Part shown: positions 1 to 64,000 of the stretch, in pieces | Numbering within the stretch: position 1 is the stretch's first letter | Layout of the letters: each line of letters opens with the position of its first letter | Assembly: GCA_949358305.1 (NCBI GenBank) | Contig: OX442314.1 | Location: 53,825,369-53,889,368, forward strand | Origin: Strigamia acuminata | Taxonomy: Eukaryota > Arthropoda > Chilopoda > Geophilomorpha > Linotaeniidae | Reading direction: 5' to 3' | DNA: 64,000 nt | The notes under the pieces: model-generated | What the model saw: the letters and a program-made list of their open reading frames with translations, nothing else | Database searches by the model: none | What the model was told of the DNA's origin: nothing | Made by a program: the position numbers and the translations under genes

Positions 1-194
1 GGACCAAAATTTTATTTTTTGGACCAAAATTTCATTTTTTGGACCAAAATTTCATTTTTTGGACCAAAATTTCATTTTTTGGACCAAAATTTCATTTTTT
101 GGATCAAAATTTCATTTTTTGACTAAAATTTTATTTTTTGGACCAAAATTTCATTTTTTGGACCAAAATTTTATTTTTTGGACCAAAATTTCAT
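1..194. repeat. 20-bp minisatellite (GGACCAAAATTTCATTTTTT)
   Basis: About nine head-to-tail copies of a 20-bp unit, GGACCAAAATTTCATTTTTT, with small length and base changes (one unit is 19 bp). The array continues beyond the left edge. Closely related units form arrays at 1430-1560 (20 bp) and 10330-10640 (21 bp). At those two sites the array lies inside a pogo-like inverted-repeat element in intron 1 of a host gene family, so this one may mark a third copy. Short open frames across it are a by-product of the unit and are not genes. Confidence 0.9.
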
Positions 195-1223
195 TAAATT
201 TCATTCGTAAACTAACCGAAAATTTCGCGGAAAGTTGTTTCTCGATCATTGAGGCCGCGTTATTGCTGAGAAATGGGGTTTCCACGTCATTTCCCCAAAC
301 CTCCTCTTCAAAACCCCCTTCGTACTCGCTGTTATCATCAAAAACGGGGGAATCGAAATTCGAATCGTCGTAACGACGTGATTGGCCATCTTGGCTAAAC
401 TGGTCCCAATCCAACTGATCTTGGGAAAACTGCTGGATGCTGTTACTACGACAGTCCGTAAATTCTCTGCCAGCGTCATTGGCGTATGAACACTGGGGAA
501 AAAACAAGTTTTTTTCAGAATTATAATTAGCTTTTTTAGCTTTTCTAGCTTTTTTAGCTTTTCTAGCTTTTTTAGCTGTCTTTCTAGCTTTTTACTAGCT
601 TTTTTCTCTAGCTTTTTTAGCTTTTTTCTAGCTTTCTTAGCTTTTCTCTAGCTTTTTTAGCTTTTTTCTAGCTTTTTTAGCTTTTTTCTAGCTTTTTTAG
701 CTTTTTTCTAGCTTTTTATCATTTGCAAATCGAAAAAATACTCACCAGTGATCGTTGGTCGGGAGAGAGGCGATTTCCAGCCCATCCATCCACTGGAGGA
801 GACCGTGATCCGCTCGCGAAGGGCCGTGGATCTCGGCCACGGTCGAGATCCGCTCGCGAAGGGCCGTGGATCTCGGCCACGGTCGATCAAGAGGGCCTTG
901 TCGACGGCGATCTTCACGGCGTCGTTTAGCATATCCGCCGTCAAAGCTAGTGTGTCGGGGCGATGAGAGTCGTCCACATTCCCCGAAATCTCGTCGGTAA
1001 CGACGAAGTTGTTACCGTCATCCGAATCCGCCGATGACTCACTCGAGGCAGGTAAGGGCCTCGAAAATGGCGGCGTCTTAAGACGCGTGGTCGCCTTGGA
1101 AGTTTTAGACTTTTTAACGATTTTACCTTTGCTTTTGCGCAAACTCTTCATGGTTAAGGAAGCTTGAGCCATCGAAAGATATATTGTTACCAAAATTTCA
1201 GCGACAACAGAACAAACTCGCAA
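151..1223 (-). pseudogene. Decayed DIRS-like ORF1 (gag-like), two pieces
   Basis: Two minus-strand open stretches lie just inside a DIRS-type terminal repeat (1265-1425). The first (1223 or 1172 down to about 746) is Lys/Ser-rich, then acidic. The second (about 492 down to 196) is Asp/Glu-rich and runs into the minisatellite. Between them are a good donor (G|GTGAGT at 746/745) and a pyrimidine-rich acceptor (CCCCAG| at 493-495), around a 250-bp AGCTTTTTT-repeat stretch. The intact DIRS element at 48-53 kb also has an intron in this part of gag. Here the two pieces do not join in frame at those sites and no pol follows, so I read it as a decayed 5' fragment. The assignment is by position and composition only. 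Confidence 0.5.
525..718. repeat. AGCTTTTTT-type tandem repeat
   Basis: Roughly twenty imperfect copies of (T)AGCTTTTTT or (T)CTAGCTTTTT, of 8 to 13 bp. The stretch fills the presumed intron between the two pieces of the decayed DIRS-like ORF1. It is pyrimidine-rich on the plus strand. Confidence 0.9.
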
Positions 1224-1264
1224 ACTTTTTAAAAAATATAACGAGGTTTATTCGGGATCGCTGA

Positions 1265-1425
1265 AACGACGTGCTGACCCGAGGTCAGTCAAAATTGGAC
1301 TGGTCTTGCCAGGTGCAGGTAGCCCATATTAAGGGGGCTCCACCTGGCGGAATTTTCTTTAAAGTACTGAATTTTCCAGGACAAGCCATAAATAACATCA
1401 TTTATTTGTTGATGTTATACAATTC
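1265..1425 (-). mobile_element. DIRS-like terminal repeat, 5' end of a minus-strand copy
   Basis: The segment resembles the right inverted terminal repeat of the intact DIRS element (53165-53310) block by block: AATTGGACTGG, a variable GC-rich part, CTTTAAAGTACT, GGACAAGCC, then ATAACATCATTTATTTGTTG. It is closer to the partial end at 43888-44110, so these two belong to a second DIRS-like subfamily. The decayed ORF1 lies where gag should be, reading leftwards. The outer edge abuts the minisatellite at about 1426. Confidence 0.65.
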
Positions 1426-1746
1426 ATTTTTTGGACCAAAAATTCATTTTTTGGACCAAAAATTTATTTTTTGGACCAAAAATTCATTTTTTGGACCAAA
1501 AATTCACTTTTTAGATCAAAAATTCATGTTTTGGTTCAAAAAATTATTATTTAAACCCAAAAATGTTCCCGCAATGCGTCCGCAAAAGGGCTGTTTTTTG
1601 ATCCGCTTTCCGCCCGCAATTTGATTGTTTTTAGTCCGCAAAAATAGCAGCTTAATCTATGGCCAGCCAACCAAACCGGCCATTTTTAGGTATTCTTTAT
1701 ATCAATAATTCGTTATATCGCGATTCGTTATAAAGAGTTTCGACTG
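1426..1746. mobile_element. Right part of a pogo-like inverted-repeat element with embedded 20-bp array
   Basis: It ends with the inverted repeat ...TTATAAAGAGTTTCGACTG followed by TA at 1747-1748, as the complete copy at 10059-10743 does. Its left end is missing and is replaced by the DIRS-like terminus. The internal minisatellite (1430-1560, unit GGACCAAAAATTCATTTTTT) and the stretch beginning AATAGCAGC match the complete copy. Confidence 0.7.
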
Positions 1747-2782
1747 TAGTGCCAAAAAAAATTAAAATCCAATCTTGCACAAATTATTGTACTTGATCCC
1801 GAGATGAGAAGCAAAAAACGAGCCTCTCGAACATTAAGGGTTTCTTGGCATTGCATTTACGTCCTTTTTTCTTTGGTTCGAGTACGCCTGGGCATTTCAT
1901 GGCATCATCATCACGTTCAGTCATCTAGATATATACAGAAATAAATAGGTTTACATTTAAATTTTACGTCATTCACTTTTCGGGTATGTGACCGCGAAAA
2001 AAATTAAATAAGAAATTCTTTTTAGCGGCCATTCGTGTGAGAAAATTCACGTAAGCGCCACAATTGAATGTGAGTGAGTAAACAAACTGTTCATCAATGG
2101 ACACGACAGAGATCTATGGGTTGATTTGAATATATTCGCATAAAATAATGAAAGGAACTCTGTCGTACTCGCACCGAACAACCATCGACGGGCGCGAAAA
2201 ATGGGCATCGGAAATCAACTGGCGAATTAACCAGGAAGTGAAAAACGGTAAACATCGAATCACGATAATATTAATAAAAACATCTAACGCCCCTTTATTT
2301 GACCAAATCGCTCAATTTACGAAATTTTTCAAGATTTTCACATTTTCTTACCTTCCCAAACTCGCCAAAATCCTCGCTCCTCTCCTCAAGCAATCTTGAT
2401 CGCACTCTAGCGCAAGGTTGAATAATGACGTCACATCTTTAAATCGACGGGGCGGAATATTGGTGGTCTGACGTCAGTGGGCGCACATTCAAAGCGTAAA
2501 AATGAGGTAGTGTGGTTAAAACCGGCAAAATCATAAAGCAGAATGCATATTGATCTGTTTTTTACAACAAAAAAACCCAAAAAACCCAATAAAGTATTGT
2601 TTTTTGACATAAATAATAATAATAATAATTAACCGGATGAGTTAAAATTATAATTTTATACAAAAAATCCACCACATTCGTTTACACACACACACAATTG
2701 TTGTTTCACAGGCGAGTTTATACTTCTGACCGCTAGTAGTTGTATTAATGTAAAAATTATCAATTAATCAAGTCATAATTAA
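1747..2782 (-). repeat. Duplicated block: 5' end and upstream region of a host gene family (copy A)
   Basis: About 1 kb that recurs almost unchanged at 10744-11209 continued at 17068-17742, where a BEL/Pao element has split it. It holds exon 1 of the family on the minus strand and about 860 bp upstream of it, presumably the promoter region. Shared landmarks include CTGACGTCAGTGG, the stretch from TTTATACAAAAAATCCACC and the 3' border TCATAATTAAG. The AATAAT run at 2609-2630 is a small microsatellite. A short piece also recurs at about 56020-56080. Confidence 0.8.
1793..1924 (-). CDS. Exon 1 of HECT-associated gene family, copy A (orphan)
   Basis: The exon is 132 nt (44 codons) from ATG at 1924 to a phase-0 donor (CAA|GTACAA). 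The protein starts MTERDDDAM, continues with a Lys/Arg-rich stretch (PKKKGRK, possible nuclear signal) and ends FCFSSRDQ. The same exon occurs at 10790-10921 (132 nt), 47660-47761 (102 nt) and 54404-54529 (126 nt), always with the same start context and donor. No exon 2 follows on the minus strand here: the intron runs into transposon remnants, so this copy is an orphan fragment. The coding status is inferred from conservation of start, frame and donor. Confidence 0.55.
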
Positions 2783-3090
2783 GAGGTGCTTAAATTAAGC
2801 CACAAATTATTTAACCCCCATTTTGACTAGATTTTCCCGCCTAAAGAGGTTTATTCCCCCCCATTCAAACTCTCCCAATTAAACTAAAGGATCCCCCTAA
2901 CTGTAACATCCCCTAATAATTTATTTCCCTCCCAACCAATTAACCCCTATTTATTTTTAAACGAACTTCCAACATTATTCATACCACCCCCTATGTTTCC
3001 TAAACGTTACCCACTGTTGCAATTTGTTGGCTGGCACACGGGCCACTTGAAAGGCGCGCCATGCACCAACAACGGCTTGGAGTCGACCAA
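2783..3090. other. No feature recognised
   Basis: AT-rich single-copy-looking sequence with C-runs on the plus strand (about 2830-3000). I see no open frame, splice pattern or repeat. Confidence 0.5.
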
Positions 3091-3435
3091 GAACATCATA
3101 AAAACACAGGAGACATGCCGATTTCCGTCGTCCTCAAGATGGATTTCAGTTCCAGCAAAGGGATATTCCTGAAGAAGGGTTTCAATTTCATCAAATGGAC
3201 CCCCGACGGTCGTTTGATGACACTGATTTGAGGTTTCAGCGGAGTAATGAGAGAGGAAGTGATTTCCCGAAAGAGGACCCGCAGTTGAGACATCGTGGTC
3301 GTTATGATAACCGAGTTAATCGTAACGATAGGGATTTTCGTGCGAGAGAGTAATAATAATAAAAGGAATTGGGAGAATGACGATCAGGGGGGTTCGAGAA
3401 AACGTGGTAGAGGTAGAGGTGGACGATATAATTGA
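3091..3435 (+). pseudogene. Possible remnant of an Arg/Gln-rich (RGG-type) coding exon
   Basis: One plus frame from about 3100 to 3353 is open and rich in Arg, Gln, Phe and Asp. It ends at TAA in a TAATAATAATAA run. Shifted by one base, the frame goes on to a GSRKRGRGRGGRYN stop at about 3435, an RGG-like tail typical of RNA-binding proteins. AATAAA-type signals follow at about 3480-3610. The shift at the TAA run suggests a broken 3' exon or retrocopy. No upstream exon is identifiable, so function and even coding status are uncertain. Confidence 0.25.
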
Positions 3436-3659
3436 GATCTGTGTTGCTGATTTATGATTTTTATTTGACATTTTGAAACGTAATAAACGAAAAATAACAA
3501 AAATATGCCATTCCACCTTTTCTGTTTACCCTATTGAATTTGTTAATTTTTTACAGTTTAAAATAAAAATATATGTAAATCGATTAAAATATAATTATGT
3601 AAAAAATTAATAAAATCTAATCTAAGCTCATCAATCATTGCTTAAACTAAAATCTGGTT

Positions 3660-4193
3660 TTAGTGACAGCGACCTTGGACAGTATGGCGGCGGCCGAGAT
3701 GGTTTGTTGTCGTCGTTGACATTTAGTATCTAGGTTAGCACACGGAAGTAGAAACCAGTTACATAGCGAGAGGAGATCCTAATCTATTGTTTTTTTTGTT
3801 TTTTTTGACTGCGTTTTATTTTTATATTTTCCAGTTTATTCACGTATGGTGCAATTGTGCTCGGGCGGTGAACGTTAGGCCTAACAGACTAATTGCATTG
3901 ACTGCGATTCTTGTCCGCCAGGACTCCTTTTCAAATGGATTCTTTGTGATCAGGGATCTCTACTGACCTCACAAACTATATTTTTCAAGTTAAAATCAGT
4001 TACAGGTTTGTAAAGTAATTAACTATTTTGGTTTTGAGTGGAGAAAAGCGAGTAGATTGATCAGAAGAGTAGAGATAGGCTTGTTGAGCGGTCGGGAAAC
4101 AAATTAAAGTATTAATTTTCTTTTTTTTTAAATTTTAGAACGAGTTTATTTCAGCGTCATTGGGAGTCATCTGCTAAAAACTGAAAATCAAAA
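3660..4193 (+). promoter_or_regulatory. Putative promoter and 5' UTR of the C2H2 gene
   Basis: GC-rich for its surroundings, with a YY1-like TATGGCGGCGGCCGAGATGG at 3683-3702, a class of site common just downstream of TATA-less starts. An acceptor-like TTTTTTTTAAATTTTAG ends at about 4138, 56 bp before the ATG of the zinc-finger ORF, so the 5' UTR may be spliced. A possible donor lies at about 4003-4010 (CAG|GTTTGT). This is inference from sequence only. Confidence 0.35.
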
Positions 4194-5132
4194 ATGGAAA
4201 TAACACTTCAAAAATACAGTTGCAATTTGTGCGACTATTCGTGTGCATATTATTCGCAGTTGAAACAACACATGCTCAAACACACTGGTGAAAAGCCTTT
4301 CCAATGTCAAAGGTGTTCACTTTCCTTTCGGCTTAAACAATGCATGATTATCCACATGAGAATACATAGTGGAGAAAAACCTTTCAAGTGTCATTTGTGT
4401 GATTATTCTAGCAATCAAAGAGGGAATGTAGGAACTCATCTATTAACAGATACTGGAGAAAAACCATTCAATTGCCATTTGTGTGATTATTCCTGTAGTC
4501 AAAGTGGAGCTCTAAAAAACCATTTATTAACCCATACTGGAGAAAAACCATTCGAGTGCCATTTGTGTGATTATTCCTGTAGTCAAAATGGAGCTCTAAA
4601 AAAACATTTATTAACCCATGCTGGAGAAAAACCTTTCAAGTGCCATTTGTGTGCTTATTCCTGTACTACAAATTGTAGTTTAAAAATGCATTTGTTAACC
4701 CATAGTGGAGAAAAACCATTCAAGTGTCATTTGTGTGCTTATTCCTGTCGTACAAGTAGTAATTTAAAAATGCACTTCTTAACCCATAGTGGAGAAAAAC
4801 CTTTCGATTGTCATTTGTGTGTTTATTCCTGTACTACAAATAGTAGTTTAAAAATGCATTTGTTAACCCATAGTGGAGAAAAACCATTCAGCTGCCATTT
4901 GTGTGATTATTCCTGCAGTCAAAGTGGAGCTATAAAAAGTCATTTATTAATCCATACTGGAGAAAAACCCTTCGAGTGCCATTTGTGTGCTTATTCCTGT
5001 ACTACAAGTAGTAATTTAAAAAAGCATTTGTTAACCCATACTGGAGAAAAACCTATCAAGTGCCATTTGTGTGATTATTCTAATAGTCAAAATGATACTT
5101 TAAAAGAACATTTAGAAAAGCATACAAAGTAA
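4194..5132 (+). CDS. C2H2 zinc-finger protein, 11 tandem fingers
   Basis: A 312-residue protein with a single coding exon. It is almost nothing but eleven C2H2 fingers (C-x2-C-x12-H-x3-H) of 28 residues joined by TGEKPF/SGEKPF linkers, the Kruppel-type arrangement for sequence-specific DNA binding in the nucleus. Fingers 3-11 share the core CHLCxYS and differ mainly at helix positions that contact bases, the pattern of a recently amplified 84-bp unit. In finger 3 the last zinc-ligand His is replaced by Asp (HLLTDTGEKP). There is no KRAB, BTB or ZAD domain. The start ATG has a good context (AAAATGG). Decayed finger copies follow at 5330-5480 and 6590-6850. Targets are unknown. Confidence 0.85.
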   Translation: MEITLQKYSCNLCDYSCAYYSQLKQHMLKHTGEKPFQCQRCSLSFRLKQCMIIHMRIHSGEKPFKCHLCDYSSNQRGNVGTHLLTDTGEKPFNCHLCDYSCSQSGALKNHLLTHTGEKPFECHLCDYSCSQNGALKKHLLTHAGEKPFKCHLCAYSCTTNCSLKMHLLTHSGEKPFKCHLCAYSCRTSSNLKMHFLTHSGEKPFDCHLCVYSCTTNSSLKMHLLTHSGEKPFSCHLCDYSCSQSGAIKSHLLIHTGEKPFECHLCAYSCTTSSNLKKHLLTHTGEKPIKCHLCDYSNSQNDTLKEHLEKHTK

Positions 5133-5480
5133 AAATCACATCGTTCATTCAGTTCATAATTCTGTAATTTCAATTTTATTTCAAATGACATTTTGTTTTT
5201 GTTTTCAAATCAAAACTTGCTACTTGCTGTGTTTGTATATTTTTCTCGTTTCATTTCCAATTTTTTATCGTGACGGACACACGAAAAACTTGCGCTTTAT
5301 CTTGCAAATAAAATGGCAATTTGAAAATTCATTTAAAAATTCATATCGGAGAAAAACCGTCTAATTGCCATTTGTGTGCCTTCTCCTCGACTTGAAGTGA
5401 GGATTTAAATAAACACTTAATAACCCACACGAGATAAAACAATTCAAGTGCTATTTGTGTGCATACTCTTGTATTCTTAA
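5133..5480 (+). pseudogene. Decayed zinc-finger copy (first)
   Basis: From about 5325 the sequence again reads as finger remnants: GEKP-like linker, CHLCAFSST-like, then an in-frame stop, then another CYLCAYS-like half finger. The preceding stretch (5215-5325) is repeated at 6500-6600, so the 3' end of the gene with its trailer was duplicated. Stops and shifts make it non-functional. It may be 3' UTR of the intact gene. Confidence 0.65.
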
Positions 5481-5648
5481 ATTCAAGACGGTTTAATTTC
5501 TGTTTTTATTGGCGCATTAATGCATTTCAATTTGATTTTTAAGAATAACAATAACATAAATATTTTTTATGAGAATTCCTTTCAACCGGGTCGACACTTT
5601 TCCCGATAGAAAATTTTCCTGATAAAAAAAAATAAGGTTGAATGGAAT

Positions 5649-6186
5649 TCGGGTCAGATCGTTTAGTCGACGGTCGTTTAGTCGACAGTCGCGCCAAAGC
5701 GATCATTTTGTCGACAAGTCGTTTTGTCGACAAGTCGCCTAGTCGACGATATTTTTTGGCCTGCTAGTCGACCAACCTGCTGCTTCCGTCTTGTCGACGG
5801 TACGCCTTGTCGACGCACGTTTTGTCGACGTACGCCTTGTCGACGCACGTTTTGTCGGACCATGCATAGCATGGCTCTGCTGAGCCATGCAACCCCCGTC
5901 AACTGAAGGCGAAGTTCGGACTATTCATGTTTCCGTCAAACGGTCTTGCCGAGGAGAAAGCCTCCCGCATAAGTATCCTCGTGGTCGGACAATAGAATAC
6001 TCGTCGCATTACACTTTTCATTACGACTTTCACTTTGTCGACGCCGTTTTGTCGACGCCGTTTTGTCGACGCCGTTTTGTCGACAAGGCCACTTAGTCGA
6101 CGATTATTGTCGACTAAGTGGCCTTGTCGACTAAACGGCGTCGACAAAACGACGTCGACTAAGTGAAAGTCGACTAAACAACCCGG
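5649..6186. mobile_element. GTCGAC-rich foldback element
   Basis: More than twenty GTCGAC hexamers in spaced units such as CGCCGTTTTGTCGACG. Outer ends read inwards as CGGGT..GTTTAGTCGAC on the left (5649) and the same in reverse on the right (ending about 6186). Near the right side is a strong hairpin: arms of about 36 bp at 6072-6108 and 6110-6150, with ACAAGGCCACTTAGTCGAC as the core. The middle (5880-6030) is unrelated sequence. It separates the zinc-finger gene from its second decayed copy. Flanking target repeats were not resolved. Confidence 0.6.
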
Positions 6187-6289
6187 CTTCAATTCTGCTT
6201 ACCATGAATACGTGTTATGATTTCTGCATTTATTTATTTACGCATTTAAAGTTCTGTATTTGAAATTGCATTTTGTGTTCAACTCAAAT

Positions 6290-6850
6290 TTAAGTAAACT
6301 GAAACTTGTTTTAATTTGTTTTAATTTGTTTCTGTACATTTTTCTCATTTCATTTCCAATTTATTATTTATTCCCAAAACTTGTAAAAAATTAAATTAAA
6401 AAATGTTTTTTTTCTTCTAATTTGATTTCAAATGACATTTTTTTTTTGGTTTTTAACTCAAAATTTTGCTTTAATTTCTTTCATCAACAAATCAAAACCT
6501 GCTATTTGCTGTTTTTGTATATTTTTCTCGTTTCATTTCCAATTTTTAATCGTAAATGAAACACGAAAAACTTGTCCTCTATCTTGCAATCAAAATGGGA
6601 TTTTGAAAATGCATTGAAAAATTCATAAGGTAGAAAAACCGTTGAATTTCCATTTGTGTGCCTATTCTATTGTTCAAAGTGAAAATTTAAGGAGACATCT
6701 TTCAACCCACACTGGGAAGATAACCCATCCAAGTGTTATTTGAGTGATTATTCCTGTTACCACAATGATACCTTGAAAAAACATTTAACCGGGCTTACAA
6801 AAATGAAAAAAATTCACCTTGTTCACGAATCTAGAGTAAACAAGTAATGG
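6290..6850 (+). pseudogene. Decayed zinc-finger copy (second)
   Basis: From about 6500 to 6600 it repeats 5215-5325. From about 6620 to 6800 it reads as two degraded fingers (HLCAYS, then a short LRRHLSTHTG-like part, CYL*DYSC and LKKHLTGLTK) with a stop in the second and a one-base shift in the linker. A partial third copy of the trailer lies at 6310-6400. This indicates successive tandem duplication of the gene's 3' part. Confidence 0.65.
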
Positions 6851-7230
6851 ACACCAGCAGTCTTTATTTTTCTGGAATTTTAGACTTTTTTTTATTGCTG
6901 AATGAGGATTTTTTACGAATTAATTTATTCAAAGTATTTACCAGCTGCAGTGAGTGACGCTTGCTTGCAACCCAAACAAGATGTTGTCAAATGCTTTTTG
7001 CAACTTGTTATGAGTTATCAACTATCCGCATTTAGCAATATAAAATTGAAGAGTGTTAAATGAGTGAGTTTTTATCAATAATTTTGTAGATGATGTGTCA
7101 CAAAATGAGAAAGGTAACCAACCTATATTTTCAGTGAGTGTTTTTTTATATTTTCCATTTAATAAAGCCAATAACTTTTTTTGTCTAAAATATTATTTTT
7201 ATTTTCTATTTAATACAACAATAACTGTTT
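6851..7230. other. No feature recognised
   Basis: AT-rich spacer between decayed zinc fingers and locus B. I see no convincing exon on either strand. Confidence 0.5.
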
Positions 7231-7678
7231 TTACTTTTTCTGCAGTAACGGTGAATCTAAAAGTTTTGCCAACAGGGCAACTGATGCCTGATTAGCCTGA
7301 GCTAATCTTTTTCGTTCATCTTCAATCGCTGTCCATTTTTCCCACTCAAAATTGAACTTATCACGGTCCAATTTCAACTGCTCCTGCTTTAGGGCCAAAG
7401 TTTGCTGCTGCAAATCACATTCACGCATGGATTTCTGTGACAAGTACTGCCCATCTGAATCCTGCAATGGGCTCAAGTTCCTTCTTTTCTTTGCAGTTTT
7501 CGTCACTAATCTGACCAGTTCTGGACTTTCACTGACACTAGTGCCTGGTCTTTGAATGTCCTCAACAGCAATCATTTCAACATCTATTTCAGTTTCTTTA
7601 TTATTAGCTTTTTCATATTTCATTCCATTTTTTTCCTCAGATAAAACTGGCAAGGTGAAATCTGTGTTGTATTCTTCC
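7231..7678 (-). CDS. Terminal exon, coiled-coil C-terminus (locus B region)
   Basis: A minus-strand exon opening at a good acceptor (TTTCTAACAG|GG at 7678) and ending at TAA (7231). The protein has a Ser/Pro and acidic first half (about residues 1-70) and a strongly charged Gln/Lys/Glu helix (LKQEQLKLDRDKF, then EWEKWTAIEDERKRLAQ) that should form a coiled coil near the end. Such tails occur in transposase-derived MADF/Myb-like proteins, but no DNA-binding domain is seen here. Its opening residues (EEYNTDFTLP) match an exon at about 21947-22003 in the HECT locus (EYKTGFILP), which ties it to the same family. Whether it is expressed with the exons upstream (8-11 kb) is unknown. Confidence 0.5.
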
Positions 7679-7899
7679 CTGTTAGAAATAAAGTCAACAT
7701 TTAAAAATCTGACATGTCAACAACGGAAATAGTGTAAAAGTAAATAGTGTGGAAATAAATAATTTTGGGGGGTTGTTATTGTTAACTATAAATGGGGGGT
7801 CTAATAAATAAAAATAGTGTGCAAATAATTGGTGTAAAGTTAAATAAAGTTGGGTTTTGATTTTGGGGGGGTCAATAATATAACCCCATTATTATTTAC

Positions 7900-8870
7900 T
7901 TATTTGAGATTGTCTTAGTCGCAGACGGTGGAACTGTTTGGAAATGGCAAAGATAACCGTAGCTGTAATAAAAAATGTAGATTATTCCATCTGCATTTCT
8001 TTGTACATGGTTTAAAAATAATATTATCCTCTAGCAGAACTTGATATAGTCGGAGATGGTGGTCGAGATGAACCAGGGTCAGCAAAACTATTTCTAAAGA
8101 CAGAATCAAAAATTAAATTTCATTTTACTTTGTGCAAGAAGATTTGACAATCAAATATTATTCAAATTTGTCAAGTGAAAAAAAGCTCGGATTGTCAAAA
8201 ACTAAACACCAAACGAAAGAGCGAAAAAAACTGCACTAGAAACATTAATTAAACAACCCTGTTCCCAGCTAATGATTTATGTATATTTAATTTTGTGCCT
8301 GTGTACATTTTTTTAAGACACCCTTCGTAACCCTCCTTATATTGTCGGGCCGGTTTTATGTGGGCCACCCGGTATCTATACTAATTCTTTTCAGTACAAT
8401 CCATTCCCTCTAAATCATTGTTTACCTTCTTGCATTTGGTGGAGGTGACACACCTGAAGTAGAATTTCTGTAAACAAATTACAGTCAAAACAATAAAAAG
8501 AAATCTCCCTTTAAGAAACTCTACCGCATGCAATATTTGACAGGCTGCTTTTCGCAATTTTCTTGGACGACATCAGAAGTTAGCTACATCAATATGAAAA
8601 CATAGCTGGGTTAGTGGTAATAAAAATTTCAAAACAATTTTAAAAGTAAAAAGAAATTTCTCACAACTTCCGTTGGATCATGAAAAAGAGGCACCAAGTC
8701 GTCATCCGAGTCAATACTAAATGAACAACCTTTTGTAGTCAAACTTGAAATGCGATATTATTTCTGACTTACTCAATAATTACTACAACAGGACATGACG
8801 GAGGTCTATTTGCTGCCGACCGTGTATTGTGACTACTGATATAATGCAAGTGTTATACAGTGTTATTGTT
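7900..8870 (-). pseudogene. Cluster of small Ser/Pro-rich exons, locus B
   Basis: At least four small minus-strand exon-like pieces with relatives elsewhere in the window: about 8795-8855 (related to SRPIAEIIE at 21796-21861), about 8665-8747 (DIDSDDDLVPLFHDP), about 8430-8475 (NSTSGVSPPPN), and 8030-8087 (ADPGSSRPPSPTISSS). The same modules recur at 41.2, 41.8, 44.2-45.05 and 21.6-21.9 kb. In the 8030-8087 copy the donor has lost its GT (CTAG|AGGATA against CTAG|GTGATA in the 44998 copy), so this copy is probably defective. The modules would encode a disordered linker between the exon-2 domain and the C-terminal domain. Confidence 0.45.
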
Positions 8871-8889
8871 GTCATGAGCTATTCATGAC

Positions 8890-9158
8890 TAGACCTGGAT
8901 ATTTATGCAAAATAAAATTCGTTTTGTGTGCATAAAATATGCACCAAAAAATCCATTTTATGCAAAATAAAATTTGTTTTGTGCGCATAAAATATGCACC
9001 AGAAAATCCATTTTATGCAAAATAAAAATGAAAATAAAAAATTTATCCGAGTGAAATCAGGTGTTAACTTAATGTTATTTCTGATTTTCGGAAATGCATT
9101 TCGGCTTTTTATTGAATAAGAATAATTCCTATGCGTTTATGCATTTATCTGGGCCTTA
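8890..9158. mobile_element. hAT-like MITE
   Basis: A 269-bp element with imperfect inverted ends (TAGACCTGGATATTTATGCA and, from the right, TAAGGCCCAGATAAATGCA). It is flanked by TTCATGAC (8882-8889) and GTCATGAC (9159-9166), an 8-bp target duplication with one mismatch, as expected for hAT. Inside are two and a half copies of a roughly 60-bp repeat with CAAAATAAAAT and GCATAAAATATGCACC. Confidence 0.7.
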
Positions 9159-9221
9159 GTCATGACTGTTATTATACCAATACTGTTAGTTAACCGTCAA
9201 CATCCGGTCATATAATCATAT

Positions 9222-9513
9222 TTCTTTAGCCATTTTGTAAAGAGGACTTGGGAAATTAGTTATAGAAAAATTCATGACCAACCAGCAAACACACATTGGG
9301 AATTTTACTATCAAAACAAAGGATCAATAATTCTGACCCAACATCTAACAATCAAACTTTTAACAACTTTTAACAATCGTTAGTTCATTCATATCGTATG
9401 CTGGTTGGGTCAGAATTGACCCTTGCTTTTGATAGTAAAAATTCCCTTTGTAGTCGTGAATTTATCCACAATTAGTTTCCAAAGTCTTCTTTACAAAATG
9501 ACTAAAGAAAAAT
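9222..9513. mobile_element. Long inverted-repeat MITE
   Basis: Outer arms of about 40 bp (TTTCTTTAGCCATTTTGTAA rightwards and its complement ending near 9513). Inner arms are GGGAATTTTACTATCAAAA and its complement at about 9430-9450. A GGTCA/TGACC-type core lies between. There is no coding capacity. Target repeats were not resolved. Confidence 0.6.
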
Positions 9514-9574
9514 GTAAAAGAAATTTTACTTTTCAAATTTTAAAACGAGAAACATGTGTTTAAATATTAATTAC

Positions 9575-9636
9575 CTGAAACTTCTATGGGTCAAAGATTG
9601 TTGCTCCTTATTCTCTTGGACGACATCAGAAGTTAA
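9575..9636 (-). CDS. Exon 3, locus B
   Basis: A 62-nt exon between an acceptor (GACGTAG|TTAAC) and a donor (TTTCAG|GTAATT), encoding LTSDVVQENKEQ and about eight more residues. The locus D counterpart at 47134-47195 has the same length, frame and splice sites. Partial relatives are at about 8556-8590 and 44400-44440. Conservation of the exon between loci is the main evidence that it is real. Confidence 0.5.
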
Positions 9637-9710
9637 CTACGTCAATAAGATGGCTTTACAAGTTTAGTGGTAATAGATATTTAAATTCAATTTAAAAAAA
9701 AACTTCTTAC

Positions 9711-10921
9711 AACTTTGTTCAAATCCAGTGAGATCTGAGTTGGCTTCACATACAACTTTCCGTGTTTAATCAATTTTGCTAAGTAGTTACTTGTATATCC
9801 ACCAATTGCGCTTGGAAATGCTATTGGATGCAACACCATCCTTCCTACAGTCGCTTTCCTTACTTGAAAATCGCCTCCTTGGCGTAACAGTGGATAAAGC
9901 GTGAAAATAGCGTCTGCAAAATCTCTATTGTTGTCATTGAAAGGCATAATCAGCCGTTTCTCGCCCAATCCCGCATTCCTTAATTCCATTATTTTCTCCT
10001 CGTCAGCAACGTTGAAAAAAATAGTAGTCTAAAAATTAAACTGCTTTAATTAGTATTAAAGTCAAAACTCTTTATAACAAATCGCAAGGAACCCGAAAAA
10101 TCGTTATAACGAGACTTCGTTATACCGAAATTTTTTAACCTACGGTGTTCTATGGCAACTGCTGCTATTTTTGCGGAAAATAAATGTTGTTTAAAATGTT
10201 CCCATACATGTGGATAGGGCAAATGGAGCATTTTGACACCAAAATTTTTGCATTCTGAGGATTTTTTTGGTCTGCAATTTCCGCAATTTTGCGGAACATC
10301 CGCAATGGGTGTCTTGCAAATATAATGTTCATTTTTTGGACCAAAACTTCATCTTTTGGACCAAAAATTTCATCTTTTGGACCAAAAATTTCATCTTTTG
10401 GACCAAAAATTTCATCTTTTGGACCAAAAATTTCATCTTTTGGACCAAAAATTTCATCTTTTGGACCAAAAATTTCATCCTTTGGACCAAAAATTTCATC
10501 TTTTGGACCAAAAATTTCATCTTTTGGACCAAAAATTTCATCTTTTGGACCAAAAATTACATCTTTTAGACCATAATTTCATTTTTTGGACCAAACATTC
10601 ATCTTTGGGACTAAAAATTTCATTTTTTGGACCAAAAATAGCAGCTTTATCTATGGCCAGCCATTTTTAGGTATTCGTTATACCTATAATTTGTTTTATC
10701 TATGATTCGTTATATCGCGATTCGTTATAAAGAGTTTCGACTGTAGTGCCAAAAAAAATTAAAATCCAGTCTTGCACAAATTATTGTACTTGATCCCGAG
10801 ATGAGAAGCAAAAAACGCGCCTGTCGAACATTAAGGATTCCTTGGCATTGCGTTTACGTCCTCTTTTCTTTGGTTCGAGTACGCCTGGGCATTCCATAGC
10901 ATCATCATCACGTTCAGTCAT
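9711..10921 (-). CDS. Exons 1 and 2 of HECT-associated gene family, locus B
   Basis: Exon 1 (10790-10921, 44 codons) starts MTERDDDAMECPG, followed by a basic stretch (PKKRGRKR). Exon 2 (9711-10028, exactly 318 nt, phase 0 at both ends) encodes a 106-residue domain with LGEKRLIMPFNDN, DFADAIFTLYPLLRQGGDF, GGYTSNYLAKLI and KLYVKP. It recalls the N-terminal region of G2E3-like HECT proteins expanded in fish and corals. That is memory of the family, not a search. Identical-length exon 2 copies lie at 47269-47586 and 54013-54330. The 760-bp intron 1 carries a pogo-like element (10059-10743), whereas introns 1 of loci D and E are about 70 bp. The role is unknown, presumably an accessory or substrate-binding domain. 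Confidence 0.6.
10059..10743. mobile_element. pogo-like inverted-repeat element in intron 1, with embedded minisatellite
   Basis: A 685-bp element. Left end AAGTCAAAACTCTTTATAAC and right end (reversed) CAGTCGAAACTCTTTATAAC are imperfect inverted repeats of the kind found in pogo/Tigger-like MITEs. The target is TA: 10057-10058 and 10744-10745. Loci D and E give natural empty sites (TTAGTATTAGTGCC at about 47607; TTAGTATAAGTG at about 54352), which fix the boundaries to the base. There is no transposase. Half of the element is the 21-bp array. Confidence 0.8.
10330..10640. repeat. 21-bp minisatellite (GGACCAAAAATTTCATCTTTT)
   Basis: About eleven nearly perfect 21-bp units, then three or four degraded ones. 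Because 21 is a multiple of three and the unit lacks stops, the array is open in several frames on both strands, giving heptapeptide-repeat frames that I do not regard as genes. The unit is one base longer than those at 1-194 and 1430-1560. Confidence 0.9.
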
Positions 10922-11209
10922 CTCGATATATACAGAAATAAATTAAATTTAAATTTTATGTCATTCACTTTTCGGGTATGTGTCCGCGAAAAAAATTAAA
11001 TAAGAAATTCTTTTTAGCGGCCATTCGTGTGAGAAAATTCACGTAAGCGCCACAATTGAATGTGAGTGAGTAAACAAACTTGTTCATCAATGGACACGAC
11101 AGAGATCCATGGGTTGATTTAAACACATTCGCATTAAATAATGAAAGGAACTCTGTCGCACTCGCACCGATCAACCATCGGCGGGCGCAAAAATATCGGC
11201 ATTGGAAAT
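10744..11209 (-). repeat. Duplicated block, copy B, left half
   Basis: Matches 1747-2212, including exon 1 and its upstream region. It is interrupted at 11209 by the BEL/Pao element and resumes at 17068. Confidence 0.85.
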
Positions 11210-11503
11210 TGTAAAAACTGCCGTTTTAAATGTATAAATTGGAGGTGGCGCCATGTTTGGTCACCAGGGGTCACTTCTGTGGACCCGTTTTGTAAAACGG
11301 GTTGTTCTATTTTATTGTATTAAGGGGGGAACGATTGATATTTGCATATCCTGTTCAGAATAAAAATTAGTGTTCAATGTAACTTTGTTGCGTACGCGTG
11401 TTTCTTCTTGAATCCAAAACCATCAGTTTAAATCCATTTACATCCAACTTTAAAAACTCGTACAAACTGTTCCAACTACAAATTCGAAATGCTAGTCGCA
11501 ATA
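11210..11503 (+). repeat. 5' LTR of the BEL/Pao element
   Basis: Starts TGTAAAAACTGCC, ends GCTAGTCGCAATA, 294 bp. It is preceded by target repeat GAAAT (11205-11209). It contains AGAATAAAAATT, a poly(A)-signal-like string, near 11350. The first ATG of the gag-pol frame (11489) lies inside the LTR. Confidence 0.92.
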
Positions 11504-11563
11504 TATGGTGCCGAAACCCGGGAACTAGTTAGTAAAAAAAAACCAGGAAAAAGTTTGAGTGTA

Positions 11564-14500
11564 ATGGCTGATTTAGAAAAAAACCGTCGACAAAGAGAAG
11601 CAGCGCGGACGAATATTCGCAACATCTTCAGCACGTTGAAAAACGAGTTGAAGCAGGATCCGGTCAACGAAGTGAAGTTATTGTGCATCCAGGCACAACT
11701 GCAGTCAAAGTGGCCGAAAATCGAAAAACTAGACATTCTTGTGGCCGACCAAATAACCAACATCGATGAAGTTGCAGAAGACACGATGGCGGCCGAAGAA
11801 TTCCAAGACGAGCTGCTTGCTGCCAAGATAACCCTCGAAGCCGCGCTGAAGGAGATCGCATCTGTAAAAACGCAAGTACAAAATCCAAATTTACCGATTA
11901 ATAATCCTCTCGTACCACCACCCAACCCGAATCAACAATGCGCGAGTATGAAACTACCCAAGCTGGAAGTAGTGAAGTTTCAAGGAACGCCCGAGACGTG
12001 GACACGATTCTGGGCAAACTTCCAGCTCAGTGTGCACAACAACACTTCGCTTCCCAAAACGGCGAAATTCGTTTACTTGCGGTCGATGGTCGAGGGATTG
12101 GCGGCCAACGCGATAAGTGGCTTGACGGTGACCGACGGAAATTACGACAGCGCGATCGATTTGCTGACCAATCGATTTGGTAAACCCGATTTAATTATCA
12201 ACGCACACATGCAAAAGTTTCTCGAAATGAAACCAGTGAAGAATGCGAACGATATTGTTGCTTTGCGTGAACTGTACGATTTTTGTGATTTACATATAAC
12301 CAGTTTGGAGAATTTAGGAGTAGATGCCTCGACATTTGGAGCGCTTTTGGGACCGATTTTGGCTCGTGCAACCCCTGACTCGATGCAACACGATTTTGCG
12401 AGGCCAAGAGGTGACACACCGTGGTCAATGAAAGATTTTTTGAGTTTTTTCAAGTTTGAAGTCACGATGCGCGAGAGAACCAAAGCGACAAACGATAGAA
12501 GCGATACGAACGAAAAGAAGGACACTCCAGCTGTCAAGAAACAAGAAGAGGTATACAAGAAGTTCACAAATAAATCTAATCCGAATGGTTCCGCTTCAGC
12601 ATTATCAGCGATTGTGTACAAGTGCACATTTTGCAACAAGACCGAGCATTCAAGTCCTGATTGCCCGCTTACCATCGAGGAACGAAAGGAAGCTTGCAAG
12701 AAAGCGAGGAGGTGCTACCGATGCCTCAAAGAAAACCACATCTCGAGAATGTGCAAATCAAAATTTAAATGCAAGAAGTGCGACCGCAACCATCACACAT
12801 ACATATGCGATACAGAGGTCGTGAAGGAACCGGAAATCACCAAAACATCAGCTGTCGCCAACCAGGAGGTTCAAGAGTCAACTTTAATGTTACAGATCCT
12901 CGTAGTAGAAGCTTGTGGGGCAACGAAAAAACGAAAAGTGCAGTGTTTTCTCGATGGCGGGTCGCAGAAGAGCTTTATCACCGAACGATTGTCGCGAGAA
13001 TTGGGTTTGGAGCAGATTGGAGAACAGAACATTGCATTGTTAACGTTTGGGGAGACTAAACCCACTATTACGAACAGAAAGCGTGTGAAATTTACCCTTA
13101 ACAATTGCTTTAACTCTAATTACAGTTTAGAACTCGAAGCAATGGAATCACCGTGGATTATGGAGTCGGTGAGGGGGAGAACTGATCCGAGAATCATACG
13201 CGAATTGGAAAAAAGAAATATTACTTTGGCCACCGATAAAAACATTCAATTTGATGATGGAATTTCAATTTTAATCGGTTGTGATAATTTTTGGAAGGTG
13301 ACAACTGGCCGACAAGAACGAATCGAAGAGAAGTTGATGGCAATCGAGACTGTATTCGGATGGACACTACATGGAGCCACGAAAGGAGCAGAGAAAACCG
13401 TGTCCACTCTGGTTAGAGTAAATAAGGTTGTAGTTACTGACCATTTAAATGAACTTCTAGAACGCTTTTGGAGTCTCGAGTCTGTCGGCATCAAGCACGA
13501 AACGGTGGAACAGGGCGTGGACGACTTAAACACGATGGAACAATTCGGCAAGAGTATCAAATGGGTGAACGATCACTACGAGGTCGGGTTACCATGGAAA
13601 CTCAACAGGAAAGAACTCGACGACAACCGCGAAGTAGCCAAAAAGCGATTTTGGAGCTTGGTGAATCGTTTTCGAAAAAACCCGAAGTTGTACCTGGAAT
13701 ATAAGAAGGTGATCGATGAACAACTGCTAACTGGTATTGTTGAGAAGGTTCCAAGCGTGAGTACATCAAATACGATTTATTATATTCCACATCGACCTGT
13801 GATTGACGAAACGCGCACGACTACAAAGCTGCGTATTGTTTATGACGCGTCTTCGCACGCGAAAGGGAGTTTTTCTCTCAACGACTGTCTCGCATCAGGG
13901 CCAAATATGTTACCTAAATTGACTAATGTGATTTTAAAATTTCGAACGGGCAAATACGGGACGATTGCGGACATTGAAAAGGCGTTTCACCGGATCCATC
14001 TGAAGGAGGACGAGCGTGATGTTACGCGTTTCTTCTGGCTGGAAGAAGACTGGAATGGCGAAGACTCTGTGGAGTTAATCGAATTGCGACAGACTCGAGT
14101 GCTCTTTGGCGCAAAACCAAGTCCGTTCCTGCTCAACGCCACGGTGAAGCAACACGTGGAAAAGCACGAAGAAGAGTTTCCAGACACCTGCGAACGTTTG
14201 AAGGAAGATTTGTATGTCGACGACTTTGTTAATAATACGAACACCACAGAAGAATCCGTCCGAGTTTATCGTGAAAGTACTGAAGTTATGAAGAGGGGTA
14301 ATATGAAATTGACAAAATGGCGATCGAGCGACCCCGAATTAAGAGAATTGATTATTCACGACGATCCGAAGTCAGAAGAACTGGTTTTAAAGAAAGAGGC
14401 CAAAGTGCTTGGTATAACTTGGGATACTGAAACCGATCAATTGGGTTTAGAAACTAACGATTTGTTAAGGGAATTGGAACTTGTTAAATTTACAAAAAGG

Positions 14501-16666
14501 TCGGTTATCAGGTTTACAGCAATGATCTTTGATCCGCTTGGATTTGCAAACCCATTTGTGGTCACTGCAAAGATTTATTTCCAACAATTGTGGAAATTAA
14601 ATTTGGGTTGGGATACAGAAATCCCAGAGAATGTGAGAAAAATCTGGTCGGACTGGTACATTCAAGTGCCAGAAATTAAATGTTTGTCTTTTCCAAGGCA
14701 ATTATTTAATTGGGGAGATGATTTAGAAGAGCGACAGATTCACATTTTCTGCGATGCGAGTCCTCGTGCGTATGGCGTGGTCGCCTACACTCGAGTGACA
14801 AATAAAGAAACAAAAACTATTAATTGTCAATTTGTCATTTCTAGATGTCGCGTGGCCCCATTGAAAGAACTAACACTGCCGAAATTGGAGTTAATGGGTG
14901 CCCTAATTGCAGCTCGCTTGGTGCCAACGTTACAGTCAACACTCGGATCTAGTCGCATTACATTATGGACCGATTCGAAAATTGTTTTGCATTGGTTGAG
15001 AGAAACCAAAAATAGACCGGTTACATTTGTTTTCAACCGAGTGAAAGAGATCGGCGAAACGACTGACAAGGATTGCTGGCGACATTGTCCTGGCAAAGAA
15101 AACCCAGCGGATCTGGTGACTCGTGGTGTAACAATGCAAGAACTAACTAATAATGTTTTTTGGCAAGAGGGACCTGAGTGGTTGAGTAAAGACGAATCCG
15201 AGTGGCCAGTCGAGAGCGATATTGCGGTGGAAATGGACAAAAACGAAGAAATAATTGTGAATGCTGTGAACAAGAAAGTCCAAGTGATTGACTGCACGAG
15301 ATTTAGTCGGTGGACAAGACTGAAAAGAGCAACGGCATGGGTATTTCGATTTATTACGAATTTGAGAACTAATGATAAAATTAAAGGCGAGCTGACTGGA
15401 AACGAGATAATTAAAGGCGAGCAGTACTGGATTGGACATTTGCAAGAATTGAATTTTGCTCAAGAGTTAAAGTGCCTACACGAGAAGAAAATGATTGAAA
15501 AATCATCGGTGCTTGCGCAAATGGCGCCAATCCTGGACGAAGACGGGTTAATGCGAGCTACACATCGATGGACACTGGCAGATGTCGAACGAGATGTGCG
15601 GGAACCATACGTCTTACCAAGTAATAATTATGTCACGAAATTAATAGTCAAGGATGAACACGAGCGTGCCATGCATGGAGGACTCACCGACACACTGTGC
15701 AACTTTCGAGAGAGATTTTGGATGACGCGAGCGAGGAAAACGATAAAAGCAGTATTGTGTCGATGCGTGCGCTGCCGGAAAATACAAGGGCGTTTGGCCA
15801 AGGAGCGATGGGGATTGTTGCCACTCGATCGAGTAACACCAAGTGCGCCGTTCGAAACGTGTGGTGTAGATTTTGCCGGTCCACTTTACTCCGATTGCGG
15901 TGAGAAACTTTATATTGCTTTATTTACATGCGCGGTCACGAGAGCCGTGCATCTTGAATTGTTATCGAATTTGTCTGCTGATCGTTTTGTGGATGCACTT
16001 AAAAGATTTATTGGGAGACGTGGAATTCCTGCTACGATTTATTCAGATAATGCGAAGACTTTTAAGAGAACGGATAAGGAATTACGTGTATTTTTTGAAA
16101 ATGTATTGCCAGAACAGCTTCAACGATTTTTGAGTTCAAGAAAAATAGTTTGGAAATTTATTGTTGAGATTGCGCCGTGGTGGGGTGGCTTCTGGGAGCG
16201 CATGGTGCGTTCCGTTAAGGCGGCATTAAAAAAAACAATTGGTCGTACCTCATTGAATTACGAGGGGCTGACGACTGTATTGATCGAGGTGGAAGCAGTG
16301 ATTAATTCGAGGCCGCTCACTTATGTTTACGACGGTCCCACAGAACAGCCACCTTTGACACCGGCACATTTTCTCGTGGGGAAACGATTAATTAGTTTAC
16401 CAGATGTTCCAACCACGGCAAATAAACCTGAAGTTCAAGCGAGTATCTTGCGTGTTTGGAAGCGACGACAACTAATTATTGATCATTTTTGGAGGAGATG
16501 GACGAAGGAATATTTGGTGGAGTTGCGCCAACAGAGAGGAAATTCAAGCGATACGAAATTTCGAGTCGGCGATCTTGTCCTAATCGAGGATCAGCATCAA
16601 CCAAGACTAACCTGGAAAATGGGAAGAATCACCGACGTGAAAGTCGGTCGCGATGGGTTAATATGA
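11564..16666 (+). CDS. BEL/Pao gag-pol polyprotein
   Basis: A single frame of about 1700 residues from ATG 11564, the first ATG after the primer-binding site (the open frame extends back to 11489). Rough residue positions counted from 11489. At 150-235 is the DUF1759-type gag region. At 380-440 are clustered CCHC/Cys-rich knuckles. At about 488 is the aspartic protease with DGGS. RT has YVDD at about 908, and RNase H carries CDAS at about 1088 and TDSK at about 1160. The integrase has an HHCC zinc part at 1390-1430 and D, D, E in VDFAGP, SDNAKT and FWERM (about 1460, 1518, 1568). A DUF5641-type tail (FRVGDLVLI) follows. The order PR-RT-RH-IN identifies the superfamily. The frame stops at TGA 16664-16666 just after RDGLI. 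The same frame then stays open for 44 codons with a tail like those usual in this family, so the stop looks like a late nonsense change. Confidence 0.92.
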   Translation: MADLEKNRRQREAARTNIRNIFSTLKNELKQDPVNEVKLLCIQAQLQSKWPKIEKLDILVADQITNIDEVAEDTMAAEEFQDELLAAKITLEAALKEIASVKTQVQNPNLPINNPLVPPPNPNQQCASMKLPKLEVVKFQGTPETWTRFWANFQLSVHNNTSLPKTAKFVYLRSMVEGLAANAISGLTVTDGNYDSAIDLLTNRFGKPDLIINAHMQKFLEMKPVKNANDIVALRELYDFCDLHITSLENLGVDASTFGALLGPILARATPDSMQHDFARPRGDTPWSMKDFLSFFKFEVTMRERTKATNDRSDTNEKKDTPAVKKQEEVYKKFTNKSNPNGSASALSAIVYKCTFCNKTEHSSPDCPLTIEERKEACKKARRCYRCLKENHISRMCKSKFKCKKCDRNHHTYICDTEVVKEPEITKTSAVANQEVQESTLMLQILVVEACGATKKRKVQCFLDGGSQKSFITERLSRELGLEQIGEQNIALLTFGETKPTITNRKRVKFTLNNCFNSNYSLELEAMESPWIMESVRGRTDPRIIRELEKRNITLATDKNIQFDDGISILIGCDNFWKVTTGRQERIEEKLMAIETVFGWTLHGATKGAEKTVSTLVRVNKVVVTDHLNELLERFWSLESVGIKHETVEQGVDDLNTMEQFGKSIKWVNDHYEVGLPWKLNRKELDDNREVAKKRFWSLVNRFRKNPKLYLEYKKVIDEQLLTGIVEKVPSVSTSNTIYYIPHRPVIDETRTTTKLRIVYDASSHAKGSFSLNDCLASGPNMLPKLTNVILKFRTGKYGTIADIEKAFHRIHLKEDERDVTRFFWLEEDWNGEDSVELIELRQTRVLFGAKPSPFLLNATVKQHVEKHEEEFPDTCERLKEDLYVDDFVNNTNTTEESVRVYRESTEVMKRGNMKLTKWRSSDPELRELIIHDDPKSEELVLKKEAKVLGITWDTETDQLGLETNDLLRELELVKFTKRSVIRFTAMIFDPLGFANPFVVTAKIYFQQLWKLNLGWDTEIPENVRKIWSDWYIQVPEIKCLSFPRQLFNWGDDLEERQIHIFCDASPRAYGVVAYTRVTNKETKTINCQFVISRCRVAPLKELTLPKLELMGALIAARLVPTLQSTLGSSRITLWTDSKIVLHWLRETKNRPVTFVFNRVKEIGETTDKDCWRHCPGKENPADLVTRGVTMQELTNNVFWQEGPEWLSKDESEWPVESDIAVEMDKNEEIIVNAVNKKVQVIDCTRFSRWTRLKRATAWVFRFITNLRTNDKIKGELTGNEIIKGEQYWIGHLQELNFAQELKCLHEKKMIEKSSVLAQMAPILDEDGLMRATHRWTLADVERDVREPYVLPSNNYVTKLIVKDEHERAMHGGLTDTLCNFRERFWMTRARKTIKAVLCRCVRCRKIQGRLAKERWGLLPLDRVTPSAPFETCGVDFAGPLYSDCGEKLYIALFTCAVTRAVHLELLSNLSADRFVDALKRFIGRRGIPATIYSDNAKTFKRTDKELRVFFENVLPEQLQRFLSSRKIVWKFIVEIAPWWGGFWERMVRSVKAALKKTIGRTSLNYEGLTTVLIEVEAVINSRPLTYVYDGPTEQPPLTPAHFLVGKRLISLPDVPTTANKPEVQASILRVWKRRQLIIDHFWRRWTKEYLVELRQQRGNSSDTKFRVGDLVLIEDQHQPRLTWKMGRITDVKVGRDGLI

Positions 16667-16773
16667 TCTTGTGAGTTGCAGCTTCCGAATCGCACAAAGC
16701 TTCGTCGTCCGATTCAACGACTGTGCAACTTAGAAGTCGAATTCGAGTTAGAACGTCCCCGGGAGGGGGGGAC

Positions 16774-17067
16774 TGTAAAAACTGCCGTTTTAAATGTATA
16801 AATTGGAGGTGGCGCCATGTTTGGTCACCAGGGGTCACTTCTGTGGACCCGTTTTGTAAAACGGGTTGTTCTATTTTATTGTATTAAGGGGGGAACGATT
16901 GATATTTGCATATCCTGTTCAGAATAAAAATTAGTGTTCAATGTAACTTTGTTGCGTACGCGTGTTTCTTCTTGAATCCAAAACCATCAGTTTAAATCCA
17001 TTTACATCCAACTTTAAAAACTCGTACAAACTGTTCCAACTACAAATTCGAATTGCTAGTCGCAATA
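16774..17067 (+). repeat. 3' LTR of the BEL/Pao element
   Basis: 294 bp, followed by target repeat GAAAT (17068-17072). It differs from the 5' LTR at one base that I can find. Confidence 0.92.
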
Positions 17068-17742
17068 GAAATCAACTGGCAAATTAACCAGGAAGTGAAT
17101 AACGGTAAACATCGAATCACGATAATAATAAAAACATCTAACGCCCCTTTATTTGACGAAATCGATCCATTTACGAAAATTTTCAAGACTTTAATATTTT
17201 CTTACCTTCCCAAACTCGCCAAAATCTTCGTTCCCCAAGCAATCTTGATCGCGCTCTAGTGGCGCTCTAGCACAAGGTTGTACGATGACGTCACATCCGT
17301 AAATCGAAATGGCGGAGCTATTGGTGGTCTGACGTCAGTGGACGCACATTCAAAGTGTAAAAATGCCCGTAAAAATGCCATAGTGTGCTTTAAACCGGCA
17401 AAATCATAAAGCAAGAATGTAAGATATATTGACCTTTTTTTTATTATAGATTGTTTCGTATGGATTGTTTAATATTGATTGTTACAAATTGATTTGTCAG
17501 TATCCAGTTGCAATGTAAACAAAAAAACCCAAAACACCAATAAAGTATTGTTTTTTGACACAAATAATAATAATACGGAATAATAATTACCCGGGTGACT
17601 TAAAATAATAATTTTATACAAAAAATCCACCACATTCGTTTACACAAACACACAATTGTTGTTTTACAGGCGAGTTTATACTTCTGACCGCTAGTAGTTG
17701 TATTAATGTAAAAATTATCAATTAACCAAGTCATAATTAAGG
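17068..17742 (-). repeat. Duplicated block, copy B, right half
   Basis: Continues copy A from about 2208 to 2782 with a few indels, including a 78-bp stretch near 17430-17510 absent from copy A. It ends at TCATAATTAAG like copy A, so the duplication border is at about 17742. Confidence 0.8.
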
Positions 17743-17959
17743 GGGTGGTGATCTCACTTTTATTTATTATTTTTGTGGAAATAAAAATCACCATTTAAAA
17801 GATAATTGTGTATATTTTATTTCACAATAGTCTGGTGTGATTGGGGGTGAGATTGAGGTAGCGGCCACTATTTAAAATAAGAGCCACACTCGATTAATAG
17901 CCGCGGCTGAAGGTGGCAGTTTTGAATAAGAGCTGCGGCTCTTACTTGGTAAAGTACGG

Positions 17960-18456
17960 TAGATTAGGAAAACGTTAAGCGCACTTTAAGAAAACGTTAA
18001 GGCTAATTTAAGAAAACATTAAGCCTAATTTAAGAAAATGTTAAGCCTGATTTAAGAAAACGTTAAGCCTAAATTAAGAAAACGTTAAGCCAAAATTTAA
18101 GAAAACGTTAAGCTTAATTTAAGAAAACGTTAAGCTTAATTTAATAAAACGTTAAGCCTAATTTAAGAAAACGTTAAGCCTAAGTTAAGAAAACGTTAAG
18201 CCTAATTTGAGAAAACGTTGAGCCTAATTTAAGAAAACGTTAAGCCTAATTTAAGAAAACGTTAAGCCTAATTTGAGAAAACGTTAAGCCTAATTTGAGA
18301 AAACATTAAGCCTAATTTAAGAAAACGTTAAGCCTAAATAAAAAAAACGTTAAGCCTAATATGAGAAAACGTTTAGCATAATTTAAGAAAACGTTAAGCC
18401 TAAATTAAGAAAACATTGAGCCTAATTTAAGATAACGTTAAGCCTAATTTGACAAA
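17960..18456. repeat. 22-bp satellite (AAGCCTAATTTAAGAAAACGTT), left part
   Basis: About 22 head-to-tail units of AAGCCTAATTTAAGAAAACGTT with point changes. It resumes at 19432 after a solo LTR. Reverse-complementary GAGCTGCGGCTC and GAGCCGCAGC strings lie just outside the whole array (about 17927 and 19665). Confidence 0.92.
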
Positions 18457-18461
18457 ACATT

Positions 18462-19431
18462 TGTGGTGATCTCAAAATATTCACCAACTTAGAAGATAAA
18501 TTAATTATGTCTTCTAATTAATTTGACTGTGGCACACGCGAAGTCAGATCATGTGACCGAGGGGAGAAATCCTTTCTAGGCACATATCACCTCAGGTTGT
18601 TTGGGGGTGAAAACGGCAATTGGCCGTTATGGTGCAATATTGGCATTATGGTGCAATAATCCTTTGTTGCACCAGTTTTAGCTAATTGCGTGCCGGGCTC
18701 GCGCCCTAGCTTCAATCGGGACTCTTGAAAATAATACACAACCCACAACATCACTGCGATTTTTGCTCCGACAATTCGTATTGACAGTGGATCGTGTTCT
18801 TCAAGTTTCACCAGCTTGCTTTGTAATAACGTACAAAGCCAGCAATCCAGCTTAAATTAGCCGACGCTAATTTCAGCTACAGAAGTAGAAGTTCCCGATC
18901 AAAGTGAACCATCGCTATCGTTGCCGCGCGAACGGCAGCCATCGCCATCGTTGCCGCGCGAACGGCAGCCATCGCCATCGTATCGAGACCGGACGCCTGT
19001 TGTCGTGAACCACCGCAATCGAGCCGTCGTACGTGCAGCAGAAGGACCCACGAGACCCATCGTCCAAGGACCATCGTTCGTGAGTCAAATAACGAAGATA
19101 TCCGTCTTCGTCCAACAACTTCGTGTTGTTAAGCGCCATTTTAGTGCTTTTAGCTTGCAACAGTCGTTGCAAGCCCTTCATTGTTTTCCCGCTCATTATT
19201 TCGCGACTTGTCGCTTTTATTCTCATAATTCTCATTATTAGTAATCATATTGTATCAAAGTGTAATAAAAAGTGTTCATTTGAATTGATAAAACTGTCTT
19301 TTTATTTCTCTCTCATAAATTAACCCTAGATAATTTTTAGGCCGCGATATAAGTCTTTTAAAGCATTCATTCACCTGCGGTTTCAGGCGTATTTATTAGT
19401 AATTCGCTTGATAAAAACCCGGATCGCAGCA
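18462..19431 (+). mobile_element. Solo LTR, probably Ty3/Gypsy
   Basis: A 970-bp sequence beginning TGTGGTGATCTC and ending CGGATCGCAGCA, flanked by CATT on both sides (18458-18461 and 19432-19435) and inserted in the middle of the 22-bp satellite. TG..CA ends and a 4-bp duplication fit Gypsy. The 3' LTR of the second Gypsy element also starts TGTGGTGATT. Inside are two and a half copies of GAACGGCAGCCATCGCCATCG (18905-18980) and a signal-like AATAAA near 19263. No internal part remains, so it is the product of LTR-LTR recombination. Confidence 0.8.
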
Positions 19432-19650
19432 CATTAAGCCTAATTTAAGAAAACGTTAAACCTAAATTAAGAAAACGTTAAGCCTAATTTGAGAAAACAT
19501 TAAGCCTAATTTAAGAAAACGTTAAGCCTAATTTGAGAAAACGTTAAGCCTAATTTAAGAAAACGTTAAGCATAATTTAAGAAAACGTTAAGCCTAATTT
19601 AAGAAAACGTTAAGCATAATTTAAGAAAATGTTAAACCTCGAATTGTAGC
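19432..19650. repeat. 22-bp satellite, right part
   Basis: About ten further units of the same 22-bp satellite continuing in register after the solo LTR, with the target CATT repeated at the junction. Confidence 0.92.
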
Positions 19651-20200
19651 AGCCCTCAAATAAGAGCCGCAGCCGAGAGAGGTGATTTGATATAAAAGCA
19701 TTTATAAAATCATTTAAATTTGTTTATATTTTTTAAACAAGTCCAAATGTAAAATTTAACACGTAAAATTTAAATAATACAAAAAAATAAAAACAAGATG
19801 AATACAGATTTTGACGGTTTTTGTTTTAATTTCTCCATTTTTGAAGAAAAGAAAAGATTTTTACACAGCAATAGTGACATTTGTTTGGAATTAGAAGTTC
19901 AGAACCAGATCAAAATGGTCTGATTCTATTAGAACACAACTTCCGTGCTAAAAAATCACACAATCCGTCCCAGGAGCTTCGATTACCGTGTTTTATCAAT
20001 TACTGAATTACTATTGTGTTTCGATAAATAAAAGCCACCGATCTTCACCTAAGTGAATACAAGTTTCTTCATGTATGAGGGCTACAATGGACAATTGTTA
20101 AATTATTACAATGGTACACGATATCTTCCTGACCAAATGTGTCCATTCCTAGTCTTTTTTAATCATCGTTTTTCTCTGAATTTTTCCAATCTCAATCATA

Positions 20201-20338
20201 ATGTCCGGAATTAGTTCAATGCAGTTCCACTTTGCGGACGTTAATGTTCATTCGGTCGGCGCTGTAACAGTTCTGCCTAATATTGCCAATATCCCCGATA
20301 CTCCCGAATCCAATTCAAAGTTAAATGTTTCGTTTTAA
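20201..20338 (+). CDS. Small ORF of unknown function (45 residues)
   Basis: An ATG-to-TAA frame for a 45-residue peptide (MSGISSMQFHFADVNV...), with no recognised motif. Its last codons run into a stretch (about 20310-20510) that is repeated inside the 23.5-25.6 kb transposon (about 23780-23970), with poly(A)-like AATAAA strings. It may be the remnant of an exon or of a transposon gene. Chance occurrence cannot be excluded. Confidence 0.2.
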   Translation: MSGISSMQFHFADVNVHSVGAVTVLPNIANIPDTPESNSKLNVSF

Positions 20339-20621
20339 AATGAAAACAAATCAGCTGAAATAAAGCCTGCCCTTTTGGTAAAAATTAAAATTCTACTGCA
20401 AAAGTACTGAATTTCTTCAATAAATGTATCCAAATTTCCATTATTATGCAAGTAAACAAGAAATACCACTGTCTTTTTTTAATGTCTATATTATTTTATT
20501 TTCATAAGAAAAAAAAATTTAATTTTTCTTTATTTAAAAATGAAATAACTTAAGATGATTCATATGATTCGTTAATACGATTCGTTAATACCATTGGAGA
20601 TATATGGTACTTGAATTTAAA
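20339..20621. repeat. Dispersed segment shared with the 23.5-kb transposon
   Basis: About 200 bp (20310-20510) match 23780-23970 with many substitutions, including AACAAATCAGCTGAAATAAA and ATTATGCAA. No gene is seen in the rest. Confidence 0.55.
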
Positions 20622-22190
20622 TTAGTAAATATGAACTATGGAATTCATTGTTTTTGTGAATAATGGTTTCAAAATCGTAAAGTGGTCTCTCAAAGCTTCA
20701 TCCAAATTTCTAATGACAGACTTGAGGCCTTTCATAAACGCCCTACTTTCTGCCAAGGTCCTGTAAGGCAATAAGAGTATGTGTAATTTTTCTAGCATAA
20801 AAATGTATTACAAAGCTCTTTTTAAATACCTGTAATAGACAAAATTCAATTCCAGAGCTGTTAATGCTGCATCCAGTTCCTCCACAGTTAATGAATGAAT
20901 GGATGGATATCCATTTTTTTCACACCAATCTGCTTCCTCTTCTTGAAACGTACGTAACCTCTCAATCGTCGTACATTCCCTTAACTGAAATTAGAATAAT
21001 TAGCGTTGTGAAATATTTATAAAACACAAATTACCTTTATCAGTTTGTCTTGAAATTCTTGGCAAGGAATTTGCGAATTCATGTTTGGTTTATGTCCTGC
21101 CAATAGAGAAAAGAGGCTGTGATTCAGCACTGGAAAACTTGGGCCGTCTTGTCTCAGAGAGGCCCCAATAACCTGGCCTAAAATTTCATAGTGGCCACGA
21201 GAAAGTTTCAGGACATCATGGGTAAACAATAAATTTCCATTTTGACCCATAAGTAGACCAGAATTAGTTATCACATCTGGCCATGCCAATCTGAAAAAAG
21301 TAAAAAGTAAAAAATAAAATTATTTTTCTTATTAAACTGCAACCTAAAAAAAAACTCACGTAAAGCATTCATTGACCATGTCATCCTGATTGGTCGCATC
21401 CTCACTGCTAAATGCAATTACAATTTTTGCGACTGGATTAAAACCATTTTCTGTTATTGATTTAACGATAGAACTCCAAACATTTTGTCGATTAATTATC
21501 CATGTTTGGGTTAATCCTTGTTGCATGGGTTCAAACCTCAGCACATCTTTGACAGTTTTTCTGTAAATTAGTAGTAGTAGTAAATTAGTAGTAAATTAGT
21601 AGATATAATACAGAGTATGACTTACATTTCAATCGATGGACTTTTAAAACTATTTAATCTACCCTGTTGTAATGGAGAGGCAGAGAGAGGCAAAGATTCA
21701 TTAAATGGATGCAGCAGCGAGTCATCATTGGAATCAATACTAAATGAACAAACTTTTGTAGTCAAAATTGAAAAGTGATATTATTTCTGACTTACTCAAT
21801 AATCTCTGCTATAGGACGTGATGTACTCGAATGTGTATTTTCTGCCGACCAAATAGAACTGCTGATATACATATAATGTAAGAATGTAAATGCTTTAAAT
21901 TACAGTTATTTTTAAAGGTAGCAAAAATATATTATTACGGTCTATTGAACTCTTCAGTTGAAGTTGGCAAAATAAAACCTGTCTTGTATTCTTTTCTGTT
22001 AAAAAAATAAAGTTAACATTTAAAACTTCTGATAAAGTAACAGCGTAATGTGTAACATCCAAGACCAACATGCATCAAATTATAAAACTAGCTGTGTCAT
22101 AGTTCTGTCACACTTATTTACCTCTGGGGACTAGATGCAGGCAGTGGTGGTGAGAACATAAGTGGAAGTGCGCCAAATGTATCCTGAGTT
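20622..22190 (-). CDS. HECT-type E3 ubiquitin ligase-like gene, partial (locus C)
   Basis: Eight minus-strand exons with GT-AG borders: about 22120-22190, about 21947-22003, 21796-21861, 21626-21739, 21360-21560, 21035-21290, 20830-20984 and 20622-20760. The first four encode a Ser/Pro-rich linker. From 21560 the protein resembles the HECT N-lobe of G2E3-like proteins: a tryptophan helix (RQNVWSSIVKSI), LLFTHDVLKLSRGHYEILG and VIGASLRQDGPSF. The last exon gives LDEALRDHFTILKPLF, then nine residues and a stop. The C-lobe with the catalytic Cys that would accept ubiquitin is missing, and I see no further exon down to 19.7 kb. So this is a truncated paralogue, perhaps a pseudogene or a catalytically dead form. 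The codon frame stays open across all four HECT-like exons. Confidence 0.6.
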
Positions 22191-22295
22191 CTAAAAGCAA
22201 TCATTTTAATTTCCTTTAATTTTCTTTTAAATTTTTTTGAGAATTTACCACTAGCTTGGGCTATAAATAACTACGAATGAGATTAGGCCTAACAA

Positions 22296-22526
22296 AACAA
22301 CAATCGTTCTCCCGACCAATCCCGAGGTGCGTAACAAACTGCTTTTGACGTCTGATTGGTTCTTGCCGGGAAGAAATTCTTGGCGCCATGCATTCTTCTT
22401 ACTCCTCCCGGTAATGTTTCTGGTGCTGGCGCCCCCCGGTGGGGCTTTTATGAACCAAGCATCAAACGTCAAACGCGGTTTGTTACGCACATCGGGATTG
22501 GTCGGCAAAACAATTGTTGTTGCTTT
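22296..22526. mobile_element. Inverted-repeat MITE
   Basis: Arms of about 46 bp with a few mismatches (left CCCGACCAATCCCGAGGTGC..., right GCACATCGGGATTGGTCGG), around a GC-rich centre containing GGCGCC twice. It lies just upstream of the first exon of locus C. Confidence 0.65.
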
Positions 22527-22747
22527 ACAAACCAAGCATCATGGCGGCCGCCTCTTTACGATGGGGCGAGGCCAGTTTGGATACAATTGACTATCGGACT
22601 ATATTTTCTATCGGTAAATTCTTGTATCAATTACACCTCGCGCTTGAGTAATTGTCGGGATTAGTTCAGCACTCGTGATCTTATCAGGCAAGAAGATTCA
22701 TGCTAACCTAATTATCCCGAGAATTACACGTCAAGCTCGATATATTA

Positions 22748-23000
22748 TGCCGGGTGCACACATACCGCGATTTCGCATCGCGTCGCGATTGCGTTGCCAT
22801 TGCGCATGCGGAGATGACGTCATTTCCTTCGCGCCGGTTTAGAATCTACTTTTGAAAATAGTACTTGACCCAAGTCAGAGTCAATAGAAAGGAATGGTCT
22901 GTCGACCTTTAACACTCCACATGCTATTAAAGTGATTAACGTCACTTGTTCCCACCAGGGCGGCGCTTCTATCACTGTCCGGGCTAGTTTAACACGTGCT
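22748..23000. mobile_element. Dispersed MITE-like repeat (copy 1)
   Basis: Begins CCGGGTGCACACATACCGCG and includes AGTCAATAGAAAGGAATGGT. The reverse complement of both is found at about 40690-41030. Segments rich in TCGCG direct repeats lie next to the end. Confidence 0.55.
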
Positions 23001-23350
23001 GTAGTAGATTCAAACAGCTAAAAACTTTAAAAACCATTTAAAAACTACAGAATAACCAATTGAGTAGGGAAATATAACAGAATTGATCAGTTTGTAATAT
23101 GTTTTTGTTTCATTTTCTTAAAAAAAAATTTTTTAGGCCTTGATTGTAATTTTTTGCTATTTTGTTTCATCTGTTGCAAATTAATATCGATAAAACTAAA
23201 ACAATAAAGTAGTATGAAATGAATAAAACCATAAGATTGTACACCAAGTTGTCAACAATCAATATTTAAAAAAAGTTTTTGATCATTTTGAAACATTACA
23301 TTCTTATTGTAACTGTTTAAATATTAAATTCTTTTAATTTTAATTTACTT
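23001..23350. other. No gene recognised
   Basis: AT-rich flank of the Gypsy insertion. Its last four bases (ACTT, 23347-23350) are the target duplication. Confidence 0.5.
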
Positions 23351-23528
23351 TGTCGCGCTCAACTCTAACCGTCGCTAACTCGTGGGTTGATTACTTAATT
23401 CGACTAACTCACTACCGCTTTACTCAAGCGGTTTACCCAAAGAAATGATTACACAGATATAAAAGGTAAAATATAATATAGATTTATTCTGCGGGGCAAT
23501 GTACAGATATATCTTATATATATATATA

Positions 23529-25599
23529 CAGGGTGGAACAAAAGTCTGTTCCCCTCAAATATTTCCTCAGGAATTGCATCTAGGCCAACTTTGATGAAGC
23601 GATCGTATAGGAAATTGGGTGAGAGCAATCCAATGATGTCATCAAATTTGACCTTGACGGCCATTTTCAAGGATATTCACTTGCTAACTTCTAAACCAAT
23701 CAGGTTAGAGCAAAAAAGTCAATTACAAAGTTGTAGAGCACCATCAAATTAGTACTATCCAACTTATCTTAGTAATCTTAAGTTAAATGTTTTCCTTTTA
23801 AAAAAGAGACAAATCAGCTGAAATAAAGCCAGCCATTGTGACAAAACTTAAATTTCTATCACAAAAAATACTGAATTACTTAAATAAACGTATTCAAATG
23901 TGCATCATTATGCAAATAAACAAGAAAAACCACTGCCTTTTTTTAATGCCTCAATAATTATTTTATCACAAGATTAATCCTTGGCTACACGGATTTATGG
24001 ACAAGCTTTTTCTTGAACAGGAAAATTTTTTTTCCTATGAATTTTTTTTGCTGAAAATTTGTGACTTTGTTTATCTGATAATCAGTGTTGGGCACAATAC
24101 AGTACCGGTACCGCCGGTACAGTACCGCCGGTACCGGTACTGTACCGCAGCCCTGTACCGCAGTACTTTTGTAGCCCACGGAAGTAACGCGTAATTGTAC
24201 CGCGGTACTTTCTGTGGAAACAGCAAGTACCGGGTACTTGTACCGCGGTACTTTTTGCGCCAAGCAGTACCGGTACCGTGAATTTGCAGTACTCTCGCGG
24301 TACACGGGAAAACGCGAGAAAACACGAGATTTTTGTGTTTTTTCCCGTTTTCCAGTTTAAAGTTAAAATTTTGATTTTTACATTGTTTACACTCATTCAA
24401 ATTGAGTGGAAACAATAATTATTACTAATGATAATGATGTAAAACGAATTACTAATTTAGTAATTCGCCAAGTACGCGAAAAAAGAGTGCGCAGACGACT
24501 GTGTATCGTTCTGCTAAAATTCGACGGCAATCGTTAGCAACGTGTGCCACGCGTTATGGCCTGGCTTCGGCGCCTGCACACTTTTTTTTTGCGTACTTGG
24601 CGAATTACTAAATTAGTAATTCGTTTTACATCATTATCATTAGTAATAATTATTGTTTCCACTCAATTTGAATGAGTGTAAACAATGTAAAAATCAAAAT
24701 TTTAACTTTAAACTGGAAAACGGGAAAAAACACAAAAATCTCGTGTTTTCTCGCGTTTTCCCGTGTACCGCGAGATGTACCGCAAAATCCCGGTACCGGT
24801 ACTGTACCGGGACCGCGGTACTTTTTGTTGAAGCGGCCTGTACCGCGTCCGCGGTACTTTTGTTGAAGCGGCCTGTACCGCGTACTTGTAACGCGGTACG
24901 TATTGGGAGTACCGTGCCCAACACTGCTGATAATAAAGTAAATCTCAGGTGAAATTTGTAATGATTCATCATTTATTTAATTAAATATTCAACTTGGAAA
25001 TTTTCTGCCCCTTAAAACTCCAGCATAACTTTTAAGCTTGCTTTGCTGTATTTGTAAACAGCGCTTCAGTGAACAGCTTTTTGCATTTACCAGTAGTGAT
25101 TAAAACCACCTCCAGATGGCTCAAATCTATTTATTTTTATTGTTTAGGCATTACGTCCTCAATAAAATTAGTTCCGAACTAAAAACAAACTACATGGCGC
25201 TTTAACCAATCAACTTAAAAATTGTCCATAAATCCGTAATGGCTTCAACCAGAACAGCACATTTTATCCTTATGCCTCCAAGGGTAAAAAATTTCACTTT
25301 GCTGATTTTTTTCTGATTTGTCTCCTTTTTAAAAAGAAAACATTTAACTAAGATGACTAAGATAAGTTGGATAGTACTAATTTGATGGTGCTCTACAACT
25401 TTGTAATTGACTTTTTGCTCTAACCTGATTGGTTTAGAAGTTAGCAAGTGAATAACCTTGAAAATGGCCTTCAAGGTCAAATTTGATGACATCATTGGAT
25501 TGCTCTCACCCAACTTCCTATACAATCGCTTCATCAAAGTTGGCCTAGGTGCAATTGCTGAGGAAATATTTGAGGGGAACAGACTTTTGTTCCACCCTG
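23529..25599. mobile_element. Tc1/mariner-like element with very long terminal inverted repeats
   Basis: A 2071-bp insertion with TA target duplication (23527-23528; 25600-25601). The ends CAGGGTGGAACAAAAGTCTG match in inverted orientation for about 270 bp, with scattered differences. The other Gypsy LTR is the empty site. No transposase frame remains, and most of the interior is another insertion (24083-24926). The ends resemble Tc1/mariner-type MITEs. A related end-like stretch is at 45079. Confidence 0.85.
24083..24926. mobile_element. hAT-like foldback element rich in GGTACC
   Basis: 844 bp with ends CAGTGTTGGGCAC and GTGCCCAACACTG, and a perfect 8-bp target duplication CTGATAAT (24075-24082; 24927-24934), typical of hAT. 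Outer parts are packed with GTACCG/CGGTAC units. Inner arms (about 24300-24480 and 24590-24770) are long near-perfect inverted repeats around a 100-bp GC-rich centre. There is no coding capacity. Confidence 0.88.
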
Positions 25600-26475
25600 T
25601 ATAAAGGGTAAGTAAAAGGTGAATCGGAATGGGTGATGGGAATGGAAAGGTAAAGGTAAGATGAAAGCTGGCTGGAATCGGCGAGGTCGTCTGTTGTCTC
25701 GTGCGTGTCCAAGATGGCGTCCTCGTTGTAGCAACGTGATGTCGTCTTGGGCCGGCGTGGCAATATGGCGTCCTCGGCTCGTCTCTGGCTGGTCCTTCGG
25801 GCTCACGCTGGTCGGGCGCGAGTGAATGCTTAGTTAAAAGGCTTACTTCGGGCTGTTGTCTAGGTTTTTGTGTGGTGTCCGGCGATCACACAGCGGCGGA
25901 CTCTTCTGGTTCCCGGCGGTCACACAGCGGCGGGAACGCTCGTCGTGGTTTTACTGCAGTTTAGGCTTGTGCGACCGTTTGTCTGCACAACTCGCTAAAC
26001 TGGAGTGGTTTTTACTATTTCTAGCTGGTGTGCTAAAATAGTGTGGTAATCTTATCTCGCAGGTTACTCTGCGGAGTTTGACACTGACCAAACGTACTCA
26101 CGGTAAATTGTCCTTTGTCCTCGGTCAATCCCAGTATATTTACTTGGGCCTGATCTTGTAGGACGACGGGTTTACGTGTGTTTCTCGTTTGATGGTTGTG
26201 TTGGTTCTGCCCGCTCAGTGCAAGGCACATTCCTTTGCACAAAGCGGGGTTGACAGGTGACCGGAATCACCCAATGGTGGGGTGGACGAGCCATCCCCAC
26301 TCCCTCAGGGCAGACGCCTGTCCATTGACTAGATGTCAATGCACTGAGGGAAGGGAGACGCGCTTGCGGCTCCCCTTACACCCGAAACGAGGTCACGAGA
26401 GAAACTCTTCGTTGACCCCGGTCCAGTCGGGTCACAACACTTCCCCCTCCGAGCTCAGACCGTGGGGCTGAGCGA

Positions 26476-29400
26476 TCACTTCTTTCCTGGGGGACCCGAC
26501 ACTGAGTCCGTCACCTGGGCGTAACTCACTCCAGGGACAGGCGGTTGAGTGCCGGGTGGCGCGGGTAGATCGCCTACTAGCGCCGAGGACCGATCTCGGG
26601 GGTCCTCATGCTCCGTAATGAAGCATAATGCATGGCCGTCAACTGGCTCATGCGGGGCACGCGTCCTCTCGTGCAACCAAACGCTCGGGATGTAGGCGGA
26701 GAAGCCGGTGTTCGTATGCCGGATGGCATTGGCTTCCGTTGGCGTCACTGGCGCACGGTGGGCTCTCAGCAACCTCTGGTGGAAGATGAGGTCTTTAGTC
26801 TTCCGTATCTGGTTGTGGAGCCAGATGAAGACCGATTTGCCTTTGTCCCGCTGCGCGAGGATAAACCTCCTGGTCGCCGTCGTCATCGACAGATGGGGAA
26901 ACTCGTCGATGATTCGCCCATAATAGTCTGGTGGAGGCGGTGCCGGCTTCGGCTTCTGGGTGGCCGCGGGAATCACGGCTTGCGTCGTTGTCGCCGCTCG
27001 GGCCGGTGAGGTCCCGGGCGGTGTCGGCTTCGTTTGCTCGACGGACCTGACGGGTGGCGTTCGGCACAGCAAGCGCTTTGGTTTACCCGCCACTTCGAAC
27101 AGGGCGGGTCCTTGCGGGGATATCTCCGCAGGCATCGGTGGCGGAATCGGAACTCCGCTCGTCGGCGAGATCACCATGTCTACATCCTCTGCCGATTCTT
27201 CCGTCTGGATGGTCAAGGCGCGCAGTTGTTGGGTAGGCGCCGCTGTCCAGGTGGCGGAGGTGTAACGAAACGCCGTGCTTCGCAACTTGTACCCCTCGAA
27301 TTCGGGGTTTACCACATCCCTGGTTAGCTCGTACCGAGTCAACACAGGGTCGGGCAGAATGGAGCTCCACTCTGCGAGGAGTGCACGGGGAACCTGTACA
27401 CCCTCTCTGTCCACGACAGACCATGCGGCCATCGCCTGACGCCCTTCTCCGAAGAGTGCTGGGGTTAGCAGCTGCATCATGACCTTGGTCAATGATAGCT
27501 GTAGGCTGCGACGATTCACTGGATTCGATCGCTCTGAATCCGCAGTGAAGGCGCACGAGAGCTTACTCATCATCGCCGTTGCCCATTCGATGAAATATCG
27601 CTGGGCTTGATCCACACCTCGCAAGGCGGGTGCGGAGACTCTTGGGTCTTCCATTACGAAGCGAAACGCTGAGAGCTCGGAGATCGTCGGGTTGGCGGCT
27701 TCTCTCGCGAGTCGCGCTTCTTCGTCTCGCCTCTCGAAGAACAGGGCCGAGGAACCGGGTCGGGGTCGGCTCGGCCTGTAAATGTCGGTCAAATTGGCTC
27801 GACATTCCTGCATAATGCTCTGTCCAACGGGGAGAGGGACTGAGCGGTCGGTGGGTAAATCCGGCGGATCGCTCGAATTCAACAACGACGGTGGCGGCAG
27901 GTCCGGAGGCGGCTGCGTCTTGGTCGGCAGCGTCGGCGTCGACAGCGGTGGTGGTGGCAGCGTCGGCGGTGGTGGCGTCTCCGTCGTCTGCACCCCAGTC
28001 ATTGCGACTTGGGGCGCCGAGAGATGTTGTTCGGAGCTCGAAGGCTGCACGATGGCGGTTGGCATGCCATCGGGTCGTGGTCGCGAATTTATGTAGTCTG
28101 CGAGCCACCTTGCCACCTCGTGTGGGGTCACCTTTCCGTCGGTGACAACACCCATCTTCCTGGCGTGTTTCATCGCGGGATCGAAACGTGTCAGTTTCGT
28201 CCGCTTCATCTGAGTCAGAATCTCGCGAAGGTCCCGCGTATCTGCCGCTGGGACGTGTCGCTCACCTGACTGGCTACCACTTCGTCGACCCGCTCTCTTG
28301 GAGATGTAGGCGGGTTCGGGGATGGGACGGCCCCGAGCTTCGCACCTCGCGAAGTATCGCTCCTTGCGATCTTTTTTCCGCTGCTCGCGATGAGTCAGCG
28401 GACGTCTAGAAGTGCTGGGACGAGAGACTCGCTCTTCGTCACCAGACATCCAAACCTCCTTGCACTCCTTACCGTCTTTAATCTGACGGTTTACGAAAAT
28501 TCGCGGTCGGGAATACTGCGAAGGGTCACGCACCGTACTAGTGGATGGCCCAGCTTCGTTGCCTTCAGTCGTGTTTTGAGTGACACGCTGCTTCTTGGCT
28601 GTCACCGGGGAACGCGACTGGCTGTTCCCGGCGCCTTTGGAGCGCTTGCGCTTCCGCGGGTAGCTGCTTTTGGGCCCCAAAATCCCCAGGTGGTGGAGCT
28701 GCCACATCTCGGCTTGGGACGTTAAAGTTCCCATCCGAGGTCTCCACTGGGGCGTACTCTCTCCCAATCGCAGCCTCTCAAACCACAGATGAATATCATC
28801 CGCGGTCATCCCCTCGTTTTGGAGGATGCGCTCGGCCACTGCCGCAGCGGTATCCACCAGCTGTTGTCTATACTGCTGATAGATGGCCTCACGGGCCTCT
28901 TCTGTCTCGGCTGCTCGCCACGCATGCAGCACGTGTTCCTCCGCCGGAGTGCCAGTGTACTGACTTGACAATCCGGGGTGGAAAATTGGCGATTTCGGGT
29001 CCTCGTCACGAGCTAACTCTGTGGCGATGCCTTCGCGCATCCCCTCCGGGAACGTGTCCAGGAGCGTACAGTCTCGTACCCAACGTCGGGCGATGCATCG
29101 GGAATGTAGTATTCGCAGGCGCCAAGGGTCGGCGTCTTCGCCGAAACATCGTCGGTAAAATTCGGGCAGCGCGCCTCGAAATATCCCGCCACGAGCGATG
29201 CAAGCGGGGTCTAATGGTCCCCATGTTTTACGTAATGCCATCTGGAAGGATGGAGAAATAAACAATTAATAAAAAAGTTAATATTTAAATACGTAGATAA
29301 ATGGTTGGTTTCGAGGGACGTTGCCGATACGTGCAGCCGTCCGTCGAGACCGATTCCTGTCTATCGGTGCAAACGTAGGACGAATTGTCCCTCGTCGGAT

Positions 29401-30180
29401 AGAAAAAAAAGAAGTCATCACGTAAAAAATCTGTCTCATGTCCAAAACGCACAGCGAGACGGAATCGAGCCTTTAATCCGGATTTTTATCATCAGATTTT
29501 ACTTCACATTAATTCTAACGTTAATTAGAACATTACTAATAATTAAATTAATAATTATCCGTCATTCGTAAAGAGAATTCGTCGGGTGTAAATTATTACT
29601 AAAATTGCACAATAAATGTGCTTGTCGAAATTTTATTAAATAAATAAATCTAATAAAGAATTATTCCGAAGTCGGACTTTGTCTAATTTTTTTTAAAAAA
29701 GTTAAAGTCAAATTAAATTTATCCAACACACCGAAAAATTCATCGTACGAATGTTAAGTTGCATCAATTCGATGCGTCAAATTACTTGTGGAGAAAATTA
29801 TTCTTTTACAGAATATTCTCCCCTTGTCATAAAATTATTTATGGCTCGAGCCCATTGTCTCGCTCGTGACTCAAGTCATGAGGAATTTTCGAGACGCGAG
29901 GCGACGTGAAGTCTGCGCTCGCACCCCGAAAACAAATTAACAAGGAAAAAATACGATCGTGTGAGCGATCGCGGTTAATAATTAATTATACGCTATTGTG
30001 AGTGCAAAGCACTCATGTCAGGTATTAGTCAACAAAATTTCTTCTTCAGCAGCACGGAACTAGTTCTCATGTGCCGATGCCGACTTCTACCTGATCGGGA
30101 TGGACTTGGTTTACATCGCGGTCCCAGTTTTCCTCGTCCTCGTGCTCTATGGCCAGCACGTCGTTCTCTTCCTCGTCCAT
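26476..30180 (-). CDS. Third ORF of Gypsy element 1, spliced, unknown family (951 residues)
   Basis: Predicted exon 1 is 30091-30180 (30 codons, start MDEEENDVL, acidic, with ENWDRD). The intron is 29242-30090 (donor CAG|GTAGAA, acceptor CATCCTTCCAG|). Exon 2 is 29241-26476 (921 codons plus stop), joined in phase 0. Blocks shared with element 2 are: a start with TWGPLDP, then WRPRMGTLTSQAEMWQLHHL (about 31-215), then AAWSVVDREGVQVPRALL (about 634), then HQRLLRAHRAP...HERT...EDP (about 850-900) and a C-terminal SYA..KK. Between them are a basic stretch (PRKRKRSK, likely nuclear signal), Arg/Ser-rich and Pro-rich low-complexity parts. There is no signal peptide, transmembrane segment, furin site or zinc knuckle, so it does not look like an envelope. 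The position (pol to 3' LTR) is where env sits in errantiviruses. Function unknown. A nuclear or RNA-binding accessory role is a guess. Confidence 0.75.
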
Positions 30181-30657
30181 GGCGAGGAGCGCGCACAAAA
30201 AGCTCAATCACGATTGAAAAAAGGATGATAAAACTATCTCAAAAAACTCGATAAAAACGTTAAAAACGAGGATCACGCACGAATGCAGCGATCAGCTGTG
30301 AAAAGCGGAAGTTCGTGTGAACACGAGGTAATCGCGATGGATTCTGGGTAATATACTCCAGAACCCGGGTGTTTGAGACTAGTGCGCACCTACCCGTGCG
30401 CATGTTACGCTACGGGTCTCCTTTGTTTTCACTCCCATGCGCGATTGCTGCTACGGGGTCTTTTGCACGCGGTATCCGACCCGTGCCGATAATTTTGCTA
30501 CGGGTCCCGCGCTTCCACGCCATCTTGTGACGTGAATTCGACCGATATCCGCTTTGTTGGACTTAGCGGAATTTTCTTCGAGTCTCGCAACGTGATGGCT
30601 TGCACTATCGGTCGATTAGAATTTATTTTTAGTGCCGCCATCGACTCGTAAATTATT
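30181..30657 (-). promoter_or_regulatory. Region between pol and the third ORF of element 1
   Basis: About 480 bp without a gene. It contains a CAAGATGGCGTGG string on the minus strand (about 30521-30533), a YY1-like motif also present in the LTR, and repeated CTACGGGTC strings (about 30410-30510). It could be an internal promoter for the third ORF. Alternatively that gene is expressed by splicing from the 5' leader. The sequence alone does not decide. Confidence 0.3.
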
Positions 30658-30814
30658 TTACTTCTTTCCTACGACCTTTCCGCCTTTTATAAACGGATTA
30701 TCTCTTTTTGGTCGCAGGTTACGGATCGAGGCAGGTACGATATTTTTTGTTGTTTTTTGTGTCTGTACCTCCTCATTATTGTTTTCTTTTTTATCCGTGT
30801 TTTTTGTGTTTGTT

Positions 30815-33800
30815 TCAGGAGTTTCTCCTGTTTCCCCCCCCGACCAAAATTGGATCCGGAACGGATTCAACTATCTCGTTTACCGGAGGTGAAGGGGCGT
30901 CGAAATACTCCTCGTTGTCACTTGGCGGTGCTTGTTCCGACTCGCCAGCGAACGTATCGACGATTTGGCCGTCAGTTTTAGACTTGACTTGGCCCTTGGC
31001 CCACATTTCCTGCGGGAATTCCGGAATGTACGGAGTTAACTCTCGTACCTGGATCGACTTTTGCTCGGTGTTGTCCTCGAGCTTGCGTAATTTATACGCG
31101 TTACCGCCATGCTTGCCGATGATTACATACGGACCATCTCTCTTGTCGGCCAAGCTGGCGGTGATCCCTCTCGCTGCATTTGAGAGGGTGTGTGCATCTT
31201 TCCACACCAAATCATTGATCTCGAAATTCACGAATTTTCCACCGCTTTTATCTTGTAAAATGCGGTCGCGCATGTTAAAAATGTGCGCCATCATATGCTT
31301 GTATGTGTTCGAAATTGTTTGCTCTAATTTATACACATACTCATGTGGTTTCTCTGGGTCCACCACATTTACCGACTCTGCCACTCGTGGGTCCCAAGGC
31401 ACTCGTAGCTCTCGGGCGAAGTTGAGGTAGGCCGGAGAAAAATCTCTCGTCCTCGAGACTGTTGTTCGTATGCTGAACGCGATCTCCCTCAAGTATTCAT
31501 CCCACCTATTGTGGATGTCAGTGAATATACTTAATGCATATTTGATATCCCTGTTGAGTCGCTCAACGGGATTTGTTCTAGGATTGTAGGTCGAAGTATG
31601 TGACGCCACAATCCCGAATTTTTTACAAAACTTACCCCAAATTTTCGAGATAAATTGGGGTCCGTTATCGGATATTATTTTACGTGGAAATCCGTAACGT
31701 AACGCCACGTCGTAGATACATTCAACGATTTTCTCTGCTGAAGGTCTAGCGACGGCGTACAACTCGGGCCAACGAGTTGCCACGTCCATTATAACGATAA
31801 TGTACGCATTTTTATTTCCCGTAACGGGTTTTGGGCCCATCACATCGACACTTAAACAATCAAAAGGCGCGTAAGGCCCTAAGAAAATAGTTTCGAATGG
31901 TGATTTACTCCTCGGCTTGCACGCTTGACATCGCTGACATTGGTGGACAAAAAGAGCAATATCTTTTTTCATCCCTGTCCAGTGAAAAAGCTGTGTAGCA
32001 CGATAGAGTGTTCTGCTTACTCCCGCATGGCTCGCAAGCGGGTGCCCGTGTAACAACCACAGCACGCGACCGATTAAGGAAGCAGGTATTACTACCTTTA
32101 CTGCGGTGTCCGATTCACTCAAGTCATCTTGGTGATTTGGGTGATGTTTCACTAAAAGGCCGTCATCCAATAGGTAATCTATGGATTCGTGTGCATAACG
32201 ACGCTTCTGCCTTCTGGTTAAGTTGGGCGGATAATTTCCTGTCAGTACGAATCTAGCTCTGTCCTGACATTTTTTGTCTAATTTTTGTTGCACAATTATT
32301 TCCTCCCTCGTCGGGGGATTGCTTCGCATTTGCTTGCCGACATGAGCGTGGAAGGCGCTTAGTAGCGGGTCATTTATTCTCCGCTCTAGCTTAAATTCCC
32401 TCTTTGCATCTGGGTAATTGTCAGCAGCTGGTTGGTATAACCGCGTCCAGAAACCACAGAATTTTACATCTGCCGGAGACGCGGTAGGAATTTCATTCAT
32501 CTTCCTTAAATCCCAACGGTGACAACTCGTAGGGCAATAAATGATGCGGGAGTCATCCTCGCCATCATCGTCAGCGTCGATTGGATCTGACACTGGTGCC
32601 CGTGACAGAGCGTCAGCCACGACGTTATATTTGCCGGGCTTGTATTGAATGGTCAAGTCGCATGCCATCAGTTCTAACTGCCATCTGGCTAGTCGACCGG
32701 CTGGCTCTTTTAATTTCATCAGCCATTGTAACGCTTGATGATCTGTGTGGACCACAAATTTGGTATATTCGAGATAATCTCTGAATTTCCTTATGGCCCA
32801 CACAACGGCCAAACACTCCAACTCGGTGGCATTGTAATTCTTTTCAGCGCCTTGGAGTTTGCGACTTATAAACATGCACGGCAGGTCTTGTTCGACTCCG
32901 TCGCGCACGTGTGTTTGGAGCAACGCCGCTCCTAACCCAACTCTGCTGGCGTCCGTGTGTAATATGAACGGCCGGTTTAAGTCGGGTAGAGGCATTACGC
33001 CGACTTCCGTCAGCATCCTCTTTATTGCATTAAATGCGATGTTGCACTCATTTGACCATACAAATTCGTTTTCATTCTTCAGGAGGTCGGTAACTGGGGC
33101 TGCCACTTCAGCTAGGCCCGGTAGCAACCTGCCGAAGAAGTTTATCATTCCCATAAACCGTTGGACACCTTTAACGTCCTCGGGTGGTGGGAAACGATTA
33201 ATCGCATCGATTTTTTCGGGGCCAATAGCTAAACCATTGACTCCAATGCGATAACCCAGGAAGGCAAGCTCCTTTCGACAGAACTTGCTCTTGCCCGGGT
33301 GAACGTGTAACCCAGCTTTTGCCAGCCGGGTGAGCACTTGGTCGATATGCTCAATGTGCTCTTCGAATGTTTTGGAGGCAATAACTATGTCATCTAGGTA
33401 TGCCCACACAAACTGATGCAGGATATCACCCAATACGCTTTCGATTAGTCTCTGAAAGGTACTGGGAGCGTTCACTAAACCAAATGGCATGACGTTGAAC
33501 ATCAACCGTCCAATTGGCGAGTAAAATGCTGTTTTTAGCTTATCCTCTGGCCTCATCTCAACCTGCCAGTATCCCTTCGACAGATCCATCGTCGTAACCC
33601 AAGAAAAGGGGCTAAGCTCTCTCAAAATGGATTCGATAGACGGCATCTGTATGGGATCTATCTCTGTCACCGCGTTTAATGGGCGGTAATCAATGCATAG
33701 GCGTGGGTCCGAGCCCGGGCGCATCACGAGCACAACTCGCGTCGCGTATTCTCCCTGGGCCTCGGAGACAATGCCACTGTCTAGCATTTCTTGGCACATT

Positions 33801-34729
33801 TTTTGCACTATTTCACGTTTTTGCGGGTTCATTCCCTTATACGCAACTCGTATAGGTTTATTATCCGTCAATTTAATTTCGTGAATAGCCCTATTCGTTC
33901 GGCCCGGTTTTTTCGACAGGATCCCCTCATATTTAAGTAGGACCCTTCGTAGGGCTGCCGCTTCGTTTAATTCTAAAGCGGCGTCGGCGACAAGCGTTTC
34001 CACTACATTGTCCCGTTGCAATTCTGTTACGAATGCTTTAAAATCGTAGTCTTGAACAAATTTCTTTAGGCCTTTCTCCCACTGTGTCTTGTCGGCCGCT
34101 TCTTTTACAAGAGCTGGTGGCACGACAATTGCGGGTCTTTCCTTATCATTTCTGATATAATTCCAAGATTTCGTTATTGGATTTGGTTGTATTTCCATTG
34201 ACGCCATGAGGTCTAAGCCCAACAGAAAAATTCTGTCGCATGTGGGCAGGACCAGGAAAGGGTGCTGTTCTACCCCTCCGAGCCACTCCATGGTCAATAA
34301 TATAACTCCTTTTGGACGCGCCATTCCGTTGGCGGTTTTTAGACGTATATTTTTATTAACGCCTTTTATCTTATCGGTGAGACCCAATGATGCTACTATG
34401 TCTTCGGAAACGAACGAGCGATCTGCTCCCGAGTCTAGCAGTCCCATAATTTTTTCACGTTCTATTGTCATGGGCAACATGCATAGGCGGTTGGTGTATT
34501 CGACCGCCACGTTGCACATGAAAACACGAAATTCTTCTGTGTCTTCGACTACTTGAGGTAATTCTTCAAGCAGTAGGTTCGGTTCTTCCGCCTCAGCCTC
34601 AGCGTTTGCGGTAATTACCTGCAAAGCGTTGTTGGCCCTGTCTTGAATTTGGGCGTTAGCTATGTCACTACCCATTTCTTTGACTGGTGGCGGCTTATCG
34701 AACCCTTTGTTAAACCCCTTCTTCTTCAT
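30815..34729 (-). CDS. Gypsy element 1 pol (protease-RT-RNase H-integrase)
   Basis: 1304 codons from ATG 34729, 23 nt after the gag stop and in another frame. Protease LLDSGADRSF is at about residue 95. RT carries WVTTMDLSKGYWQ and YLDDIV (about 443). RNase H has HTDAS and DHQALQWL. The integrase has an HHCC zinc part (about 895-935), and its D, D, E are seen in DVMGPK, SDNGPQF and NPVERLNRD (about 963-1056). A GPY-like DGPYVIIG follows. The order RT-RH-IN is that of Ty3/Gypsy. The frame ends at 30815, just after a run of eight Gs (minus strand; 30834-30841). Another frame from there to 30658 encodes a tail whose end (NPFIKGGKVVGKK) matches the end of pol in element 2. Hence a one-base change or a frameshift at the G run. 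Confidence 0.93.
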   Translation of the reverse strand: MKKKGFNKGFDKPPPVKEMGSDIANAQIQDRANNALQVITANAEAEAEEPNLLLEELPQVVEDTEEFRVFMCNVAVEYTNRLCMLPMTIEREKIMGLLDSGADRSFVSEDIVASLGLTDKIKGVNKNIRLKTANGMARPKGVILLTMEWLGGVEQHPFLVLPTCDRIFLLGLDLMASMEIQPNPITKSWNYIRNDKERPAIVVPPALVKEAADKTQWEKGLKKFVQDYDFKAFVTELQRDNVVETLVADAALELNEAAALRRVLLKYEGILSKKPGRTNRAIHEIKLTDNKPIRVAYKGMNPQKREIVQKMCQEMLDSGIVSEAQGEYATRVVLVMRPGSDPRLCIDYRPLNAVTEIDPIQMPSIESILRELSPFSWVTTMDLSKGYWQVEMRPEDKLKTAFYSPIGRLMFNVMPFGLVNAPSTFQRLIESVLGDILHQFVWAYLDDIVIASKTFEEHIEHIDQVLTRLAKAGLHVHPGKSKFCRKELAFLGYRIGVNGLAIGPEKIDAINRFPPPEDVKGVQRFMGMINFFGRLLPGLAEVAAPVTDLLKNENEFVWSNECNIAFNAIKRMLTEVGVMPLPDLNRPFILHTDASRVGLGAALLQTHVRDGVEQDLPCMFISRKLQGAEKNYNATELECLAVVWAIRKFRDYLEYTKFVVHTDHQALQWLMKLKEPAGRLARWQLELMACDLTIQYKPGKYNVVADALSRAPVSDPIDADDDGEDDSRIIYCPTSCHRWDLRKMNEIPTASPADVKFCGFWTRLYQPAADNYPDAKREFKLERRINDPLLSAFHAHVGKQMRSNPPTREEIIVQQKLDKKCQDRARFVLTGNYPPNLTRRQKRRYAHESIDYLLDDGLLVKHHPNHQDDLSESDTAVKVVIPASLIGRVLWLLHGHPLASHAGVSRTLYRATQLFHWTGMKKDIALFVHQCQRCQACKPRSKSPFETIFLGPYAPFDCLSVDVMGPKPVTGNKNAYIIVIMDVATRWPELYAVARPSAEKIVECIYDVALRYGFPRKIISDNGPQFISKIWGKFCKKFGIVASHTSTYNPRTNPVERLNRDIKYALSIFTDIHNRWDEYLREIAFSIRTTVSRTRDFSPAYLNFARELRVPWDPRVAESVNVVDPEKPHEYVYKLEQTISNTYKHMMAHIFNMRDRILQDKSGGKFVNFEINDLVWKDAHTLSNAARGITASLADKRDGPYVIIGKHGGNAYKLRKLEDNTEQKSIQVRELTPYIPEFPQEMWAKGQVKSKTDGQIVDTFAGESEQAPPSDNEEYFDAPSPPVNEIVESVPDPILVGGGNRRNS

Positions 34730-34752
34730 GAATGGCGCAGACGGTCGAGAAG

Positions 34753-37700
34753 TTATTTCTTCGCCGCCTGCGCTGACTCGTTTTTTGACTCGTTTTTTGC
34801 CATGGCGAGTTTAATCTCTGCCATCTGCTTCATTATTGCGTCAAATTTAGCGTCTTCTTTCGCTGTTCTTGGGCACTCATTGGAATAGTGACCCGGTTGG
34901 TTACACTTGAAACAACGAATATTTGATTTGTCTCTTGGGGCTTCAGTCGATTTTTTCTTTTCAGGGTCTGCTTTCGACGGTGGCGTGTAATTTTTCCGAA
35001 AATACTTCGGAATTCGGCCGGCATTTGGTTTTAACCTGGCGCGAAATTCTTCTACCGCTCTATCTCGATGGATGAGATGTACTAGCGGTCCTTCCTCATC
35101 GCAACCCGTTGATAAGGTATCGCGATAGCTTCGTATTTCTTCGTCCGTCGAATAATCGTCTTTTTCTTCTTTTTCGTCTGATTTTCCGGCATCTTGTCCG
35201 GCTTCCTCCCCCTCCTTGACCTCCTCCAGTGTCGCTTGCATGGCTGACGCTGTCGGTGCCTTTTTAGGGGCGGCCAAAGGGTTGGAAGGCAGCGTGGATG
35301 TCAGTTTATTTTTTATTTGCAAACCAACGCTAGCTTCTGCCAGCTCCATTATACCGCTAAGATATTCAGTAGGGCGCATAATCTTATCTGTCGCCCCATA
35401 TCTTTCCGCACTCAACTTGAGACGTTTTGCGGTTGCTGCTTTCTCCGCTTCTGGTAAAGCGGAATAATACCTCTTCTCGATATCTATCGTGTTCTCGAAC
35501 AGGAAGGCGCTCATCTCCTCGTAGCTGCCTCCTGTCGGTGCCCTTTCTTCAAGTAACACCCGTTGCGAGTACTCCGACAAACCGCCGAGAAAGAAAAGGT
35601 TGAATCCCGTGGCATGAAATTCCATCGGGGCCTTTTCGAACAACAATCTGGCGCGAATGTCGTAATCCATTATGGTTTCACCAGGCATCTGGCGAAGACC
35701 TCGCATCTTTCGGCTCACCTCTTCGGGTGTCTCGCCGTAGCGCAGGTCGAATCTCATTAAAAAGTCGTCCCAATTGACGCCTTTCAATCCTTGGTACCAC
35801 TCACGTGCCGAGCCTGTCATTAGCTCGACAATACCGTGGGTGAGCATGTCTCCTACGGTGGCTTTAGTGGCAGTCTTAATTCGAATTACTTCGTCAAGGA
35901 AGCGATCTCCCGCTTTCCATGACCCGTCGAAACGGTTCTGAATATAAAATTGCCACCTAATATTCCCGGTAACGCTCATGGTGTCTCGTCGGGAGACAGC
36001 GTATTTTTTCTTTACGCGGTCGCCAGTGCTACGATTACGATCGTTTCGTTTGCTCAGATCGATTCCCTCGGCCTTCAACGAGCCAAGTAGTGCTCTTCCA
36101 AGCTCTCCCATCGTATACTGCCGACCCGTCGAATCGGTAAACGCGCTTTGTCGGGGAGGGTCCTGAAACTCCTCCCGTCGGTGGTCGCTATTTTCCGATC
36201 GACGTCGTTTCTCTCTATCGCGCGGAGAGTTGGATCTCTTCCGGCGATTACTTGATTTATCCTTTCGTCTGTCGTCGTTGGATGAGGGGTCGGAGCTGGG
36301 GTCGGAAGACGGTGAGCGGCGTGGCGGGTTGCGCCGTGAAGAGTTTGACTCTTTCCGGCCCCTACGACGGTCGTCACGTTCCCTTTCCCTGCGTTCATCG
36401 CGTTCTCTTTCCCTTCGTCTTTCTCCAGAACCTCTCTCCGAATCGTGATGACTGGGTGCATTTGACTCCAGTCCATCTGACGACGAATCACTATTTCCGT
36501 AGCGATAATATTTCGGTCTTTCATCGCGTTTGCCTTCTTCTCGCGAAGAGGTGCGATCATGCGATTGTCTCCTTGACGACTCGTCGTCTTTAAGGATGGG
36601 CACTGGTTGTTGCCACTCAGTCCCTTGTGGATTATCTTGCTGTTGGCTTGTGAGAGCTTGCTCTTCATTTCGCCTAGCATTATTAGCGTTGATTAACCGC
36701 GTTATCGCATTATTTGTGGCTGAATCGAGAGCTTGCATGCGGGGCCGAGTTTGTTGTTCTCTGGCCGACGCATCTCTCTTGCGCGGAGTAGCTGGTGTTG
36801 CCCTCTCCGGCTGGGGTTTGGGTTTGGCCTTCGGCGTGCGCTTTGGGTCTCCCTCTAGGCTCTCGTCGGACAGCTCGGATGAACTGACCTCTGGTTTGCG
36901 AACGGATTTCGGGTCATCTCGTCGCAATCTGGCCATAAATGCTCGCTCTGCTTCTTGTTGCGAGTGGAAAGCATATCGATGTGCTCTCAGGGCTCGGTCA
37001 ACTATTTCTACCTCCTCGGGAGTAGTCGGATTGGGCTGGGTTCTGCCGTACTCGAGAGCTTGCGCTTCTCTTTCCGCCAGCTTCCTCCGTCTCTCGCGAA
37101 TGGCTTGTCGAGCCTCATTCTCTGCATCCGCTTCAAATTGAGCGGAATCAACCAATTGTTGAGCGTGTGCACCTTCAACAATGGTGATTTGTGGGGATAC
37201 ACTGTGCGCTTTTAAAGCTGCACGTACGATTTGTAACGTTTCGTACACTGTAATCTTCCCCGTCGGAAGGGTGTATCTCACTCCCTCCGCTTGTGCCAAT
37301 TGCATCGCCTCAATCAAGGTGCCCGAGACGCTGTAAGGCTGGCTCGAAACACGCTTGACAGAGGACGAGTTGGACTTGTGCCCTTCAGACACTACCGAGG
37401 CTGGTCGACTGTGCGTAATTGGCGTGTCTAGTGCCGAATTAGCGGTCGTATTTGAGGCCGTCTTTTGTATCGGAGACGCTGCTTTCGGACTGCCCACCTC
37501 GGTGTCGTGCGTTAGACGAGGCGATTGGTTACGGGATAAAACCTCGTTTCCGCTCGTCTCGTCGTCACGGTTAGAACGCGGCAGTTTGGAGTGAGATTGC
37601 TCTTCACCCCGCTCTGTCTCGTCCAATCGCTGCCTCGTCTCGGTGCGAGACGGGTGCGATGCCTCTGATGCGCTTCTACGATCGGGTTTAGGCTTACGCC

Positions 37701-37836
37701 GTTTTTGCCTCGCTTCGTGCGCTGAGGCTTTGGGTAAGGGACCTCCAGATCGCAAGTGATAGTCGGCGCCTTTACGACTGCCGGCTCTCTTGTTTGCGTC
37801 GGAGTCGGAATCTGTTACTCGGGTATTATCTGCCAT
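34753..37836 (-). CDS. Gypsy element 1 gag
   Basis: 1027 codons from ATG 37836 (the frame is open back to 37863). The N-terminal half is long, Arg/Ser/Glu-rich and probably disordered. A retrotransposon capsid-like region follows (about residues 650-790, with SAREWYQGL, FLMRFDLRYGETPEE and MRGLRQMPGE). Near the end is one CCHC zinc knuckle (CFKCNQPGHYSNEC, about 975-988) for RNA binding. It would form the particle that packages element RNA. The frame is intact. The leader between LTR and ATG is about 72 nt. At over 1000 residues the gag is long for the family. Confidence 0.92.
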   Translation of the reverse strand: MADNTRVTDSDSDANKRAGSRKGADYHLRSGGPLPKASAHEARQKRRKPKPDRRSASEASHPSRTETRQRLDETERGEEQSHSKLPRSNRDDETSGNEVLSRNQSPRLTHDTEVGSPKAASPIQKTASNTTANSALDTPITHSRPASVVSEGHKSNSSSVKRVSSQPYSVSGTLIEAMQLAQAEGVRYTLPTGKITVYETLQIVRAALKAHSVSPQITIVEGAHAQQLVDSAQFEADAENEARQAIRERRRKLAEREAQALEYGRTQPNPTTPEEVEIVDRALRAHRYAFHSQQEAERAFMARLRRDDPKSVRKPEVSSSELSDESLEGDPKRTPKAKPKPQPERATPATPRKRDASAREQQTRPRMQALDSATNNAITRLINANNARRNEEQALTSQQQDNPQGTEWQQPVPILKDDESSRRQSHDRTSSREEGKRDERPKYYRYGNSDSSSDGLESNAPSHHDSERGSGERRRERERDERRERERDDRRRGRKESNSSRRNPPRRSPSSDPSSDPSSNDDRRKDKSSNRRKRSNSPRDREKRRRSENSDHRREEFQDPPRQSAFTDSTGRQYTMGELGRALLGSLKAEGIDLSKRNDRNRSTGDRVKKKYAVSRRDTMSVTGNIRWQFYIQNRFDGSWKAGDRFLDEVIRIKTATKATVGDMLTHGIVELMTGSAREWYQGLKGVNWDDFLMRFDLRYGETPEEVSRKMRGLRQMPGETIMDYDIRARLLFEKAPMEFHATGFNLFFLGGLSEYSQRVLLEERAPTGGSYEEMSAFLFENTIDIEKRYYSALPEAEKAATAKRLKLSAERYGATDKIMRPTEYLSGIMELAEASVGLQIKNKLTSTLPSNPLAAPKKAPTASAMQATLEEVKEGEEAGQDAGKSDEKEEKDDYSTDEEIRSYRDTLSTGCDEEGPLVHLIHRDRAVEEFRARLKPNAGRIPKYFRKNYTPPSKADPEKKKSTEAPRDKSNIRCFKCNQPGHYSNECPRTAKEDAKFDAIMKQMAEIKLAMAKNESKNESAQAAKK

Positions 37837-37908
37837 TTCTTGCTTTGGGTATGATGTAATCACAGGTTAGAATCAGTTATTCAACTTGATCCCGGACAGG
37901 CCCCCACG

Positions 37909-38924
37909 TGTCGCGCTCAACTCTAACCGTCGCTAACTCGTGGGTTGATTACTTAATTCGACTAACTCACTACCGCTTTACTCAAGCGGTTTACCCAAAG
38001 AAATGATTACACAGATATAAAAGGTAAAATATAATATAGATTTATTCTGCGGGGCAATGTACAGATATATCTTATATATGTATATATAAAGGGTAAGTAA
38101 AAGGTGAATCGGAATGGGTGATGGGAATGGAAAGGTAAAGGTAAGATGAAAGCTGGCTGGAATCGGCGAGGTCGTCTGTTGTCTCGTGCGTGTCCAAGAT
38201 GGCGTCCTCGTTGTAGCAACGTGATGTCGTCTTGGGCCGGCGTGGCAATATGGCGTCCTCGGCTCGTCTCTGGCTGGTCCTTCGGGCTCACGCTGGTCGG
38301 GCGCGAGTGAATGCTTAGTTAAAAGGCTTACTTCGGGCTGTTGTCTAGGTTTTTGTGTGGTGTCCGGCGATCACACAGCGGCGGACTCTTCTGGTTCCCG
38401 GCGGTCACACAGCGGCGGGAACGCTCGTCGTGGTTTTACTGCAGTTTAGGCTTGTGCGACCGTTTGTCTGCACAACTCGCTAAACTGGAGTGGTTTTTAC
38501 TATTTCTAGCTGGTGTGCTAAAATAGTGTGGTAATCTTATCTCGCAGGTTACTCTGCGGAGTTTGACACTGACCAAACGTACTCACGGTAAATTGTCCTT
38601 TGTCCTCGGTCAATCCCAGTATATTTACTTGGGCCTGATCTTGTAGGACGACGGGTTTACGTGTGTTTCTCGTTTGATGGTTGTGTTGGTTCTGCCCGCT
38701 CAGTGCAAGGCACATTCCTTTGCACAAAGCGGGGTTGACAGGTGACCGGAATCACCCAATGGTGGGGTGGACGAGCCATCCCCACTCCCTCAGGGCAGAC
38801 GCCTGTCCATTGACTAGATGTCAATGCACTGAGGGAAGGGAGACGCGCTTGCGGCTCCCCTTACACCCGAAACGAGGTCACGAGAGAAACTCTTCGTTGA
38901 CCCCGGTCCAGTCGGGTCACAACA
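37909..38924 (-). repeat. 5' LTR of Gypsy element 1
   Basis: 1016 bp, minus strand TGTTGTGACC...GCGACA, followed on the plus strand by target copy ACTT. It includes CAAGATGGCGTCCTCG-type strings at about 38196 and 38250, candidate promoter elements. It is uninterrupted at the TATATA site (about 38075-38087) where the other LTR carries the long-TIR transposon. Confidence 0.93.
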
Positions 38925-38928
38925 ACTT

Positions 38929-39250
38929 TTAATTATTTGTAGGTTTAAAAACGCCATTAATGTCATTAAAATCACTTAATTTATTATTATAACCAGGGTT
39001 TGACCGATACTCATATTGTCCTCTTAAATATCGATATTTTTGTCCAATTAATATTTTTAATACGAATTTAAAGCATTTATTTTTGCTGAAATGAACGGTT
39101 TTTTTTATTCTTTTTTTTATTTTTTAGTGTGAGGGTTTATTTGGGGTTGGACTTATTCCGCCCCGCCCAAAACCGCCCCATTCCAATTCCGCAGCATGAT
39201 TTTTGTACTTAAATAAATACTCCGTAATATTTAAATAAAAATAAAATAAA
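38929..39250. other. No gene recognised
   Basis: AT-rich sequence followed by C-rich GCCCCGCCC strings around 39165-39200 that partly repeat near 39290. Nothing supports a gene. Confidence 0.4.
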
Positions 39251-39289
39251 GTAAAATTCCGCAGCGTCCAATTCTGTGCGGGGTGGAAC

Positions 39290-39880
39290 CAATTCCGCCC
39301 CGCTACGTTTGCGTAAAGTGCAGCATTCGAGAACACCTACAAGTACTTGTCGCCCTCGACGCTGGACCTCTTTCTGCGACAGTGGAGCCACTCGAACGGG
39401 GAGATCCAGCAGGACGGACAGCGCCCGCTGCTGTTCCTCCCGAAAGGCGGAAGCCTGGGCTCGGACGATTCGACGCCCCAGGATTTTTCACTGGACCTGA
39501 GCGTCAAGAGCACCGGCGGGGTGACTCGATGCAGAGCACACCGACCCCTGCCGAATCGCCGTTGCCCTCGTTTCTCAAGTGGCCGAAGAAACAGGACTTG
39601 TCGTTCGACCAGTTGGCCGAAGTGCTCAATTTGTTGCGCGACTCAAAGGGCAACTTGGCGTCCATCGAGGTGTCTCCCGTCGTCGAGGACATGCCACCGG
39701 GCTCGGACTTCGCATACGTGTGTCCCGTGTGCGGCTAGGTGTTCTCGCTTCACGACCGGCTCGCTAAACACATGGCGAATCGGCACCGGCACCGCCGACC
39801 GCACCGGAACCGGTGCAGCATATTGGAAGTGTCCGGCGGACTGGGCGCGGGCGGCGTTTGCAAGTTGGATTGGATTGATT
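39290..39880 (+). pseudogene. GC-rich C2H2 zinc-finger (retro)pseudogene
   Basis: An island of high GC in AT-rich DNA. A frame from about 39320 reads ENTYKYLSPSTLDLFLRQWS, followed by a LDLSVK string like CtBP-binding motifs. At about 39520 the reading shifts by one frame into a stretch with LKWPKKQDLSFDQLAEVLN and ends in a C2H2 finger (YVCPVCG, stop, VFSLHDRLAKHMANRH). The TAG at 39736-39738 lies between the Cys and His pairs. With one shift and one stop and no introns, it looks like a decayed retrocopy or exon of a developmental zinc-finger gene. I cannot name the parent with confidence. Confidence 0.55.
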
Positions 39881-39920
39881 TTTCTTCTGCACGTGAACAC
39901 GTGCAGAAGAAAAATAAATA
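39881..39920. repeat. Short perfect hairpin
   Basis: TTTTCTTCTGCACGTG, three bases, then its complement (about 39886-39916). Arms of 16 bp. Confidence 0.75.
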
Positions 39921-40680
39921 CAAAATAAAATTTAAACTTACGAACACAAACGTTTTTAAAATTCACGGGGGAATTGGATCCATCCCAAACATCAAATATC
40001 AAATATTTTTTTTGTATTTAAAAAAAAGTGTTGGAAAGTTTTCACGATTTATTAAATTGCCTAGTCAATAAAACGTGCACATTCACGCATTTTATTAGAT
40101 TTGAGCCAACCACGTGAGGTAAACTTTGCATCATGTCAGCCATGTGTTTTGACAAATTGAAATATCGAAATCTGCACCTTTTTAAAACCAATAATATCGA
40201 TATTTTACCAAATATTTTACCAAATATCGGCCAAACCATAATTATAATGACACCTTTTGTGAAAATTGGCTCCTTAATACCCCAAAATAAATTATTTTCC
40301 ATGCAAAAATCCTTCAAAAAAATTGGAAAATGTATTATTAATGAGTGAGAAATGGTTTCAAAAGCACTTAAAATACCAGATGACAACATTTTTTTCAAGT
40401 AATGGAAGAGGTTATTTCAGATGGAAAGTTATGTCGGCTTCATTTTTTCATGAGACATTTTGATAAGAATTTAAAATGTCATGCAAAAACAAAGCAAAAC
40501 AGAAAATTGTCTGCATTGTCATAATTTCATTTAATTTTTTCTTTCTTTTAATTGATGGCATTTGATGGTTTTTAAAGGTTTGTTAAAGTATTTAAAAAAA
40601 TTTGAGTGCTACCTTTTATTATTAAGATTGGATTGATGTTCTAACTAAACCACCAGCTGAACTGTTGATAATCTCAGCCC
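39921..40680. other. No gene recognised
   Basis: AT-rich. AAATATCG/CGATATTT strings recur near 39030, 40160 and 40195. No exon with conserved partners was found. Confidence 0.4.
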
Positions 40681-40689
40681 TGAGCAGCC

Positions 40690-41030
40690 CTGACGCTGAC
40701 TACAGCGCCACTCTGGTGAGAGCAGTTGTCATTAATCGCTTTTCAGTGGGGGGTCGACAGACCATTCCTTTCTATTGACTCTGCCCAAGTCCAATTTCGC
40801 CCGCGATTCATGTCGCAGCCAATCCGTGAGCTGTGTGAAATGACGTCATTTCATCAACATTTTCAATTGAAATGGCGGGCAGGTTTTTCGGATCAGGAAT
40901 GACGTCATAACATTGAAATAGCAAAGCTGGAATAGCTACGTGTATGTAGCATTGCGCGCGATTCACAGGGCGATTTCGCTTGCGAAATCGCGATGCGATG
41001 CAAAATCGCGGTATGTGTGTGCCCAGCATT
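40690..41030. mobile_element. Dispersed MITE-like repeat (copy 2)
   Basis: Reverse-complement relative of 22748-23000: it ends AATCGCGGTATGTGTGTGCC and includes ACCATTCCTTTCTATTGACT. A small hairpin GCGATTTCGCTTGCGAAATCGC lies near the right end (about 40970-40992). Confidence 0.55.
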
Positions 41031-41044
41031 ACCTATGATAATTA

Positions 41045-41850
41045 TTTACTTTTTGGAGCTTGTCACAGTCGCAGACGGCGGCCAAAGTGCATGAAAATGG
41101 CGACGATTACTGTAGCAATAATAATAAAAATGTAGACTATTTCTTCTTCATTTCTTTATACAAGTATATGGTTTGCAAAAATATTATCACCTAGCAGAAT
41201 TTGCTGGAGTTGGAGATGGTGGACGAAACAAACCAGTGTCAGCAAAACTGTTTGTAAAAACAGAATCAAAAATTAAATTTCATTTTTCTTCATATAAAAA
41301 AGAAATTGAAGGAACTCAATATTTATTTCTTAATTTGCGTGCGTTTTCCAATACTATAATAATGTTGATGTTTCTTTTAACTTTTTTTAACAACCTGTTT
41401 CCTAGATATTTGAGCAGCCATTTTGAAAGTGTAGCAGTGACGTCACTAGCAACCTCTCACATGAAAATGGCAAAGCGAAGTACTATTGTAAAGCTAAGCG
41501 AGAAAACCGTACTTGAATGCACCGTGTGCGATTTTTAGAGTGTTAGAAAAAAACGCACATGAAAACACATCTTTACATCATGCTGGCTTTAATTATTATT
41601 TACCTATTAGAGCTTGTCACAGTCGCAGACGGTGGAACTGTCTGGAAATGGGGATGATAACTGTGCAGTATTAAAAAATATAGATTATTCCTTCTTCATT
41701 TCTTGTATATGGTTTATAAATAATATTATCACCTAACACAACTTGATATAGTCGGAGATGGTGGACGAGATGAACCAGGGTCAGCGAAGCTATTTGTAAA
41801 GACAAAATCAAAAATTAAATTTTGTTTTTCAGAATTTGAAAAAAAATTCT
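41045..41850 (-). pseudogene. Orphan copies of Ser/Pro-rich exons
   Basis: Two tandem partial copies (about 41045-41290 and 41595-41830) of modules found at 7.9-8.1 kb and 44.86-45.07 kb: a GTCGCAGACGG-type piece, then a stretch ending in the ADPGSSRP-type module with donor CTAG|GTGATA (about 41192-41249; 41738-41795). In the first copy several codons differ. No exons 1-3 lie nearby, so these are dispersed leftovers of the family. Confidence 0.5.
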
Positions 41851-42204
41851 GATATAATTGTTGAAAGTGTCCCATTTATTGGCCCACTAAATTTCCTTGG
41901 ATTTCCACTTTAAAAAAAATAAAATTCCCACTTACTGACTTTTCCACTAGCATAACTTTTTTGTCCCACTAATTTTAGCCAACCAAAAAAAAAAAATTTC
42001 CCATTAAAATTAAAATTGACAAAAACACTGATATTACCACTACAATTACTATTTTATATTAGTGGGAAACTGGAAAACCAAGGAGATTTAGTGGGTTTTT
42101 AATTTATACCCATTGTTGGAATATCAAACATTTCCGCATAAAATTTATTGTCACTAGTTGTCAATCCAACCCCATTGGTCAATTTGACCCAAAATGTCCA
42201 TGCT
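41851..42204. other. No gene recognised
   Basis: AT-rich. Short inverted strings (AGTGGGAAA..TTTCCCACT type, 41880-42080) suggest a decayed inverted-repeat element. Nothing firm. Confidence 0.3.
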
Positions 42205-42339
42205 CAGGGCTGGACTGGGAACAAATTTATTACTGGGAAATCTGGGTGTCCGGGCCACAATTAATAGAGTCGAGACAGGCCACAGCAGCCACGGGCCACC
42301 GGGAGACTCCCGGTAGCCCGCCGGGCCAGTCCAGCACTG
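42205..42339. mobile_element. 135-bp hAT-like MITE
   Basis: Ends CAGGGCTGGACTGG and CCAGTCCAGCACTG. A perfect 8-bp target duplication TCCATGCT at 42197-42204 and 42340-42347 shows hAT-type insertion. The centre includes CCCGGTAGCCCGCCGGG. Confidence 0.85.
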
Positions 42340-42594
42340 TCCATGCTACATTCAGTGTATTTTATAGGTATATAAACCTCAAGTGTTTAAATAAAGTTAA
42401 TTCAGTTTGAAAGTCTCTTGTCATACACAATTTATTCGTTCTAGGGTAACTTCAAAATTCTGACTACCTTAATCCCTTCATGTTTCTTAGCTCAAACTTG
42501 GAGACAACAATCTACTCCCATAAGTTATTAGAAATATACATTCATTATTTAATTTATTAACCTTCCCATAGCCAAGCGTGGTTACAACACGTTG

Positions 42595-42931
42595 CTATAG
42601 TCAGCGCACGGTATCTTGATGCTAAATTCGTACTGCGCATCCCATTCTGCGCAGACAATTTTCTAATTCCAGTTGTTATTTAGCAGTAATATAAGCCTAA
42701 TATTAGGCCTATCAAACCTAAAATAAAATAAATAAACAACAATATTTTGGTCATACTGTGTGAATTACTTTTAATGATGAGTTTATTGTTGTTTATATAC
42801 TTTATTTTAGCATTATTAGGCCTAATAATAGGCTTAATACTGCTAAATAACAACTGGAATTAGAAAATCGTCTGCGCAGAATGGGATGCGCAGTACGAAT
42901 TTAGCATCAAGATACCGTGCGCTGACTATAG
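42595..42931. mobile_element. Inverted-repeat MITE with about 115-bp arms
   Basis: Ends CTATAGTCAGCGCACGGTAT and its complement match over about 115 bp with few differences. TA lies at both borders, so a Tc1/mariner-type or similar MITE is likely. The arms contain GCGCATCCCATTCTGCGC and ATTAGGCCTA. Confidence 0.8.
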
Positions 42932-43560
42932 ATGTGGTCGGTCAAATCGGCCTTCTTTTAAAATGTTTCTGCGCATGTGCAGAATCTTATTTTTCCAGGT
43001 GCATTTTTTCTGTGCTGAGGCCAGGAAAAATGTGATTGCACCTGGAAAATTAAAATTGTGCACATGTGCAGAAGTGTTTCAATATACCGCCTAGTGCTAA
43101 AAAGTGGCAAAACAGTGTACGACGCTCACGTAATGGTGTTTTATGTTGTAAATATTATTACTATTATTAGTTTAACTTATTCATAATCAAAAAAATATTA
43201 GAACTTAGTTATTATAAATTTAGAAAAAAAATTTTTGGAGGAATTAAAGCTTGTCCCCTAAATTAATTTTCAGGAAAAAAAAAGTTACAGTTATTTTACT
43301 ACTTTTGTTATTTTTCTGACCCCACCATGGCTGTGGGAAGGTTAAAAAATTGTTAAAAAACGTTAGAATTGACCAAAAATGGTTAAAAACTATCAAAAAA
43401 CATTAAAAACTGATTATAAATAGGTGAAAATTGTCAAAAAACATTAAAAACCAATTAGAATTAGGTGAAAATCGTCAAAAAACATTAAAAATTGATCAAA
43501 AAATCCATCAAAAATCCCCTACTCCTGTGCGGATAACCGATTGTTTGTTGTTTGTTCGTC
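42932..43560. other. No gene; decayed repeats
   Basis: Contains an inverted pair of about 30 bp (CTGCGCATGTGCAGAA at about 42968 and GTGCACATGTGCAGAA near 43060, with CCAGGTGCA/TGCACCTGG). There is also an array of ATTAAAAACTGATTATAAATAGGTGAAAA-like units (43370-43500). Confidence 0.5.
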
Positions 43561-43599
43561 TTTGCTATGCATACATAGCGAAAACGTAACCTGACAAAA

Positions 43600-43742
43600 T
43601 TTAACGGTAACGGTAATGTTCAATAAATAACCGTTACGTTACACGGCTAAATTAAGCAACGCGTTACCGTTACAGTTACATAACGGTAACGCTGTTACTG
43701 TAACGGTAACGCTGTTACTGTAACGGTAACGCGCACAACACT
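43600..43742. mobile_element. End of a hAT-like element with GTAACG repeats
   Basis: Repeated ACGGTAACG/CGTTACC units ending in GCGCACAACACTG, the same type of terminus (CAACACTG) as the element at 24083-24926. The other end was not found, so it is probably partial. Confidence 0.5.
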
Positions 43743-43887
43743 GGTTATTTCCCTTTGAAAGATTTAATTTTTTTTTTATTAAATGCTTACCTTAAGTCTA
43801 ACGGTGATCTGGACGATCCGGAACTAAGTTAACAACAAAATGAATTGTTTTACTTTTCAAATTTGAAAACAAAAAACGTGTAAGTTA

Positions 43888-44110
43888 TATAACATCAACA
43901 AATAAATGATGTTATACTCCATAACTGGTCTGATTATATTTAAAAAATTGGACTGGTTATGCCAGGGACCGGATGCCCAAAATAGGGGGTGCCCCCTGAC
44001 GAAACCTTTTCTTTAAAGTACTGTATTTAAGTATAAGATATTGGACAAGTCATAAATAACATCATTTATTTGTTATTCATATAATTATTAATTTGCTTCA
44101 TATCTTAGCA
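43888..44110 (+). mobile_element. Right end of a DIRS-like element (second subfamily)
   Basis: AACATCAACAAATAAATGATG (an internal-complementary-region-like piece) is followed by the terminal repeat AATTGGACTGG ... CTTTAAAGTACTG ... TTGGACAAGTC ... AACATCATTTATTTG. It is closest to the fragment at 1265-1425. No coding sequence remains. Confidence 0.6.
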
Positions 44111-44242
44111 AATTTTGTAAATATTAATTACCTGAAACTTGCATGGATAGAAGACACTTGTCTGTTAAATGTAGAAATAGAAAACATTATATCTATACCA
44201 ATTATTTTCATAATAATCCATGCCCATAAATCATTATTTACC

Positions 44243-45054
44243 TTATTGTGTTTGGTGGAGGTGATATGCCTGATGTAGAACTTCTGTAAACAAATTACAG
44301 TCAGAACATTAGAAAGAAATCTCCCTTTAAGAAACTCTACCGCACGCAAAATTTGACATGCTCCTTCATCTCCGAAATGTTTATTGTCGAACCACACTTC
44401 TGGCAATGTTCTTGGAGGACATCAGAAGTTAGCTACATCAATATGAAAGCATAGCTAGGTTAGTGGTAATAGATATTTCAAAACAAAATTTAAAAGTAAA
44501 AAAAAAACTTCTTACAATTTCCTTTGCATCATGAAGTGGAGGCACTGGAGGCACCAAGTCGTCATCGGAGTCAATACTAAATGAACAACCTTTTGTAGTC
44601 AAATTTGAAATGTGATATTATTTCTGACTTACTCAATAACCTCTATAATAGGACGTGATGAAGGTGCATCTGCTGTCGACTGTGTATTGTGACTTCTGAT
44701 ATAATGTAAAAATATAAATACTTTAAATTGGGGATAAATTATTGAACTCCCATTTTCTTCCGATTGCACCTCACAGAGAATGGTTACTTGAATCAATGTC
44801 AGCGTAGAGCAAAAATTCTGACATGACAACAGAGTAACATCATGCTGGCTTTAATTATTATTTACCTATTGCAGCTTGTCTCAGTCGCAGACGGTGGAAC
44901 TGTTGGGAAATGGCGACAAGCACTGTAGCAGTAATAAAAAAATGTAGATTATTCCTTCTCCATATCTTTGTATATGGTTTATAATTAATATTATCACCTA
45001 GCAGAACTTGATATAATCGTAGATGGTGGACGAGATGAACCAGGGTCAGCAAAA
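44243..45054 (-). CDS. Small Ser/Pro-rich exons, locus D
   Basis: Minus-strand modules with acceptors and donors in place: 44998-45054 (57 nt, ADPGSSRPPSTISSSAR-like, donor CTAG|GTGATA), about 44637-44700 (STVDAPSSRPIIEVIE, donor GA|GTAAGT-like), about 44510-44585 (DIDSDDDLVPP-like), and about 44243-44290 (SSTSGISPPPNTI, donor AG|GTAAAT). They mirror modules in loci B and C, and the order suggests tandem amplification of linker exons. They lie downstream of exons 1-3 of locus D (47.1-47.8 kb), with a FLYWCH exon in between, so one gene spanning both is possible but not shown. Confidence 0.45.
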
Positions 45055-45078
45055 CTATTTGTAAAAAATAAATCTAAT

Positions 45079-45540
45079 AAAGGGTGAAAGAAAAGTCTGT
45101 CACTCTACTAAATATTTCTGAAAGTGCTAACAATGTATCTAATCTAATGATGGTAAAATATTAAAGTTGGGTGGGGCAATTTTTTGGGGATCCAAAATTT
45201 GACCTTGGGATGTTCCTTCAAGGTCATTGATAAATTATCTTAGAAACCGTTAGAGATAGACAGAAATTTCCAATTGTAAACTTGTAGAGCAACTTTTATT
45301 TAGTCTAAAAATGAATGACCACTCCACAAAACTTTTGTACTAAATTTTTTTTAGAAAATTGCAATTTTCTAAAGTCAAAGGAAAAATGCCCCAAATTGAA
45401 AAAGTGCTTAAAACGTGCTGATTAAACGTAAAATGACCTAAATTTGCACATCTGGCAATGTTGCAGAGATATGGGCAGAAAACTGAGTTTTTGAAAGGAA
45501 AAGTCGTCAATAAACTCAGTTTTCTGCCCATATAAAAAAT
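45079..45540. mobile_element. Decayed mariner-like inverted-repeat element
   Basis: Starts GGGTGAAAGAAAAGTCTGTC, like the ends of the 23529-25599 element, with similar following motifs (CTTCAAGGTCA, ACTTGTAGAGCA). A hairpin ATGGGCAGAAAACTGAGTTT and its complement lies at about 45473-45530. No matching right terminus was identified. Confidence 0.45.
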
Positions 45541-45858
45541 CTACACCCTTAAGTTCTTAGAAATGTAAATATGGGACCAACTGGCCGTCGCCAGTCAACA
45601 CTGGCGATATTAATTAGATGATCCCCAGCAGCTCCTACAGCGTATTGCTGCGTCCTCATTGCAACCAATCAAGACAGAAGATTCTGTAAGATGTCAGACT
45701 GTAGTCAGATGTCCTCAACCGATACAAAACAAGTCCAGTTACTAGAGTGCCCGATGCATTTCTACGATGGTAATGAAAATCAATCCCACGATTTCTATGG
45801 CAATAACTAGCGAGGTGTGCGAATGCCGCGACAAGTTCGGGAAGTACAGGGAACACTA

Positions 45859-46186
45859 ACCTGCGACTCTTGCTCAGAGCAGGTTTCTCATCAACAAATA
45901 TATTTTTCATGCTCTCAGTCGGCCCTTCTTCCGCTCGCCTTTTTACAGCAACAGCAACTCTACGGTTGACAACGACCTTCGGAGTGTCTTTATGCACGCT
46001 GCTGTGTGGTACAGTCAGCTTAGCAACGAGGGTCACCGCATTGCAAACTGCTCGTCCAGTGCACGTTCTCTCAATGCAATGTAAATAAATCTTTGACTTC
46101 TGATGCCCATCTTTCTTGTACCATAAGTCATTTATCCAATAGCGCTTAGAGCCCTTTCGAGACCCCTCAACAGTGGTAGCTTCCAT
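45859..46186 (-). CDS. FLYWCH-type zinc-finger exon
   Basis: ATG at 46186. The first 65 residues fit a FLYWCH zinc domain: an aromatic-rich strand part (SKRYWINDLWYKKDG), then YLHC-x5-C and a terminal HSSVH, giving two Cys and two His ligands. The next stretch (about 66-110, VAVKRRAEEGPTESMKNIF) resembles the segment after FLYWCH in MULE-associated proteins. The frame is open to 45656, but a good donor (CGCAG|GTTAGT) sits at about 45859/45858, so the exon probably ends there. FLYWCH proteins bind DNA or act in transposases. No transposase domain is visible here. It lies inside the span of locus D on the same strand. Confidence 0.6.
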
Positions 46187-46270
46187 TGTTGGTTGGTTGA
46201 TTAATTGATCGGTTGGTGGGTTGGTTGGTTGATCAGTGGGCTGGTTCGTTAGTTGGTTGCTTGGGAGGAA
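46187..46270. repeat. GGTTGGTT microsatellite
   Basis: Imperfect (GGTT)n/(GGTTGATT)n run immediately upstream of the FLYWCH exon start. A second small array, (GCTTATTGG)5, is at 46620-46660. Confidence 0.8.
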
Positions 46271-47133
46271 AGAACAATTTCTTCAATTAGTTGCTTACTT
46301 ATTACAAGTATGTGTACGTTTGAACAGAGCTGAAACAATTGATGTTGTGTCTGGCCAATCAGATGGTTTCAATGAAACCTGGAATTGGATCTAGTTCTAG
46401 AATTAGTTCCAGAATCCGAAAATGGCGGCCTGTTTGCATGTGGCAAAGTCTCGCCAACCAGATGTGAATCGACAAAAGTTGGAGTGGATCGTGATTGGTT
46501 GCCCGCAAGACCTTTCCTTGCGTTTTTGTGATGTCGCACTCATTCATATTGTTCCTCCATGATCACGAATATCACTCGTGTTATGCATCACCACTCTGAA
46601 GTCTGAAGGGTCTTGAAGCGGCTTATTGGGCTTATTGGGCTTATTGGGCTTATTGGGCTGTCCTGACCATGAGGTGAGGTGACCGACCGCCACTCACAAA
46701 TTGATTATTTAGTTTATTAAAGGAAAATAGCATTATTTTTTGAAGACACAAACGTTTGTTTTTCTTACTTGTATTGCTCAGTGCTAGAACTACATAAAAT
46801 TTTATTTTAAAAAATGATTGTAACATAGAAATTGACAATCGAATATTACGAAAAGTTATCAATTGAAGTGTTGCAGTAAAAGCAATCATTAAATTTTTTT
46901 ATAAAAGTAGCAGTAGCATTGCGCAATACAAGTAAATAAAAAAAAAGTTTGTGTTTTTACTTTTCAAAAGTTCCCTTTAAAAGATTTTAAAAAATTGTGG
47001 ATGAAATGCTTACCTTATGTTTAACGATGATAGAGAGCGTGATCTAGACAATCCGTAAATAAGTAAACATCAAAACGTAAAGTTTTACTTTTCAAATATT
47101 AAAACGAGAAACATGTGTTTAAATTTTAATTAC
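46271..47133. other. No gene recognised
   Basis: Spacer between the FLYWCH exon and locus D exon 3. At about 46930-47080 it resembles sequence at 43745-43870, so part of it belongs to the repeated family locus (an intron). Confidence 0.4.
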
Positions 47134-47761
47134 CTGCAACTTGCATGGGTAGAAGATAGTTGCTCCTTATCCTCTTGGATGACATCAGAAGTTAACTATG
47201 TCGATAAGAAAGCATAGCAGGTTTAGTGGTAATAGATATTTCAAAAAAAAATTTAAAAAAAAACTTACAACTTTGTGTAAATTTAATGTGATATCAATCG
47301 GCTTCAGATATAATTTTCCACTTGGAATTAATTTAGCTACGTAGTTACTTGTATAACCACCGTTTGCGCTTGGAATTTCAATTGGAAGCAAAACCTTCCT
47401 TCCTCTGCTCGCTTTCATGATTCTAAAATCGCTTCCTTGGCGCAACAGAGGAAATAGCGTGTAAATTGCTTCGGCAAAATCTAGATGGTTATCATTTAAA
47501 GGCATAAACAGCCTTTTCTCGCCCAATCCCGCATTCTTTAATTCTGTTAATTTATCCGCGTCAGCAACGTTTAAAAAAAAAGTAGTCTAAAAATTAAAAT
47601 GCTTTAATTAGTATTAGTGCCAAAAAAATTTAAATCTAGTCTTGGACAAATTATTGTACTTGATGCGGAGATGAGAAGCAAAAAACGCGCTTATCCAATG
47701 TTATGGCGGGATTCCTTCGCTTTCGTCCTCGTTGCTTTGGTTCTCGTTCTTGTTCAGTCAT
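47134..47761 (-). CDS. Exons 1-3 of HECT-associated gene family, locus D
   Basis: Exon 1 47660-47761 (34 codons, MTEQEREPKQRGRKRR), exon 2 47269-47586 (318 nt, with LGEKRLFMPLNDN, PLLRQGSDF, GGYTSNYVAKLI, KLYLKP), exon 3 47134-47195 (62 nt, LTSDVIQEDKEQLSST). All borders are GT-AG and phases match locus B. Intron 1 is 73 bp and free of transposons, the ancestral form. The exon-2 reading frame is intact, suggesting recent function or recent duplication. The promoter side was destroyed by two nested palindromic insertions (47796-47940). I infer a family of HECT-linked proteins from locus C. The domain function is unknown. Confidence 0.6.
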
Positions 47762-47795
47762 CTAGGTATATGCATAAATAAATATATTTAAATTT

Positions 47796-47828
47796 AAATT
47801 TTATGTCATTAGTAATGACATAAAATTT
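47796..47828. repeat. 33-bp perfect palindrome
   Basis: AAATTTTATGTCATTA, one base, then the exact complement, centred on 47812. It shares its last base with the larger palindrome that follows. Confidence 0.9.
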
Positions 47829-47940
47829 AGAAGTCTCTCTTCACAAGAAAATTTTTGCATTTTCTCCCATGAATGAGTAATGACTCATTACTCATTCATG
47901 GGAGAAAATGCAAAAATTTTCTTGTGAAGAGAGACTTCTA
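47828..47940. repeat. 113-bp perfect palindrome
   Basis: Two 56-bp arms that are exact reverse complements around a single base at 47884; the centre reads TGACTCA. Arms start TAGAAGTCTCTCTTCACAAG. A perfect hairpin of this size is normally unstable, so it is either very young or an assembly fold-back. Confidence 0.95.
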
Positions 47941-48305
47941 CTGAAGTAGGGTTTCGGTAACGGGAAACCGGGGTACCGTTTTCCAGGGAAACCCGGTGAG
48001 AAATAACGGTACCGTGAACCGGGAAATTTAAGAAATAACAGGTTCCGTCAAAAATTCGTTGTCAAAACGTAATTATATGTCATCTTGGCAATAAATGTTG
48101 TTAACTTAAGGCTTGTCCAATTTAATTAAAATAAAACTAGTACTTCAAAGAAAAAATACCAGGAGGAGGGCTTGACCCCTACTCCCGGTCTAGCCCGAGA
48201 CCTGATCCCCAGTCCAATTTTACTAGTACAAGTGGACACACGTGTTTTTTTACTATTAATTTTTTAAGTAAGTTTTTCACACTTTTTAACCAAAAAACAC
48301 TTGCA

Positions 48306-49980
48306 ATGGACGATATTCAGACGGAATCTACTGGAAGAAGAAATCCAAAACGAGTTAAGAACGTTTCCAAACCCAAAAACGCTCGCCCACCACGTGGAGG
48401 ACCATCAACCAGTAAGCCTACTCGTAATTTTCGTGCGGTGATTGCCGAGATCCATCACTCCAATGATTCGGAACCAGACGATTGCTTAAATCCACCGAAT
48501 CCAACTGGTATTCCACCTATTATTCCTGAGATGATTTCGCATGCCAGTGGCCGAGAAAATTCACATGAAGTGAACGGCCAAGTGCTGCACGGGACCGACC
48601 AAATTGCTACGCATGACGCGAACGGTCGGAATCTCGCACCCGAATCGAATTTATTCTCACAAGCGATTGAACAGTTGATTTTCATGGCTTTCCAACACAA
48701 GCAGACAGGTGGGGCTCTTTCTATGCAGGGGGAGTCTACCGAGCAAACCCACGATTCTCGATCTCGTAGAGACGATGAGGGCTATACTCAGTCTTGTTAT
48801 CAGGTAAGTCGTGCATTATTATTGCAGTCGTTATTGCAACCATTGTTGAATACGCAGTTTTTGACTTATTTTGCCTCTTTTCGTCACTAGGAGGAGTCAC
48901 ACGATTTTTATTCCGATGATTTTTATGACGAGACTGATGGATCATTGTCTGATTCGACCTCCGAACCAAGCAGCTTTAAAACGAATGCTAAAGACCTGGA
49001 AATCGCACGCCTAAAACGTAAACTGGCTATGCAAAAGCAGACCAAATCAGAAGCTAACCGTAAACGCGCCACTGCTGACCACGACGAAGAAGAGGACTCG
49101 GACGACACATCTAATCCGGACAGCGATGACGACAACGACGCCCCATTCCTTGGGGCTGATTCTGCGAAGGAAATCATTAAAATTTTGTCAAAAAACGTGT
49201 CAACCAGCAAGGCGACTAAATTTCGCACTGATTTTCCATGCCCCACACGCCAAGTTCCTTTTCTTAAAAGGAAGAAAATGGATGATGATGTAGAGGCTTA
49301 CGTTGGTGAACGCAATACCAGCTATTCCGTACCGAGGGAAAAATTCTTTAGACGACTGAGCGAAATGTTTCTGCGAGTAGGCGCTATTACGGCTAAAGTT
49401 TTTGACAAAACCTTTCTTAATCTTCCTATGTCCAAGTCGGAGATTTTACATGCCAATAAGGCTGTTTTTCACCAAGTTAGGAATGCCATTCAAGCTATTA
49501 GCGATGAAAGAAGATTCAATGTAATACAGGGCCTAGGCAATCGCAAATCCGACATGGCTAAACACTTTCGCAATTCAGAGGGCGACACTTTGTTTCAAGG
49601 CCAATTTTTTGAGCGATTCAGTAAGATTTCGCAACAATGTATTGAGATGTAAAATTTTTTTTTTTAAATATTTTGTTTTTTCTTTTTTAGAAAAACAAGC
49701 AGACCAATTTGCCTCAGTCGACAGAGCTCGACCTAAGAATCCCTTGAGAGGTGCGAGACAAGACAGACGTGGTTTTCGACCCAATCAGCGTTCCAACGAA
49801 TATCGACGAGATGCGCACAATTTTCGAACGAATGATTTTCATCAACAGCGTAGCCTTTATCGACCTCAGAGTGGCGATAGAGGAAATCACCAACAACAGC
49901 CCTTTCGTAGACCCCCCTTTCTCGGAAACAGGGGAAGGGGTTGTGGCAGCTTCACTCGAAATGGTAAAAGCTTGGTGTAA
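48306..49980 (+). CDS. DIRS gag, predicted three exons
   Basis: Exon 1 48306-48804 or 48805 (ATG in CAATGG context), intron to 48890 (CAG|GTAAGT ... CACTAG|), exon 2 48891-49620, intron 49621-49690 (A|GTAAGA ... CTTTTTTAG|), exon 3 49691 to the stop at about 49980. Frames join at both introns. The protein is Pro/Ser-rich, then acidic (about 200-260, DDDNDAPF), then has a conserved-looking helical part (SVPREKFFRRLSEMFLRVGA), and ends very Arg/Gln/Asn-rich (RRGFRPNQRSNEYRRD...), fit for nucleic-acid binding. Without splicing, stops end the frame in each intron. Exon 3 overlaps the start of the pol frame by about 230 nt. The gag-like role is by position and composition. Confidence 0.7.
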
Positions 49981-52891
49981 ATTTTTCTCCTTTCCTCATT
50001 TTTGTTTTCCCGCTGGTCGCTTTCCCTTTTGTATAGATACTTGGTCATTGATCACTTCTGATTCTTGGGTCCTTTCGAGCGTTAAGGGAATTAAGCTCGA
50101 ATTTATAGCTCCTCCTATTCAGGCTTCCTTTTGCTATCCAATCTTTGATAAGAATAAACACAACCTAATCCATGAGGAAGTCATTAGCATGGTCAAGAAA
50201 GGAGCAGCTTATGCAGTTGCTTCTTGTGTAGACCAAATTACTAGTTTTCTCTTCTTAGTCGACAAGAAAGATGGAGGTTTCCGTCCCATTATCAATCTGA
50301 AACCCATTAATGAATTCTTAGTTTTTAATCATTTTAAAATGGAAAATATTCAGGTAGCCATCTCCCTGGTTGAGCAAGATTCGTACATGTTTAAATTAGA
50401 CTTATCGGATGTCTATTTTTCCGTTTCCATTCATCCAAACTCCCGCAAATTTCTAAGATTTTTTTGGGAGGGGGTCCTTTACGAATTGGGCGTCCTACCT
50501 TTTGGATTGGGTCCCGCTTTCTACTACTTTACCAAAATTTGTAGGGCGGTTGCCGCTTATCTTAGGTCCCTTAATGTCCGCCTAGCTGTTTATCTGGATG
50601 ATTGGTTTTTTGTCAATTCCTCTCTGGATCTCCTTATTCGACAGAGAGACTTCATTGTAGTCCTTTTTCCAGCTTTAGGATTTATTATCAATTTTAAAAA
50701 ATCAGTCCTTCTTCCCGTAACCTCTATAGTGTTTTTAGGTTTCTTAATTGATTCTACCACAATGACTATCACTCTCCCCCAGGATAGGATTGATAATATT
50801 CAATCTTCAATCCAACACCTTTTACAAGCCAAATCAGTGACTATTAGAGAGTTGGCTTCTGTAATTGGGAAGTTAAATGCCACTACAGTAGCTTTTTCTG
50901 CAGCCCCACTACATTACAGAGGTCTTCAACATTTAAAATCTCAGAATTTTTCAATGGGGAATTATGAATCAGTGTGTTCAATTGATGATGAAGCCAGAAC
51001 CGAGTTACTTTGGTGGAAGAAGAATCTTCGCTTTTGCAAGGGTCGATCACTCCTTCCTAAATTGCTTTTAGTCTCACTAGACTCTGATGCTTCACTATCA
51101 GGGTGGGGAGCTAGCTCTGCGGGCGTGAGTATAGGAGGCAGTTGGCCTTTATCTTTTGCTAAAAAACGTATTAATGTTTTGGAGTTACTTGCAGCCTTTT
51201 GGGGTCTCAAATCTTTTGCCAAGGATCTCTCTAAGGGTTTAGTTAAAATTCGTATGGATAATACGGCAGCCATTGCCGCAATTAATCATTTAGGCAGTCC
51301 TCGATCACGTGATCTTACTGCTGTAGCCCAAGATCTTTGGTCTTGGGCCATGGCCAGAGATCTTAGTATCCAGGCCGAGCACATTCCGGGCCTTCTCAAC
51401 ATCGAAGCTGACGCCGCTTCCCGTGGTCATCTTTCAGACTCCGATGACTGGATGCTCAATCAGATCATTTTCTCACAAATTTCTCAGTTTTGGGGACCTT
51501 TTGTAATAGATCTTTTTGCTGCTATGCATAATTCCCAAGTTGAGACCTTCTTTAGTTGGAAACCTGACCCTTCGGCTCAAGCTTTCGATGCTTTAGTTCA
51601 AGACTGGAGTTTAGGAGAGGTATATGCCTTTCCACCCTTTTGTCTAATTGCTAAATGCCTACAGAAAATTAGATCCTCGATTTCTCCTATCCGATTAACC
51701 CTAATCACACCAATCTGGCCCAGTCAAGGCTGGTTTCCGGTAATTATACAACTCACTGTGTGTTACGTAACTGCTTTTTACAATTTGTTTTATTTTACTA
51801 GCTCCTTTGGTCACTCTCGACAAGACCCCGTTACGATTACCACAACAACCCAATCTTCTGACCAATCCGCAGGGCCTCCCACACCCGCTCTTACAAGCAG
51901 GGTCGCTGCACCTGGCCGCTTGGAAGTTGTCCTCCATCAGCTTGGAGAGAGAGGCCTTTCAAAACGCACTTCCGAACTGGTGGGATCTTCCTGGCAAGCT
52001 TCCTCAAACAAGATCTACGATGGACATTGGAAAAACTGGTCACTGTGGTCATCCAGACACAATGTGGAACCTCTTCGACCCACTGCCATAGAATTAGCAG
52101 AATATCTCGGATCCTTGTTTTATGACAATTTGGCCTTCAGCACAATAAATGCGCATCGTTCAGCTATTGCACAAACAATTTTTCTTGTTTCCTCATTAGA
52201 TTTGGGATCCCATCCCCTTATTCGCAGGGTCATGATGGGAATTACTAATGCTCGCCCTCAAAAGCCCAAATATTCTTCAATTTGGCATGTAGGTCCCGTT
52301 TTGCTATTTTTGAAAGGGCAGACTCAAGGTTTGACTTCTCTATCCCTTTTAAAGATCAACCAGCACATTGCTACTCTTTTGGCCCTTTCACTTGCCGGTA
52401 GAGCGGCAGATCTTAAGCTGCTCTCATCCAAAATAACATTTTCTGACAATACCTGTACCATTCCCCTACTGGGAAAGCGAAAATCAGCATCAACCGCCCC
52501 TTTTATCTTGTCTCAATTTTCGGATAAGGATCTTTGTCCTGTGGCAGCAGTTAAATTTTATCTCAAACACACGGCCAGTTTTCGTCGTGATTCTGTTCAA
52601 CTTTTCTTAGCCGCTTCTCGGCCTTTTGGCCCAGTTTCATCATCCACTATTGCGAGATGGATCAAGACAACGCTGAGCACGGCAGGCGTTAATACCTCCG
52701 TTTTCTCGGCACACTCGACCAGGGCGGCTGTCACCTCCTTTGCCTGGTCAAAAGGTGTCAACGTTTCCCATATTCTTCGTGCGGCTGATTGGTCATCCGC
52801 ATTTATATTTTTTAAGCACTACAATCATCCGGTAGATCAGATTTCTTCTGATTTTACTACCGTTGTTCTTGGAGGCTACGAAGAGCCTTAA
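49751..52891 (+). CDS. DIRS pol (RT, RNase H, tyrosine recombinase)
   Basis: Open for 1046 codons. The first codon is GTG and ATGs follow at 49811 and 49832, so the true start is unsure. RT has FKLDLSDVYFSV and YLDDWF (about residue 280), the DIRS form of the YxDD box. RNase H follows, with SLDSDASLSGW (about 443) and a later RMDNTAAI. The post-RNase H stretch DLFAAMHNSQVETFFSWKPD is typical of DIRS. The C-terminal recombinase shows LAGRAADLK (catalytic Arg, about 882), AHSTRAA (His-x-x-Arg, about 987), AADWSS (Trp, about 1013) and FFKHYNHP (nucleophile Tyr, about 1023). All key residues are present. It lacks an integrase or protease, as expected. It inserts circular cDNA by recombination rather than by DDE integration. 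Confidence 0.93.
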   Translation: MRDKTDVVFDPISVPTNIDEMRTIFERMIFINSVAFIDLRVAIEEITNNSPFVDPPFSETGEGVVAASLEMVKAWCKFFSFPHFCFPAGRFPFCIDTWSLITSDSWVLSSVKGIKLEFIAPPIQASFCYPIFDKNKHNLIHEEVISMVKKGAAYAVASCVDQITSFLFLVDKKDGGFRPIINLKPINEFLVFNHFKMENIQVAISLVEQDSYMFKLDLSDVYFSVSIHPNSRKFLRFFWEGVLYELGVLPFGLGPAFYYFTKICRAVAAYLRSLNVRLAVYLDDWFFVNSSLDLLIRQRDFIVVLFPALGFIINFKKSVLLPVTSIVFLGFLIDSTTMTITLPQDRIDNIQSSIQHLLQAKSVTIRELASVIGKLNATTVAFSAAPLHYRGLQHLKSQNFSMGNYESVCSIDDEARTELLWWKKNLRFCKGRSLLPKLLLVSLDSDASLSGWGASSAGVSIGGSWPLSFAKKRINVLELLAAFWGLKSFAKDLSKGLVKIRMDNTAAIAAINHLGSPRSRDLTAVAQDLWSWAMARDLSIQAEHIPGLLNIEADAASRGHLSDSDDWMLNQIIFSQISQFWGPFVIDLFAAMHNSQVETFFSWKPDPSAQAFDALVQDWSLGEVYAFPPFCLIAKCLQKIRSSISPIRLTLITPIWPSQGWFPVIIQLTVCYVTAFYNLFYFTSSFGHSRQDPVTITTTTQSSDQSAGPPTPALTSRVAAPGRLEVVLHQLGERGLSKRTSELVGSSWQASSNKIYDGHWKNWSLWSSRHNVEPLRPTAIELAEYLGSLFYDNLAFSTINAHRSAIAQTIFLVSSLDLGSHPLIRRVMMGITNARPQKPKYSSIWHVGPVLLFLKGQTQGLTSLSLLKINQHIATLLALSLAGRAADLKLLSSKITFSDNTCTIPLLGKRKSASTAPFILSQFSDKDLCPVAAVKFYLKHTASFRRDSVQLFLAASRPFGPVSSSTIARWIKTTLSTAGVNTSVFSAHSTRAAVTSFAWSKGVNVSHILRAADWSSAFIFFKHYNHPVDQISSDFTTVVLGGYEEP

Positions 52892-52985
52892 GTTAACAAC
52901 ATTTATTGCCAAGATGACGTATAATTGGATATTTTGCTAAGTTATAACGCAAAATATTAATTATATAAATAGGCAATAAATGTTG
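52890..52985. repeat. DIRS internal complementary region
   Basis: The first half, AAGTTAACAACATTTATTGCC and on to ATAATTGG, is the complement of the left outer end (48071-48115). The second half, GGATATTTTGCTAAGTTATAACG and on to AATAGGCAATAAATGTTGTTA, is the complement of the right outer end (53280-53345). It serves as template for joining the cDNA ends. Two differences from the left outer end (GACGTATAATT against GACATATAATT) suggest slight drift. Confidence 0.93.
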
Positions 52986-53796
52986 TTATTTCCCACCCTT
53001 TTTGGTGAAAAGTTTTTCTCCACCCTTACAACATTTATTTTATGTTTATTTTCTATTTTACAGATCGCCAATAGGTCGATCCGCTACGCTCCTTGATGAA
53101 TTTTTTATTCAGTAAATAAAAGTTTTTATTTCTGATTGACTTTGGTATTTTTTCCTCAGTTCCTTAAAATTGGACTGGGGATCAGGTCTCGGGCTAGACC
53201 GGGAGTAGGGGTCAAGCCCTCCCCCTGGTATTTTTTCTTTGAAGTACTAGTTTTATTTTAATTAAATTGGACAAGCCTTAAGTTAACAACATTTATTGCC
53301 TATTTATATAATTAATATTTTGCGTTATAACTTAGCAAAATATCCAATTTTCGTTATTAAAACGTTACATTTTGTAACGATGAAAATGGCCATTTTTAAC
53401 TAAAAAAGGGCTATAAATGGCCATTTTTGTGAAAAAACTGTCATTTTTTACGAAAAACAACCATTTTTACCATGAAAAATGGCTAGAAATGGCCATTTTT
53501 GACAAAAAACGGCCATTTTTTTTACGGAAAATGGCATTTTTACCATGAAAAATGGCTAGAAATGACTAAAAATGACCATTTTTGACGAAAAACGGCCAGT
53601 TTTGCTACTTTTCGTCGGCTCTCGCCTGACCTTCTTTAGTCCCAGGCGTACCGATTTCCCGGGAGTACCGGCCATTTTGGTACCGGGAACCAGGAATTAA
53701 AAAAAGGCGGAAAAACAGAAACCCTACACAGAAGTGTCAATTACCATGTTTACATGTACTCACTTATCCAGATAAGTGAAAATGAGAAATTTACTT

Positions 53797-53850
53797 TTCT
53801 GAAAAACTGATCACGTAAACAAATCAGTTTTTCAGAAAAGTCAAACTTAT
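53797..53850. repeat. Hairpin within a probable MITE
   Basis: ACTTTTCTGAAAAACTGAT and its complement separated by about 12 bases. Surrounding AGATAAGT/ACTTATCT strings (53765, 53840, 53935) suggest an inverted-repeat element of about 53750-53960. Ends not resolved. Confidence 0.55.
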
Positions 53851-54012
53851 CTGGAAAACTAAAATCCACTTGTTTGAGGTAGATTTTGGGTGTTTAGCCA
53901 TTGCCATTTGCAATGTAAACACCCACTCATTACTTATCTAGAAAAGCTGACGTTACAACAATACTGTGACATGTTGTTTCTGCGCAAATATTTAAAAAAA
54001 AAAACTTCTTAC

Positions 54013-54529
54013 AACTCTGTGTAAATCCAGTGAGATCTCAATTGGCTTCACATACAATTTTCCATATGGAATCAATTGTGCTACGTAGTGACTCGTATAT
54101 CCACCATTTGCGGTTGGAAATGCAATTGGACGCAACACCGTACTTCCTCCATTCGTTTTCATTATTTGAAAATCGCCTCCTTGGCGTAACTGTGGGTAAA
54201 GCTTAAAAATAGCATCGGCAAAATCTAAATTATTGTCATTTATGGGCATAATCAGCCTTTTCTCGCCCAATCCCGCGAGCTTTAATTGGTTTAACTTCTC
54301 CGCGTCCGCAACGTTTAAAAAAATAGTAGTCTAAAAATTAAAATGCTTTAATTAGTATAAGTGTCAAAAAAATTAAAATCCAGTCTTGCACAAATTATTG
54401 TACTTGATGCCGAGATGAGAAGCAAAAAACCCGCCTATCCAACGTTATGTGTTTCCTGCGTTTCCGTCTTTTTTTCTTTGGTTCTTGTATGCCTGGGCAT
54501 CTGATAGCATCATTATCTCGTTCAGTCAT
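54013..54529 (-). CDS. Exons 1-2 of HECT-associated gene family, locus E
   Basis: Exon 1 54404-54529 (42 codons, starts MTERDNDAIRCPG). Exon 2 54013-54330 (318 nt, phase 0, with LGEKRLIMPINDN, YPQLRQGGDF, GGYTSHYVAQLI, KLYVKP). Intron 1 is 73 bp. Splice sites match loci B and D. Downstream of the exon-2 donor the sequence becomes MITE and DIRS-flank material, with no exon 3, so the locus is cut off. Both frames are intact. Confidence 0.55.
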
Positions 54530-54722
54530 CTAGATATATGCAGAAATAATAATATTTTAATTTTAATTTTATGTCATTCCTTTTTGGGATGAAATTTAAT
54601 AAGAAATTTTCGGTTTACAGTTAAATTAGCATAATTCTAATTATGCTGTTTCGTATCCAGCTCCTGTTATGGCAATCCGGGTATTTACCTACTAAATCAC
54701 TAACTTTAATAAGTAAAATCCG

Positions 54723-55324
54723 GGTCGGGTTACTTCATTGAATCCCGTTTCATCGAATCCAGAATTTTTATAGTGGCAAAGGGGTTACGCAGTGTGTAAA
54801 TAAAAAAAAACAGTTAAGGGGAGGTTGGGGGGTTCAAGGGGGGCGCTAGCCCCCCTTATTAGGCATTCTTAAGAGACAAGAACCAGTAACCGAAATGGGA
54901 TTCGATGAAACGGGATTCGATGAACACCAAAATGAGAAGATCACACACAGCCCCCTTCGGGTCGTGTGCAAAAAGTCTATTAGGCACGTACGAGAGGGAG
55001 GGAGGTTCCCCCCCCCCCAATTTGCACCTGGCAGCAACATCATTGAATCCCGTTTCATCGAATGGCAGTTTTTTTCGATGAAACGTATCATTTTGTCAAA
55101 ATTTTCGATGAAAAGGTACAGTAAAAAAATCCAAAAACCAAAAACCTAACATAACCTGACCTGACCTAACCTAACCTGACCTAACACAACCTAACAACCT
55201 AACACAACCTAACCTAACCACATAGCCACGCAAATAACATCCCCGATGATGGCCGAAAATTCGATGAAACGTACTGAGCGGAATTTAAATTCGATGAAAC
55301 GGGATTCGATGAAGTGATCCGACC
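54723..55324. mobile_element. Inverted-repeat element with ATTCGATGAAACGGGATTCG units
   Basis: About 40-bp inverted ends (GGTCGGGTTACTTCATTGAA and its complement). Inside are several direct and inverted copies of TCGATGAAACG and a C10 run at about 55009-55018. There is also a CCTAA-rich tract at 55143-55223 (mixed CCTAAC, CCTGAC). Non-coding, about 600 bp. The tract resembles arthropod-type (TTAGG) telomere repeats but is degenerate. Confidence 0.6.
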
Positions 55325-56138
55325 TAGTGATTTTTGTCATTGATAATTGGAATATGTTTTATTTCGACATACGTTGAAACAAAACATAAAATAATATTTA
55401 TCCTTATTTTTCAGATGATTTGGAAATATGGTGCTCACTCAAATAGATATATTTGAGGTCACTCAAATAGATATATTTGAGGTCTCCACACTGTGACACG
55501 GGATTGGTGGGATTTAATCCCCCAAGACTATACATAGATATGAAAGCAGTTAGTAACCGTAAGTAGTACCATGTGTGCTTGTTAGACTTGTGCCATCGCG
55601 AATGGTACCAACACTTTACCAAGACTTCAAAGCTTTACATGGAACAATTTGTAACAATAAACTGTATCCAGTTCATGGGCAAATTATATCACAACGTACA
55701 AATTAATGGTAACATTGGCCAGAATGATTATTTACCGGTAGATACCGTAATCATTTCTGGTATCTAATAAATTGTAGGGTTTTGATAACCCATGTTGTAT
55801 TTATTTATCTCTTATATTGTTCACTTGCTAACTTATATACAGTACTATCATTTGGTAGGAGTTGTGGTCGTAACCGTCACAACTTAATCTGAGAAAACAT
55901 TAGCCAAGAACTAAGCTTACATGTAACACCTCAGCAACATTTCCGAACACGGCGGCACAAAACGATTACAAATTTTTACAAAGGAACAAAGAAATAGCAA
56001 AAGTTAACAAGTAAAAATCATATCTATTGGGTTGATTTGAATACGTTTGCATAAAATAATGAAAGGGACTCTGTCGTACTCACTGGAAAAAATAAGGCTT
56101 TAGAAATTGTAAATGTTCCAAAAATTCATGTATAAATC
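55325..56138. other. No gene recognised
   Basis: Contains a 24-bp direct repeat, (TCACTCAAATAGATATATTTGAGG)2, at about 55436-55483. A short fragment (about 56030-56080) of the duplicated host block (compare 2115-2170) is also present. No supported exon. Confidence 0.4.
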
Positions 56139-56287
56139 TATACTCTTTCCACACTCAAGGTTGACCCTGGAAGCTGGGCTCCCATTGGCCTACTTAGAAA
56201 TGCAATGCAATATAGTTACATTGCAGTTCTAAGTAGGCCAATGGGAGCCCAGCTTCCAGGGTCAACCTTGAGTGTGGAAAGAGTATA
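56139..56287. mobile_element. Palindromic MITE, 60-bp perfect arms
   Basis: TATACTCTTTCCACACTCAA and on to CCTACTTAGAA on the left, with exact complements on the right, around about 27 bases. TA at both borders suggests a TA-targeting element. Confidence 0.85.
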
Positions 56288-56793
56288 AGCTTTACAGTTT
56301 TTGTAAAGTTGTTGTATAATCAAACAAAAATTAGAAATTTAACATTGTATTTACACACTCTTTTTTGAATTAGACATTCTCATTAAATTTAAGTTGCTTG
56401 TAAATGACTTGGAAAGTTAATGTACGAGTTTGTGACATTTTAAAAATAAAAAACTTAAAAAATTTAAATTTGATGAATATGGGGTTCGTTGTATAAATTT
56501 TACTTCAAAACTTAATACCAATATAAATAATTGAGTTAAATGAAACAAAAAGGTTATAAAATTTTGTAGTTGAAAATTTTAATTTGTGACAATCATGCTG
56601 TTTAAACCGATCAAATGACTAATTTCGCCAATAGATGGCGCTTTCAACCATCATAGGCAAATTCAACCGTGGATCAAATCAATAGACTTACAAGTTAATC
56701 CAATTGTGCACTAGATATCCAGTTCCTGTTTTATACACAGTAAATTGAAATCAGTTTACTTGTTTATAAATCAAATTTGATAACAACACTACT
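56288..56793. other. No gene recognised
   Basis: AT-rich flank of the second Gypsy element. Nothing recognisable on either strand. Confidence 0.4.
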
Positions 56794-57421
56794 TGTCGTG
56801 ATTCGACTTTGTGGTTAAAAATAATAAATAATACACTCGGGAATACAATATACTTCAAATACTGCTTTATTAAAACACGCTTACTAATACAAATATAAGT
56901 TAAGATGTTTCCTGTGGTGGTCCTCGGATTCGGCTGCGAATACGAGTTGCCGCTAAACAATGGCGGATCCAATTGTTTAGTCCTACGCGTGGTCTGTGTT
57001 TGTTGTCTAGGGTATTTCCACGTGTTATTATGAACACGCGAGAATTCGCTTTCTCGTGCGAATTAAACGAATATCGTTCGGATATTTATTCTAGCGTAGT
57101 TTGGCTACGCCAAATAAATGTGGCTGTTGTACAGTTGAATGGTCAGCGGGCACCGGTCCTCGATCAATCCGTGAAACGGCCTGAAAGGTGAGGTAAATGG
57201 TGCTCTTGCTGAGATTGGTAACTGTAGTATCGTTTCCGGTCAAGCGTTGGCGTTATATATTAACCGGAAATGACGTCATATGCAAATCATTGTGATTATG
57301 CAGGCTCGCAGAAACGAGAGACTAGCCAGTCTAGTCACCGTTCCTGGCGCACTCTAGTGTCAAGAATTAATAATGAGATAATTACCACTAATTATATCTT
57401 CTGGTGATGCCGAATCACCAC
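56794..57421 (-). repeat. 3' LTR of Gypsy element 2 (inferred bounds)
   Basis: Minus strand TGTGGTGATTCGGCATCACC ... GAATCACGACA. It contains TTAATAAAGCAG (about 56860-56875), a poly(A) signal candidate in the right place. The start at 57421 is firm (purine tract adjacent). The end is inferred because the partner LTR is outside the window. Confidence 0.65.
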
Positions 57422-57648
57422 ACGTCCCTCCCCGAGAATGAACTATCGGGACCCTCTAAATAACAATGGAAAAACATCATCTCAGAAAACAAATGCTTTT
57501 ATTATAGTGAGGATGAGGCGATGAATAAAAATTATTATACACTTTAAAATTTACTATATGTTTTTAAATAAGAGAATTGCTCGTAAAGACATGATTAACT
57601 TATGACTAGAAAGGATTTTCCTTTTTACAAGAGCTATCGGAAGGTGTT

Positions 57649-60600
57649 CTATTTCTTTAGATTGTCGGCGTAGCTCGTTTTATCCTCCGAACTTGGTTTG
57701 TCCAGGTTAGGAGATGTGGTCAATCTAGACGAGTAATCCGTCGGATCCTCGCTTTCATTCAGGTAGAATCGTAGATGGCCGGGAGGCTCCAAAGGGTTTC
57801 CCGTTCTCTCATGAGCCCAAATTTGGGGTAGGAAAGGGGCCATGCCCTGGTTCGTGTGATGGATCCTTTGCGCTTCGGCAGCGCTGGTTGGCGCTCGATG
57901 GGCTCGGAGTAGTCGCTGGTGCTGGATAAACATGTCGTTTCCTGGCCCAGCTTCAATAGCCTTTTTCATCCACACGTAAAGGGAGAAGCCGCGATCCGGA
58001 GTTTGCAGCAACTTTTGCTTAGTGTCTTCGGTTAAGGATAAGCCTGGATAGTACAACGTTAGTCTCGGAGCGATCCGGGGTGGCGTTGGTTCTGGAGCCT
58101 TATCCTGCGGCTGTGGACGAAGCATCGTCGATTTGGTCTTTTTCTTCGCAAGTTGGACTGGTTTGGCCAGTTGCTCGGGAGCTTTCTTCTTATTGATAGG
58201 CGGGGGAGGAGGAGGCGGAATCGAATCTGTCGAGTCCAGGTCCTCCATGACGGTATCGGCGGCTGGAAGCGACGGAGGTGGATTCCGAATGGTAGCTCGC
58301 ACGTTTTGGTATGAGGCCTCCGGATCCGGGTCCTGGGCCACCATTTGGGCTCGAATTACGGCCGCCGAGGGTACCAGGCGCGTCCAACTGTCTACGAGAG
58401 CCGGCGGGACCTGGAAACCTTCGTGGGCCACCACGATCCAGGCCGCCACAGCAACACGTGCGTTCCGGAAGGTGGCGGCAGCTAGCAAAATCGACATCAG
58501 ATCGGTGATGGCGACCACGATCCTAGTGTTCCAATTCGGATGATTCCGGTTTTTGTTCTGCGTATATTCGATTGAAATTCGCTGAAGGTTTGTGATGACG
58601 TTCTGGATTACGTTTTGTTGGTACGAATCCATTTCGCACAAAAGTGCTCTGGCCTGCTCCACGGTTGTGACGTCCAGGAATTGTTGCAACGTTACCTCCG
58701 AAGGGTTGATTGGAGTCGAGGCTTGAACGACTGCTGGGGCTGGCAACATCGGATTGGGTCCCGTGGATGTCGTTGGCTGAGGCACAGATCTGACCAGACG
58801 TCTTGATTTTTCCGGTTCGGGCTTGTCCCAAACAATTGGAGTTCTCGTCGAAGTTGAAGCTTCGGGGATAGTTGGGAGAGGTTCGACTTTGGCTGGTCCA
58901 AAGCGAGCTTCTCGATGCTTGAGTTGTTCTTCAGAACTCAGTGTCGGTGCGCCGATTATCACTTTCTTGCGAAAGGCGCTTGGGAGGCTGACGCTAGATG
59001 TTACGCTTCCCGTCCGCGAGAGTTCCGGCTTGATGAAAGCACTTGGCGCCGTCTCTAGACTCGAGGCGGTCGAGGGAGTTGGGCGGTAGATCGGTTTCGG
59101 CTGCATTTGTTGATATTTCATGACCACCGCGAGGAGATCCGCCTGAGTATACATCTTTTTCTGCTCAGGGACCTCGTCGATAATTACTTCGTCGTTGATC
59201 TTCATCGGTTCGGGACTGTCCCGAATCGATTTGGTATCTTCGTAGCGTCTCCTATCTCGCTGTCGTATTTCCTCTTCACGATACGCTTTCCATGAACGTG
59301 CGCGACTCTCCGATCCTCTCCTTCTTCGTTCGTCTTGAAGACAGAGGTTCTCTCGTTCACGTCGGGCTTTCTCATCACGTCCACGTAGGAACTCTTCTCG
59401 GTGTCTGTTCCAAGACTCTTTGTTTTCCTCCCGCCGTCGAAAGTAATTTCTACGATAATCGTCCCAATTTTCTTGGTTCCTATCGCGTCGGTGTTGATCT
59501 TCTCGGCGGTCGGGGCGTTCGCGTACATTCTCTCTTCTACGGCTGGTTGACGGGGCGTCCCTAGATTGAAATCGCGATGTTTGTGGGGCCTCCGTTTTTC
59601 CTAGGCGAGAGAAAGCGCTTGGTTTGGCCAGGCGTTTCTTTGTCGCGGGTTTCTTACTCTGTGTGCTGCTGGAAGTGCTTGGCTTGTCCAGGCATTGTTT
59701 CTTCGCTGAGCAGCCTCCTTCGTCGTGCTCGTTGGAGAGACGTTTCTCGGCCTTCTGGCGTTTGCGACCAAAAAATCCCAAAAAATGCAATTGGTGCATT
59801 GCTCGCTGCGAGGTGATAAATCCGTGCCTCGGTCTCCAATCTGGGCGGTCGGGCCGGTCTTCGCGGATCTGTTGGAGCCAAGTCTTAATTTCCTCGGTCG
59901 AGTAACCGTCCGGCTGCAGATAATCGAAAACTTCGTCATGAGCGGTCCGCCTCACCTCCTCGTAATACGCCATATGGATTTCGTATTTTTCTTCCTCCGT
60001 TTCGGCGTCGCGCCATTGTTCGTACACTTCCCATCCCCGTTGGTCGTCTGGAAAGGCGGCTCGTATTAGTGGATTCGGGATTGGCGCCGGCGGATCCATA
60101 TTTCTTGAAATTACCGCCCGCAAAGCTGCTTGGTATTGGCGCGGCATGTAGTGGATCAACGTTTGCTGGCTGGACCAGTAGCGGCTGATCGCACGAGATA
60201 ATAAAAGGCGAATTTTCCATGGTTCAAAGTTGACCGATTCTTCGAGCGCTTGTCGGAACAGTATGGGGATGACTTCTCGCCATAAGCTGCCTGCGGAAAC
60301 TCTTTTCGGGTCGATTTGTCCCCACGTAGTGCGATATCCGTCCTAAATATTAGAATATTAATGAATATATTAGGATCGTTGATTAATTTGTCATATATTT
60401 TTTTTTTAGAGATTCTTTCGTCTAACACAAGATGGCGTCATGGTCGGCCATGTGCTTTTCGACCACGTGTCTTGAAGTTACTTTTTCTTTCGGTATTTGA
60501 TTAATTTTGACAATTTGTCACTTAAAGTTAAATTATTTCTTCGTTCGTGGTCAGTCCACGAACTTATTTCGTATTTTTAATTATTGATAATTGAATTTTT

Positions 60601-60766
60601 TCTATTTTTTACTTACGTCGGGTTGGGCATCGGGTTCATTGGGTTCGTCCCAATTTCCCTCTTCGTTGTTTACGACGATTTGTAATAAATCCACTTGATC
60701 TTCGTCGTCATCCTCGGAAGCGTTGTTTACGGCCCGTTCAATTTCTTTCTTCCAATCATTTCTCAT
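57649..60766 (-). CDS. Third ORF of Gypsy element 2, spliced, unknown family (947 residues)
   Basis: Predicted exon 1 60617-60766 (50 codons, starts MRNDWKKEIERAV, then acidic SEDDDEDQ and EGNWDEP). The intron is 60343-60616 (GAC|GTAAGT ... ATATTTAG|). Exon 2 is 60342-57649 (897 codons plus stop), phase 0. Exon 2 opens with TWGQIDPKRVSAG. Then come AETEEEKYEIHMAYYEEVRR, WRPRHGFITSQRAMHQLHFL (about 100-210), AVAAWIVVAHEGFQVPPALV (about 660), HQRLLRAHRAP (about 858-868) with WAHERTGNP and ESEDPTDYSS, and a C-terminal SYADNLKK. A basic GRKRQKAEKR follows the first block as in element 1. The middle is Arg/Glu/Asp-rich, with a run of nine prolines. Only about a third of residues agree with element 1 by eye outside the blocks. 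No membrane segment or known enzyme motif was seen. Confidence 0.75.
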
Positions 60767-60984
60767 TTTTCGAAAATTAATTTGATACTTTGATTTACGG
60801 CTGCCTCGAGGTGATCGTCGCTTAGTCGGAGATGACAGTGATAAGTGTGGGTCGGGTTAGAGGTTAACTATTAGTCTCATGTCGTCTTTGATTGGTTTGG
60901 CCAATTAAGACGCATTGTGGGACGTAACAGGTGTCCCCCCTGTGGTTGTTTTTATCGATTGTTTGAGACAATGGCTGGAGTCGC

Positions 60985-63900
60985 TTATTGTTTTCCGACG
61001 AGTTTCCCGTCTTTTATGAACGGGTTTGGCTTGTGTCGACGCATACCGTATATTTTATCAGGTTTGAGGATTCTTGTAGTCTTATTTTTGTTTGATTGCT
61101 TTCCTTTTTTAGGAGATTCTTCGACTATTTCCTCCCTCTCCGAAATCTCATCCGGGGCGTCGGCCGCTTCGTGTAACTCATCTTGAACTAAATTGGTTGG
61201 GCCAGTTTGTTCATCTAAAAACATGTCGCGAATAATTGGATTTTGCGCTGGTTTCGTCTGATATTCCGTCCAAGCCTCTTGAGGAAACTCAGGTAAGTAT
61301 GGAGTTAATTCTCGGGCGTGGATCGATCTAAAATTAACGTTGTCTGCCAATCTTTTTAGCTTGAAAGCGTTTCCGCCGTGGGCTTCGAGTATGACGTACG
61401 GGCCGTCGCGTTTGTCTGCTAGGCCTGCGTGGATCCCCTTATCGGCGCTGGACTGAATATGTGTGTCTTTCCAGACGAGGTCATTGACTTTAAAATTGCA
61501 GAAGGGCCGATCCTTTCCAGCAATGCTAATACGATCTCTCATGTCGAATATGTGAGACATCATGTGTTGATAAGTGGCCGAAATTATTTGCTCCAATCTA
61601 TCGACATAAATATGAGGCTTCTCGGGATCGATTTCCAGTATTTCCTCCGGTATTCGCGGGTCCCAGGGCACTCTGAGTTCCCGAGCGAAGTTTAGAAACG
61701 CGGGAGAAAATTTGCGGTTCCTCGAGATCGTCGTGCGGATGCTGAAGGCAATTTCACGAAGATATTCATCCCAGCTGGAGTGAACATCGGTGAAAATTGC
61801 CAGCGCATATTTTATGTCGCGATTTAACCTTTCGACGGGATTGGCCCGTGGATTATAGGTTGATGTGTATGATGTCTCGATGTCGAATTTTTTACAGAAG
61901 TCTTTATACAAATTTGACGCAAACTGTGGTCCATTATCGGAAATTAGTTTCCGAGGGAATCCGAAATGAAGCGCCACTTCGTACAAACATCGAATGATTT
62001 TCTGCTTAGTTGGTCTCTCCATTGGAAAGAGCTCGGGCCATCCGGTCGCGACATCCATGATTACTAAAATATATTTGTTTTTATTGGATGACGTGGGTTT
62101 TGGGCCCATTAAATCCACGCTCCAGCAGTCGAAGGGTGCGAAGGGGCCGAGTGAGATTCTTTCGTAATTCTTGGGCGTCCTAGGTTTGCACGCTTGGCAT
62201 CTGGGGCAGTGGTGAATGAAACGAACAATATCTCGGGTCATTTTGGGCCAAAAATAGAGTTGGTTCGCACGGTAGATTGTTCTGGCCACTCCAGAATGTC
62301 CGGCGAGTGGGTGTCCGTGGACCATCCACAGAAACCTTGTTAGCAGACTCCTGGGTATAACGACTTTCATCGAAGTACCTGTCTCCGTCAGATCATCGCG
62401 GAAATTCGGGTGGTGTTTTAGTAGAAGTCCATCCTCGATTAAGTACGTGGAGGCTTCTCTTTCGAATTCTTCGCGTTGGATTTCGTCGAAATTCTTGTCG
62501 GGAAATTTTTTATCTGTGATGAAGTCTCGATAAGTTTTACAGAAGTCGTCTGTCATTTGGGCGGCTATTAATTCGTCCCTGGTGGGCGGCTTGCTGTTCG
62601 TCCCCTTGCTTACGTGGGCGACGAATGCTCGAACGTACTTGTCGGAGATTCGAGGTTCTATCGTTAGCTCGTACTTTGGGTGAGCGTCCTTGACAGACTG
62701 GTACGCTCGGAGCCAATAATTGTAATAATTTTGGTCTCCTGACTCGAGTTTCTCCTTGGGTAATTCGTTTAGCTTCTTAAATTCCCATTTTCGAACGGGG
62801 TTCGGACAGTAGAAGAGGCGTGAGTCGTCCTCTCCGCAGTCGGTCTCGTCTTCGGGGTCTGAAGCTGGGGCTCGTGAGAGGGCGTCTGCCACGACGTTGA
62901 ATTTTCCGGGTCGGTATTCAATGATTAAGTCACAAGCCATTAATTCTAGCTGCCAGCGAGCCATTCTTCCGGACGGTTCCTTCAACGCCATTAACCATTT
63001 TAGGGCTTCGTGGTCGGTTTGTACGTTGAACTTGGTAAATTCCAGGTATGGTCTGAATTTTCGGATTGCCCAGACAACGGCTAGACATTCTAACTCTGTC
63101 GCATTATAATTCTTTTCGGCTGCTTGTAATTTCCGGCTGATGAACATCGTCGGGACCTCTAATTCTACTCCGTCGATGTCATGCCTTTGAAGCAACGCAG
63201 CACCTAGGCCAATTCGACTGGCGTCGGTGTGAAGAGTGAATTCTCGATTAAGATCTGGTAGGGGAATCCGTTTTACATCGATCAACATTTGTTTTATTTT
63301 GTTAAACGATGTTTCGCAGTGGTCAGTCCACTCGAAATCTTTATCATTGCGTAACAGATCTGTGATGGGCGCCGCGACGTCTGCCAAATTTGGGAGCATC
63401 CGATTGAAGAAATTCACCATGCCCATGAAACGTTGGACTCCTTTTACATCTTCCGGGGCGGGGAACTGGCTAATGGCCTGGGTCTTTTTCGGGTCGATGG
63501 ATAGGCCACCTGTTCCGACTGTGTAACCTAGGAATGCCAATTCTTTGCGGCAAAATTTACTTTTCCCTGGATGGATGTTTAGTCCGGCCTTTGTGAGTCG
63601 CTCCATGACGTCATTCACATGCATCAAGTGGTCTGTAAAGGTCTGAGAGACTATTACTATGTCGTCAAGATAAGCCCACGCGTATTTGTGTAAGGCATCG
63701 CCGAGAACTTTTTCTATTAATTTTTGAAAGGTGGCGGGTGCGTTTACTAACCCGAAGGGCATTACATTAAACATCAGTCGACCCTGTGGTGCCCAAAAAG
63801 CTGTTTTCTCCTTATCCTCTTCCCGCAATTCAACCTGCCAGTAACCCTTGGACAAGTCCATGGTCGTGACCCAGTTAAATGGGGCGAGTTCTCGTAAAAT

Positions 63901-64000
63901 TGCTTCTATTGATGGCATTTGGATGGGGTCAATGACGGTTATGGCGTTTAAAGGTCTATAATCGATGCAGAGGCGCGGTTCGGAGCCTGGTCGCATGACG
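60985..64000 (-). CDS. Gypsy element 2 pol, start outside the window
   Basis: At least 1003 codons, entering at the right edge within the RT (upstream part missing). RT has WVTTMDLSKGYWQ and YLDDIV. RNase H has HTDAS and DHEALKWL. The integrase zinc part reads CPRCQACK, and D, D, E are seen in DLMGPK, SDNGPQF and NPVERLNRD, followed by DGPYVILE. It ends at 60985 with a basic tail, NPFIKDGKLVGKQ. It is roughly 70 per cent identical by eye to pol of element 1 across RT. It ends 218 bp before exon 1 of the third ORF. Confidence 0.93.
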   Translation of the reverse strand, partial: VMRPGSEPRLCIDYRPLNAITVIDPIQMPSIEAILRELAPFNWVTTMDLSKGYWQVELREEDKEKTAFWAPQGRLMFNVMPFGLVNAPATFQKLIEKVLGDALHKYAWAYLDDIVIVSQTFTDHLMHVNDVMERLTKAGLNIHPGKSKFCRKELAFLGYTVGTGGLSIDPKKTQAISQFPAPEDVKGVQRFMGMVNFFNRMLPNLADVAAPITDLLRNDKDFEWTDHCETSFNKIKQMLIDVKRIPLPDLNREFTLHTDASRIGLGAALLQRHDIDGVELEVPTMFISRKLQAAEKNYNATELECLAVVWAIRKFRPYLEFTKFNVQTDHEALKWLMALKEPSGRMARWQLELMACDLIIEYRPGKFNVVADALSRAPASDPEDETDCGEDDSRLFYCPNPVRKWEFKKLNELPKEKLESGDQNYYNYWLRAYQSVKDAHPKYELTIEPRISDKYVRAFVAHVSKGTNSKPPTRDELIAAQMTDDFCKTYRDFITDKKFPDKNFDEIQREEFEREASTYLIEDGLLLKHHPNFRDDLTETGTSMKVVIPRSLLTRFLWMVHGHPLAGHSGVARTIYRANQLYFWPKMTRDIVRFIHHCPRCQACKPRTPKNYERISLGPFAPFDCWSVDLMGPKPTSSNKNKYILVIMDVATGWPELFPMERPTKQKIIRCLYEVALHFGFPRKLISDNGPQFASNLYKDFCKKFDIETSYTSTYNPRANPVERLNRDIKYALAIFTDVHSSWDEYLREIAFSIRTTISRNRKFSPAFLNFARELRVPWDPRIPEEILEIDPEKPHIYVDRLEQIISATYQHMMSHIFDMRDRISIAGKDRPFCNFKVNDLVWKDTHIQSSADKGIHAGLADKRDGPYVILEAHGGNAFKLKRLADNVNFRSIHARELTPYLPEFPQEAWTEYQTKPAQNPIIRDMFLDEQTGPTNLVQDELHEAADAPDEISEREEIVEESPKKGKQSNKNKTTRILKPDKIYGMRRHKPNPFIKDGKLVGKQ

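What the first reader, a model, noticed from the sequence alone, without database searches (positions are those of the whole stretch)
26476..30180. A third, non-envelope gene of about 950 codons conserved between two divergent Gypsy elements
Seen: both elements carry a long minus-strand gene between pol and the 3' LTR. The N-terminal block (TWG-x-(I/L)DP, WRPR..TSQ..MxQLHxLG), the AAWxVV..EG(V/F)QVPxALL-like block and the C-terminal HQRLLRAHRAP ... HERT ... ED(P) block are shared, while linkers diverge strongly. Pol is about 70 per cent identical by eye, so the third gene evolves much faster, as env does, but it has no signal peptide, membrane segment or furin site. It has basic nuclear-type signals instead. 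I know no family with these blocks. It may be a new accessory gene of a Gypsy lineage.
Basis: partly seen in the sequence, partly recalled or inferred. Interest (0 to 1): 0.9.

Follow-up and report, generated by a model that had tools for sequence, protein, structure and literature searches.

The report
Spliced non-envelope gene of Gypsy elements
Two related Gypsy jumping elements in a probable arthropod genome carry a third gene of about 950 codons that matched no envelope or other protein family in the libraries searched, changes far less in its protein than at silent sites between sister copies, and likely makes a nuclear protein that would help the element's unspliced RNA leave the nucleus.

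Summary
[quoted passage not shown] Sister family B2 gives a natural control: 40 sites match its 221-nt GT-AG intron, and at least 3 copies lack exactly that intron. No stop in 45 of 49 (E1-type) and 49 of 51 (E2-type) best-scored copies; whole-gene dN/dS 0.09-0.18 in 10 of 14 pairs (4 saturated). No significant match in Pfam, NCBIfam, PHROGs, PDB or the protein database; but the database holds no close pol relative either, so that absence is weak. ORF3 is not unusually fast: E1-E2 identity 28-30%, gag 22%, pol 64%. A KRKR/KRQK basic cluster stands in one column of 14 of 14 proteins. The closest working parallel is CERV of nematode Cer1, a spliced, non-envelope third gene needed to export unspliced genomic RNA. 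I propose that ORF3 works like CERV; it lacks CERV's cysteine loop, zipper and export motif, so membership is not claimed. Function is untested and both AlphaFold models were poor.

The parts
37909..38924 (-). E1 5' LTR, 1016 bp, TG...CA; flanked by AAGT (38925-38928), repeated after the 3' LTR (23347-23350) as a 4-bp target-site duplication
37889..37906 (-). E1 primer-binding site, two bases inside the LTR; resembles the 3' end of tRNA-Pro (recalled, not tested)
   Evidence: sequence
34753..37863 (-). E1 gag (Retrotrans_gag and CCHC zinc knuckle)
   Evidence: Pfam
30815..34729 (-). E1 pol (protease, RT, RNase H, integrase); frame breaks off short of the C-terminal tail seen in E2
   Evidence: sequence
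30091..30180 (-). E1 ORF3 exon 1 (predicted), 30 codons, acidic (13 D/E, 1 K/R)
29242..30090 (-). E1 ORF3 intron (predicted), 849 nt, GTAGAA...TTCCAG, phase 0
   Evidence: by analogy with B2 intron loss
26476..29241 (-). E1 ORF3 exon 2, 921 codons plus stop
28657..29226 (-). ORF3 N block (residues 6-195; TWG...WRPR...TSQ...QLH.LG)
28642..28656 (-). conserved basic cluster RKRKR (predicted nuclear localisation signal)
   Evidence: same alignment column in 14 of 14 rows
27262..27705 (-). ORF3 middle block (residues 513-660; A.W.VV..E...P.AL)
26572..26946 (-). ORF3 C block (residues 766-890; HQRLLRAHRAP, five invariant His, EDP.D.SS.L)
26440..26453 (-). E1 polypurine tract
   Evidence: sequence
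25600..26439 (-). E1 3' LTR, first part (99.9% identical to the 5' LTR side in an 844-column match)
23351..23524 (-). E1 3' LTR, last part, beyond a nested insertion (boundary approximate)
60985..63996 (-). E2 pol, cut by the window edge
60617..60766 (-). E2 ORF3 exon 1 (predicted), 50 codons, acidic (17 D/E, 4 K/R)
60343..60616 (-). E2 ORF3 intron (predicted), 274 nt, GTAAGT...ATTTAG, phase 0
60428..60460 (-). intronic block 29 of 33 identical between the E2 intron and one B2 intron (L041)
   Evidence: 0 of 500 shuffles
57649..60342 (-). E2 ORF3 exon 2, 897 codons plus stop
59752..59763 (-). E2 conserved basic cluster KRQK
56794..57422 (-). E2 3' LTR, 629 bp

Best explanation
E1 and E2 carry a conserved third gene, ORF3, in the envelope position, predicted to be spliced from two exons, and it likely encodes a soluble nuclear regulator that would bring the element's own unspliced RNA out of the nucleus, as CERV is needed to do for the nematode Gypsy element Cer1. 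Shown by sequence: gene order, open frames in most best-scored copies, low dN/dS between sister copies, precise loss of the ORF3 intron in three copies of a sister family, a basic cluster in one column of all 14 aligned proteins, no significant match to an envelope, enzyme or capsid family. Predicted: splicing in E1 and E2 themselves, nuclear entry, mostly helical blocks (from low-confidence models). Inferred and untested: RNA binding (perhaps by the C block with five invariant histidines) and export of the unspliced genomic RNA, which the lineage would need because its RNA carries at least one intron that can be removed.
For: Position: between pol and 3' LTR in E1 and E2; downstream of pol in B2 copies L039 and L041/L043, their 3' LTR not read; in A2 (L042, L044) only ORF3 was read. 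Intron: L041 has exon 1, a 221-nt GT...AG intron and exon 2; L039 has the same exons fused without a base more or less, with the end of pol upstream; 3 genome sites match the fused junction pattern, control 0; those three copies differ from each other by 2-3 of 2571 nt and are open for 904 codons; 40 sites match the intron (exons beside them not checked). Selection: whole-gene dN/dS 0.088-0.182 in 10 of 14 pairs. No stop in 45 of 49 and 49 of 51 best-scored copies, E1 and E2 themselves included. Basic cluster KRKR/KRQK in 14 of 14. Parallel with CERV (PMC10309623: abstract, passages and sections 4, 9 and 15 read): ORF in env position, product of a spliced mRNA, candidate NLS KRKK, three structured domains with flexible linkers, highly divergent like GAG, required for export of unspliced RNA. 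ORF3 shares position, splicing, a candidate NLS, three conserved blocks with diverging linkers and gag-like divergence.
Against: No transcript, protein or localisation data. CERV's other marks were not found: no Leu-x6 zipper in the four rows printed, no export-signal consensus in three of those four (one match, in L039), neither at a column shared by 9 or more rows, and no cysteine column in all rows. CERV's N-terminus is shared with gag; ORF3's exon 1 lies after pol and has its own ATG. Sequence comparison with CERV was not possible. Three near-identical copies without the ORF3 intron exist, so that intron is not needed for amplification. Structure prediction failed (mean pLDDT 36.7 and 41.2). 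A basic cluster is a weak predictor. The short C-terminal tail shows dN/dS above 1 in three pairs (21-42 codons). E2-type rows have a borderline hydrophobic window and furin-like matches.
Confidence: 0.38

Rival explanations
1. ORF3 is an extra structural or assembly protein: it would join Gag in the particle (a tegument- or scaffold-like role) rather than act in the nucleus.
For: Divergence is of the same order as gag in all three pairs compared (ORF3 28.3, 28.0, 49.5%; gag 21.8, 25.8, 44.1%). Conserved blocks, helical in the low-confidence models, joined by Pro/Ser/charged linkers.
Against: No profile similarity to the elements' own gag (hhalign probability 0.3%); CCHC in 0 of 14 rows and no late-domain motif shared by most rows (PPxY 1, YPxL 5, PTAP 0 of 14); conserved basic cluster.
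Confidence: 0.22
2. ORF3 is a nuclear transcription activator or silencing suppressor: the acidic exon 1 would act as an activation region and the basic parts would bind DNA or a host silencing factor.
For: Exon 1 is strongly acidic (13 of 30, 17 of 50, 19 of 48 residues D/E) with Trp in all three families read; basic cluster; retroviral Tax/Tas-type proteins occupy similar places (recalled).
Against: No DNA-binding family found; no expression data; low dN/dS does not look like an arms race with a host silencing factor.
Confidence: 0.2
3. ORF3 is a degenerate or unrecognised envelope that allows cell-to-cell spread.
For: Envelope position and predicted splicing; E2-type proteins have one borderline hydrophobic window (9 of 14 rows) and R-x-K/R-R matches occur in 8 of 14 rows.
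Against: The window lies in a block whose counterparts in E1, A2 and B2 stay below 1.6; exon 1 is acidic, not a hydrophobic signal; no Pfam envelope match.
Confidence: 0.05
4. ORF3 is a captured host or viral enzyme, as the GDSL and DEDDy ORF3s of bdelloid rotifers are, too diverged to recognise.
For: C block has many invariant polar residues, among them five His, and an EDP.D.SS.L motif.
Against: No significant Pfam, NCBIfam, PHROG or PDB match; no Walker A, HExxH or GDSL motif in any of 14 rows.
Confidence: 0.12

Closest known systems
CERV of Cer1 (C. elegans Gypsy/Ty3 element), PMC10309623 (abstract, passages, sections 4, 9, 15 read)
   Same: Third gene between pol and 3' LTR; product of a spliced mRNA; not an envelope; candidate NLS; several structured or conserved parts with flexible or diverging linkers; diverges like gag; no homologues recognised outside its lineage.
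   Different: CERV is 517 aa with five exons, shares its N-terminus with gag, has a potential leucine zipper, a Cys-rich loop and an export-signal candidate; these were not found in ORF3 (about 950 aa, two exons, own ATG). Sequence relation could not be tested.
Non-envelope ORF3s of bdelloid rotifer LTR elements (GDSL esterase, DEDDy exonuclease), PMC5408684 (abstract and first part of Results read)
   Same: Non-envelope third gene downstream of pol.
   Different: Those were recognised as enzymes by HHpred; ORF3 here has no significant family match, though no HHpred library was available.
sORF1/sORF2 accessory proteins of the Drosophila MDG1 group, PMC11952523 (abstract, sections 7 and 10 read)
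   Same: Accessory genes of envelope-less Gypsy elements with low dN/dS; sORF1 was seen in a subnuclear compartment.
   Different: About 110 and 70 aa, upstream of gag in that group; no splicing was seen; sORF2 is a membrane protein.
Additional ORFs (aORFs) of plant LTR retrotransposons, PMC7264820 (abstract read)
   Same: Extra ORF between pol and 3' LTR kept in all or most copies of many elements.
   Different: Plant elements; roles largely undetermined; no sequence comparison was made.
Env of insect errantiviruses (gypsy type; recalled)
   Same: Position and spliced expression (recalled).
   Different: No hydrophobic N-terminus and no consistent membrane segment; no Pfam envelope match.

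Membership tests
Ty3/Gypsy LTR retrotransposon | gag, then protease-RT-RNase H-integrase, between near-identical LTRs with target-site duplication and polypurine tract | tested here: met
   (E1); E2 is cut by the window edge, its gag read from L046
CERV-type RNA export factor | third gene in env position | tested here: met
   E1 and E2
CERV-type RNA export factor | made from a spliced mRNA | tested here: met
   in B2 by precise intron loss; only predicted in E1 and E2; no RNA was read
CERV-type RNA export factor | nuclear localisation signal (candidate) | tested here: met
   KRKR/KRQK in one column of 14 of 14 rows; pattern only
CERV-type RNA export factor | N-terminus shared with gag | tested here: not met
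   exon 1 with ATG lies between pol and exon 2; a further upstream exon cannot be excluded
CERV-type RNA export factor | leucine zipper, export-signal consensus, four-cysteine loop | tested here: not met
   none at a column shared by 9 or more of 14 rows (one export-like match in L039); no cysteine column in all rows
CERV-type RNA export factor | sequence homology with CERV | not tested
CERV-type RNA export factor | needed for export of unspliced genomic RNA | not testable with these tools
   needs cells
Envelope glycoprotein | signal peptide and transmembrane anchor | tested here: not met
   acidic exon 1; hydropathy of 1.6 or more only in E2-type rows, 9 of 14, in a block not so elsewhere; Pfam none; no dedicated signal or membrane predictor was run
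GDSL / DEDDy ORF3 of rotifer elements | catalytic motifs, family match | tested here: not met
   GDSL 0 of 14; no Pfam match; the DEDD residues were not searched for as such
sORF2/FAST-like fusogen | short (63-107 aa) membrane protein | tested here: not met
   exon 2 alone is 856-954 aa in the 13 full-length rows; size range from PMC11952523 section 10
second Gag | similarity to gag or a zinc knuckle | tested here: not met
   hhalign probability 0.3%; CCHC in 0 of 14

The most novel reading that the evidence does not exclude
ORF3 founds an unrelated class of retroelement-encoded RNA export regulators: Gypsy elements of arthropods would have independently put a Rev/CERV-like nuclear protein where others carry an envelope, with a spliced intron kept as part of the switch between genomic RNA and ORF3 mRNA.
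Probability: 0.27. Interest if true: 0.82.

Novelty: new variant of a known kind. Interest (0 to 1): 0.62.

Why it matters
Third genes of Gypsy elements are usually assumed to be envelopes or are left without a function. Among the papers seen here Cer1 CERV is the one with a shown role in RNA export (sORF1 of Drosophila 412 is nuclear, role unknown). A large, selected, spliced third gene without envelope features in another animal group would show that this arrangement is not a nematode oddity. The natural set (many young copies without stops; copies with and without the intron) makes the question directly testable.

Tried and rejected
Envelope: no hydrophobic N-terminus and no consistent membrane segment. 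Gag duplication: no profile similarity. Known enzyme or domain: Pfam on all 14 rows gave one sub-threshold match in one row (E 0.06); PHROGs nothing, NCBIfam one sub-threshold match (two proteins each); PDB by sequence one match at E 0.45, by profile none at E<=1. The padloc library was not run. Protein database: residues 780-921 of E1 ORF3, 184 candidates, none at E<=0.001; 14-row alignment, 7996 candidates, none at E<=0.1. Control with E1 pol: 411 proteins at E<=1e-100; the 120 listed have 30-44% identity over part of the query, so the database lacks close kin of this lineage and the ORF3 negatives are weak. Viral contigs: nothing confirmed with ORF3 or pol. Structure: two AlphaFold jobs, poor; Foldseek on the second, no match at E<=0.001 in PDB or viral models, uninformative with such a model. 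Odorant-binding-protein search as a test for an insect host: no hit, but the control rang nowhere, so it says nothing. Papers: eight answered searches, of which I saw the listings and abstract beginnings; none of the listed papers was seen to describe this ORF3. Only open-licence PMC papers are covered; Repbase is not.
Full report
What is there. On the minus strand the window holds one complete Gypsy element, E1, and the 3' part of a second, E2. E1 has a 1016-bp 5' LTR (37909-38924), gag (34753-37863, with Retrotrans_gag and a CCHC knuckle), pol (30815-34729, protease to integrase), the third gene and a 3' LTR that is split by a nested insertion of about 2.1 kb; a 4-bp duplication AAGT flanks it. 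The LTR pair matches at 99.9% over 844 columns and 98.4% over 186, so the insertion is young. E2 has pol (cut at the window edge), the third gene and a 629-bp 3' LTR; its gag lies outside the window.

The third gene. Exon 2 is open for 921 codons in E1 and 897 in E2. Similarity between the two begins at a 3' splice-site-like sequence in each (TTCCAG|ATGGCA; ATTTAG|GACGGA). Upstream lies a short acidic exon that ends at a GT donor, phase 0: 30 codons and an 849-nt intron in E1, 50 codons and a 274-nt intron in E2. Of the 38 copies L001-L038 (L001 and L009 are E1 and E2 themselves) my motif found this exon in 35, with the in-phase GT printed at the same place in 34 (the printed list for L038 was cut); L004 and L019 did not match the motif and L027 was not processed. 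A2 copies L042 and L044 were not read far enough upstream.

Natural evidence of splicing. A third family, B2, was found with a degenerate pattern for LLRAHRAP whose last codon excludes E1 and E2 (146 matches, 0 for the reversed control; 100 listed). Copy L041 has exon 1, a 221-nt GT...AG intron and exon 2; copy L039, which has the end of pol upstream, has the two exons fused with nothing added or lost. The fused junction pattern occurs at 3 sites in the genome, a lower bound because variant junctions would be missed; the three copies differ by 2-3 of 2571 nt and are open for 904 codons (its printed 905 counts the stop). 40 sites match the intron (the exons beside them were not checked). Simplest reading (inference): the intron was spliced out of a pol-containing RNA that was then reverse-transcribed, and the product multiplied. 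This also shows that the intron is not needed for amplification.

Abundance and constraint. The genome (237.5 Mb) holds at least 184 places with the C-terminal motif: 146 pattern sites plus the 38 copies L001-L038, all of which carry the excluded codon. Of the best-scored E1-type copies 45 of 49 lack a stop, of E2-type 49 of 51 (only the best of 2168 and 3160 first-look candidates were scored, which favours intact copies). I compared 14 pairs among 14 copies by the Nei-Gojobori method. In four pairs, between families, silent sites were saturated and gave no whole-gene ratio. The other ten gave 0.088-0.182; two of them (E1 against A2) have dS near 1.4 and are rough. In those ten the N block gave 0.04-0.22, the middle block 0.015-0.10, the C block 0.02-0.10 where computable (5 of 10), the linkers 0.12-0.45. 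The last 20-42 codons gave 1.3-2.0 in three pairs, too few sites to weigh. Several E2-type copies are mosaics: L009 and L015 are nearly identical in the N block (dS 0.024) yet saturated in the C block, which points to recombination and makes single-ratio figures approximate.

Speed. Between E1 and E2 pol is 64% identical over the shared part, ORF3 28-30%, gag 22%. For E1-B2 ORF3 is 28.0 and gag 25.8%; for E2-B2 49.5 and 44.1%. ORF3 thus evolves like gag, not faster.

Features. In a 14-row alignment (L045 lacks the N-terminal part) the C block is best kept, with five invariant histidines. A KRKR/KRQK cluster stands in one column in 14 of 14 rows, at the end of the N block. There is no Walker A, HExxH, GDSL, CCHC or C2H2 motif in any row; late-domain-like motifs occur in few (PPxY 1, YPxL 5, PTAP 0 of 14). 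E2-type rows have one borderline hydrophobic window (9 of 14 rows), and R-x-K/R-R matches occur in 8 of 14; E1 has neither. Between the E2 intron and the L041 intron a 33-nt stretch is 29 of 33 identical, 0 of 500 shuffles reaching it, although silent sites in the exons are saturated between these families.

Relatives. Pfam, NCBIfam, PHROGs and PDB give nothing significant. The protein database gives no ORF3 relative, but pol of E1 finds relatives listed at only 30-44% identity, so the lineage is hardly sampled there and absence is weak evidence. The host is probably an arthropod: 54 matches to the Chitin_bind_4 cuticle family, 0 of 14 control genomes ringing (that this family marks arthropods is recalled).

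How it most likely works. The nearest experimental parallel is CERV of Cer1 (PMC10309623; I read the abstract, passages and sections 4, 9 and 15). CERV is encoded by a spliced mRNA in the envelope position, is nuclear, highly divergent like GAG, has a candidate NLS and three predicted structured domains joined by flexible linkers, and a stop mutation leaves no unspliced genomic RNA in the cytoplasm. ORF3 shares position, splicing (shown in B2, predicted in E1 and E2), basic cluster, block-and-linker build and gag-like divergence. It lacks the gag-shared N-terminus, the zipper, a shared export consensus and the cysteine loop, and the sequences could not be compared. I therefore propose that ORF3 works like CERV, without filing it as a CERV. 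RNA binding and export are inferred.

Limits. No expression data; both structure models are poor (mean pLDDT 36.7, 41.2) and the fold searches say nothing. The count of pol copies with and without ORF3 was asked eleven times and never answered. More distant ORF3 families in this genome were not excluded. Novelty rests on the listings of eight answered searches of open-licence papers; Repbase was not available.

Noticed in passing
L039, L048, L049 versus L041: A small lineage of B2 elements has lost the ORF3 intron exactly at its GT-AG borders (pol read upstream in L039 only); three near-identical copies were found.
   Followed up: yes
60428-60460 and the intron of L041: Conserved 33-nt intronic block (29 of 33 between families) near CACGTG and holding GCCATCTTG; the motif GCCATnTTG occurs twice in the 5' LTR and twice in the 3' LTR of E1 (11 in the whole window, both strands).
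   Followed up: partly
L009 versus L015, L018, L026, L028: E2-type copies are mosaics: N block and first linker close, C block saturated at silent sites; points to recombination between elements.
   Followed up: partly
about 30815-30860: E1 pol frame ends before the C-terminal tail that E2 has; similarity to that tail goes on in another frame after a G run (mutation or sequence error).
   Followed up: no
23525-25598: Insertion nested in the E1 3' LTR with terminal inverted repeats (23525-23817 / 25313-25603, 96%) and an internal inverted repeat 24265-24804; probably a non-autonomous DNA transposon.
   Followed up: no
11432-16666: Plus-strand open frame of 1744 aa (stop to stop) with knuckle-like motifs by eye and weak integrase similarity, perhaps a BEL/Pao-type element.
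   Followed up: no
48306-52891: DIRS-like element by eye: reverse transcriptase plus a Dam methyltransferase Pfam match in one 1046-aa frame.
   Followed up: no
4185-5132: Open frame of 315 aa made of C2H2-like zinc fingers in tandem, with repeated DNA units.
   Followed up: no
L044 and L042 (family A2): E1-like family, ORF3 65% identical to E1; the motif of L044 is by eye the commonest among the 100 sites listed. Exon 2 begins with ATG here as in E1, so exon 2 might also be translated alone.
   Followed up: partly
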